Shown here: positions 1 through 64,000 of the stretch, piece after piece
Numbering within the stretch: the first letter of the stretch is position 1
Layout of the letters: each line of letters starts with the position of its first letter
Source of the DNA: Pegea sp. RAD2-039
Lineage: Eukaryota; Chordata; Thaliacea; Salpida; Salpidae
Direction: 5' to 3'
Length of the DNA: 64,000 nucleotides
Assembly (NCBI GenBank): GCA_034620365.1
Contig: JAQGEQ010000016.1
Coordinates: 62,001-126,000 of the forward strand
Program-made: the position numbers and the translations under genes
Notes under the pieces: generated by a model
What the model was told of the DNA's origin: nothing
Seen by the model: the letters and a program-made list of their open reading frames with translations, nothing else
The model's database searches: none

Positions 1-112
1 GTAATTACATAAATGCAAAAAAATGTTAATTAGTTATTTTTGCGTAGAAATGCAGATAAATTTCTTTTATGAAGGTTGTTTGAGTAATTTCATTTATTTA
101 CCAAAGAGGGTA
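1..112. repeat. dispersed repeat R2, copy 1 (partial)
   Basis: This AT-rich non-coding stretch recurs almost unchanged at about 15525-15630 and, more diverged, at 11325-11430. It is cut by the left edge of the window. It joins directly to LINE 3' sequence at about 110, and the copy near 15630 shows the same junction, so the two loci share a duplicated segment that includes the junction. Confidence 0.75.
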
Positions 113-285
113 CCTGAAGAGAGCATTTCGAGCTAACACATACTCACAAATAGTATCTATTATTGTTGGCAATATCAAAACGGTTCAACTTCTGTTTCAA
201 CAACACAAGTGATTATGACATGGCAATGTCTGATGACAGTTTTTCCAGGTACCAGTTGCACAAAATCAAAAATTAGTGGTTGTTG
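113..285 (-). mobile_element. LINE 3'-end fragment, 5' truncated
   Basis: Read on the minus strand this matches the end of the LINE coding region and its 3' tail, as seen more completely at 25608-27600 and 56285-56745. Shared marks are the GAGAGCA/GCTAACACATACTCACAAAT tail block and the GGCAATATCAAAACGGTTCAACTTC block. The second block lies at the end of the reverse-transcriptase ORF. Where other copies continue the ORF, this one runs into the 15-bp minisatellite. Confidence 0.7.
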
Positions 286-512
286 GTCACGTGGTTGTTG
301 GTCACGGGGTCCCTGGTCACGTGGTCGCTAGTCACGTAGTTGTTGGTCACGTGGCTGTTGGTCACGGGGTCGCTAGTTACGTGGTTGTTGGTCACGTGGT
401 CGTTAGTCAAGTGGTTGTTGGTCACGTGGTCGTTGGTCACGTGGTCGTTGGTCACGTGGTCGTTAGTCAAGTTGATGTTGGTCAAGTGATTGTTGGTCAC
501 GTGGTCCTTTGT
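276..512. repeat. 15-bp E-box minisatellite, array 1 (~16 units)
   Basis: Tandem units approximate GGTCACGTGGTCGTT. Most contain the palindrome CACGTG; variants with CAAGTG or CACGGG lose it. Because 15 is a multiple of three, several frames stay open on both strands and give pentapeptide-repeat ORFs. I regard these as by-products of the repeat rather than genes. Confidence 0.95.
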
Positions 513-518
513 TCTTGG

Positions 519-795
519 TTTAACGCCTTTGCCAATTTTAATATATTTTTATTTATCTAAAATTCAATTTATAAAGTTGATTAAACTAATTTTCAAGCTT
601 TCTAACTTTTGTAAAAACCTTTTGTTTTGATTCAATAAAAACATAAACTTGTTTTTGTAGCTACTTTTTAAAAACAAAGCTTTTTCAAAGGTTAAACTAA
701 GTGATATGATCAGAAAAGCGTTTAAGAAATGATCAAAATTTAAATAATTTAATCATTTAAGGAAATTCAAAGTTGACAGTTTACGATCTATTTGG
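519..795. repeat. dispersed repeat R1, copy 1
   Basis: Non-coding AT-rich segment that recurs at 10965-11205 and 14796-15076 with only scattered substitutions. In this copy and the 14796 copy it follows LINE-derived sequence. At 10965 it is directly followed by repeat R2, so R1+R2 may be one ancestral element that other copies show interrupted. Confidence 0.75.
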
Positions 796-829
796 TAAAT
801 CACCCTAAATACTAAATCTACAGAAATTT

Positions 830-1043
830 ATTGGTGGTTTTATTTCTTTATTTGTTACAATAAATACGAAGGAAGGTACCTGAAGAGAGCACCTCTCTCT
901 AACACAAATCCTCACAAAAAACATCTTATAATGTTGGCAATATCAAAACGGTTCAACTTCTGTTTCAACAACACGAGTGGTTCTGACAGGGTAATGTCTG
1001 ATGGCAGGTTTTTCGAGTACCAACTGCGCAAAATCAAAAATTA
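830..1043 (-). mobile_element. LINE 3'-end fragment
   Basis: Same 3' LINE sequence as 113-285 but diverged. The tail lies at low coordinates (TTTATTTCTTTATTTGTTAC), and the GGCAATATCAAAACGGTTCA block follows. It runs into the largest E-box array at the same internal position as the other array-bearing copies. Confidence 0.7.
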
Positions 1044-2738
1044 GTGGTTGTTGGTCACGTGGTTGTTGGTCACGTGGTAGTTGGTCACGTGGACGTTGGT
1101 CAGGTGGTTGTTGGTCACGTGGTCGTTATTCAAGTGGTCATTGGTCACGTGGTAGTTGGTCAAATGGTAGTTAGTCAAGTGGTTGTTGGTCACGTAGTCG
1201 TTAGTCACGTGGTTGCTGGTCACGCAGTTGTTGGTCGCGTGGTTGTTAGTCAAGTGGTTGTTGGTCATGTGGTTGTTGGTCACGTGGTTGTTGATCACGG
1301 GGTCGCTGGTAACGTGGTCTTTGGTCACGTCGTAGTTGGTCAAGTGGTTTTTGGTCACGTGGTCGTTGGTCACGTGTTGGTTGGTCACGTGGTCGTTAGT
1401 CAATTGGTTGTTGTTCACGTGCTCGTTGGTCACGTGGTGGTTAGTCAAGTTGATGTTGGTCACGTGGTCGCTGCTCACGTGGTCCTTAGTCAAGTGATTG
1501 TTGGTCACGTGCTCGTTGGTCACGTGGTCATTAGTCAAGTGATTGTTGGTCACGTGGTCGTTGGTTGCGTGGTTGTTGGTCACGTCGTAGTTGGTCAAGT
1601 GGTTGTTGATCACGTGGTCGTTAGTCAATTAATTGTTGGTCACGTGGTAGCTGGTCACGTGGTCGTTGGTCACGTGGTCGTTGGTCACGTGGTTGTTGGT
1701 CACGTGATTGTTGGTCACGTGCTCGTTGGTCACGTGGTCGTTAGTCAAGTTGATGTTGGTCACGTGGTTGTTGGTCACGTGGTCGTTAGTCAAGTGATTG
1801 TTGGTCACGTGGTGGTTAATCAAGTTGATGTTGGTCACGTGGTAGTTGGTCACGTGGTCGTTAGTCAATTGGTTGTTAGTCACGTGATTGTTGGTCACGT
1901 GCTCGTTGGTCACGTGGTCGTTAGTCAAGTTGATGTTGGTCACGTGGTTGTTGGTCACGTGGTCGTTGGTTGCGTGGTTGTTGGTCACGTCGTAGTTGGT
2001 CAAGTGGTTGTCGGTCACGTGGTTGTTGGTCATGCGGTTGTTGGTCACGTGGGTGTTGGTCACGTGGTCGTTAGTCAAGGTAATGTTGGTCACGTGGTTG
2101 TTGGTCACGTGGTCGTTAGTCAAGTGATTGTTGGTCACGTGGTCGTTGGTTGCGTGGTTGTTGGTCACGTCGTAGTTGGTCACGTGGTTGTTGGTCACGT
2201 GGTCGTTAGTCAATTGATTGTTGGTCACGTGGTCGTTGGTCACGTGGTCGTTAGTCAATTGGTTGTTTTTCACGTGGTTGTTGGTCACGTGCTCGTTGGT
2301 CACGTGGTCGTTAGTCAAGTTGATGTTGGTCTCGTGGTTGTTGGTCACGTGGTCCTTAGTCAAGTGATTGTTGATCACGTGGTCGTTGGTTGCGTGGTTG
2401 TTGGTCACGTCGTAGTTGGTCAAGTGGTTGTTGATCACGTGGTTGTTGGTCATGCGGTTGTTGGTCACGTGGTTATTGGTCACGTGGTCGTTAGTCAAGT
2501 GGTTGTTAATCACGTGGTTGTTGGTCACGTGGTCGTTGGTCACGTGGTTGCTGGTCACGTGGTCGTTAGTCAAGTTGATGTTGGTCACGTGGATGTTGGT
2601 CACGTGGTTATTAGTCAAGTGGTCGTTGGTCACTGGGTCGCTGGTCACGTGGTCGTTCGTTGCGTGGTCGTTGGTCACGTCGTAGTTGGTCACGTGGTTG
2701 TTGGTCACGTGGTTGTTGGTCACGTGGTCGTTAATCAA
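1044..2738. repeat. 15-bp E-box minisatellite, array 2 (~113 units)
   Basis: About 1.7 kb of the GGTCACGTGGTCGTT-type unit in perfect 15-bp register. Blocks of variant units recur: the variant TTGGTTGCGTGGTTGTTGG occurs at about 1561, 1966, 2146 and 2386, with a near match at 2656. These spacings are 405, 180, 240 and 270 bp, all multiples of 15, so amplification also occurred in multi-unit blocks. The array gives spurious ORFs of 574 aa (+) and 385 and 195 aa (-). Confidence 0.97.
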
Positions 2739-2786
2739 GGCGATGATGATAGAGTTAGAGCATGGTGATGTTGATGATGACAACAC

Positions 2787-3140
2787 TGTGAAGCGATGAC
2801 GTCACAAGGCAGCAATGATGATGATGTCAGTTACCTGTAGCGGTAGTTTCTGGTAGATTTGTTTTAAATCGAAGCAATTCGCGCTGAATCGAGATTTTTT
2901 GGCGAGAATTGGCTGCTGTGTCATCAAAGTCACATATTCTGGTCTTCCTGTGAAGCGATGACGTCACAAGGCAGCGATGATGATGACGTCATTCACCTGT
3001 AGCGGTAGTTTCTAGTAGATCTGTTTCAAATCGAAGCAATTCGCGCTGAATCGCCAATTTTTTTAGCGAGTATTTGCTGCTGCGTCATCAAAGTCACATC
3101 TTTGGGTTCTCCTGTGAGGCGATGACGTCATCAAGTGATT
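2787..3140. repeat. ~162-bp tandem repeat with TGACGTCA palindromes
   Basis: Two full copies and the start of a third begin at 2787, 2949 and 3113, each opening with TGTGA(A/G)GCGATGACGTCA. The CRE-like octamer TGACGTCA is at 2797-2804, 2959-2966, 2984-2991 and 3123-3130. The rest of the unit (including AATTCGCGCTGAATCG and GTCATCAAAGTCACAT) is conserved between copies. No coding potential is seen. Confidence 0.85.
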
Positions 3141-3144
3141 GTCT

Positions 3145-3860
3145 TGCTCGAGACTTTTATCAAAATCGGAAGTGATGATTTCAGGTTGAATCCTGAGGTT
3201 AAAGACATCCTCTGATGATGATTTCGATGTTTCGACTTCCATCGCGTTGATGACAATGATGACGTAGATGATGATTAATATAAAATCCTAAATGTATCCT
3301 CGAAACCATTTTCTGAGGAGTTTTGAACATACTTTGGGAACTTGAAGATACTTTGAGGAGCTGAACATACTCTGGTGGTTTATTTTAAAAGATTATGTTC
3401 ATTACCAACTACCAATCTGTTCTTTTATTCTCCTTTTTAATTTGATGTAAATGTAATTGTTCTGAAACTGATATGCTTCAAACTACTTCAACTTTTAGAT
3501 GTATCTATATACGTACATTTAAATACATCAATTTTTTTTCAAATTATTTATAATTCTGATAATTAAACATAAAATAACAATTCTGAAATTCAACGACCAT
3601 TCAGTTGTTCTTATTTTCTCCACATAACCAAAGATGTTACGTTTTTACCATTTCACTATTTTCCAAAAGTCATGTTACTATCTAATTCATACTATTTTGT
3701 TCGTTCGCTGTAAGAGCTGTCATCTGTAACCAAGCGCTGAATAAAAGGAATAAATATTGAGACATGAATACCATTTTTTGACAAACAGTTTTCATAAAAG
3801 TATATTTGTTATATGAGAAAGAAGTTTTTACAACTTCAATCATATATAAATTCTAAGATA
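3145..3860. repeat. segmental duplicate, copy 1 (pairs with 7085-7790)
   Basis: Non-coding sequence of about 0.7 kb that recurs in the same orientation at 7085-7790. Shared landmarks include GGAAGTGATGATTTCAG, CGATGTTTCGACTTCCATC and GAGCTGAACATACTCTGG. Similarity is high but with indels, so this is an older duplication than the STAR-gene units further right. Confidence 0.8.
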
Positions 3861-6485
3861 GAAAGACAACTTGAGACTCTAAAACTGAAAAATTGAAAGA
3901 AAATTGAAGAACTCTTGAGACCCAACCCAAGATCTATGAACATTATTGGAATCCCTAAAATAATAAACAAACAATATTAAAGTATTTAGCGATTTAAACA
4001 TCTACAAAGTTGCCTTGAACATGACGAGATGAACTTTGCGACCTAAACACACTCTGATAATAATCATTTTTATTATTATTAAAATAAATAATTTTGGGAA
4101 ATATCTCACAAAAAATATCGTTGATTCAGATTTTACCAAATAAGCAAAAAACAAAATTGACAATTTATCTTTCTAAAAGCATATTGTAGCATTGTACATT
4201 GTTGAATTGATTTAATCGCTAAAATTACGTCATCGCTCACAAATGTTAGACTTCGTTTGGTGGATATATACGTCAATTTTGGCACAGAAGGAAAGCTATT
4301 GGCTCAGTAAGTTCAATAGAGGCACTTTTGTTAATTTGGAGATGCGACATGCATCGCTACTTAACTAATAATCTCTCGGAGACAGATGCAGACTGTTTCA
4401 GAGAGAAATAAATCTTAGTGTCTGCGTAATTTTAAACTTACACTGTAAAAGAAAATAAGTGAACAATTCAACAATTATTTTTCAATATCAAAACATTTTC
4501 TAGCTTCAAGCGGTGCGGTATATGATTATGTCATCGAATAATGACATTCGTACTTTGCTCTACTATAACAAATCGAATCAAAATGCACCTCCTTAGGTAA
4601 GTTTTTGATTTTCAATCTTTAGTAAACAACAACAATTTCTATTGAGAGCTTTAATTTAATCACTTGGTTTAAATCAACTATAATCTGTGACCCTGTATCT
4701 ACTAATGTTTGATTAACTGGCAGCTTTTACTTTGATTTCTAAACCAATTCAAGTTTAATCTTAACATCAATAAGTAATTAAATTATAAATGTTTGTGTTA
4801 ACTAAATAAAATTTAATTTAAAATTTGTTTGAAAGGTTTATTGGTAGTAACTGTTTTATTAAGGCTTATAAGAGTTTAAAATTAATTTGCGTTTCATTTT
4901 ACTGTCTTTTTTGATATGGACATACGGTTAGTATTATCGATTTCATTTAAAACACACGATTTGTAAATAGTTTAATAATTCTGGAAATAGATCATTTTCT
5001 ACTAGCTCACTCACATCTTAGTATTTGCAGTTAGCAATTGTAAAATGAGTCACGTGGTCAAGTGCTAAAATGCCTTACCTGGAAATGAAATAATTCAAAA
5101 CTGACATGTTTCTGCAAGCAATGATGCAGAACGTCAACAAGATTTTACTAAGTTTTGCTTTGTACCTGGTTTATGTCATTATTATATCATCAAAAATTAC
5201 AAATCGATGACTCATGTGATTCAAGGCTTGATCATAACCTTGAAAGTGAGTAGCGGAATCCATAACACCTTCATCTCATTTCAACATTTATTCAACAACT
5301 AGTACTTTTAAAGATTGAGTATTGTGACTTGAATAAGGTGACTCAATAAACGATTTTGAAGTTTTATTACGTTGTCTTGATTTAATGCTTCTTTTCGTTT
5401 GGAAACCGCAACAAACGAAATCTAAATTAAACTGATTACTTAAACAGCCTTTTAGAATGAAGTTGGCAGAACCAGGTGATTGGCCCAATAGTGAAAATGT
5501 TTTGTCAATCCAAGCTTGAACTGACGAAGCTGAATTACAAGATATATAATAAAATATAATATTATTATTAAAATGATGTATTCAGCAGTTAGTTTGATGT
5601 TTAGTGACATCAGGCGGCTGAAGTAAAAAAATTATTTAGAATTATTTAAGATATTAAACAGGAACAACAAAAGCTAATAACATCAAAGGGTCTACATCAA
5701 CGTTGTTTAACTGACAAATCTGATACAACAACGAAAGAATCTGGAAGAATTATTAGAGGTTGATCTAAAAAAGACTCTACGAAAGTCATCACAATCCTTT
5801 GAAAGAATTTGATTGAATAAAACTCGATTACTACAAATTGTGCCTTATCACTTTAACGCGTTTACTATTCAATACAAATTACTTCAAATTTATTTTTTCA
5901 AAAATATTTGATGAGATAAATGAATTGAGCTTTCTTTTCAAATGTGGGATTTGATTCTTCTATTACTTCATCAGATGCGATGTGATGTTAATGTACATTT
6001 TTGTTCCACTTGATTTTCAGCTTTTTTATAATCATTGAGATAATGATAATAATTATTATTATTCTTTTTATAATCACACTCTGATACAATCTGTCACAAA
6101 TTCTAAGATAACTTGAGACACTAAACAATTCGAGAAACTCTTGAGACCCAAACCAAGATATATAAACGATTTGAGAATCCTACAAACCCAAAGAATCCCT
6201 AATTTTTAGAATCTATTTAGGGGATCTAAACATCTTCTAAGATGCATTGAACATGATGAAATGAACTTTACGACCCAAATACACTCTGATACTCTAAACA
6301 TATTCCAGTACCCTAGATCTTAATCGCCTGATGACGTCATTAGAAGCGTTTGATCATCACATATGAGTGAAGTATGATCTAGGGAAATCGACGAGGTTTT
6401 GACGTCAAAGTCAGGGACATCCTGTTAAACAAAAGCGGTTTAATAGTTTTGCGTGATGATGATGACGTCACAATCAAGTTAAACG
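3861..6485. other. intergenic, no gene recognised
   Basis: AT-rich sequence with frequent stops. A 66-codon minus-strand ORF near 5288-5488 resembles nothing I know. A TGACGTCA octamer and related TGACGTC sites occur near 6330-6470. Confidence 0.6.
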
Positions 6486-6489
6486 ATAT

Positions 6490-6800
6490 TCGAAAAATTC
6501 TTAATTCGGGTTATTCTAATAAATTTTACTAATATTTAAATCCCCCAAAATATATAACTCAGGACACACAGCACTCTTCATAACCTTCAATAAGGCCTTA
6601 ACAGTAGCCTTACCATTAGTTTTAGAGGGTGGTAGATAGGTGCATATAAAAAAATAAAATTTGGACTTTGAATAATGAAAATCGAAAACAATAATCTCAA
6701 ATCCTGGACAATTAATGGCATCGATCTGAATTCTAGAGATCTTGAGGATTATTGGGTGCAATCGATGTTTTGTAAATTATACAAACACCGCCGCCTCTAT
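6490..6800 (-). mobile_element. LINE endonuclease-domain fragment
   Basis: On the minus strand a broken frame reads an exo/endonuclease/phosphatase (EEP) domain segment of a non-LTR retrotransposon. The CTYLPPSKTN and ELYILGDLN motifs are visible (the usual family pattern is YxPPS then ILGDFN). The upstream part carries the IEIIVFD-type strand and ends at about 6770. Stops and truncation make it a relic, parallel to 7900-8400. Confidence 0.75.
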
Positions 6801-6944
6801 CATACAGTTTATCACAACACGAACACAAAAATCGATATTTTGGTGCTAAAATATTTTTATCACATATTAAAAGCAAATTGTAGTTTTAGTAATTTGCTAT
6901 TAGTAAAATTAGTAAAAGTTACTAATTTGTAAATTTCTAAGATA

Positions 6945-7060
6945 AAGCTGTTGATTTTTAAGTTTTGTAAAACAATATTGAATCTGCTGGTTGGGACAGA
7001 ATCAAACGCTTTAGCAAAATTGAGATACATGAAGTCACAAGGAGTAATGAACTATAATGA
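6945..7060 (-). mobile_element. short LINE reverse-transcriptase fragment
   Basis: About 115 bp matching the minus-strand RT fragment at 29480-29590 (the DIMYLDVAKAFD region). It carries the same AAAACAATATTGAA and ATGAAGTCACAAGGAGTA-type landmarks. It lies a short way from the endonuclease fragment and merges into the 7085 duplicate. Confidence 0.6.
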
Positions 7061-7084
7061 ATTCACAACAAGGTTTACTGTCAT

Positions 7085-7790
7085 AATGGTAATTGCGACT
7101 TTTATCAAAAGCGGAAGTGATGATTTCAGATTGAATCCTTATTTCAGATGGTTAAGGACATCCTCTAATGATGATTTCGATGTTTCGACTTCCATCACGT
7201 TGATGACATAGGTGAAGATTAATCTAAATTCCTAAATGTATCCTCGAAACCTTTTTCTGAGGAGTATTGAACATACTTTGGGACTTAAAAGATACTTTGA
7301 GGAGCTGAACATACTCTGGTGGTTTAATTCAAAAGTTTATGTTCATTACCAACTCAATACTTATTCTTCTTTTATTCTCCTTTTTAATTTGGTGTAAATG
7401 TAATTGTTCTGAAACTGATATGCTTCAAACTATTTCATCTTATATATGTATCTACTTACATGTAAATACATCAATTTTCATTCGAATTATTTCAAATTCT
7501 GATAATTGAACATAAAATAACAATTCTATAAATTTAACGACCATTTAGTAGTTCTTATCTTCTCTACATAACCAAATGTTACCTTTTTACCACTTTAATA
7601 TCTTCACGAAGTCATATTACTATCTAATTCATACTATTTTGTTTGCTCGCTGTAAGAGCTGTCATCTGTAACCAAGCGCTGAAGAAAATGAATAAATATT
7701 GAGACATGAATACAATTTTGTGACAAACAATCTTTATAAATATATATTTGTTATATTAGAAAGAACTTGAAGTTTTTACAATAAAATTTT
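7085..7790. repeat. segmental duplicate, copy 2 (pairs with 3145-3860)
   Basis: Direct-orientation counterpart of 3145-3860. The left boundary differs: here LINE RT sequence adjoins, whereas at 3145 the TGACGTCA tandem repeat adjoins. The duplicated block therefore has its own edges. Confidence 0.8.
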
Positions 7791-7899
7791 TACTCGTTAC
7801 ATAAGTATTTAGTCGATGATTTATGCAAATTAAATCTGTTAAATTAAAACATTTTTCAAATAAATGTCTAATAATTGTAATTTTGATTTCATTTCTTAA

Positions 7900-8400
7900 T
7901 TTCTATTATGATAAAAAGAAGAGTTTTTGCTGAATTAGTACTTCGAGGAAGCATACAAGGATCTGACTTAAAATGGCTGAACTAGTATTGTTGCTATCCA
8001 AGTTAAACAATTTTTCTATATATTCTGAAATTGGTTTATTCCAATCAACTTTCCCAAAATTTAAATCCCCTAAAATATATAACTCAGGACACAAAACACT
8101 CTTCAGAACCTTCAATAATGCCTTAACAGTAACCTCAATATTAGTTTTAGAGGGTGGTAGATAGGTACATATAAAACGATAAAGTTTAAAAACGATAGAA
8201 TCTTCAATAAAAATAGTAACCTCTTCTTTAATTTTTGTCATTAGTTTCTAGAGAGTTGTAGGTGAGTGCAAATAAAACGATAAAATTTGGACTTTGAGTG
8301 ATGAAAAACAATTTCAAAAGCGGTAATCTCAAATCCTGGACAATTAATGGCATCCATCATAAATCTGGAGATCTTGGGTGCAAGCGATGTTTTATAATAT
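7900..8400 (-). mobile_element. LINE endonuclease-domain fragment, longer copy
   Basis: A minus-strand ORF at 7906-8241 reads RFICTYLPPSKTN, then a helix, then CPELYILGDLNFGKVDWNKP. This is the EEP endonuclease core of a CR1/Jockey-type LINE. Upstream (8262-8395) is the same sequence as 6650-6770. A stop-containing stretch separates the two parts, so the copy is dead. No RT follows within the fragment. Confidence 0.8.
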
Positions 8401-8559
8401 ACGCAATCACTAATCGCTTCTTACAAAATTGTGGAGCTCTTTCTCGCTTCAGAGTCATGTTAAAGAGTAACGATAAGGGTAATGATTACATAAAATATTT
8501 AAATTTTCTTCTTAACAACCATTTGTTCTCTAATTATCAACTTAAATTCTCTCCTTAGA

Positions 8560-10960
8560 TATTGTCAAGTGATCAGCTGTCATTCTGCCTCTGCTAGTGT
8601 CCAAATTTCTCAGTAAATACCTTAACAGCTAATCTCATCTATACAGATATTCACAAGGACTCAGTTTCACCTCCTATATTATACTCTTGGATAGCTTAAC
8701 TCTAACTCCAGTTTTATCTCCTCAATAAAACAATTCCTTAAATATAGATAACAACAAATCTAATTGATAAAAGTTTTCCAAATTTTCTTGAGGTTTTCAC
8801 TGGTATTTCGCATCTTTAATTTATATCAATGATATTAGACAAAGATAACGGAAATAAATGTTGAGTTTACCTTCGTTCTCCTTCGACAAAGTCCAAGTTT
8901 TGCTGGTGTACATTACTACTGCAGATAAAGGCAAGTATCTTTGGATTTTTCGGAAATAGAAGTGAATAACCCCTTTGAAGCAGCACACCCTTTTCCTCAT
9001 ACGAACACCGTCCTTACAAGATCAAATCTTTGACAATAATTTAGGTTAATAAACTCTAAATTTAGATAGTCACATTATTAGTTACGCTTTAATTTGATAT
9101 TTCAACTTAAATAAAAAATAGAATATTTTTAACTTTAATGAGATATAAAAATCTCAAGTGCTTCAATCAGAGTTATATCGATTAATTACACAAGCCAACA
9201 ACGAAAAGTTAAATGAATTTGGGATTTCCCTAATACGTAATTAATTAAAAATTAAAAACTTATAAATTAAACTTTTGTATCTGCAAATTGGCAACAGTGT
9301 CTATTTTTCACTAAATTTTTCAATTAAAATTGTATCTTTTAACTTAAAGTAACACTTTTAGCTATTTCGACAAATAACAAGCTTTTTCGAATAAAACTTT
9401 TTAGTTTAATATATTTATAAAGGTTCAGTGACATATTTAGTTTAACATGATAAGAAGAAAACCTTCTGGAAGGAAAATTGAGGAGCTCTTATGATGGCTC
9501 GTAGCAACAAACTATTATCCTCAAATATCAAAACTTGACAGAAATATTTAAATAGCAAAATTATTAAGCAATTTTTTGTAATGTTTCCTGAAGTACACTT
9601 AGTGATTGTTGCAAAATCTTTTTGATAAAGCTGAGAAGCTGTAAATTAGTAATAATAGGGAAATTGCGACTTATTGAACATATATCTTCATCTAACTTCA
9701 AACTCTAACTACCAAACTTACCAACTTTTAAAAGGTTTATGTTAGTTGATACTCGGCTACATTTTATAGTTTTAAAGACTGTATAGATACAATTAGTTCA
9801 TTCTAATGATGCAGTTGTGTTATTAATTAAGTATTAATAATAATAATTATTATTTAATAATAATAGATGTTATTTGTGAGAAAGTGTGTCCTTATTATTG
9901 AAATAAGTAAATAAATACAGAATTACCAAAATAAATTATGAAGTTTTTTTTATGAAAAAAGGCACTGGTTGATTATGATGTCAAATCTGTTAATAAACTT
10001 TTTATTTATGAACATTTATTATTTACTTTGCAACTTTGTAAACTCGTCAATGAATTAATCATTAAAATGTATTTTGTAAAACAAAAGCAAAATGAGTTTG
10101 GTAGAAACATTTTTAATTTAATTTCTACAAAATGTATTACTGAATTGTAAAAAACATTTTTGTTGTTAGGTTTAAAATAACTCCACTTAAGTCTGAAACT
10201 TTTATAGTTTTTAAGTAAATTATTAGTAAATAGATCATATTAAAACTTTATCTCTCTATAAAAATTGTTTAGATTGAATTACTTAAATAATAACATTAAT
10301 GACCTGATACAGCAGATTGTGTTGAGTTTTTTGTATGGTTATTGCCATCCTGTGTGTGGAAACAATGTCCACAACACAACAAGTGAAACAAAAAGAACGT
10401 TTTCATTTCATCTTCCTTTTCTTTGATCTTAGTTTTTATTCTTTATCTTTTAGTTGCTTGCAAAGCCATTCTAATCGACCTGGTTTCAATTTGCTTGGTA
10501 CATAGGTTAAATTGTTTCATAATACATTTATCTTTAAAACCAATTCAAGGAAGGCCAATGTTACGTTTACGTTTTGATTAATCCAAACAAAAAAAGCGAT
10601 TTGGAATTCATTTGTTTAAAGTTTGAGGAATGTGGCCGAATAAACTGTGCTGATTTAGCCTGTTGCTATCTAAGTTCGCCTCAATGATTCCTTTTTTGAA
10701 GTTTCCTGTTGTCACCTTATGCAAAAAATACGACAAAGACCATGAAAAAGAAGTTCAGTTTACTTTTATTAGCTTTGACAAATTGCAATATTTAATGATG
10801 TAACCCACAGCAGAAAATTGCTTTCTAAAAGGCAGCCTTGGTTTTGATGTTCAAATGTAAATTGAAGATGTACTTTTATTTGCGTTTTAGTAGAAATAGA
10901 CAAGATTATCTAAAGATTCTCAACGTCACAGCTGTCGATGTTTAACTCCTTTTTAATATT
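8560..10960. other. intergenic, no gene recognised
   Basis: AT-rich sequence with short ORFs only. I found no splice-linked exons, RNA genes or repeats shared with the rest of the window. Confidence 0.6.
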
Positions 10961-10964
10961 GAGT

Positions 10965-11430
10965 TCTTGGCTCAACGCTTTTGCCAATTTTAATATATTT
11001 TTATTTATCTAAAATTCAATTTATAAAGTTGATGAAACTAGTATTCAAGCTTTCTAACTTTTGTAGCAACCTTTTGTTTTGATTCATTGAAAACATAAAC
11101 TTGTTTTTGTAGCTACTTTTTAAAAACAAAGCTTTTCCAAAGGTTAAACTAAGTGATAAGATTAGAAAAGCATTTAAAAAATGATCAAAATTTAAATAGT
11201 CTAATGTTAAGAACCTTTATGGTCTTGTTTAGACAAACGTTTACTTTTATGTTGAACATTTAACACTTTTCATAATCAACAAACTCAAATATTAGTTATA
11301 ATTAATCAATTATAAAAGTGCTACTTGTAATTACATAACTGCAAAAAAATGTTTATTAGTTATTTTTGCGTAGAAATACAGATAAATTTCTTTTATGAAG
11401 GTTGCTTGAGTAATTTCATTTATTAAAAAA
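10965..11430. repeat. dispersed repeats R1+R2, contiguous copy
   Basis: R1 (10965-11205) and R2 (11206-11430) lie next to each other here without interruption. At 14796-15630 the same two blocks are about 330 bp apart. At the left edge of the window they are split by LINE and minisatellite sequence. This copy may be the undisturbed arrangement. No coding capacity is visible. Confidence 0.7.
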
Positions 11431-12086
11431 ATTAATTGAGTTGTTGGTAATAAGATAATATTATTATTATTTGAAAAGTTCAGTTGAGACAACTAGAAAA
11501 ACACTAAGGATAAATTGGAAAATATTTTTCTTATTAGCCGAATTATTTTTGTAATTTAGAAAATGTAGTCTATTCAGATAATAAATGAAAATATTTTTCA
11601 AATATTACTTTAAATAAATCTATTCAGAATAAAGCTGTTCAGTTAAAGCTGTGTAAATTACAATGTCAAGCCAGTAGAAAAGAACTCTCAACAATTTTAA
11701 TGCTTAGAAATTATTTTTTAGAAATTAATTTCCCTTGTTTTCATAGAAGTTTATGTTTTTGATAAATCTCTAAATTTTTTGTTGAAATAAAGTTTTAGCA
11801 CTAAAAATTTTTAATTTTTAGAATAATCTACAGCATTTGCTTGAAGATTTACAAATATTTTGTGAAAGATGATTTTTCATTTCAAACATTTAGTAAATTA
11901 TTATATTTAGTTTTCTTTTACTTCAGAAATATTCTCATGCTAGAAATTCCTTAAATTTTTTGGATATTTTGATAGAACCACTTCTACAGCTTTTGGAATA
12001 TTTTTATGTTATATCTGTCCTTCGTGCCAACAAATTGTTTATTTTTGTAAAGCATTTGATAGAAGAACCTCTTAATAAGCTTTAAA
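11431..12086. other. upstream region of the kinase gene
   Basis: AT-rich sequence with no obvious upstream coding exon. An in-frame TAG at 12060-12062 lies upstream of the chosen ATG at 12087, which supports that start, although an unseen spliced 5' exon is possible. Confidence 0.5.
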
Positions 12087-14323
12087 ATGGAGAAAATGAT
12101 TGGTCGTGGTGCATTTGGTGTTGTTTGGTAAATTGTTTGTTTTTCATTTAAATATGGATTAAAGAGTTTTTAAAAAGACTTAATCGACGTTTATTAGATT
12201 TAAGAAAATATTTTAAATAATTGAAACTACTTACTTTGAAACTTTCAAACTTCTCAGTAAACATTTTTTTTTTCTAAAAATTTATTTTATTGTTTCTTAA
12301 TTTTTTCTGAATTAATTCATTTTTAATGTAAATTTCTGAAATTATTTTTGGATTTTTTCAAAATTTTTACAAACTTTAAATATTTTTGAATTAGGAAAGT
12401 GAAGTACCCACTTTATCCCTATAAAATGGTCGCCTTAAAAAGGGTGTCAGCAGCATTTGATTCATTGTCATCAGCTACAAACATTCTAAGAGAAATGAAA
12501 ATATTAAATTTTAATAATCATGAAAATGTAAGTTAATCAGAAATTACATTTAAGTTTTTTTTAAAATTTAGACGAATAATAAAATTGTTTTTGTTTTCAG
12601 CTTTTATCTCTTGTGAATATTATGATGTTTGAAAACAATCAAACACAGAGAATTGAATTGTAAAAATAAGTTATTATTTATATTAATTGCAATAAATTTG
12701 ATTAAATTTATAACAAATTTAAACACCCAAATTTAGACATAATCAAATTATCTTATTTTGTCACAACCTGTTCTTTCTTATTTTTAGTTTTTGTTACAAC
12801 TTTTTAGTTAAATTCTCAAATCCGAATAAAGTTCTTTTCTACATTTATAATTTTTAATAAGTTTGTAAAGTTAATCAGATTAGATTTAGTTTTTTTTTTA
12901 TCGTAAAAACAAATAATTTAAACTGTTTGCTTGTTTTGAAAATGTAAACATAAATAAGAATTTTCAATTATTTTTAATTTCTTTTTTTTTTAGGTTTATA
13001 ATTCTACCATTGATGCATCACGATCTACATGAAGCAATTCAAATTGGTTTTATCACTAAGAATAATATTAGGTTGTGTGTGTACCAAATCTTAAGAGGTT
13101 TAAAGTACTTACACAGCGCTGGTATTATTCATAGAGATCTGAAGCCACAAAATATTCTAATAGACAATACCTGTCTGTTAAAGATAGCGGACTTTGGTCT
13201 TTCAAAAAAAGTTTTGGCTTTTCATGAAAATATCAAAATGAATACGAAGGTTGGAACGCGAAATTACAAGTTCGATATTCAAATTGTACTTTATGTTTTT
13301 CTCTAAACATTTGTAATCTTAGGGCACCAGAATTATTATGTCACTATCAATTTTATGACACAAAAGTTGATATTTGGAGTCTTGGTTGTATTGTTGTGGA
13401 GATGTTGACTCAAAAATTGCTTTTTAATCAAGCATCTGAATATGATCAGGTTTATAAATTTAATCTTTCTAATATTTAAGTAATTAAATTTTTGTTTTTA
13501 GATTACTGCAATGTTTAAGCTAGCAGAAAAGAAAAACAAAATTCAGCCTGTTACAATTTCCTACAACTTGTCGCAATTAAACAGCGTACAACAAAACTTG
13601 CCTTCGAAATCTGTCTCTAATGATGAAACGTCTCCAAAATCAAATTTTTCATATTTGAATGGAGTTCATATAGATGATGTTACAGCTGAATTCCTATCAT
13701 TGTTATTTGTCTGGGATCCAGTTAGCATTTTGTTTACTTTCTAAAAACTATTTAAGAAATTGTTTACTTCTAGTGCTTGAAGTTTAAATGAAAGTACTAA
13801 TTTGTTTTAAATACTAAAAAGTATAAAACTAAATAATAATGTCCAACCTCAAGCATAAAAGTTTGTTTTATAAAAATCATTATTAGATTCAAAGAATTTA
13901 ATTGTTTTCAGCAAACTTTTCTTGATGACAAGCTTCTTTTTTTTAGACTTTTCGCTTATCAGCTGAAACAGCAATACGACATGGATTCATTAATGATGGG
14001 AGACTTCAATACCACAAACACTTGTGTGGTTGTTGTGATCAAAGACCAGAAGATCAGAATATCAGTTTTGATTTTGAACCAAATTCTGAAATCATCATTG
14101 ATTTGGATGAAAAAAAGTTTAATTCAATCAATAAAATTCAAAGTAATTTTGTGATTTATTTGTTTTAATAATTTAAAGTAATTATTTATCAGGTGAAATT
14201 CAAAATATGGTGAATCAAAAAGTTGATGAAAATGGACTTGCAATAAAATTTAACCCATGTAGTGAAGCATTTAAGAGATTTCAAGCTATTGATAATATAA
14301 ATGCATCTCTGTGTTTTGAGTAA
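12087..14323 (+). CDS. NLK: Nemo-like kinase (NLK), MAPK-related Ser/Thr kinase
   Basis: Eight exons splice in frame: 12087-12127, 12395-12527, 12601-12659, 12994-13269, 13323-13449, 13502-13720, 13947-14142 and 14193-14323, giving about 393 aa. Visible motifs are the glycine loop GRGAFGVVW, the ATP-binding lysine in [15 protein letters not shown] with the catalytic Asp, DFGLSKK, and APEL. The C-terminal signature [12 protein letters not shown] followed by FDFEP, and the final CSEAFKRF segment, are specific to NLK rather than other MAPKs. NLK phosphorylates TCF/LEF and other transcription factors downstream of Wnt/TGF-beta signals. Odd points: the long low-complexity N-terminus of vertebrate NLK is absent, and the activation loop reads NTKVGTRNY where NLK usually has TQE. 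The exon 4 donor gives YKAPEL instead of YRAPE. Identity is strong; exact exon edges are inferred by eye. Confidence 0.92.
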
Positions 14324-14539
14324 TCTGTTAAGTTATTTTCGTATTTTTTAAAAGTAAGGTTTGGTTTTCAAAATAAATAAAAGCAGAAAATGAAGACGAA
14401 AAAGAAGAAGAAATTACTTGTTCTGATCTTAAATGTTATTATTTGTTACTAATAAGCTCGTCAATTGTTGAATCATTTTGTAAAATTGAATATATATAAG
14501 AAATAATGTTTTAATGAATAAAAATTGAGAATAAATTTT

Positions 14540-14795
14540 TGGTGTTTTTATTTCTTTATTAGTTACAATAAATACGAAAGAGGGTGTCTGAAGAGAGTAC
14601 TTCCCGCTAGCACACATCCTCACAAATAATATCTATTTAGTCAACAATTTAGAAAGAAGATGTAACAAATGGCATTTCAGTAGTCTTTAAAGCATATAAC
14701 AGTTAAAAATTACATAGAATCTTAATAATTTAAAAAATGGAAAACAATCATAGTTTAGAAATGACAATGTTGGTAATATTATAACGGTTCAACTT
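14540..14795 (-). mobile_element. LINE 3'-end fragment
   Basis: Minus-strand LINE tail and 3' UTR: the GTTACAATAAATACGAAAGA tail, the CTAGCACACATCCTCACAAA block, then TTAGAAATGACAATGTTGGT and GGTTCAACTTC. It stops at the point where repeat R1 begins. It lies about 220 bp downstream of the NLK stop codon on the opposite strand. Confidence 0.75.
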
Positions 14796-15076
14796 CAAAG
14801 CTTTTGCCAATTTTAATATTTTTTTATTTATCTAAAATTCAATTTATAAAGTTGATTAAACTAATTTTCAAGCTTTCTAATTTTTGTAGAAACCTTTTGT
14901 TTTGATTCATTAAAAACATAAACTTGTTTTTGTAGCTACTTTTTAAAAACAAAGCTTTTTCAAAGTTTAAACTAAGTGATATGATTAGAAAAGCATTTAA
15001 AAAATGATCAAAATTTAAATTATTTAATCATTTAAGGAAATTCAAAGTTGACAGTTAACGACTGATTTCGTAAATC
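14796..15076. repeat. dispersed repeat R1, copy 3
   Basis: Nearly identical to 519-795 and 10965-11205. It follows the LINE fragment directly. Confidence 0.75.
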
Positions 15077-15407
15077 ATCTTTACTTAAAACAGTTTTTTT
15101 TATGCTACAAGTATAATTAGTTTATAAATTAAATTTATATCACAACTATCACTGATATTAACTATTAAAGTTGATGTAGTCGTCACACTTGAATAAGCAT
15201 AATATTTTTATCATCAGATTATTTGTAAGAAGTCAGCAAAGTTTAATTATAATTTTCAAACTTTCAATTGAATTGATTAGAAATTGATTAAAGGTTCAAA
15301 GAACTAAATTTTTGATAATGTTTGAAAAACATACAAAAAAGTTTTATTGACGTTTTAGAAATACTAAAGCTAATGTGGAAAGAAATTTGAAAATACAACC
15401 TCAGCTA

Positions 15408-15625
15408 ATGTTAAGAACCTTTATGGTTTTGTTTAGACAAATGTTTACTTGAACTTTTAACACTTTTCATAATGAGCAAAATCAAATATTAGTTCCAATT
15501 AATCAATTATAAAAGTGCTACTTGTAATTACATAAATGCAAAAAAATGTTAATTAGTTATTTTTGCGTAGAAATGCAGATAAATTTCTTTTATGAAGGTT
15601 GTTTGAGTAATTTCATTTATTTACC
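15408..15625. repeat. dispersed repeat R2, copy 3
   Basis: Matches 11206-11430, starting at AATGTTAAGAACCTTTATGG. Its right part is almost identical to 1-112, including the junction to LINE sequence. About 330 bp of unrelated AT-rich sequence separates it from R1 on its left. Confidence 0.75.
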
Positions 15626-16353
15626 AAAGAGGGTACCTGAAGAGAGCATTTCTAGCTAACACATACTCACAAATAGTATCTATTATTGTTGGCAATATCA
15701 AAACGGTTCAACTTCTGTTTCAACAACACAAGTGATTATGACATGGCAATGTCTGATGACAGCTTTTTCCAAGTACCAGTTGCACAAAATCAAAAATTAG
15801 TGATCGTTGGTCACGTGGTCGCTGGTCACGTGGTTGTTGGTCACGTGGTCGTTAGTCAAGTGGTTTTTGGTCACGTGATCGTTAGTCAAGTGATTGTTGG
15901 TCACGTGGTTGTTGGTCACGCGGTTGTTGGTCACGTGGTTGTTGGTCACGTGGTTGTTGGTCAAGTGGTCGTTGGTCAAGTGGTCGTTGGTCAAGTGGTT
16001 TTGCTCTGATTAACGTACCAGGTGATATAGGCTTATTAAAATGTAATATGTGTCGTCTGAGTTGGTATAACTTGAGGGAAGGACTAAAGGAAAAGAAAGC
16101 ATCCAGTTGAAAGTCATTTAATTGTAAATAATTTTAAAACTAAGAATTAAGTTGTATTTAATCCGTCGGTTGAGTTTCGAGTATCTAAATTTAAGAAACT
16201 GAGACGATGTTTATAACTATTGTATTCAGTAGGAAGTTTCTTGTGTACTGATCTCGTAAATTTTGTCTGAAAAGATTGTAGTTTGTTGGTATCAACGATT
16301 TGATATGGCATTCTTGCACTAACTGATACGTTCGTTCTCATAATTTTAAACAA
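15626..16353 (-). mobile_element. LINE 3' region interrupted by a minisatellite
   Basis: On the minus strand, 16353-16147 reads the C-terminal RT region: MPYQIVDTNKLQSFQ, then YNSYKHRLSFLNLDT, with frame damage. The sequence then passes GCTCTGATTAACGTACCAGG (near 16004-16025), the E-box array (15800-16003), and the LINE end with GTTCAACTTCTG and the tail (15780-15640). Because both flanks are present, this copy shows the exact position of the array inside the element. Confidence 0.85.
15800..16003. repeat. 15-bp E-box minisatellite, array 3 (~13-14 units)
   Basis: Same unit as the other arrays, bounded on both sides by LINE sequence. Array-free LINE copies (25880-25925 and 56530-56570) run from the AATAAGAAAACA-type sequence straight into TTTGCTCTGATTAA. 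The array therefore occupies one defined point of the LINE ORF end. Confidence 0.95.
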
Positions 16354-17555
16354 AAAAAAAACAATAAATCAATTAAGCAACGTTTCATTTAACAAATAAA
16401 GATTGACAAACTAAATTAAATATTAAGTCATTTTATTACCATCTGTAAAAATTTAAAACAGAAGATAAAAAAAATTTAATCAGATAGTTTTTATTGAAAA
16501 AGGTAAATAATGAAAATAATGAAACTGAAATTATAATGCTACCTAAAATTAAGAAAAAAATAAATAAAGCACTTATAACCAAATATTACGATGTAAACTT
16601 GTAGAATTTAACTATTTTAAGACTATTTCATATTTATAAGTTTTGGAAAAAAAGCATTCTCTAGAATAAAATATAAACTACTATTAAAACTTAGTTGTTC
16701 TCAACAATGTACAAAATGATAAGACACTATAGATTTCACTGGTATGTTAACATAAGTTGATACAAAAGAATTAAATTTACTTTTTCACACAAAATATCTT
16801 TATATTTTTATACAAAAGTTAAGATACCTCTTATATAGTATTATCCAATTCAGTGAAAGATATATGTATGATAATAAGAACAAAATTAGGAATATAAAGT
16901 AGTTTGTAGAATTTCATTGAATTGAAACTCATTTAATCTAAAGCTTCACTAGATTAAAGCAATTTAAATTATTATTTTATATATTTCATATGAATGTACT
17001 GCTAAGGAAACAGATAATTAAAATTGACTTGCTATGTGGTAAAACTTTATAAATTAATCAACAAGTTATTCTACACAAAAAATGTAAAATGAGATCTCAA
17101 ATGTTGTTCATCACGTCGGCATGCTGAAAGAGCTTCTAGGCTGACGCAGTCAATGCCAAGTATAAGAGCTTGGTGAGAAATTTATATAAGGAAGATATCC
17201 AGAAGTGATCTGGTGTAAGTGCCTTCATGTAGAAAAACTGCTTGGAGACAACTACAAGAAGAGCTTTTGTATCGATCTGAAGAAAATAAAGATCAGGAAG
17301 ATAGATACCTCTTTCACTATCAGACTAGTTTGTTTTTTGAAATCTTTTATCGGAAATGAAGAAGTTTTGTTGCCTTCTATTTAATGCTTCATAGAGAAGC
17401 TTATTAGGAAGTAATAAATAGAATATTAGGAGTTTACTTCATAATCTTTAACATAATTTTAACAGTTTATTAAAACATAAAGCATTGATTTTTAGATTTT
17501 AAACAAAGTTTGAAGTTATTTTTTTAATTAATAAGTGCCAATGGGACGTGACTAT
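16354..17555. other. intergenic, no gene recognised
   Basis: AT-rich sequence. I see no exons, RNA genes or repeats shared with the rest of the window. Confidence 0.55.
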
Positions 17556-17559
17556 GGAA

Positions 17560-18193
17560 CGACCACGTGACCAGCAACCATGTGACCAACGACAGCTTGA
17601 CCAACAACCACTTGACTAACAACCACGTAACCAACAACCACATGACCAACGACCACGTGACCAACGACCACGTGACCAACGACCACGTGACTAACGACCA
17701 CGTGACCAACGACCACGTGACCAACGACCACGAGACTAACGACCACGTGACCATTGACCACGTGACCAACAACCACGTCACCAACGACCACTTGACCAAC
17801 GACCACGTCACCAACAACCACGTGACCAACGACCACTTGACTAACGACAACATGACCAACAACCACGTGACTAACAACAACCAGACCAACGACCATGTGA
17901 CCAATAACCACGTGACCAACGACTACGTGACCAGCAACAACGTCACCAACGACCACGTGACCAACAACCACGTGACCAACAACCACGTGACCAACAACCA
18001 CGTCACCAACGACCACTTGACCAACGACCACGTCACCAACAACCACGTGACCAACGACCACTTGACTAACGACTACTTGACCAACAACCACGTGACCAAC
18101 AACCACGTGACCAACAACCATTTGACTAACGACTACGTGACTAACTACCACGTGACCCGCAACCACGTTACCAACAACCACGTGACCAAGGAT
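17560..18193. repeat. 15-bp E-box minisatellite, array 4 (~42 units, reverse orientation)
   Basis: Tandem units of the ACCACGTGACCAACG type, the reverse complement of arrays 1-3. The left flank (TTGGCACTTATTAATT, read on the minus strand) weakly resembles the LINE sequence next to array 3. The right flank is not LINE but the start of the 18205 duplicated segment. ORFs of 209 aa on both strands are products of the 15-bp periodicity. Confidence 0.95.
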
Positions 18194-18204
18194 TAACTTA
18201 ACAT

Positions 18205-19480
18205 TAGTATTCAGAAGGATTTTTCAGAGCATTTTTCGAACACAAAATGAGTCAACTGACAAATGATAATATCATCTTCATTTTTATCTGCAGATCATTG
18301 AGTTGTATCTCTTGCATCAGCCAAGTATATTTACAAATTGTTTTATTTAAATATAAAGTAGTTGGAAACCCTGACTTACAATTTACTCACTTCAGCATTT
18401 TATCTATTTATAAACCTTCTTTTTTAGCAATTTCAAGCTTTTCTTTCAACTCTTTTCTGTTCTTTTTCATTTCCTCTAACTCTTCTTCTTAATCCTTCAA
18501 CTAAATTTTGTATTCAGAAGGATTTTCAGAGCATTTTTCGAACACAAAGTGAGTCAACTGACAAATGATAATATCATCTTCATTTTTATCTGCAGATCAT
18601 TGAGTTGTATCTCTTGCTCCTACCGAATGTATTTACAAATTGTTTTCTTTTGGTCTCATCACTTTAATTTCTAATTTATGTCTTATAAAACAAAAAAAAT
18701 TTTATTTGCATTAAAATCAGACCAACAACAGTGGCTCTAAAACTTATACTAAGACTATATTAGACTTAATTAAATTATAAAAATAATATAATGATAGTAA
18801 TATAATGTACTTAATAATTTGATAAATTATACTTTTAAATAATTAGACTTTTTTTATGTAATTATAATAATAGAACTAAACAGTTTAATTTTTTAATTTT
18901 GCAATATTTCTAGAACTAAAATATAAAACTGAAAGTATATTTCATAAACTAAATTACATTAAATAAATAATTTAGAAAAATTAAAAAAAGTTCTATATTC
19001 ATGCAGTTAGTCTAGTCATGTGACTTGCATTACAATGATTTATAATTTTTTTCAGTAATCTGGGTGTATTTTAATTACTTGTTATAATTAATTTAATTAT
19101 TAATTTATCAATCAATTAAATTATTAATTCATTAATTAGTATAATTAATATTTTATATCATTTGATGGAACATTTTCTCTTTTACAATACTATGATTCCG
19201 TGCAGTTCTTCATTGTCATATGCTTTTTCGTTTACACGTCAAATAGATCTAATTTGTGAGAATGTGTGTTAGCGAGAGGTGCTCTTTTTAGGCACCCTCC
19301 TTCACATTTATTGTAATAAATAAATAAATAAATAAATATTTAAAAATTAAAATGAATTATATTAGTAATTATTTTATATATGAACTTTACAAACATTAAT
19401 TTCTTAAGCTATTATACTTTATACTTTTTACTTAAAAGTTTGAACTTCGTGTTCATTTAAAGATTTGAATATTTATATTT
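18205..19480. repeat. left arm of inverted repeat around STAR gene A
   Basis: This stretch is the reverse complement of roughly 22445-23740. Matches include the segment with CTGCAGATCATTGAGTTGTA, the CATGCAGTTAGTCTAGTCAT block near 19000, and the block ending GAACTTCGTGTTCATTTAAA near 19450. A partial tandem duplication inside it repeats 18205-18345 at about 18513-18660. A LINE 3' end has inserted at 19165-19343. STAR gene A occupies the ~3-kb spacer between the arms. Confidence 0.8.
19165..19343 (+). mobile_element. short LINE 3'-end insertion with (AAAT)n tail
   Basis: Plus-strand LINE 3' end. It contains GTGAGAATGTGTGTTAGCGA, then the stem-loop GGTGC-(TCTTTTTAG)-GCACC, then CATTTATTGTAATAAATAAA with further AAAT units. 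It closely matches the reverse complement of 56285-56410. It lies within the inverted arm and is missing from the opposite arm. Confidence 0.8.
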
Positions 19481-19634
19481 ATAGATAAAACAGATATCTT
19501 CTAAAAAAACAAACAAATACTAATTTAACATTTTATTTATTTCTTCACGAACTTAATATAATTTCGAGATATTTGCAAAATCATCTTTACATTGAAGATC
19601 TTACAAACAATGATAACTTTTCAGCGGTGAAAAT

Positions 19635-21911
19635 TTAAGGAGGAGTAAGATTAGGTGGAGGTTCAGTTGTTGAACCAACTAATAGATGATGCATGAGCTC
19701 ATAGGATGGAGCCGTAAATCTTCTGTTTGTTGGATTGGGTAATGGGTAGGGTGGTTGTTGACCATGAAAATAGTGACGAGGGAGGACTGGTACACAGTGA
19801 GTATATGCTTCACCATGAGTTTTGTCAGAAGATGACCCAGTAAAAGAATCTGGTGCTTGATGCAAATCAGTATAGGCATTCGAAAATACTTCAAGCGGTT
19901 TGTCTGGTAACGAAAATTGCCTAAATGGACTTACACTACTAGACATTCTGGTTTGTGGTCGGACCATTTGACCAGCTCTGAAACCAGATTGTCTTACACC
20001 AGAAACCATACTGGGCTCGGAGCTACGCGTTAGTTCAAAACTTGGACTAGAAAGTGAACCAAGCCTATATCCAAATGATGAGCTCGATGGGCCAGAGAAG
20101 GAACCTCGATTACAGCCATTGAATGGACTTAATGTAAATCTTGGGCTAAATTTCGGACCATACATAGGGTCATATCTTGGACCATACATAGGGTCATATC
20201 TAGGACCATACATAGGGTCAAATCTAGCACCATAAGAGAAGTCAGAAGGCTCATTAAGGTCTGGACCTGAATTAGGGACAGCAAATTGAGAAATCCAGGA
20301 ACTGCACCCTGTTAATTCACTACCTTCCTGGCTAGCTTCAATTCGAGTTGTTTTCACAGACTGCATTAATTTAGTAAAATATTAATTTTGTCTAAAATAA
20401 ATAAAACCCGATCAGTACCTGGAAGGCTGTTGAAAAAGATGGAAGCTTGCAGCATTTTCTTTTACCTACAAAAAGTAAAATACAACATGATGATTAAAAA
20501 TACTTCTTGTTCATGAAACAATTATATTACTCAACAAAAAATCTTGTCTAGAACAAATTACAATTTTATTGAAAAGTTGTTAGCTATTTCTATTTACTTT
20601 ACCTTTTTGGCTTAAGTCAATTACAGGATAACTTTTAAACTGTTCAGTCTCCTTTTCTGCTGCTGGTTCTTCACCCTGCAAGATATCACGTTATTACTTA
20701 TTTTGAAAACTTAATTTTTACATCAGAAGTTGTTAAAAGTAAATGCTTGAAAAGTAAAACATCAACTTTAAATAATATATGATTAAATTGATAATTGTGT
20801 ATAATGTTATAGGTGATGCCTTAATTTAGTTACTTACTTCAGGAATCAATAATTTATTTATTGATTCTGTTGCCCTTTCAAGATTCATTTGTGCTCTTGG
20901 ACCTTTTGTAGTTATTACTACATGCATGGGTTTATCAGATTCAACATAATAATCGAGCATCTGAAAAAAAATTCGGAGTTAATTAACTAATTTTAATTTT
21001 GTTAAAAAAGAAAATATGCGCCAAGCTCGTAATCTTCAGAAGCTGATAACTCTTCAACCATAAAATTTTAGCTTTAGATTATTCATATAGTATTTTTTAT
21101 ATATAAAAAAACTAGATTATCATTCTTTATATTTCCAAAGATTAATCGAATTACATAATCGTAAATGACCTTTATATGATTATTAAAGAATCTTTTTCCA
21201 TGAATTCTGATCTCACAACACGTTTCGTTTTCAATCTTGTTTATCATACATCCGTTTTGCCCGGTAATCCGTTCGACAAAGTTGCACTGAACAACACTTT
21301 TATTTATCAAGTGAATTTAAACATGTTTTACAAACAATAATTATTTATGAAACTAGTCGCTGAATGAAATTTTATATAAAATTATTACACAATTTTTCTT
21401 AAGTTATATATTTGATATTAATCTATATTTGTATGTAACTGAAAAATTATGAATATTTGATTGTTGTTTTTTGTCTGTTGAGCTAATATTTCAGTAAAAC
21501 TTTCGTTAACACTTACTAATTCATCTTTCATTGTTGGTAGAAGAATGTTCTTTACTAAGACTGTAGTTTCTTCAGGGTTTGAAAAGCATTCATGTCTATT
21601 TGCTGATGGAACATTTTTATCATTTTCCGCAGCTATCTTCATTTCTTCTATAATTCCTACAACAGAATTTTAAATTATTTCTAAGCATTCAACAAATTGA
21701 TAAGTTAATAAGATTCAAGAGTTGCTTCTGCTTAAATTCATGATTTATAATTACTGTAAAATTTAAAAATATAAATTAGGAAAAACTAACTTTCTCTCAC
21801 GGCTGTCTTGGCTCGGAAGAGAAATTTTTCTTGAAGTATGTCTTCAGCCTGTAACAGCTCCTTTATTAATATTTTTTGTTCGTCAATCGCAGGTTGGGAA
21901 TCAGCAAACAT
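19635..21911 (-). CDS. STAR/KH-domain RNA-binding protein, copy A
   Basis: Seven exons on the minus strand: 21791-21911, 21517-21656, 21155-21286, 20838-20960, 20603-20675, 20419-20465 and 19635-20360, about 453 aa, all GT-AG and in frame. Exon 3 carries the KH core CNFVERITGQNG, with the GxxG loop as GQNG, then EIRIHGKRF. Exon 4 carries LHVVITTKGP-type strand sequence (here PMHVVITTKGP) and the helix ATESINKLLIPE. These match the KH of STAR proteins (QKI/GLD-1/Sam68 group), which bind single-stranded RNA. Exon 2 ends with the short lead VLVKNILLPTMKDEL, like the strand before STAR KH domains. The C-terminus has three DPMYGPR repeats and is rich in Ser, Gly, Tyr and Pro. The start is the first ATG in the frame, with an in-frame stop just upstream. 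The KH is clear; the exact STAR subfamily is not. Confidence 0.85.
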
Positions 21912-22444
21912 TTTTTATAAATCTTTTGTTTCCTGTAAAGTTGAAAATTAGTTTTACTAAAATACTTTTCATTAAGAATTGAAAGGATTTACTAACTTAA
22001 GATTTGTATACTTAGAGTAATCAAATACTTCCTTATAAGGCATTTTAAAGTATTTCAATAGATTTCAATTAGTTTCTTTAAGTAAATTATCAATTATTTA
22101 ACTTTTATTATTTATCTAACACGTTTTCTGTAGTCTTTTATAACTTATTATATCACAAAGTTTTATAAAAATTGTATTATAAGAAACACACTTATGTTTT
22201 ATATTTATTATATATGCATAATATATATTTACTAATGAAAACAACACCATTTTTTAATTTATAATTTGTAATGATAATTTGGATACTCATCAATTTTTCT
22301 AAGAAATGGTTGCTGTAAAGCTTTTATTTACTATCCAAGTTTAGTTTACTTTATAGTTAGTTCATTAATTAAATTGGTTATAAATGTTTATCATTAACTA
22401 TAAACAATTGCTTAAAATTATACCTAAATAAAAATTTTAAATAT

Positions 22445-23740
22445 TTATTCATAAGTTTCAAAAGAATATTCAAAGCTTTAAATGAACACGAAGTTCAAAG
22501 TTTTAAGTAAAAAAAAAGTATAATAACTTAAGAAATTAATGTTTGTAAAGTTCATATATAAAATAATTACTAATATAATTCATTTTAATTTGTAAATATG
22601 TTCTATCAAATAAATTAAAATAATAATTATACTAATTAATAAATTAATAATTAAACTAAATACAAACTTAATAACTAAATTAATTAATAAATTAATAATC
22701 AAATTAATTATAACAAGTAATTAAAATACACCCAGATTACTGAAAAAAGTTATAAATCATTGTAATGCAAGTCACATGACTAGACTAACTGCATGAATAG
22801 TTATAAAACTTTTCTTAATTTTTCTAAATTATTTCATTAATGTAATTTGGTTTACGAAATATACTTTTAGCTTTACTTTTTAGTTCTAGAAGTATTACAA
22901 AATTACAAAACTAAACTGTTTAGTTTTATTATTATAATTACATAAAAGAATCCTTTATTTAGTAAAATTCAGTCAAATAAAACAGTTTATTAACTTAATA
23001 ATTGATTTTTTGCAACCATCAGTCAAAGTATATGACAAAAAGTCTGATTTATACTTTAAAATGCCCAAATCGTTTGAATTTTGATTAAAAAATGAATAAT
23101 TTCCTCAAATTAACTTCACATTTTAACACCTTTGGCAACAAAGAAGGTTTAACAATTTTTATATTAATAATTATCAAACACTATTCAATTAAAAAACTTT
23201 AAATTGCAAATAACATGATCAGACTAACTGCATGAATAGTTATAAAACTTTTTTTAATTTTTCTAAATCATTTAGTTAATGTAATTTGGTTTACGAAATC
23301 TACTTTCAGCTTTACTTTTTAGTTCTGAATGTATTACAAAATTAACAAAACTTAGACTTCTTAGTTCTATTATTATAATTACATAAAAGAATTTTTTATC
23401 TAATTATTAAGTTTATTATATTATTATCATTATATTATTTTATTTATATTTAAAGAAAACAATTTGTAAATATACTTGGCTGATGCAAGAGATACAACTC
23501 AATGATCTGCAGATAAAAATGAAGATGATATTATCATTTGTCAGTTGACTCACTTTGTGTTCGAAAATGCTCTGAAAAACCTTCTGAATACAAAATTTAG
23601 TTGAAGGATTAAGAAGAAGAGTTAAAGGAAATGAAAAAGGACAGAAAAGAGTTGAAAGAAAAGCTTGAAATTGCTAAAAAAGAAGGTTTATAAATAGATA
23701 AGATGCTGATGTAAATTGTAAGTCAGGGTTTCCAACTATT
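22445..23740. repeat. right arm of inverted repeat around STAR gene A
   Basis: Reverse-complement partner of 18205-19480. It also recurs in units B (33950-35220) and C (38640-39900). Near 23590-23700 a short frame reads a Lys/Glu-rich helix (EEELKEMKKDRKELKEKLE) ending in GL and a stop. It is preceded in all copies by an in-frame TAA, so it may be a decayed coding exon. Confidence 0.75.
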
Positions 23741-24361
23741 TTATATTTAAACGTTCAAACTGTTTAATAAACACTACTAAAGAAATGAATGAACAATGGA
23801 ATATTAATTCATTAAACTTTGACAGTCGGTTTCAAATCAACAAACACAGCTCTTGGAACATACAACCAAGATAGTTTAACAATTTTCAAGTAAAACAATT
23901 CCTACTTTAACTACGAGACTTATGGTGCTTTTAACTACTAAACTTATAGTTTTTGTGTTTGCTATAAGAGCTGTATAATTTATTGTTTTCAGCTATGTGT
24001 TAAATAAATAAAATGCAATTTAACCCTACGAAATTTAACAAATTTGGTTTAAAATATATCTTAAAACCTATTTACTCAACAAAAGGTTTTTGATATCTGT
24101 ATTTAAAATTCATCTGTTGGTAGATTTCAAGATTTAAGTTTTTATCACCAAATGCTTTTTCTCCTAATTGAAAGAATATTAATTCTAGCTTGTAATTAAA
24201 AAAAATATGGGACTTTTAATTTATCTCTTATTTGTTAGCAATAATTGATTTAATACGAAAAAACTAACTGCTAGTTCAACAGGAAATTAATTTAGGAAAT
24301 ATACAGTTTAATAGTAAGTAGTGACAGTTTAAATGAAGTTCTGAACCAAGTCAATATTAAA

Positions 24362-24478
24362 TTTAACCAACCAGTCACCAACTAACCAATCAGCAATCAA
24401 CCAATCAGCAATCAACCAATCAGCAATCAACCAATCAGCAATCAACCAATCAGCAACCAACCAATCAGCAATCAACGT
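24362..24478. repeat. 15-bp CCAAT minisatellite, short array (~8 units)
   Basis: Tandem units of AACCAATCAGCAATC, each carrying CCAAT. It lies about 2.5 kb upstream of the STAR gene A start. The same position in unit C holds about 33 units (37523-38015). Confidence 0.9.
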
Positions 24479-24699
24479 ACATCTGTCTGATTTTTGTTTG
24501 AAGCTTCAAAATTTTGCTGAAAAAACGAGATAAACAACCAGAACAAAAATAGATTACGTCATCACAATTACAGATATATTTTTCACTCGAATCGACATTA
24601 TATTTTATCACTATGTCATCATACTTCAAAGAGTTATCATCACTAGAAAGGCTATTGTAAATCGCGATATCTTATGATGTCATCACTGCAGACAAGTTT

Positions 24700-24765
24700 T
24701 CAACACTCGGGTATGACGTCACACTTTCGTTTGTAGCTAGATATTACTGGATGTGACGTCATAAG
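24700..24765. promoter_or_regulatory. paired TGACGTCA (CRE-like) palindromes
   Basis: Exact TGACGTCA octamers at 24714-24721 and 24754-24761, separated by 32 bp. The pair is kept in the related segments near 28415-28465 and 37235-37285. It matches the CREB/ATF consensus; function here is inferred only. Confidence 0.4.
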
Positions 24766-25607
24766 CTAATGGGCGTCTTCTCATTGGGTATTTGAGAAAA
24801 CATCTTAACTTTAGTGTCTTGACCAATTATTTGGTAGAAAAGAAAGTGACATGTTGATTGTTTGTACGTGATACAATTGAAATATTTTACCGGAAATGTA
24901 TTGAATCTAAATATTGAATGAACTACATTCATTTAATCATTGACTTGTTGGTAAAAACATCGTATCGTTAGTACGTTCATCATTTCGATAGACGCCTTAT
25001 TTAATTGACTAAAGCTTATATAAAGAGTCATTTTAAATAAAAAAATTTGCAGACTTAACTTAAACATTAACTTCCAACTATTTAAAAAGCAATACACGAA
25101 CTTAATACCAGAAAATAAAGCAGTTTGTCATGGAAGACCTTATCATACACCTTGGCATGAAAGAGTTTCTGGAATACGGTCACAACAAAAAAGTCATAAC
25201 AATTAAGTGTTTGAATTAAGAAGTTAACAAGAGAAGTTAGTAGGGGGCATATGTACACATTCGGTTCAGTTGCAAAAGCAAATGTACATATTTATTATTT
25301 GTTAACTTTCAATCTGGTTGGAGACCAGTCAGTACCAAGTCTAAACGATAGAATAGGAGGACCGTATATTTGATGGACAGTTATGAATAGAGTAAGGCTG
25401 GTACAGTGAAACCAAACAATAGTTCATAAACAGCTTAATGTGTAATAGTCATAAATTGAGGATTGTATGACAGACAAGCTATTGCCTAAATTCAAAAAAG
25501 GAAGCTTCTTTGTTATTCTTGATTGAAGATATGGTTAATAAACAACCAAAATAAACAAAATATAAGTTTCTTACTTTTCATCAGTTGAAGCTAGCTTAAA
25601 ACACAAT

Positions 25608-27600
25608 TTATTTATTACAATAAATGTGAAGGAGAAAGCACCTCTCGCTAACTCACATTCTCACAACTAACATCTATTTAGTCAAAAATATAGAAAGTAA
25701 AAGATGTAACACATGGCATTTTAGTAGTCCTCAAAGCATATAACAGTGAACAATTACATGGAATGCTAATAATAACAAAGGGGGGAAAATCACAGTTTAG
25801 AAATGACAATGTTGGTAATATTATAACGGTTCAACTTCTGCTTGAACAACGCGAGCGACTTCGACATGACAATGTCTGATAACAGTTTGTTCCAAGTAAC
25901 AAATGTAAGGAATAAGAAAACATTTGCTCTGATTAATGTACCTGGTGATATGGGCTTATTAAGATGTAATGTGTGTCGTCTGAACAGCTATAACTTGAGG
26001 GAAGGAGTAATGAGAATAAAATCATCAAACTGAAGCTCAATTAAATTTTGGATAATTTTAAAAATAAGAATTAAGTCGTGTTTAATTTGTCGGATTTCCA
26101 AAGTATCTAAATTGAAGAGACTGAGACGATGTTTATAACTATCATATTTAATATTAAGTTTCCTGCATACTAATCTCGTAAATGTGGCCTGAACAGATTC
26201 AGTTTTTTGATATCACTAACTTGATATGGCATCCATGTACTAATATCGTATTCAAGAATTGGACGTACGTACAATTTGAAAAGATTGATAAAAAAGCATG
26301 GGTTCTTAGAATTAAAGGTCTTTATAAAAAGGTAGATTGGGTTGATTGATTTTGCAAAGATTTTGGAATTATAATTGTGCCATTTAATGTCAGATGATAG
26401 AGTAATGCCAAGGTCTAGGACCGAAGATACTCGTTGAATAATAAATCCATTGATGGAGTATTGGTTCAAGCAATTTAAAACTGGTTTACGAGAAAAGGTT
26501 ATAAGTTAAGACTTTGTGGGCTGGATTCTGAGCTGCCAATTCGACGACCAGTTTTCTACAGTGTGTAGTGCAGTTTGAAGTTTTGAAGGATTACAAGATA
26601 ATAGCTTGATGTCATCTGCATACACAAACACTCTGACATCATCGACTGCTACTAATTTTCTAATGAGGTCTTCGATGAAAATTAAAATGAGAAGGGCACC
26701 TAGAACAGAACCCTGAGGAACACCACTGGTGATTTGATTAGGAGTAAATAAAGATCTTCTTACACGAGCTTGTTAGGTTCTACCTGATAAGTAATCTTCA
26801 ATCCACTGTAAGATATAGCTTTCAATATTTACGTTTTTCAATACAGTAACGAGCTTACTGTGTTGGACATTATCGAAGGCTTTAGCGACATCGAGAAACA
26901 TGATGTCACAGGGAGTGTTACTTTCATAATGGGCTGTAAGCTCATTAAGAAAAGTGAGATGTTGAGTCAGGGAAGATCTCCGTTTCACAAAGTCATGCTG
27001 GACAGCATATATTAGATGGTGCTCCATCAAATGACTGGTCATATGATTGTAAATGAAATGTTTTTGAGTTCTGCAGATAACTGAAGTCAGCGAAACTGGT
27101 CTGTAGTTAAGTGCGGTGTTTCTGGTACCCCCTTTTTCTAAAAATCAAAACTGGGATTTGATCTGGGGTGTTGGAAAATGATACTTTTAAACAAGAATTA
27201 GCCTTAGCTACTATATCGACCGTTATGTCAGGATCTGTCATCTCAGAGACATTTGTAAAAATGTTGGAGTAGGAAAGAGAAGGAGTATTGCCCTGATGGG
27301 CTATAAAAACGCTATTAAATTGATTGTTTAGCAATTCAGCTTTATTCTTTGGTTCCATCGCAAGCTGGTTGCTGTTATCAAGTAAGGGAGGTATTTGAGA
27401 TCTCGCCTCAAGCTTGTGATTTATGAAACTAAAAAACGTTTTCTTGCTAAGAAAAAACAGAACTTACACTTTCTCTTCTTAAATAGAAATTAGAAATAGA
27501 TTTCTTGTATATTATACAAAGATGTTTGTACAGAGATTTGATGGAAGGGTCTGTTTTAGTTTGTTTGTTTAGGAGATTTTTCAAATGTTGTAAATTCCTT
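25608..27600 (-). mobile_element. CR1/Jockey-like LINE, ~2 kb 5'-truncated copy
   Basis: This copy reads on the minus strand from the endonuclease-RT linker near 27600 to the 3' tail at 25608. Visible RT marks are FVKRRSSLTQH, then DIMFLDVAKAFDNVQH and IEDYLSGRT (27042-26773), the GVPQGSVLG motif and YADD near 26700-26620, and the C-terminal MPYQVSDIKKL and YVRPILEYD segments (26469-26170). The ORF is split by frameshifts and stops, so it is inactive. The end of the unit A duplication (25870) falls inside this LINE. Confidence 0.9.
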
Positions 27601-28144
27601 AAATATCTGGGAACATGTGGCTACTTATTGGCTGGATAAGAAATTAAGTTTTTCAATTTACTTTATTTATTGATTTTAGTAAACCTTAAGTAAATAGTAA
27701 TGATGTCTTTGGAAGAGTTGAAAACGAAAATCAGTCAACATCTGATAGAAACTAACCAATTTCCACGATAAAAAATCTATTTGGTTGGAGTTTAAGCATA
27801 TATGAAAAAGTTTGTAAAAGTTTGAATTCAGTCATGTTGTGATTGCATGTCGGTGTAAAACGTTCTTATTGATCAACGTAGATAATTCTCGGGTGTTAGT
27901 AAAAAAATGATTTATCCTAGATATATGGATAGTTAATGGCATCTTCCTTATTTCTAGAAATTAACATCTGCAAGCAATATTTGATAATAGTATTGGATAG
28001 ATTTTAATCATACTTAAGTAATGATACATACCATAGATACAATAAGTAGAGAAATAGTTTACGGGAGTTAGGGTTGAGTTTTATGTCGAAAAATTAGAGT
28101 ATTTCAATGAATGACGACTGAAATATTGAAAAAGGATAAAAAAA

Positions 28145-28935
28145 TAAACCAATCAGCAACCAGCATCTCAGCAACCAACGTACATCTGTCTGATCTTTGT
28201 TTGAAGCTGCAAAATTTTGCTGAAGAAACGAGATAAACAACCAGAACAAAAATAGATTACGTCATCACAATTGTAGATATCTTTTTCACTCGAAGCAACG
28301 TTATCTTTTATCACTATGTCATCATACTTAAAAGAGTTATCATCACTAGAAAAGTTATTGTAAATGGCGATATCTTATGATGTCATAACTACTAACAAGT
28401 TTTCAATATTCGGCTATGACGTCACACTTTCGTTTGTAGCTAGATATTACTAGATGTGACGTCATAAGCTAATGGGGCGTCTTCTCATTGGGTATTTGAG
28501 ACAACATCTTAACTTTAGTGTCTTGACCAATTATTTGGTAGAAAAGAAAGTGACATTTTGATTGTTTGTACGTGATACAATCAAAATATTTTACCGGAAA
28601 TGTATTGAATCTAAATATTGAATGAACGACATTCATTTAATCATTTACTTGTTGGTAAAAACATCGTATCGTTAGTACGTTCATCATTTCGATAGAAGCC
28701 TTATTTAATTGACTAAAACTCTATATAAAGAGTCATTTTAAATAAAAAAATTTGCAGACTTAACTTAAACATTAACTTCCAACTATTTAAAAGCAATACA
28801 TGAACTTAGTACCAGAAAATAAAGCAGCCTGGTCATAGAAGACCTTGGCATAAAAGTCATACATATTGGTATAAAAGAGTTTCTGGAATACCGTCACTGC
28901 ATAAAAGTCACAACAAATATGTTTGAATTAAGAAG
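28145..28935. repeat. direct duplicate of 24460-25215
   Basis: About 0.8 kb matching the segment right of the CCAAT array in unit A, in the same orientation. It includes two or three CCAAT-type units at its left edge, paired TGACGTCA sites near 28415-28465 and the CAAAATTTTGCTGAA block. It lies between two LINE fragments and carries no gene. Confidence 0.85.
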
Positions 28936-28944
28936 TTAATTAAA

Positions 28945-29930
28945 ACTTGAAATGATTGGTAAAAAAGCATAGATCGTTAAAATCTAAAGTCTTTATAATA
29001 AAATATACAAGGTTGATTGTTTTTCAAAGATTTTATAATTATAATTATGCCATTTAAAGTCAGATGATAGTGTAATGTCAAGGTCTAGGACCGAAGATAC
29101 TCGTTGAATAATAAATCTATTGATGGAGTATTGGTTCAAGCAATTTACAGCTGGTTTACAAGATAAAGTTATAAGTTCAGACGTTGTGGGCTGGATTCTG
29201 AGATGCCAATTCGTAGATCAGTTTCTACAGTCTGTAGTTTGAAGTTTTGAAGGAATACAAGATAATAGCTTGATATCATCTGCATACACAAACACACTAA
29301 CATCACCTACTGCTACTAGTCTTCTGGTGAGGTCTTTGATGAAATTTAAAAAGAAAAGAGAACCTAGAACAGAACTCTAAGGAGCACCACTAGTGATTTT
29401 ACTAGGAGTAGATAAGGATCTTTCTATAGGAGCTTGTTGGGTTCTACCTAATAACTAATCTGCAATCCACTGTAAGATGAAGCGGTTGATTTTTCAATTT
29501 TGTAAAACAATATTGAAATTACTATGTTGGACATAATCAAAAGCTTTAGCGACATCGAGATACATGATGTCACAAGGAGTATTACTTTCGTAATGGGCTG
29601 TAAGCTCTTTAAGAAAAGTGAAATGTTGAGTCAGGGAAGATCTCCGTTTCACAAAGCCATGTTGGATATCAGATATTAGATGGTGCTCCATCAAATGACT
29701 GGTAATATGATTGTGAATGATATGCTCTTGAGGTCTGCAGATTAATGTTTTATTTATGAAACTAAAAAACGTTTTCTTGCAAGGTGAAGATAAAACTGCA
29801 CTTTCTCTTCCTAAATAGAAATTAGAAATAGATTTCTTGTAAACTATACAAAGATCTTTGTACAGAGATTTGATGGAAGGGTCTGTTTTAGTTTCTTTGC
29901 ATATGAGGTTTTTTAATTGTTGTCTATCAA
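28945..29930 (-). mobile_element. CR1/Jockey-like LINE fragment (RT middle)
   Basis: Minus-strand RT relic parallel to 26340-27540. FVKRRSSLTQHFTFLKELTA and DIMYLDVAKAFDYVQHS are visible at 29694-29494, followed by the region up to the RT C-terminal third. It has several stops and lacks the 3' tail. The left end adjoins the 28145 duplicate and the right end adjoins the inverted arm that starts near 29960. Confidence 0.85.
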
Positions 29931-29959
29931 TATTGATAATGATTTCATGTTTGTTTTAT

Positions 29960-32900
29960 AGAGTATCTAGGTTTCATAGCTATCAAAGCTTTAAATAGTT
30001 TATAAAACTTGACTAATTTCTTAGTTTAAAACTTATAGATTTAAGAAAGCTATTGTATTCTATCTAGTTTATAGAAGAAACACTCAATGGTCAATATAAC
30101 CTCAATGTAATATGAATTTTGAAATATATTTCAATGAAATGAAATATATTTTTGAAATATTTTATAAATGGATAAAGATATATGGACAGTTAATGGCATC
30201 TTTTTGAATTCTAGAGATTAACATCTGCAAGCATTATTTGATAATAGCATTAGATAGATTTTAATCATACAAAAGTAAGGTTACATAGTATAGATACAAA
30301 ACTACAGAAGGAGTTTACGGGTTTTAGGTTGAAGATCTAGAGTTTAATGTGATTCTATAGAAGTAAAAATTGAGTATTTCAATGAATGACGACTGAAATA
30401 AGAGAAAAGGGTCAGCTTAAGAATACGCTGATGCATTTTGAAAGTCAAGATTTTGCACTCTAAGGACTTTCTAATGCAATATGCGTTATTTGCATATCAA
30501 TACAAGAAAAGTAATTTAAAAAGATTTTGAAATAGTCTATTGGGTAAACGAGGTTTGTTTCATAGAGTGTTATTAAAAAATGTCTATTACGGTAGTGTAT
30601 ACTATGTACCATTACTTATGTATGATTAAAATCTATCCAACCGCTATTGTCATGTCGAAGTCGCTCATATTGTTCAAAATGAAGTTGAACCGTTAAAAAA
30701 TGTCAAGTTTAGCCTGTTCCGGTAACTTGGAGACTTCTGTTAAGACTTCAGTTTTTATTAAATTGGTTATGAAGAGGGTTCTTTATGTTTAGATCTATAA
30801 TTTGATCAAAAAGATTAAAACAATTTAAAAAGATCTCTATGAAAAAAAGGACGTTTTTGATTTCATAAATTTTAACTACTTTTAATTGTTATTACTCCTA
30901 ATTGTTAATAAACATTTCTCCAGTCAACATTATAGGCTATTGATGAAATATTACTAGTAGCTATGAACACGTTTTAATTGATGTAACAGATTTCTTCAAA
31001 AAAAAAACAAACAAATACTAATTTAACATTTTATTTATTTCTTCACGAACTTAATATAATTTCGAGATATTTGCAAAATCATCTTTATATTGAATATCTT
31101 ACAAACAATGATAACTTTTCAGCGGTGAAAATTTAAGGAGGAGTAAGATTAGGTGGAGGTTCAGTTGTTGAGCCAACTAATAGATGATGCATGAGCTCAT
31201 AGGATGGAGCCGTAAATCTTCCGTTTGTTGGATTGGGTAATGCGTAGGGTGGTTGTGGACCATGAAAATAGTGACCAGGGAGGACTGGTACACAGTGAGT
31301 ATATGCTTCACCATGAGTTTTGTCAGAAGATGACCCAGTAAAAGAATCTGGTGCTTGATGCAAATCAGTATAGGCATTCGAAAATACTTCAAGCGGTTTG
31401 TCTGGTAACGAAAATTGCCTAAATGGACTTACACCACTAGACATTCTGGTTTGTTGTCGGACCATTTGACCAGCTCTGAAACCAGATTGTCTTACACCAG
31501 AAACCATACTGGGCTCGGAGCTACGTGTTAGTTCAAATCTTGGACTAGAAAGTGAACCAAGCCTATATCCAAATGATGAGCTCAATGGGCCAGAGAAGGA
31601 ACCTCGATTACAGCCATTGAATGGACTTAATGTAAATCTTGGGCTAAATTTCGGACCATACATAGGGTCATATCTTGGACCATACATAGGGTCATATCTA
31701 GGACCATACATAGGGTCAAATCTAGCACCATAAGAGAAGTCAGAAGGCTCATTAAGATCTGGGCCTGAATTAGGGACAGCAAATTGAGAAATCCAGGAAC
31801 TGCACCCTGTTAATTCACTACCTTCCTGGCTAGCTTCAATTCGAGTTGTTTTCACAGACTGCATTAAATTAGTAAAATATTAATTTTGTCTAAAATAAAT
31901 AAAACCCGATCAGTACCTGGAAGGCTGTTGAAAAAGATGGAAGCTTGCAGCATTTTCTTTTACCTACAAAAAGTAAAATACAACATGATGATTAAAAATA
32001 CTTCTTGTTCATGAAACAATTATATTACTCAACAAAAAATCTTGTCTAGAACAAATTACAATTTTATTGAAAAGTGGTTAGCTATTTCTATTTACTTTAC
32101 CTTTTTGGCTTAAGTCAATTACAGGATAAGTTTTAAAATGTTCAGTCTCCTTTTCTGCTGCTGGTTCTTCACCCTGCAAGATATCACGTTATTACTTATT
32201 TTGAAAACTTAATTTTTACATCAGAAGTTGTTAAAAGTAAATGCTTGAAAAGTAAAACATCAACTTTAAATAATATATGATTAAATTGATAATTGTGTAT
32301 AATGTTATAAGTGATGCCTTAATTTTGTTACTTACTTCAGGAATCAATAATTTATTTATTGATTCTGTTGCCCTGACAAGATTCATTTGTGCTCTTGGAC
32401 CTTTTGTAGTTATTACTACATGCATGGGTTTATCAGATTCAACATAATAATCGAGCATCTGAAAAAAAATTCCGAGTTAATTAACTAATTTTAATTTTGT
32501 TAAAAAAGAAAATATGCGCCAAGCTCGTAATCTTCAGAAGTTGATAACTCTTCAAACATAAAATTTTAGCTTTAGATCATTCATATAGTATTTTTTATAT
32601 ATAAAAAAATTAGATTATCATTTTTTATATTTCCAAAGATTAATCGAATTACATAAATGACCTTTATATGATTATTAAAGAATCTTTTTCCATGAATTCT
32701 GATCTCAGAACACGTTTCGTTTTCAATCTTTTGAATCATACATCCGTTTTGCCCGGTAATCCGTTCGACAAAGTTGCACTGAACAACACTTTTATTTATC
32801 AAGTGAATTTATACATGTTTTACAAATTATGATTGTTTATGAAACTAGTCGCTGAATGAAATTTTATATAAAATTATTACACAATTTTTCTTAAGTTATA

Positions 32901-35758
32901 TATTTGATTATAATCCATATTAGTATGTAACTGAAAAATTATGAATATTTGATTGTTGTTTTTTGTCTATTGAATTAATATTTCAGTAATACTTTCATTA
33001 ACACTTACTAATTCATCTTTCATTGTTGGTAGAAGAATGTTCTTTACTAAGACTGTAGTTTCTTCAGGGTTTGAAAAGCATTCATGTCTATTTGCTTCCG
33101 GAACATTTTTATCATTTTCCGCAGCTATCTTCATTTCTTCTACAATTCCTACAACAGAATTTTAAATTATTTCTAAGCATTCAACAAATTGATAAGTTAA
33201 TAAGATTCAAGAGTTGCTTCTGCTTAAATTCATGATTTATCATTACTGTAAAATTTAAAAATATAAATTAGGAAAAACTAACTTTCTCTCACGGCTGTCT
33301 TGGCTCGGAAGAGAAATTTTTCTTGAAGTATTTCTTCAGCCTGTAATAGCTCCTTTAATAATATTTTTTGTTCATCAATCGCAGGTTGGGAATCAGCAAA
33401 CATTTTTTATAAATCTTTTGTTTCCTGAAAAGTTGAAAATTAGTTTTACTAAAATACTTTTCATTAAGAATTGAAAGGATTTACTAACTTAAGATTTGTA
33501 TACTTAGAGTAATCAAATACTTCCTTATAAGGCATTTTAAAGTATTTCAATAGATTTCAATTAGTTTCTTTAAGTAAATTATCAATTATTTAACTTTTAT
33601 TATTTATCTAACACGTTTTCTGTAGTCTTTTATAACTTATTATATCACAAAGTTTTATAAAAATTGTATTATAAGAAACACACTTATGTTTTATATTTAT
33701 TATATATACATAATATATATTTACTAATGAAAATAGCACCATTTTTTAATTTATAATTTGTAATGATAATTTGGTTATTCATCAATTTTTCTAAGAAATG
33801 GTTGTTGTTAAGCTTTTATTTACTATCCAAGTTTAGTTTACTTTATAGTTAGTTCATTAATTAAATTGGTTATAAATGTTTATCATTAACTATAAACAAA
33901 TGCTTAAAATTATACCTAAATAAAAATTTTAAATATTTATTCATAAGTTTTAAAAGAATATTCAAAGCTCCAAATGAACACGAAGTTCAAAGTTTTAAGT
34001 AAAAAAAAAGTATAATAACTTTAGATATTAATGTTTGTAAAGTTCAAATATAAAATAATTACTAATATAATTCATTTTAATTTGTAAATATGTTCCATCA
34101 AATAAATTAAAATAATAATTATACTAATTAACAAATTAATATGTAAACTAAATACAAACTTAATAACTAAATTAATTAATAAATTAATAATCAAATTAAT
34201 TAAAACAAGTAATTAAAATACACCCAGATTACTGAAAAAAAATATAAATCATTGTAATGCAAGTCACATGACTAGACTAACTGCATGAATAGTTATAAAA
34301 CTTTTCTAAATTTTTCTAAATTATTTCATTAATGTAATTTGGTTTACGAAATATACTTTTAGCTTTACTTTTTAGTTCTAGAAGTATTACAAAATTACAA
34401 AACTAAAGTGTTCAGTTTTATTATTATAATTACATAAAAGAATCCTTTATTTAGTAAAATTCAGTCAAATAAAAACATTTTATTAACTTAATAATTGATT
34501 TTTTTGCAACCATCAGTCAAAGTATATGACAAAAAGTCTGATTTATACTTTAAAATGCCCAAATCGTTTGAATTTTTATTAAAAAACGAATAATTGCCTT
34601 AAATTAGCTTCACATTTTAACAACTTTGGCAACAAAGAAGGTTTAACAATTTTTATATTAATAATTATCAAACACTATTCAATTAAAAAACTTTAAATTG
34701 CAAATAACATGATCAGACTAACTGCATGAATATTTATACAACTTTTTTTAATTTTTCTAAATCATTTAGTTAATGTAATTTGGTTTACGAAATCTACTTT
34801 CAGCTTTACTTTTTAGTTCTAGAAGTATTACAAAATTAACAAAACTTAGACTTCTTAGTTCTATTATTATAATTACATAAAAGAAGTTTTTATCTAATTA
34901 TTCAGTTCATTATATTATTATCATTATATTATTTTATTTATATTTAAAGAAAACAATTTGTAAATATACTTGGCTGATGCAAGAGATACAACTCAATGAT
35001 CTGCAGATAAAAATGAAGATGATATTATCATTTGTCAGTTGACTCACTTTGTGTTCGAAAAATGCTCTGAAAATCCTTCTGAATACAAAATTTAGTTGAA
35101 GGATTAAGAAGAAGAGTTAGAGGAAATGAAAAAGGACAGAAAAGAGTTGAAAGAAAAGCTTGAAACTGCTAAAAAAGAAGGTTTATAAATAGATAAAATG
35201 CTGAATTGAGTAAATTGTAATCAGGGTTTCCAACTACTTTATATTTAAACGTTCAAACTGTATAATGAACACTACTAAAGAAATGAATGAACAATGGAAT
35301 ATTAATTCATTAAACTTTGACAGTCGGTTTCAAATCAACAAACACAGCTCTTGGAACATACAACCAAGATAGTTTAACAATTTTCAAGTAAAACAATTCC
35401 TACTTTAACTACGAGACTTATGGTGCTTATAACTACTAAACTTATAGTTTTTGTGTTTGCAATAAGAGCTCTGTACTTTATTGTTTTCAGCTATGCGTTA
35501 AATAAAAAAAAATGCAATTTAACCAAACAAATTTGTCAACTTTGGTTTATAATATATCTTAAAACCTATTTTCTCAACAAAACGTTTGCAATTTATCTGT
35601 TCGTCGATTTCAAGTTTTAAGTTTTTATTACCTGGTGATAAAAACCTGGTGATTTTTATCAAATGGTTTTTCCCTAATTGAAAGAATATTAATTCTAGTT
35701 TGAAATTAAAAAAAATTTGGGACTTTTAATTTATCTCTTATCTGTTAGCAACAATTTA
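29960..35758. repeat. inverted repeat arm B (partner 38118-43905)
   Basis: About 5.8 kb repeated as its reverse complement at 38118-43905, with a ~2.36-kb spacer, so B and C form an imperfect palindrome. It includes a ~340-bp block (30318-30660), STAR gene B and its upstream region. The arm ends before the CCAAT array present upstream of A and C. Confidence 0.85.
31133..33403 (-). CDS. STAR/KH-domain RNA-binding protein, copy B
   Basis: Paralogue of copies A and C with the same seven-exon structure on the minus strand. The start is 33403 and the last exon is 31133-31858; the protein is about 451 aa. The KH exon keeps CNFVERITGQNG, and the next exon keeps PMHVVITTKGPRAQMNL. A 6-bp in-frame deletion removes two residues at the end of the KH exon but keeps the GT donor. 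Over the 242-residue last exon I count about 8 amino-acid differences from copy A, and no stop or frameshift. All splice sites look intact, so I annotate it as functional. The CCAAT array found upstream of A and C is missing, so its regulation could differ. Confidence 0.83.
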
Positions 35759-35779
35759 ATACTGATTAACGAAATTAAT

Positions 35780-36125
35780 TAAGAGTTTACGGGTTTTAGG
35801 GTTGAGGATCTAGAGTTTAATGTGATTCTATAGATGTAAAAATTGAGTATTTCAATGAATGACGACTGAAATAATAGAAAAGGATCAGCTTAAGAATACG
35901 CTGATGCATTTTGAAAGTCAAGATTTTGCACTCTAAGGACTTTCCAATGCAATATGCATTATTTGCATATCAATACAAGAAAAGTAATTTAAAAAGATTT
36001 TGAAATAGTCTATTGGGTAAAAGAGGTTTGTTTCATAGAGTGTTATTAAAAAATGTATATTACGGTAGTATATACTATGTACCATTACTTATGTATGATT
36101 AAAATCTATCCAACAGCTATTGCCA
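35780..36125. repeat. extra copy of the ~340-bp block at the spacer edge
   Basis: Direct copy of 30318-30660, which also recurs inverted at about 43195-43560. Landmarks are GAGTTTACGGGTTTTAGG and ATGCATTTTGAAAGTCAAGA. All three copies end at LINE sequence (CATGTCGAAGTCGCTC), so STAR gene B is bracketed by direct repeats of this block. Confidence 0.8.
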
Positions 36126-36390
36126 TGTCGAAGTCGCTCGCGTTGTTCAAAATTAAGTTGAACCGTTTTAATGTTACCAACACTGTCATTTCTAAACTGT
36201 GATTTTTTCTCTTTCTTATATTATCAGTATTCTATGTAATTTTTCACTGTTATATGCTTTGAGGACTACTGAAATGTCATGTGTTCCATCTTTTACTTTC
36301 TATATTTTTGACTAAATAGATGTTAGTTGTGAGAATGTGTGTTAGCGAGAGGTGCTTTCTCCTTCACATTTATTGTAATAAATAAATTTG
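36122..36390 (+). mobile_element. LINE 3'-end fragment
   Basis: Plus-strand LINE 3' end from the CATGTCGAAGTCGCTCGCGT block of the terminal ORF to the TTGTGAGAATGTGTGTTAGC tail and CATTTATTGTAATAAATAAA. It is the inverted counterpart of 25608-25870. The tail hairpin is shortened: GGTGC is present but the GCACC arm is deleted, as at 25608. Confidence 0.85.
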
Positions 36391-37522
36391 GTTGTAAGCT
36401 AGCTTAAACTGATGAAAAGTAAGAAACTTATATTTTGTTTATTGTTGTTGTTGTTTATTAACCATATCTTCAATCAATAATAACAAAGAAGATTCCCTTT
36501 TTAAATTTAGTCAATAGCTTGTCTGTCAAACAATCCTCAATTTATGACTATTACACATTAAGCTGTTTATGAACTATTGTTTGGTTTCACTGTACCAGCC
36601 TTACTCTATTCATAACTGTCCATCAAATATACGGTCCTCCTTTTCTATCGTTTAGACTTGGTACTGACTGGTCTCCAACCAGATTGAAAGTTAACAAATA
36701 ATAAATATGTACATTTGTTTTTGCATCTGAACCGAATGTGTACATATGCCCCCTACTAACTTCTCTTGTTAACTTCTTAATTCAAACACATAATTGTTAT
36801 GACTTTTTTTTTGTGACCGTATTCCAGAAACTCTTTTATGCCAAGGTGTATGCCAAGGTCTTCCATGACAAACTGCTTTATTTTCTGGTACTAAGTTCGT
36901 GTATTGCTTTTTAAATAGTTGGAAGTTAATGTTTAAGTTATGTCTGCAAATTCTTTGTATTTAAAATGATTCCTTATATAGAGTTTTAGTCAATTAAATA
37001 AGGCTTCTATCGAAACGATGAACGTACTAACGATACGATGTTTTTACCAACAAGTCAATGATTAAATGAATGTAGTTCATTCAATATTTAGATTCAATAC
37101 ATTTCCGGTAAAATATTTCAATTGTATCACGTACAAACAATCAACATGTCACTTTCTTTTCTACCAAATAATTGGTCAAGACACTAAAGTTAAGATGTTT
37201 TCTCAAATACCCAATGAGAAGACGCCCATTAGCTTATGACGTCACATCCAGTAATATCTAGCTACAAACGAAAGTGTGACGTCATACCCGAGTGTTGAAA
37301 ACTTGTCTGCAGTGATGACATCATAAGATATCGCGATTTACAATAACCTTTCTAGTGATGATAACTCTTTTAAGTATGATGACATAGTGATAAAAGATAA
37401 TGTCGATTCGAGTGAAAAATATATCTATAATTGTGATGACGTAATCTATTTTTGTTCTGGTTGTTTATCTCCTTTCTTCAGCAAAATTTTGAAGCTTCAA
37501 ATAAAGAACAGACAGATGTACG

Positions 37523-38015
37523 TTGATTGCTGATTGGTTGGTTGCTGATTGGTTGGTTGCTGAATGGTTGGCTGCTGAGAGGTTGGTTACTGATTGGTTG
37601 ATTGCTGATTGGTTGGTTGCTGAAAGGTTGGTTACTGATTGGTTGATTGCTGATTGGTTGATTGCTGATTGGTTGGTTGCTGATTGGTTGAATGCTGATT
37701 TGTTGGCTGTTGAGAGGTTGGTTATTGATTGGTTGATTGCTGAGAGGTTGGTTGCTGATTGGTTGATTGCTGATTGCTGATTGGTTGGTTGCTGAGAGGT
37801 TGGTTGCTGATTGGTTGATTGCTGATTGGTTGGTTACTCAGAGGTTGGTTGCTGGTTGGTTGATTGCTGATTGGTTGGTTGCTGATTGGTTGGTTGCCGA
37901 TTGGTTGATTGCTGATTGGTTGGTTGCTGATTGGTTGGTTGCTGATTGGTTGATTGCTGATTGGTTGATTGCTGGTTGGTTAGTTGGTGACTGGTTGGTT
38001 AAATTTAATATTGAC
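37523..38015. repeat. 15-bp CCAAT minisatellite, expanded array (~33 units)
   Basis: Units of the GATTGGTTGGTTGCT type, the reverse complement of the 24362 array, each with ATTGG (CCAAT on the other strand). Variants GAGAGGTTGG and GAATGGTTGG recur at intervals. It lies about 2.4 kb upstream of the STAR gene C start. Frames of 85 and 89 codons across it are repeat artefacts. Confidence 0.95.
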
Positions 38016-40317
38016 TTGGTTCAGAACTTCATTTAAACTGTAACTACTTACTTTTAAACTGTAAATTTCCTAAATTATCTTCCTGTTGAACTAGCAGTTA
38101 GTTTTTTCGTATTAAATCAATTATTGCTAACAAATAAGAGATAAATTACAAGTCCCATATTTTTTTTAATTACAAGCTAGAATTAATATTCTTTCAATTA
38201 GGAGAAAAAGCATTTGGTGATAAAAACTTAAATCTTGAAATCTACCAACAGATGAATTTTAAATACAGATATCAAAAACCTTTTGTTGAGTAAATAGGTT
38301 TTAAGATATATTTTAAACCAAAGTTGACAAATTTCGTTGGGTTAAATTGCATTTTATTTATTTAACACATAGCTGAAAACAATAAATTATACAGCTCTTA
38401 TAGCAAACACAAAAACTATAAGTTTAGTAGTTAAAAGCACCATAATTCTCGTAGTTAAAGTAGGAATTGTTTTACTTGAAAATTGTTAAACTATCTTGGT
38501 TGTATGTTCCAAGAGCTGTGTTTGTTGATTTGAAACCCACTGTCAAAGTTTAATGAATTAATATTCCATTGTTCATTCATTTCTTTAGTAGTGTTTATTA
38601 AACAGTTTGAACGTTTAAATATAAAATAGTTGGAAACCCTGACATACAATTTACATCAGCATTTTATCTATTTATAAACCTTCTTTTTTGGCAATTTCAA
38701 GCTTTTCTTTCAACTCTTTTCTGTCCTTTTTCGTTTCCTCTAACTCTTCTTCTTAATCTTTCAACTAAATTTTGTATTCAGAAGGATTTTCAGAGCATTT
38801 TTCGAACACAAAGTGAGTCAACTGACAAATGATAATTTCATCTTCATTTTTATCTGCAGATCATTGAGTTGTATCTCTTGCATCAGCCAAGTATATTTAC
38901 AAATTGTTTTATTTAAATATAAATAAAATAATATAATGATAATAATATAATAAACTTAATAATTAGATAAAACCTTATTTTATGTAATTATAATAATAGA
39001 ACTAAGAAGTCTAAGTTTTGTTAATTTTGTAATACATTCAGAACTAAAAAGTAAAGCTGAAAGTAGATTTCGTAAACCAAATTACATTAACTAAATGATT
39101 TAGGAAAATTAAAAAAAGTTTTATAAATATTCATGCAGTTAGTCTGATCATGTTATTTGCAATTTAAAGTTTTTTAATTGAATAGTGTTTGATAATTATT
39201 AATATAAAAATTGTTAAACCTTCCTTGTTGCCAAAGGTGTTAAAATGTGAAGCTAATTTGAGGAAATTATTCGTTTTTTAATCAAAATTCAAACGATTTG
39301 GGCATTTTAAAGTATAAATCAGACTTTTTGTCATATACTTTGACTGATGGTTGCAAAAAATCAATTATTAAGTTAATAAAATGTTTTATTTGACTTAAAT
39401 TTACTAAATAAAGGATTCTTTTATGTAATTATAATAATAAAACTAAGCAGTTTAGTTTTGTAATTTTGTAATACTTCTAGAACTAAATTGTAAAGCTAAA
39501 AGTATATTTCGTAAACCAAGTTACATTAATGAAATAATTTAGAAAAATTAAAAACGTCTTATAATCATGCAGTTAGTCTAGTCATGTGACTTGCATTACA
39601 ATGATTTATAATTTTTTTCAGTAATCTGAGTGTATTTTCATTAGTTGTTATGAATAGTTTGATTATTAATTTATTAATTAATTAAATCTTTAGATAATTA
39701 ATTACTTTAATTTTTAATTTATTAATTTGTATAATTATTATTTTAATTTATTTGATAGAATATATTTACAAATTAAAATGAATTATATTAGTAATTATTT
39801 TATATATGAACTTTACAAACATTAATATCTAAAGTTATTATACTTTTTTTTTACTTAAAACTTTGAACTTCGTGTTCATTTAAAGCTTTGAATATTCTTT
39901 TGAAACTTATGAATAAGTATTTAAAATTTTTATTTAGGTATAATTTTAAGCATTTGTTTATAGTTAATGATAAACATTTATAACCAATTTAATTAATGAA
40001 CTAACTATAAAGTAAACTAAACTTGGATAGTAAATAAAAGCTTTACAGCAACCATTTCTTAGAAAAATTGATGAGTAACCAAATTATCATTACAAATTAT
40101 AAATAAAAAAATGGTGCTGTTTTCATTAGTAAATATATATTATGCATATATAATAAATATAAAACATATGTGTGTTTCTTATAATACAATTTTTATAAAA
40201 CTTTGTGATATAATAAGTTATAAAAGACTACAGAAAACGTGTTAGATAAATAATAAAAGTTAAATAATTGATAATTTACTTAAAGAAACTAATTGAAATC
40301 TATTGAAATACTTTAAA

Positions 40318-40364
40318 ATGCCTTATAAGGAAGTATGTGATTACTCTAAGTATACAAATCTTAA
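40318..40364 (+). promoter_or_regulatory. probable 5' non-coding exon with upstream ORF (STAR C)
   Basis: An ATG at 40318 opens MPYKEVCDYSKYTNL and meets a GTTAGT donor at 40365. A TTTTACAG acceptor ends at 40428, 22 bases before the main ATG. If these are joined, the upstream frame overlaps the start of the main ORF in a different frame. The same arrangement is present in copies A (near 22043) and B (near 33535). Expression and splicing of this exon are inferred. Confidence 0.4.
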
Positions 40365-40449
40365 GTTAGTAAATCCTTTCAATTCTTAATGAAAAGTATT
40401 TTAGTAAAACTAATTTTCAATTTTACAGGAAACAAAAGATTTATAAAAA

Positions 40450-42727
40450 ATGTTTGCTGATTCCCAACCTGCGATTGATGAACAAAAAATATTATTAAAG
40501 GAGCTATTACAGGCTGAAGAAATACTTCAAAATAAGTTTCTCTTCCGAGCCAAGACAGCTGTGAGAGAAAGTTAGTTTTTCCTAATTTATATTTTTAATT
40601 TTTACAGTAATGATAAATCATGAATTTAAGCAGAAGCAACTCTTAAATTTTATTAACTTATCAATTTGTTGAATGCTTAGAAATAATTTAAAATTCTGTT
40701 GTAGGAATTATAGAAGAAATGAAGATAGCTGCGGAAAATGATAAAAATGTTCCGGAAGCAAATAGACATGAATGCTTTTCAAACCCTGAAGAAACTACAG
40801 TCTTAGTAAAGAACATTCTTCTACCAACAATGAAAGATGAATTAGTAAGTGTTAATGAAAGCATTACTGAAATATTAATTCAATAGACAAAAAACAACAA
40901 TCAAATATTCATAATTTCTCAGTTACATACTAATATAGATTAATATCAAATATAAAACTTAAGAAAAATTTTGTAATAATTTTTTATAAAATTTCATTCA
41001 GCGACTAGTTTCATAAACAATCATAGTTTGTAAAACATGTTTAAATTCACTTGATAAATAAAAGTGTTGTTCAGTGCAACTTTGTCGAACGGATTACCGG
41101 GCAAAACGGATGTATGATAAAAAAGATTGAAAACAAAACGTGTTCTGAGATCAGAATTCATGGAAAAAGATTCTTTAATAATCACATAAAGGTCATTTAC
41201 GATTATGTAATTCGATTAATCTTTGGAAATATACAAAACGATAATCTAGTTTTTTTATATATAAAAAATACTATATGAATGATCTAAAGCTAAAATTTTA
41301 TGTTTGAAGAGTTATCAACTTCTGAAGATTACGAGCTTGGCGCATATTTTCTTTTTTAACAAAATTAAAATTGGTTAATTAACTCCGAATTTTTTTTTCA
41401 GATGCTCGATTATTATGTTGAATCTGATAAACCCTTGCATGTAGTAATAACTACAAAAGGTCCAAGAGCACAAATGAATCTTGACAGGGCAACAGAATCA
41501 ATAAATAAATTGTTGATTCCTGAAGTAAGTAACAAAATTAAGGCATCACCTATAACATTATACACAATTATCAATTTAATCATATATTATTTAAAGTTGA
41601 TGTTTTACTTTTCAAGCATTTACTTTTAACAACTTCGGATGTATAAATTAAGTTTTCAAAATAAGTAATAACGTGATATCTTGCAGGGTGAAGAACCAGC
41701 AGCAGAAAAGGAGACTGAACAGTTTAAAACTTATCCTGTAATTGACCTAAGCCAAAAAGGTAAAGTAAATAGAAATAGCTAACAACTTTTCAATAAAATT
41801 GTAATTTGTTCTAGACAAGATTTTTTGTTGAGTAATATAATTGTTTCATGAACAAGAAGTATTTTTAATCATCATGTTGTATTTTACTTTTTGTAGGTAA
41901 AAGAAAATGCTGCAAGCTTCCATCTTTTTCAACAGCCTTCCAGGTACTGATCGGGTTTTATTTATTTTAGACAAAATTAATATTTTACTAAATTAATGCA
42001 GTCTGTGAAAACAACTCGAATTGAAGCTAGCCAGGAAGGTAGTGAATTAACAGGGTGCAGTTCCTGGATTTCTCAATTTGCTGTCCCTAATTCAGGCCCA
42101 GACCTTAATGAGCCTTCTGACTTCTCTTATGGTGCTAGATTTGACCCTATGTATGGTCCTAGATATGACCCTATGTATGGTCCACGATATGACCCTATGT
42201 ATGGTCCGAAATTTAGCCCAAGATTTACATTAAGTCCATTCAATGGCTGTAATCGACAATATTTCTCTGGTCCATCGAGCTCATCATTTGGTTATGGGCT
42301 TGGTTCACTTTACAGTCCAAGATTTGAACTAACACGTAGCTCCGAGCCCAGTATGGTTTCTGGTGTAAGACAATCTGGTTTCAGAGCTGGTCAAATGGTC
42401 CGACCACAAACCAGAATGTCTAGTGGTGTAAGTCCATTTAGGCAATTTTCGTTACCAGACAAACCGCTTGAAGTATTTTCGAATGCCTATACTGATTTGC
42501 ATCAAGCACCAGATTCTTTTACTGGGTCATCTTCTGACAAAACTCATGGTGAAGCATATACTCACTGTGTACCAGTCCTCCCTGGTCACTATTTTCATGG
42601 TCAACAACCACCCTACCCATTACCCAATCCAACAAACGGAAGATTTACGGCTCCATCCTATGAGCTCATGCATCATCTATTAGTTGGTTCAACAACTGAA
42701 CCTCCACCTAATCTTACTCCTCCTTAA
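40450..42727 (+). CDS. STAR/KH-domain RNA-binding protein, copy C
   Basis: Seven in-frame exons: 40450-40570, 40705-40844, 41075-41206, 41402-41524, 41687-41759, 41897-41943 and 42002-42727, about 453 aa. Residues 1-87 are charged helices that may correspond to a QUA1-like dimerisation region. Residues 88-172 form the KH/STAR core: CNFVERITGQNG, EIRIHGKRF, then PLHVVITTKGP and INKLLIPE. The C-terminal ~240 residues are low-complexity, with three DPMYGPR repeats and a Pro-rich end. The last exon begins with SVKTTRIEA just after an AATGCAG acceptor, so the ATG at 41996 is intronic. STAR proteins bind RNA and control splicing, stability or translation; the target here is unknown. It differs from A by about 8 residues in the last exon. 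Confidence 0.85.
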
Positions 42728-44059
42728 ATTTTCACCGCTGAAAAGTTATCATTGTTTGTAAGATCTTCAATATAAAGATGATTTTAAATATCCCGAAATT
42801 ATATTAAGTTCGTGAAGAAATAAATAAAATGTTAAATTAATATTTGTTTGTTTTTTTTTAGAAGAAATCTGTTACATCAATTAAAACGTGTTCATAGCTA
42901 CTAGTAATATTTCATCAATAGCCTATAATGTTGACTGGAGAAACGTTTATTAACAATTAGGAGTAATAACAATTAAAAGTAGTTAAAATTTATGAAATCA
43001 AATACCTCCTTTTTTTCATAGAGATCTTTTTAAATTGTTTAATCTTTTTGATCAAATTAGAGATCTGAACATAAAGAACCCTCTTCGTAACCAATTTAAT
43101 AAAAACTGATGTCTTAACAGAAGTCTCCAAGTTACCGGAACAGGCTAAACTTGACATTTTTTAACGGTTCAACTTCATTTTGAACAACGCGAGCGACTTC
43201 GACATGGCAATAGCTGTTGGATAGATTTTAATCATACATAAGTAATGGTACATAGTATATACTACCGTAATAGACATTTTTTAATAACACTTTATGAAAC
43301 AAACCTCTTTTACCCAATAGACTATTTCAAAATCTTTTTAAATTACTTTTCTTGTATTGATATGCAAATAACGCATATTGCATTAGAAAGTCCTTAGAGT
43401 GCAAAATCTTGACTTTCAAAATGCATCAGCGTATTCTTAAGCTGATCCTTTTGTCTTATTTCAGTCGTCATTCATTGAAATACTCAATTTATACTTCTAT
43501 AGAATCACATTAAACTCTAGATCTTCAACCCTAAAACCCGTAAACTCCTTCTGTAGTTTTGTATCTATACTATGTACCCTTACTTTTGTATGAATAAGAT
43601 CTATCTAATGCTATTATCAAATAATGTTTGCAGATGTTAATCTCTAGAATTCAAAAAGATGCCATTAACTGTCCATATATCTTTATCCATTTATGAAATA
43701 TTTCAAAAATATATTTCATTTCATTGAAATCTATTTCAAAATTCATATTTCATTGAGGTTATATTGACCATCGAGTGTTTCTTCTATAAACTAGATAGAC
43801 TAAATCTGTTACAATAGCTTTCTTAAATCTATAAGTTTTAAACTAAGAAATTAGTCAAGTTTTATAAACTATTTAAAGCTTAGCTAGCTATAAAACCTAC
43901 ATATATAAAAACATTAACTATGTTGATCAAAAAAAATGCTTTGCTTTGACATGCAATCACAATATGATTGAATTTAAACTTTTTTATGAACATTTAAACT
44001 TCAAGCAAAAGGAATTTTTATCGTAAAAATTAATAAGTTTTTATCAGGTGTTGACTGGA

Positions 44060-45880
44060 TTTCAACTCTTCCGAAGACATCAATATTATTTACTCATGGT
44101 TTACTAACATCGTTAAAGATTCAATCGAAAAATTCAAACCTTTTTATAGAGCAGACAAAAAATCACATTTGCCCAGATATTTAAGGAATTTACAACATTT
44201 AAAAAAACTCTTATACAAACAAACTAAAACAGACCCTTCCATCAAATCTCTATACAAAGATCTTTGTATAGTTTACAAGAAATCTATTTCTAATTTCTAT
44301 TTAAGAAGAGAAAGTGCAAGTTCTGTTTTTTTCTTAGCAAGAAAACGTATTTTGGTTTCATAAATCACAAGCTTGAGGCGAGATCTCAAATACCTCCCTT
44401 ACTTGATAACAGCGACTAGCTTGCAATGGAGCCAAAGAATAATGCTGAATTGCTAAACAATCAATTTAATAGTGTTTTATAACCGATGATGGCAATACTC
44501 CTTCTCTCTCCTACTCCAACATTCTTACAAATGTCTCTGAGATGACAAATCCTGACATAACGGTCGATATAGTAGCTAAGGCTAATTCTTCTTTAAAAGT
44601 ATCATTTTCCAACATCCCAGATCAAATCCCAGGTTTGATTTTTAGAAAAAGGGGATACCAGAAACACTGCACTTAACTACAGACCAGTTTCGCTGACTTC
44701 AGTTATCTGCAGAACTCAAGAACATATCATTCACAATCATAAGACCAGTTATTTGATGAAAAACCATCTAATATCTGATGTCCAACATGGCTTTGTGAAA
44801 CGGAGATCTTACCTAAGTAAACATCTCACTTTTCTTAATGAACTTACAGTCCATTACGAAAGTAAAACTCCCTGTGACATCATGTATCTCGATTTTGCTA
44901 AAAGCGTTTGATTCTGTCCCACACACTAAGCTCGCTACTGTATTGAAAAACTTAAAAATCAACAGCTTTATCTTACAGTGGATTGAAGATTACTTATCAG
45001 GTAGAACCTAACAAACTCGTGTAGAAAGATCCTTATCTACTTCCAGTCAAATCACTAGTGGTGTTCCTCAGGGTTCTGTTCTGGGTCCCTTTCTCTTTTT
45101 AATTTTCATCGAAGACCTCATCAGAAAATTAGTAGCAGTAGATGATATCAGTGTGTTTGTGTATGCAGATGACATCAAGCTATTATCTTGTAATCTTTCA
45201 AAACTTCAAACTACACTACACACTGTAGAAAACTGGTCTATGAATTGGCAGCTCAGAATCTAGCCCACAAAATCTGAACTTATAACTTTTTCTTGTAAAC
45301 CAGTTTTAAATTGCTTGAACCAATACTCCATCAATAGATTTATTATTCAACGAGTATCTTCGGTCCTAGACCTCGGCATTACTCTATCATCTGACTTTAA
45401 ATGCCATAATTATATTTCCAAGATCTTTGAAAAATCAATCAACCCAATCTACTATTTTATAAGGACCTTTAATTCTAAGAACCCATGCTTTTTTATCAAT
45501 CTTTTCAAATTGTACGTACGTCCAATTCTTGAATACAATGTCAGTGCATGGATGCCATATCAAGTTAGTGATGTCAAAAAAATCGAGTCTGTTCAGGCCA
45601 CATTTACGAGATTAGTATGCAGGAAACTTAATATTAAATATGATAGTTATAAACATCGTCTCAGCTTCTTCAATTTAGATACTTTGGAAATTCGACGGAT
45701 TAAATACGACTTAATTCTTAATTTTTAAAATTATCCACAATTTAATTGACCTTTAGTTTGATGATTTCTTTTCTATTAGTCCTTCCCTCAAGTTATATCA
45801 GCTCAGACGACACCCATTACACCTTAATAAGCCCATATCACCATTAATCAGCGCGAATTTTTCTTATTCCTTACATTTGT
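44060..45880 (+). mobile_element. CR1/Jockey-like LINE, plus-strand RT relic
   Basis: Plus-strand copy reading the linker (PRYLRNLQHLKKLLYKQTK) and then RT motifs: FVKRRSYLSKHLTF-like, CDIMYLDFAK, SGVPQGSVLGPFLF near 45055, YADD at 45162-45173, and the C-terminal block MNQYSINRFI to RRIKYDLILNF (45315-45728). Several frameshifts and in-frame stops break the ORF. The end near 45880 lacks the normal LINE tail. It is the largest RT remnant on this strand. Confidence 0.9.
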
Positions 45881-46006
45881 TATTTGGAACAAACAAATAG
45901 AACATGAGACTTCTACACCCATAGTCATGATTCCAGATTCAAATGGTTGAAATTAGATTGAAATTAAAGATGAAATTAGTGAAAGAAGATGTAAAGAAGT
46001 TCATCC

Positions 46007-46078
46007 TCCTATATGGTCTAGTGGTTAGGATTCCTGGCTTTCACCCAGGCGGCCCGGGTTCGATTCCCGGTGTAGGAA
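46007..46078 (+). tRNA. tRNA-Glu-TTC: tRNA-Glu (TTC), copy 1
   Basis: A 72-nt cloverleaf. The acceptor stem TCCTATA pairs with TGTAGGA (one G-T), the A box is TGGTCTAGTGG, the anticodon stem is CCTGG/CCAGG with loop CTTTCAC (anticodon TTC at 46040-46042), and the B box is GGTTCGATTCC. A poly-T run follows as an RNA polymerase III terminator. CCA is not encoded, as expected for a eukaryotic gene. Confidence 0.97.
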
Positions 46079-47122
46079 CAATTTTTTTTTAATTTCAAAG
46101 AATACTTTAAAGATCGCATATATGTTCTCAAAGTCTCTTTATTAAAAATCAAACACATCTTTGAAAATGATACTAAGTTAAGAATTAAGTTAAGAAACAA
46201 AACTCGATATAAAAGTCAACTTTTTATGAAAGCTGAAAATTATTCTGTAAGATTTGTTTTCGTCAATTTCTAAATAACTTTTAGAGTCTGTCTTAATTGA
46301 AGATAATTAGTTATTTCTTTGAAACTTAATTCTTTTCTTGCATCTGTAAACTCAACATTTGCTAAAATTAACTTGATTAAAAAATCTATTTAAATTATTC
46401 AGATTTTCATCAACATTTTCAGCAATTCGTAGTAAAAAGTTTCTAATAGTCAAAATTTTTATTAACATCTCAAAGTGAGCTTGTCATCAAGTGATACATG
46501 AAACCTTGTTGGCGTGGAATGTGGAATCCTGATGCATGAACAACAACTGGATCTCTATAATTTCTCCCCTGGCATACTTCTAAGACCGTTTAAGACCGTT
46601 TAAGACCGAAGCAAGTCAAAGGAATGCCAATATCAGGTCATTAAAGACCTAAAAATTCAAAATGATTCACAGAATTTATTTATTCAAAATTGATTCATTA
46701 AATTTCTACCAAATTCTCATCTCTTTCAAAACAAGAAATATTTGGACTTTGTTGCAATTCTTAAATCTACTAAATTAGAGTTCAACTTCTCCGTATGAAA
46801 ACTTCATTTTACAAAAGATCATTCACCACACAAGCTTTTCTTAGATGTGGCATTTTTATTCATACGAAGAACGCTTCTACAAACTCAACATCGTTCCTTT
46901 TTTTCATCTCGTATTACTGTTTGAAATATTTAATGTTTCTTGTCATCTTAACTTCATAGAATATTTTCTCAATCAAGATACGTCCTCAAAAGCTCTTCAT
47001 TCAGAATTAAACAGTTTCAATAAGAACCAATGGAGTAGGAAGCTTTTTTAAAGGAGTAAACCAAACTTTCTCCTATCGATTCCATCGCAATCTCTATTTG
47101 TAAACGATCAAAGTAACCGTCC

Positions 47123-47194
47123 TCCTATATGGTCTAGTGGTTAGGATTCCTGGCTTTCACCCAGGCGGCCCGGGTTCGATTCCCGGTGTAGGAA
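47123..47194 (+). tRNA. tRNA-Glu-TTC: tRNA-Glu (TTC), copy 2
   Basis: Identical in all 72 positions to copy 1, with intact A and B boxes and a downstream TTTTTT terminator. The different 3' flank shows that it is a separate paralogue. Confidence 0.97.
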
Positions 47195-47422
47195 CATTTT
47201 TTATTTAATTTCAAAGACTATTTGAAAGATCTCTAATATGTTCTCTATGCGTTTCTTCATCTAAAATAAAACAACTTTACCAACAGAAGCAAGTTTTAAT
47301 GTTCTTCAATTTCATCAAAATCTTTGAAAATGAAACTAAAATAGAGAATTAATTTCTTCTTAAAATTTTAATTTTCTTTAAAAAATCTTTTGACTTCAAC
47401 TTTTATTTTTCTTTTTTCAAAG

Positions 47423-48796
47423 AAAGTGATTTTATTTACATCTGATGCGGATTTACCAAATATAGCAGAAAGATTTCTTTCATCAGTAATCTATTTTTTT
47501 CATGATCAAAGCGATAATGAGATTCTGGTAGAACTTATTTTAGACTTGATTGAAAACATATTAATACGTTATCCAAATTTAAAAGAGGAAACCCAAACAA
47601 AAATGCTTTCTAAAATGGATAGTTTGTTTTTCCAATATGGTAGAAATGAAAATATCACAAGAAGTTATTGCAACAACTTAAATTATTTTCTGCAACAGTT
47701 GGAATATGATGATAATATTATAATTCATCTGGTTCGAAGAGTACATTACAATCTAACAGTCAACTGTGTAACTCCTGGGTATGTTTTAGATGTACTAAGA
47801 ATCATTGTAATAAACTCCAATGCATCATTAAAAGACTATCTTGTTGAAAAGTTTTTTGAAGTTGTACTAAATATTCTAAAAACCACAAAAGAGCTTTCTG
47901 TCTATACCAGCAGTAGTCGATGTTTTCATAGCTTCATTCAATCATCTTTTGATTCTGTAGCTAAGTTTTTTGAAAGTAAAAAACTTTCTTTGTTTGATCA
48001 GATTTGGTCAACTATTTCAGGCACAATAGATAAAGAAAAAGCTTATTGTTGTGGCCGAATGATCACTGACGTTTTAGAGAAGATTTTTAAACACAATGGA
48101 AAATCTGAAGTTAACAGATGTATTGACGAAATAATTGATTTCGCTCAAAAATATTCACAACATTCTTCAGAATCTACAACACCTTTATATGGAGTTTTTG
48201 TGATGGTAAATGTTTATCTTCTCGCTGAATATACTACTGAAATGATTGAAATTTTGAAACATAACACTCGTAGAATTGAAGGTAGAAATCTGCTTGATTA
48301 TACTTTGATTGAATTAACAAAGTATCATATCTTAATCGACAAAGGACATGCCCTCAAAATTTGTGTAATAGCTTTGTGCAAAATCATTGAAGTAGCAATT
48401 GATTGTAAAAGCAAATATATTTTATATCTGTCAGTTCCTAATATCAGAATGGAAGATTCTTTTAAAGCATTTAGTAAAAGTTTTGAGAACGTAGGAGATA
48501 TTCCATTTTATGTAAAAGCTCTTAAAATTATACTTTTTGAAAAAGGATGGAATTCTTGCCAAAAGTTTTTCCAAGAAAAAGATGAAGAACTTTTCGTAGA
48601 ATTGTTAAATTTTAGAGAAAAAAGTTATTCTAAAAACGAAGAAGATGCAGTCATTTGTGATATTGATTCAATTTCAGATCATGCTGTTAAAATGATTAAC
48701 TCTCTTCCTTCTTATACATCGATGTGTGTGCCTTTTTTAACTGATTTCGAAGAAATAATTGTAAATACTATCTGTGCAAGTGAAAATGAAGAGTAA
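47423..48796 (+). CDS. IPO9: importin-9-like protein, C-terminal half (single exon, 5' part missing)
   Basis: An open frame of 457 codons follows a pyrimidine-rich acceptor ending in AAAG at 47422; the first ATG in frame is some 75 codons in. The protein is an all-helical HEAT-type solenoid. Order and spacing match the C-terminal half of importin-9/Kap114: TPGYVLDVLRIIV, a later NLLDYTLIEL, then KICVIALCKIIE, the DIPFYVKALKIIL helix, and an end resembling the family's final LTDFEEIIVNTI helix. Importin-9 carries histones and other basic cargo into the nucleus. The usual acidic insert near the end is short here. No N-terminal half was found upstream, where tRNA genes lie. It is either the last exon of a gene whose 5' part is displaced or outside view, or a truncated copy. 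Confidence 0.68.
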   Translation, partial: KVILFTSDADLPNIAERFLSSVIYFFHDQSDNEILVELILDLIENILIRYPNLKEETQTKMLSKMDSLFFQYGRNENITRSYCNNLNYFLQQLEYDDNIIIHLVRRVHYNLTVNCVTPGYVLDVLRIIVINSNASLKDYLVEKFFEVVLNILKTTKELSVYTSSSRCFHSFIQSSFDSVAKFFESKKLSLFDQIWSTISGTIDKEKAYCCGRMITDVLEKIFKHNGKSEVNRCIDEIIDFAQKYSQHSSESTTPLYGVFVMVNVYLLAEYTTEMIEILKHNTRRIEGRNLLDYTLIELTKYHILIDKGHALKICVIALCKIIEVAIDCKSKYILYLSVPNIRMEDSFKAFSKSFENVGDIPFYVKALKIILFEKGWNSCQKFFQEKDEELFVELLNFREKSYSKNEEDAVICDIDSISDHAVKMINSLPSYTSMCVPFLTDFEEIIVNTICASENEE

Positions 48797-50420
48797 AAAA
48801 ATCTACAGACGGTCGACTATTTTCTTTTCTAATTAATTATAACTTTTTAATTTTTTTTTATTGTGAAAGTTGTTTTTAGATCGTTAACTAACTAAAACTC
48901 TCTTGTATCTTAACCTTAATTTATTTATTAGTAATTTTGTTCCCAATGTTTTTCTGTAGTTTGAATTTAACTCCTTGTATAAAGTTGATTGTAGCTCCAT
49001 AAAAGAATTCATAAAATTGCAATCTTTAATCTGTAAATAAAGTCTAATGTTGATGTATCTTTAAAGTTACATCAAAATATCCATCTTTACATTCGACTTT
49101 GAATCATAATAAAACTTTGATTTTCAATTAGTTTGATGTTTTTTGATATTTTAGATGACCTCAAATAAAAGTGGAAGTAACAGTATACGTTCTAGTATAC
49201 AGAAATTAAAAAAAATTTGTTCAAGACTTTGAATCTTCTGAATTGACTTTCTTTCTAGTTATTACTTCTCTAATTCTAGCTTATAAGCTCACTTATTCTA
49301 AAACTCATGGTTCAGATTAATACCTTTCAATCTGTTTCAATTCAAGGCTTGCGAAAAAGATATTCGTTTAATTGAATCATCAAAATTTAAAACAAATTTT
49401 AAGTTAAGTTCTATTTATTTGAGAGAATAAATATAAAAATATTAAGAAAAAGAACTCTGCGCTTTTGTTAACATCTTTTATAGTTTAGTTTCAACTCAGT
49501 CTTTTTGTTATCTATTCAGTTTAATCCATAAATTAATGGTGATATCCTAACTTCTATACATCTTCGAAAAGATTAACATCTAATTGTATCTTCCTCTAAC
49601 TACAAATACATGATTAATAAAGATTGCTTACTGTCTTTCAATGATAACTGCAATCTGAGTTAATTTAATTTAAACATTTGTCCCACTAAAAGCTCTTTCT
49701 ACTAAAACCTCCACTACAAGCTAACAATGATGCTAATTTTAAAACTAAATCAATTCCCAATCACATTATAGACAGTTCTACATCATTAAATGGTTCTGGA
49801 AACTTAATGCTTTTTAACCACGATGCCAAACCTTTGAATATCTCCAATCTTCTATTACTAATCTACTCTTAATCCAATCTATGGCTTCGATTGAGACAAC
49901 TCAAGCTCAATAACTGCATGAATATGATCAATGATTTTATGTTTTTTAAATAATAACCCAAAAATAAGCAACAAATATGTTTTAGATGTCGCTAAAAATT
50001 GAATCGGAAATAATTTGGAAGAAACCCTAAAGATTTTGTCACTAAGTGAATATTTTATTTCAAAACTTTACGTCAAAAGTTTTAGTAGTAAACCTCAAAG
50101 AAGCCTTATGAAAAGAAATGAACAACTTTTCAATTTTATGATTAGTGCTTCCACTAAAAATAATTATTTTATATTCGTCTCAGTTAAGTTACTCTCATAT
50201 ATTTTCAGAGTTCTCATTCTTCATATGGAGCTCTTCATTCAAAATAAAACAACTATACAAGCAGAAGTAAGTTACTTTACCCTAATTATGGAGTAACAAC
50301 TTCTTCTATAGCCAAAGAAAGTTTTGATGTTTCTTTCCCGATTACATTAAAATCAAACACATCTTTGAAAATGATACTAAAATAGAGATTTGTAAGAATT
50401 TATAAAACATTAAGTTCATC
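48797..50420. other. 3' flank of importin-9-like exon and intergenic
   Basis: AATAAA signals lie near 49035 and 49110 and could end the importin-like transcript. Beyond that the sequence is AT-rich with no recognised gene. The 50300-50420 flank resembles the flanks of the other tRNA-Glu genes. Confidence 0.55.
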
Positions 50421-50424
50421 GTCC

Positions 50425-50496
50425 TCCTATATGGTCTAGTGGTTAGGATTCCTGGCTTTCACCCAGGCGGCCCGGGTTCGATTCCCGGTGTAGGAA
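50425..50496 (+). tRNA. tRNA-Glu-TTC: tRNA-Glu (TTC), copy 3
   Basis: The same 72-nt sequence as copies 1 and 2, with TTTTCTTTTTT downstream. It lies outside the paired duplication units, about 275 bp before copy 4. Confidence 0.97.
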
Positions 50497-50771
50497 CATT
50501 GTTTTCTTTTTTATCATAAAACTTTTTTCGTTGTTGTATTTCATTATAAATTTACCAAAAACGACTAAAATTTATTTTTTCTGAAAACATTTTCAGTTTG
50601 AAAGTTTTAGGAAAAAATACTTTTGTATTTACTCTATAATACTTTTGTAGAAGCAAAAAATAAATAAATTGTTTGAAGCTATTTCGATCGTAATTAATAA
50701 TCATATTAATTATGATAAATGCATATATTATCTAAAATATTAAATACAAAAGATAACAACTGATACTATCC

Positions 50772-50843
50772 TCCTATATGGTCTAGTGGTTAGGATTCCT
50801 GGCTTTCACCCAGGCGGCCCGGGTTCGATTCCCGGTGTAGGAA
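50772..50843 (+). tRNA. tRNA-Glu-TTC: tRNA-Glu (TTC), copy 4
   Basis: Identical 72-nt gene with a TTTTTTTTT terminator. It corresponds to copy 1 in the duplicated block. Confidence 0.97.
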
Positions 50844-51849
50844 CAATTTTTTTTTAATTTCAAAGAATACTTTAAAGATCGCATATATGTTCTCAGAAGC
50901 TTTTTATTCAAAATCAACCACATCTTTGAAAATGATACTAAGTTAAGAATTAAGTTAAGAAACAAAACTCGATATAAATCTTAACTTCTTTATGAAAGCT
51001 GAAAATTATTCTGTAAGATTTGTTTTCGTCAATTTATAAATAACTTTTAGAGTCTGTTTTAGTTTAAGATAATTAGTGAAATTTTATGAAACTCAATTCT
51101 TTTCTTGCATCTAAGCTCAACATTTGCTAAAATTAACTTGATCAAAAAATCTGTTTAAATTATTCAGATTTTCATCAACATTTTCAGCAATTCGAAGTAA
51201 AAAGTTTCTAATAGTCAAAATTTTTATTAACATCTCAAAGTGAGCTTGTCATCAAATGATACATGAAACCTTGTTGGCGTGGAATGTGGAATCCTGCTGC
51301 ATGAACAACAACTGGATCTCCATAATTTCTCCCCTGGCATACTTCTAAGACCGTTTAAGACCGAAGCAAGTCAAAGGAATGCCAATATCAGGTCATTAAA
51401 GACCTAAAAATTCAAACTTATTCATTAAATTTCTACCAAATTCTCATCTCTTTCAAAACAAGAAATATTTGGACTTTGTTGAAATTCTTAAATCTACTAA
51501 ATTAGAGTTCAACTTCTCCGTATGAAAACTTCATTTTACAAAAGATCATTCACCACAAAAGCTTTTCTTAGATGTGGCATTTTTATTCATACGAAGAACG
51601 CTTCTACAAACTCAACATCGTTCCTTTTTTTCATCTCGTATTATTGTTTGAAATATTTAATGTTTTTTGTCATCTTAACTTCATAGAATATTTTCTCAAT
51701 CAAGATACGTCCTCAAAAGCTCTTCATTCAGAATTAAACAGTTTCAATAAGAACCAATGGAGTAGGAAGCTTTTTTAAAGGAGTAAACCAAACTTTCTCC
51801 TATCGATTCCATCGCAATCTCTATTTGTAAACGATCAAAGTAACTGTCC

Positions 51850-51921
51850 TCCTATATGGTCTAGTGGTTAGGATTCCTGGCTTTCACCAAGGCGGCCCGG
51901 GTTCGATTCCCGGTGTAGGAA
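51850..51921 (+). tRNA. tRNA-Glu-TTC: tRNA-Glu (TTC), copy 5, anticodon-stem mismatch
   Basis: Corresponds to copy 2 but has C-to-A at 51889, so the 3' anticodon stem reads CAAGG instead of CCAGG and a G-A mismatch replaces a G-C pair. The A and B boxes and the terminator are intact, so it could be transcribed. It may be a weakened or pseudo-tRNA. Confidence 0.9.
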
Positions 51922-52214
51922 CATTTTTTATTTAATTTCAAAGACTATTTGAAAGATCGCAATATCTAATATGTTCTCTATGGGGTTCTTCAATCAAAAT
52001 AAAACAACTTTACCAACAGAAGCAAGTTTTAATGTTCTTCAATTTCATGAAAATCTTTAAAAATGAAACTAAAATAGAGAATTAATTTCTTCTTAAAATA
52101 TTAATTTTCTTTAAAAAATCTTTTGACTTCAACTTTTATTTTTCTAAGTTTTTTTTAGTATACTGAAAATGATTGTAAAACTTATATTATTATTATATAT
52201 ATATATATTATATT

Positions 52215-52590
52215 ATGATCTTAATAAGCTCATATCACCTGGTACATTGGTCAGAGCAAATTTATTCTGATACCGCACAATTAGTACATGGAACCAGCTG
52301 CCATCAGACGTTGTCATGTCGGAATCACTCGTGTTGTTCAAAAAGAAGTTGAACCGTTTTAATATTGCCAGAATTCTCATTTCTAAACTGAATTTTTCAC
52401 TTTCTTATATTATTAATATTCTATGTAATTGTTCACTGTTATATGTTTTGAGGACTACTGAAATGTCATGTGTTACATCTTTTGCTTTCTATATTTTTGA
52501 CTAAACAGATGTTATTTGTGAGAATGTGTGTTAGCGAGAGTTGTTCTTTTCAGGTACCCTACTTTGCATTTATTGAAATAAATAAATAAA
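52215..52590 (+). mobile_element. LINE 3'-end fragment with AAAT tail
   Basis: Plus-strand LINE end. It runs from CTTAATAAGCTCATATCACC through the MSESLVLFKKKLNRFNIA reading to GTGAGAATGTGTGTTAGCGA, GGTACCCTACTTTGCA and a short AAATAAATAAA tail. It is array-free: the TGGTCAGAGCAAATTTATTC region has no E-box minisatellite. Confidence 0.85.
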
Positions 52591-54055
52591 CTAATTTGCA
52601 CTGTGCTCCAAAAACACCAAGACAGCTGGCAACAATTCGCCCCAGAAACAAATTCTATTTATTTGAATAAATCGTAATAAACATGGGTCTGTATTCAAAT
52701 TAATAAGGCAACTAACAACAACAATACGCGCTTCTTACAAACAAGCTTATGATGGAATGACAGACGTTTATACCATAGTTGCACTTAACACATTTACGTC
52801 AGCGGTAAGATATTTTACTGTTTTACTAAATATATCACATATCTCATATATCTCAGTTTTGCTACTTCATTTGTCTTCATTTAGATTTACTGATTCTTTC
52901 ACAGCTTTGATAAATCCATCAAAGGAAATTGTTCAAGTGTCAATGCTCGATGGAAAACTTCTTCTATTGCCAAAGTGTTTTGCTCTAACAACTGTTATAT
53001 TTATAATAATCTATCTCTGAATAAGTGGCTGATCTTTGTGTTCCACTGCTTGTGTTAAATTCACAGTCCTTGGTAAGAGAATACACACTTTAAGTTTTCC
53101 ACAGATTTTTTTGCTTTTTAATTGTAGTGGATGATGCGCAAACTTTTTGGCAATATTTTCAGTATCACATCAGCTTCTACATAAGTTTCCTTGAGTACAC
53201 TTACCTTTGGCACATTTTTATTGTCAGTTTACATGACTTCTTGGTATTTTTGAATGATTTAACATTAGATTTTTGTACCATATAAGTAAATGTGACTTTT
53301 AGTTTCGTCATTTCATTAGTTTGTTTTTAGTTTCGTGTCTTGGTGTATTTCGTGTTGCTAGTTTCTGTATGGAGACAATTGTGTCGTTTGTCATTGACTA
53401 CAGTTTTTATTAGCCGCCTTTTACAATAGTGTATAGCTATTCTAAAACGTCATCTAATGCTGATGAACTATTCGGACTTATACACAAGATTTTCGACCTA
53501 AATATTCTTTAAAAAATCCTTTAGATACTAGCTGCACTAATAACCAACTGGAAATAACTTTACTTAAGAAAAACTTGATTACAGTAGATTGAAGACATAA
53601 TAATTGCTTGCTTCAGTGCACAGTCTGTAAGACCATATAATCTATCTGTTGGAAAATATCTTCTCGTAACCCAAAGCTATCATTAATCACTCTGGACGTG
53701 TTGTTCTCAATCCAGATTATCTGACTGGGTACTTTTCTGTTTCCCACACCACAATAAATATGCCTATTCCAGAATTATTTCTTATTAAATTTTTTTAATT
53801 ATTTTAAATTAAAACTGAAACATCAAATGATTTATATAGATTTAAGTCGACAGATATTTAATTAAATACATTTTTCTCTTTTTTTACCAAAGGTTGAACT
53901 TTTAATTTAAAAGATAAAACTTTGTATAAACTACAAAAATATTTCATTTCGTTACAAGCACCTTTCCATAACCTACAGTTGATAAAACATAAATTATTTC
54001 TTTTATTAAAAATAAAAAAACATTCTTGATAATGATGTTATTTATTTCTATCTCA
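52591..54055. other. intergenic, no gene recognised
   Basis: An 87-codon ORF at 52757-53020 and other short frames show no recognisable domain. No RNA gene or shared repeat is seen. Confidence 0.5.
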
Positions 54056-57377
<3,322 letters not shown>

Positions 57378-60300
57378 ACTTAGATTATCCAAATAAGCTA
57401 TCTGAATAATTATAAATTTTACCGGAATTACTTGATTAAATCTTCTTTAAGTAAGTTCAGCGCGTACTAAAGGAATAAATTTTAAGTAAATAGCTAAATA
57501 ATTGCTGACAAAATAGTCTGAATTTATTAAAGGTTAATAGTTTAATATAAAAAATTTACCAAAATTTATTACGAATTAAGAAATGTAATTTTTCATAGAT
57601 AAAGTTAGTTATATCTAAATAAAAAATTGAAGTTATTTTTTTAAAATCAATTAATATATTACAAGTATTAAGTATAATAAAAAATTGCAAAATTTTAATT
57701 ATTCTTAAAATAAACAGGAAAAAATTAATTCTACAAAGTTACTATCAACAATGACAGTGTTTAAAGATAATCTAATTGTTAATAGTCTTAATATCTATCT
57801 AAATCTCAAATATCTAACTACTTAATAATAAATAGCTTAAAAAACTCAGCCAAAAAATTTTACTTCCTTCTGCTTATATTTCTTGCAAAATTACTTTTTA
57901 ATGCTATTATTATACAAAATTAGAAATCATCTGGTGCCTGCGGGCCTCAGTTTGAGCTCTTGTAGCTAAGTACAAAACTTACAAAACATCTGATCTTCAA
58001 CTTACAGTTTGTTGTAGATAACAACAATATTTTGTTCAATTACTAAATGATTTTAATATATATATGATTTTAAATACATCAGATTAAACTTAAAGATAAA
58101 ACTGATAATAATTCATTATTTAAAATAATTCAGACACCAACCGATAATTATTTGATTAAGTAGATCTTATTCTTAAACAGAATTTTAAAAGTTGTTGTTC
58201 TACTCAACAAACATATAAATTGAAATAGATTTTCGTCGTACAAACTGCTGTGTTCTATAGTTTATTGATGATTAGTTTATCAAAACATATAAAAAGTCCT
58301 TTTTAAATCAGAAACAAGCCCGGGGAAATATAAAACACAAGTTTAGTAAAAACTATTTAAAGTCAATACGTTGCAAAACCTAAAATTGTTTAATATTTTA
58401 GAAAAAAACATTTTTTTGTTAAATTAATAGCTAGAAATGAACTTTTTAGTTCCTGCTATTAATAACTAGCCTAAAGCAAATTATCAAAAGTTGTAGTTTT
58501 TGATAATTTCGTTGTACTCTACAAAATGTTTTAGAAATGTTTTAGAATGGTTAGAAGTGTGTTATTCTGTTTATAAAATCAATAAAATCTACGAATTTCG
58601 GCTTCTTAGCTATTTTAATTAAACGATGTTAACAAGAATACAGTTTTTGAAGTTTGATTTTTAAACCAGCATATTTCTACTTAAAATTCTTGATTTGAAA
58701 ATTTAATTTTAACATTATTGCTTTAATCAACCATCAATTTTTAGATTTAAAAAATTTGTTTGAAAACAAAAAAACGAAATTTTCAGCAGTTTTCAGCATA
58801 TCTTAAGAAGAAAATAAAAGTTGAAATTATTAAATAAGCTGTGTACTAAATCTCGTGGTGGTTTGATAATCTCATACATCAAACGTATCATACGTGTTTT
58901 AAAAAACTTGCTTCAAAAACAAATCAGAAATTTAATCATCTTTCGTTTATTTTCAAATTAAAACTAATTTAGTTTAACCTTTCAAACACTTATGAACTTT
59001 CTTTTATATTATAAAAAGAATAATTTAATTTGAGGTTGTTGTTAACAAAACAGAATATTTTTGTAACGATTTAAATGTATTTTAATATTATTGTTTGGAT
59101 CGATATTAAGGTTTGATGATGGTAACATCAACTTGATCGAATTGACCACAGCTAAAATATTGACATCTGTAAACTGCTTTATAGGTAAACATAAAAACAT
59201 TTAAAGCGTAAAAATTAGGTGAGTTTACAGAATTTCAAATTATTTGGCGAGCTGAGAAAATAAAAGATAAAAAAAATCATTTGTTTTTTTATTTTCTTTA
59301 GCTATCGTAGATGTTTGCAAAATATAAATGTAGAATATATCTAAATCAATCATTTAATATATGGAGAAAAGATTTCTATAATTTTGTAAATCTTTTAAAG
59401 TAATAGCAAAAAAACATATTTGTTCAAAACATATTTCAAATAATTTATTTTGATCTGTATAATGCATTATAGAAACTAAATAGATTACCTTTAAGTCGAA
59501 TTTCTTCTTCTCTGAGTTATTTCTTCTTAAGTCAGTGCCAAAACTCTTATTTCTTTGAAACCTTGTATTCTTGATAAAACATGATTTAAAACATAAGGTA
59601 TAAAAACCTAAAAGACTTTAATGGAAAAGCTCTAAACAAATCTATTTTAGATGATATTTTTTAAAAGTTTCTGATTTCTTATAATTCTAATAACTAAGAA
59701 TTTTTAATCGTTTTCACCAACATTTGTTTTAGCTAAGTACTTTGATTTGAATTATATAACTAAGATATATTACAGTGAAAGCTAATTTTTGAAATGAGTT
59801 GAATCATTTAGTTGGGAAACTTCTTTTGAAAAAGTACATTTTATCCACATAACTTTAAAATGTCATTTAAATAAATTTTACTTTTGTAAATATTTTTCTT
59901 TGTCATTTTTAAAGTATTTAAACTATTTATTTACTTCAAGAAAAGTATAAATAAGATAAAATAAAATATAAGCAATAATTAGAGGTGTTTAAAAATGTTA
60001 AATGCAAAAATAATGTGATTATCATAAATCAAAAAAGTTTATTCATGAATAAAAAATTCGTTTATTATAAAATAAAATCTAAAATAAAGTCATTCAATAT
60101 CATTTAAAATTATCTTGAAATTATTATTATTTATTAAAAATGAAATAAAATTATTTTAAGACTCACAAATGTTTATAAAGTCAGAAACAAAATATCATTA
60201 GATTAATAAATTTCGTTTCGATTATGAAGTAAAAAAAGCTATTTTATGAAAAGCTAAATTCAGAATAATTCAAGATATTTTGAAGTTGAAAAGAAACTGG

Positions 60301-63107
60301 AAAAACTAAGTTTTATTCAAAACAATTTTATTCTCAGTAAACTTTCTATCAAGAACTTTCGAATTTACATTTAATTAGAAACTATTTTTAGTTATTTTTA
60401 ATACAACTGGAACAAATGATTACTTCTAAAACTTTTAAGATTCTTCTGCTTTCAGGTTTTTATAGGAACAATTATAAGGTTGTTAGAAAACAAGCCGATT
60501 ATACTTTGAAATGTAATTATTTGCCGCTTAAAGAAACAATCTGTCAGATGATTACATCATCAGAAACTCTAAGTATAGCTTCAATTTATTTTAAACCTCT
60601 TTTGCTCAGTTTTAGCTTTAACATTTTAAGAGTTTGTAGATATATTTAACTTTCTTCATGAATTAGAAACAATTTTCTCTGTTCTTATAATAAATCTTGC
60701 TACAGAAGCTTTTTTATTCCGAATTTATTATTTTATTGCTTTGATAAATTACTTTAATCAAAAAATTACTTTAAAACAATTAGAAAAAAAATTATTGTTT
60801 TAATTATTTAAACATATAAATTATTTTGTTTTGTTTTTGTTGTAAATATTTAAATCTATTTCAATTAGTAACAACATTATACTAATCAAGAAATACATTT
60901 GTTTAATGGAATTACTCACAAAACTTCTTTAGCAACTGTTTTAATAAGTATCAGTGTTTCCTAATTATATTTTTTAAAGAATAAAACGTTTCTGCTAGAT
61001 CTAAATAGCACATGAAATTAAGATATAGTAGAAATAGCCGGAAATAATAACCAATCAGTCTATTTTGTGACCAAAAATAAGGTTTTATGTCAACAATTAT
61101 TAAACCCAAAAAATATAAAACACAGAAAAAAGCTTTTCACTAACTATTTATGATAACTTAAATATTTTTTTGATTGTTTTAAAATGATTTTTTCAAGTAA
61201 AAATTATATAATATCTGAAAAATAAACCACAAAAAACTTAACTTATTATAATCAATTGATAAGCAGAATTTGGCTTTTTAATGTAAATAATCGCTTATAA
61301 ATAGTTTAAGTTGTTTAAATAGCTCGTTTATTTAGTGAGTTAATTGTAATTGTTTTAAACAGTGACGATTACTAAAAAGCTAAGTCTGACTACGGTTTAT
61401 ATTCTAGTTTTTTTAATTTAATTAAGTTAAACTTTGTAATATTTTTATATAATTCACTGGATAAAAAGTTACTAAGATATTATTTATACTTATAAATGTT
61501 CCGTTTTATGTTTTAAAAATGGTTTTATTTTACATTTCTTTTTTAGTATGTAAATAAATTTTAAAGTGGTCCACATTAAAGTTGGTTACATTTATAGAAA
61601 CTTTTTATACATTGGGTAATATAAGACCATTGTTCCTATACACAGAGCTAACCGTAATATTTTTTGCATTGTCAGAAACAACAAACTAACAACAGCAATT
61701 TCTTGTTTAGTAGCTGGTTTAATTGCTAAGTAAAACGTCAGTTTTAATTTAAAGACACTAAATCATGTATTATCGTTCAAAAAAACTTTTTCTATTTCAA
61801 ATATTTTTAACAATTACTTATTTCTGAGTTGAAAGATTTTTTATATATAGCTTTATAAATGTTATCAATAAATGTGTTTCAGTTGATTTTCAATAAATTA
61901 TCAAAGTTTAGATAAAGAAATCTGCTGGTATATCAGCGTTTACTTACATCATAAAATAATATTTCACATTTGACATTTAGTTTTTGACCAAAAGGAAGTT
62001 ATAAGAAAATTGTTTAAAAAATAACTATAAGAGGAACTCTATTCCAAAAACTTTTTTTTTAACTTGTTACTTGAATAACTTATTAGAGTAAGTTAAGGAA
62101 AGATGTTTTTTTAAAAGAATACTTTTACTGTTTCACTTTTTAGTTTACTTTTTTAGTAAAGTTTATTTCGTTTGCAAATAAAGTATTCTTTTTCACTGTT
62201 ATCTTTATTTTTAAACCTAAAATTTGATGGTAGCGACCAGTTAAGAAGCAATCATTATAATATAACCTAACAAGAAAAGTAATTAATTAGTTCATTCACT
62301 AAATTAAGTTTTAAAATAAATTAACTTGCTATTTATCTATTGATTTTAGACATATATACATAGATTATGATTGATTTACAAAAACGTAAAGAGAATTTGT
62401 AGCTCATTTTGTAAGTTTATTAATAATTCAGTATTCAACTAAATCATAGTGAAGAAATTTTAATCTAAAAAATCTTATAATTTCATTTCTTGATATATGT
62501 AGGTGACTCAAATCAATTTGAGTTCCAATTTTATTATCTCAAAATCTTAATTTTGTTTACTTTCTTCGTAAGTTTTATTTATTCGAATTAATTTGTTTTT
62601 TGCAATAGTTCATTTAACACAAAAAATAAAAGTTAAGTATATATATAACCAACAAGACAAAAGCTTTTATCTAAATTTTATAGCAACAAAATTTTGTGAA
62701 AAATTTAGAATCAAAGATTAATCTAAATTAATCTAAATTCAAATGATTGAAAAGCTGGTTTTGGAAGAGTTGACTTTTGATAAATCGTCTTAATTCATTT
62801 ATAATTTCGATCTGATCTGTAAAATTATTGAAGATCTGTTAAGTAACAATATTACATAAATAATTGATTGAAACAAACATTAATTTAAATAATTTGATTA
62901 ATTGCTGCCATCTTTAATTTGCAGAATTAAAAACTAAATATTGTTGATGCTAAGTTGTTATTGGTTTAAAAATGTAGAAAAAAGCCAGTAAAGCTATTAA
63001 AAAAGACATTTGCGAGAGTATAGCCAAAACGTATAGATAAAATTATTCTCATTTCACCAGAGTAACTTACTTTAATTGTTTCACTATTTAGCAGTTTAGT
63101 TTTTAGA
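57378..63107. other. long AT-rich intergenic region, no gene recognised
   Basis: About 5.7 kb, strongly AT-rich, with only short ORFs (the longest about 77 codons at 60416-60649). It contains none of the repeats found elsewhere in the window. The first few hundred bases would include the promoter of the trefoil/TSP1 gene, but no clear element was recognised. Confidence 0.5.
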
Positions 63108-63226
63108 ATGAAGCAGGAAGTATCTGCCCAAGAACTATTGGAGTTTTACACATTTGGGTTTTTGGCAACTTTCATTGGACTGCTTAGTTTGATTTTTAAT
63201 GCTGCAGTTTTATTTTTGTACAACAA
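63108..63226 (+). CDS. possible first coding exon of a multi-pass membrane protein (class A GPCR-like)
   Basis: An ATG opens 39 codons ending at an AA|GTAAGT donor (63227). After a short polar start (MKQEVSAQELLEFY) comes one hydrophobic helix, FLATFIGLLSLIFNAAVLFLY, then Asn. The helix has an Asn at the place of the conserved TM1 Asn of rhodopsin-family receptors, in a GLLxLIxN context seen in invertebrate opsin-like genes. A TTTTAG just before the ATG could be an acceptor. No second exon was recognised up to the window end. It could instead be the start of another membrane protein, or chance. Confidence 0.35.
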
Positions 63227-64000
63227 GTAAGTTTAACTTCTGTTTATTAACGTTCATGATGTTTAATTTTTTCTACAAAAAAGTTTTTTATTATTATTTA
63301 TTTTTTTATTTATTTTGATATACTTAAAAAACTTTAATTTCAGAATTGTTAGCAAATCTTCAACTTTAGTAATATTTTGGAATTCTCTAAACTAATTTTA
63401 TTAACTATTTATCTTAGCAAAGACGTCAAGAATATAATTAAATTTTAAATATTAAACAAAATCTGTAAAGTTTGAAAAATTCAAAATCAAAACTAAATAA
63501 CGTTTAAGTGAAAACAAAAAGTTAATTAAATAATTTTGCAGTCTAAACTTTAAATAAAGAATAAACTGAATATTTAGAAGTTGTAATTAACATAACTTTT
63601 CAACCTACAGAATAAATTGTATTATTATAAAATTATTAGACGCAAAAAAGTTTGTTATAAAAGTTTATAAAATTCTTCTTAAGTAAATATCTGAATAACA
63701 GTAAATTTAAAACATATTTCTTAGAAAAGCTTAAATTTTTTCGATATATTGATTTTTGATTTCAAAGGAATGATATGAATTAACAACAAAATAAATATAA
63801 TGAAACAGTAGAGGATAAAATTGTCAGAGGTTATTAGCCTCAGCATAAATAAGACCTTTAATTATTTTCAATCGAATTTCTTTAATTTTTGAAAACCAAG
63901 AAAAAAATACTGAAATCACTTGAAAGATTTTGTTATAAAAGAAAACATAAATTATTTATTGAAATAACGGCTTGTGATATAAAATTTTGAATTTAGAGTT
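63227..64000. other. AT-rich, no exon recognised
   Basis: If the 63108 exon is real this is intron 1. No transmembrane-coding frame with splice sites was seen. Confidence 0.45.

Follow-up and report, generated by a model that had tools for sequence, protein, structure and literature searches.

The window analysed here is a stretch of 64,000 bases (62001-126000) of a contig of 146,569 bases, designated C279; other contigs of the assembly are labelled in the same manner (C18, C79 and so on). The genome searched, 105.7 Mb in 387 contigs, is small, AT-rich and animal-like. The window contains three copies of a gene with a KH domain, designated A, B and C, and further repeated features (Table 1). 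The gene models were built on C and transferred to A and B via alignment. Each copy has seven exons of 121, 140, 117, 123, 73, 47 and 726 bp, giving a coding sequence of 1,347 bp, i.e., 448 codons without an internal stop. All six introns are bounded by GT and AG in A, B and C, and also in a fourth copy, D, located on C79. These models agree with the original prediction of three seven-exon copies with their splice sites and frames kept. The last-exon proteins, predicted to be about 3% apart, differed at 8 of 241 residues (3.3%) in each of the three pairs, and the whole proteins of 448 residues differed at 17 (A-B), 18 (A-C) and 15 (B-C) positions, leaving 431, 430 and 433 identical residues, respectively (96.0-96.7%). 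In all four copies, an acceptor-like site ends 21 bases 5' of the start codon, and AATAAA, a polyadenylation-type signal, lies 3' of the stop codon. The acceptor-like site makes a 5' leader exon or a trans-spliced leader likely in this gene.

Table 1. Gene copies, duplicated units and repeat pieces in the window (window coordinates)
Feature	Position	Strand	Remarks
Upstream-region fragments left of unit A	18346..19176	.	78-96% to units; also match D upstream flank
Duplicated unit A	19478..25873	-	Inverted match to C 36119-42884, split into two blocks
Copy A, 448 aa	19635..21911	-	Exons 21791-21911, 21517-21656, 21170-21286, 20838-20960, 20603-20675, 20419-20465, 19635-20360
LINE-like piece adjoining unit A	25885..27886	-	89% to 43913-45894
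Extra upstream-region copy	28143..28939	.	Direct repeat of 24440-25227, 91.8%
LINE-like piece adjoining unit B	28941..29742	-	86% to 44705-45514
Palindrome arm B	29954..35756	-	95.3% to 38119-43910 (5,838 alignment columns, gaps counted)
Copy B, 448 aa	31133..33403	-	Exons 33283-33403, 33009-33148, 32662-32778, 32336-32458, 32101-32173, 31917-31963, 31133-31858
Spacer, 2,362 bp	35757..38118	.	Between arms B and C
Spacer: repeated 3'-flank piece	35783-36167		Self-comparison
Spacer: piece also at 52311-52587	36119-36387		Self-comparison; probably a LINE end
Spacer: upstream piece common to A	36769-37634		Self-comparison
Spacer: minisatellite	about 37522-38000		Self-comparison
Palindrome arm C	38119..43910	+	Self-comparison
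Copy C, 448 aa	40450..42727	+	Exons 40450-40570, 40705-40844, 41075-41191, 41402-41524, 41687-41759, 41897-41943, 42002-42727
LINE-like piece starting 3 bases past the end of arm C	43913..45894	+	DNA relative of 25885-27886

Comparison of the window with itself placed the three genes in longer duplicated units, each of which comprises the whole gene and about 2.3 kb of upstream sequence. The units of B and C form the arms of the palindrome. Unit A matched C in the inverted orientation over 6.4-6.8 kb overall, in blocks of 5.0 kb (19478-24476 versus 42884-37889, 96.8%) and 1.5 kb (24364-25873 versus 37634-36119, 95.1%), and it matched B directly (19478-24246 versus 30974-35756, 95.9%). Repeat matches of such length are far beyond chance. 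An imperfect B/C palindrome of about 5.8 kb with a spacer of about 2.36 kb, and 6.4-6.7 kb of inverted sharing between A and C, had been predicted; in the assembled sequence the first was found almost to the base, and the second at the length given above. The palindrome region as a whole is a patchwork of repeated pieces. The minisatellite in the spacer (37465-38000) is one of three, the others lying at 186-2800 and 15677-18223; they have a 15-bp spacing where measured and are open in several frames, and a similar-looking minisatellite is present near a Sam68-like gene on C278.

The proteins of C and D, which were the two scanned, each contain a single STAR-type KH domain (PF22675), with scores of 40.8 and 41.0 bits, respectively, against a cut-off of 30, covering positions 5-75 of 76. 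Residues 1-207 of C matched the solved structures 2bl5 (E 5.2e-7), which is named in the database only as MGC83862 protein and which we take to be frog Quaking, and Protein quaking, 4jvh (E 1.1e-6). Lower matches were obtained with GLD-1 (1.1e-4), KHDRBS3 (1.2e-4), KHDRBS1 (2.3e-4) and SF1 (2.8e-3). On the other hand, neither QUA1 nor STAR_dimer was matched, either by the whole proteins of C and D at E 1 or by residues 1-87 of each at E 5. As positive controls from the same genome, an exon on C278 matched Qua1 with 40.2 bits and an exon on C44 matched STAR_dimer with 34.2 bits; from their motifs, we take these genes to be Sam68-like and Quaking-like, respectively. Judging from the genome matches and the letters read, Quaking-, Sam68- and KHDC4-like genes are presumably all present in this genome. 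In the three alignments examined, the similarity to STAR proteins of solved structure stops at residues 172-178, and QUA2 was not recognised by this structure comparison.

STAR proteins have the KH domain between Qua1 and Qua2, and Qua1 serves for dimerisation except in SF1, as described in PMC4316625. Since the STAR-type KH domain is present and QUA1 was not found in C or D, the gene falls short of the full STAR definition. From the family to which it belongs, the KH domain would most likely bind single-stranded RNA, without dimerisation of the QUA1 type. ACUAAY-type RNA is the motif of STAR proteins. The gene resembles the GLD-1/How/Quaking clade in its STAR-type KH domain, with Quaking as the best named solved-structure match. 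It differs from the clade in that QUA1 was not found and QUA2 was not recognised, and in its long last exon with DPMYGPRY repeats; its KH loops are also 5 and 2 residues shorter than those of Quaking in the alignment.

A genome search with the C gene yielded four matches, all of which were scored as candidates: A, B, C and D (C79:114230-116609). Copy D is 85% identical to the C gene, and A, B and C are all about 85% identical to D. Its frame is open over 438 residues, with two in-frame length changes relative to the other three copies. When the protein of copy C was used as the query, 26 exons matched at E 1 or better, and all of them lie in A, B, C or D on C279 or C79. Upstream, 3'-flank and LINE-like pieces common with the window flank D in a different order, so that the unit was probably already ringed by repeated pieces before A, B and C were formed. 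The stretches read around KH matches on C203, C164, C18 and C250 look like other KH families. A KH-type frame recurs every ~4.94 kb, in three copies each, at C18:32725-42772 and C250:24289-34340, and KH fragments, many with stops, lie on C203, C164, C251, C363, C369, C370 and C373. Those on C203 occur in direct and inverted copies; the fragments read on C203 and C164 are presumably FUBP-like, and the fragments on C203 and the other contigs are probably an amplified, decaying family. Elsewhere in the genome, C125:284001-292000 contains broken rDNA in which the SSU, LSU and 5.8S pieces are unusually arranged, and a fuller rDNA unit was found on C27, where the LSU ends with the stretch read. A search for COX1 yielded no match.

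The ungapped identity over the common unit was 96.8% for A-B, 97.1% for A-C and 96.3% for B-C. The dN/dS ratios were 0.63 (A-B), 0.38 (A-C) and 0.35 (B-C), and 0.53-0.61 against D. In neutral simulations using the mutation spectrum of non-coding DNA, the nonsynonymous changes between A and B (20 of 28) were not different from the neutral expectation (P = 0.21), and those of A-C (21 of 37, P = 0.0025) and B-C (17 of 31, P = 0.005) were fewer than expected. In the three pairs with D, nonsynonymous changes made up 141/200, 138/199 and 136/201, where a share of about 0.80 is expected without selection; for each pair, none of 400 simulations had a share as low, and all 400 gained a stop. Within the trio, no stop arose in 13-20% of the neutral simulations, which were given as many changes as the pair concerned, and therefore the open frames within the trio are weak evidence. 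The exons contain two indels per pair against D in the three pairs, none of which breaks the frame, as compared with 34 (A-D), 30 (B-D) and 34 (C-D) non-exon indels that are not multiples of three. Among A, B and C, 9 (A-B), 6 (A-C) and 11 (B-C) indels were counted outside the exons and none within them.

The divergence from D was 0.168-0.171 in exons, 0.109-0.129 in introns (0.131-0.143 without intron 2) and 0.175-0.187 upstream. This exon divergence, which is higher than that of the introns and slightly lower than that of the upstream region, suggests weak constraint or fast evolution. The dN/dS ratio of the KH stretch against D was 0.75-0.97, and 0.90-1.76 when the variable loop was left out, with few sites. 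The KH similarity between the trio and D was not accepted as proof of selection in itself, since divergence in that stretch is low at silent sites and in intron 2 as well. The simulations and the divergence against D indicate that the frame has been kept in the long term under weak constraint. Of the dN/dS tests proposed with the original prediction, the simulations detected constraint for A-C, B-C and the pairs with D, and none for A-B; purifying selection is weak, and undetectable between A and B.

Since the A-B changes match the neutral expectation, some copies may be drifting. In a rival explanation, one copy, or D alone, would be active and the others would be young copies on their way to pseudogenes. 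The stop-free share of the trio simulations fits this possibility, as do the similar exon and intron divergence among A, B and C and the presence of an adjoining 5'-truncated duplicate of another gene. However, no stop, frameshift, splice loss or exon indel was found in any of the three copies, and the deficits of nonsynonymous changes in A-C and B-C are not expected from drift, so we regard this explanation as unlikely, though it keeps some weight.

Sites that unite two copies, with the remaining copy carrying the base of D, numbered 22 for A+B, 24 for B+C and 9 for A+C. At the other variable sites, D went with the majority at 46, 22 and 40 sites and was different or gapped at 13, 10 and 46 sites, in the same order. 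No single tree fits the four copies. In run tests, which assume independent sites, the longest B-C run was 5 of 232 variable sites (permutation P = 0.124 with three copies and 0.457 with D), and A-B and A-C each had a run in the three-copy test that was matched by 0 of 5,000 shuffles. Two of the significant runs, one of A-C (C 38158-38313) and one of A-B (C 39652-39705), are located where one copy is only 84-88% identical to the others; they may therefore stem from a local rearrangement or from the alignment, and carry little weight. A further tract, at 40777-41121 in C coordinates, runs across intron 2 into KH exon 3. Here, A and D differ at 12 of 345 sites against a background of 14.4% (0/1000 permutations), and the tract of low divergence from D is shorter in C (6/210; 0/1000 permutations) and B (1/92; 7/1000). 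In intron 2, A-D differ at 10 of 230 sites, A-B and A-C at 14 each, B-D at 21 and C-D at 17. This closeness of A and D points to an older exchange of sequence between the gene on C79 and those on C279.

It had also been proposed that the palindrome resembles the germline gene families kept by gene conversion on some sex chromosomes. According to PMC11168930, the ape X/Y ampliconic genes are likewise open copies in inverted arms around a spacer, the palindromes have raised arm GC, and the ampliconic families are defined by a protein identity cut of 97% and at least two copies. The inverted open copies, some clustered common sites and the low-divergence tract of A and D are in line with such a family at our locus. 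In contrast to the ape genes as described there, the present arms (26.7 and 26.8% GC) are GC-poorer than the spacer (33.3%, or 30.8% in its part 35757-37460), they are just 95.3% identical including gaps, and B and C have no excess of sharing. None of the A/B/C pairs reached 97% protein identity. For arm-to-arm conversion between B and C, no signal was obtained from the run test or the unit identity, which is an absence of signal, not a proof of no exchange. Since B and C have the lowest identity of the three pairs across the unit, lack a long common run and have a low arm GC, maintenance by the palindrome is not supported, and we consider a conversion-maintained ampliconic family very improbable. 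What stands of the proposal is a recently amplified gene, presumably RNA-binding, with three open copies in direct and inverted order; the upkeep by conversion does not, and the exchange tract found was the older one of A and D.

The repeat pieces at 25885-27886, 28941-29742 and 43913-45894 are, in our assignment, presumably of the LINE class and of one family. A reverse transcriptase fragment was recognised at 26773-27144 (RVT_1, 46 bits; cut-off 29.6). The open frame 29494-29955 scored only 20.1 bits with RVT_1, below the cut-off, and the frame 45264-45728 had no Pfam match. Several other stretches of this contig part are also duplicated. Window positions 11202-15600 (98%), 9973-11205 (95%) and 8240-9877 (94%) have duplicates on C148, which include weaker blocks of 83-87% within 3910-15600, and 3910-6663 duplicates C279:39988-42743 (97%). 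A protein kinase fragment lies at 12917-13306 within these segmental duplicates. Window 47419-52176 is a 98% copy of C278:353759-358518. The C278 side carries an importin-beta-like gene with an open frame of at least 679 codons, and the copy of this gene in the window is 5'-truncated. The duplicated block has sharp ends, past which the collinearity does not continue in the 8 kb that were read. Two control stretches, C279:126001-136000 and 7.4 kb of C278, had no match over 400 bases except themselves. Several duplications are thus found in this contig part, the KH cluster among them. Beside the importin-like block there is a direct repeat (46003-47412 and 50768-52145, 93.8%), and five tRNA matches lie within 46007-51921, four in this repeat and a fifth (50425-50496) shortly ahead of the second repeat copy. 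Further along, the window has a 360-aa open frame at 54056-55138 (minus strand), which is rich in Cys and Trp and has no Pfam match at E 0.01, with what we take to be thrombospondin-like motifs, and a perfect TTTA-type tetranucleotide microsatellite, about 400 bp long, at 55874-56284.

The extra copies could also be an assembly artefact, in which alleles or haplotigs of a single locus were placed next to one another; a divergence of 2-3% falls within the allelic diversity of some invertebrates. The units differ in their ends and flanks, however, one of them is inverted with its own spacer, and the site patterns conflict along the unit. The importin-like neighbour is also duplicated with sharp ends, unlike a long haplotig; C278 as a long haplotig of C279 was rejected, as the 98% match ends after 4.8 kb. 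We thus give an assembly artefact little chance.

Taken together, a fast-evolving KH gene has probably undergone ordinary duplication, specific to its lineage, in a duplication-prone region, and we hold this reading with fair confidence. A Quaking-like STAR-type KH gene would have given rise to three recent copies in a region prone to segmental duplication, with D as a more distant relative. From their position at the unit ends, the LINE-like pieces most likely drove copy formation, in that recombination or template switching between them would produce both direct and inverted copies. The open frames would be held by weak purifying selection, and the copies would have exchanged short tracts now and then. 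The palindrome would then be a by-product of the inverted duplication rather than a means of holding the copies identical. The kep1 family, with nsr, of Drosophila offers a parallel in young, lineage-specific STAR-family duplicates, and a young duplicate in this wider family took a male germline role, according to PMC3009665. The present gene is nearest to Quaking among solved structures; kep1 groups with the Sam68-like STARs in PMC4316625. A bolder version, to which we assign a slim probability, is that the gene is a monomeric, QUA1-less derivative of the Quaking type that evolves fast and is repeatedly amplified, with exchange across contigs keeping the RNA-binding core alike while the tails diverge, possibly as a germline conflict gene.

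An inverted pair of open genes alone is no evidence for a conversion-maintained palindrome, and the locus clearly exemplifies how a KH-domain gene can be multiplied in both orientations without a proven sex-chromosome setting. If a germline role is true, the locus would offer a test of whether loss of the dimerisation domain and growth in copy number go together in this family.
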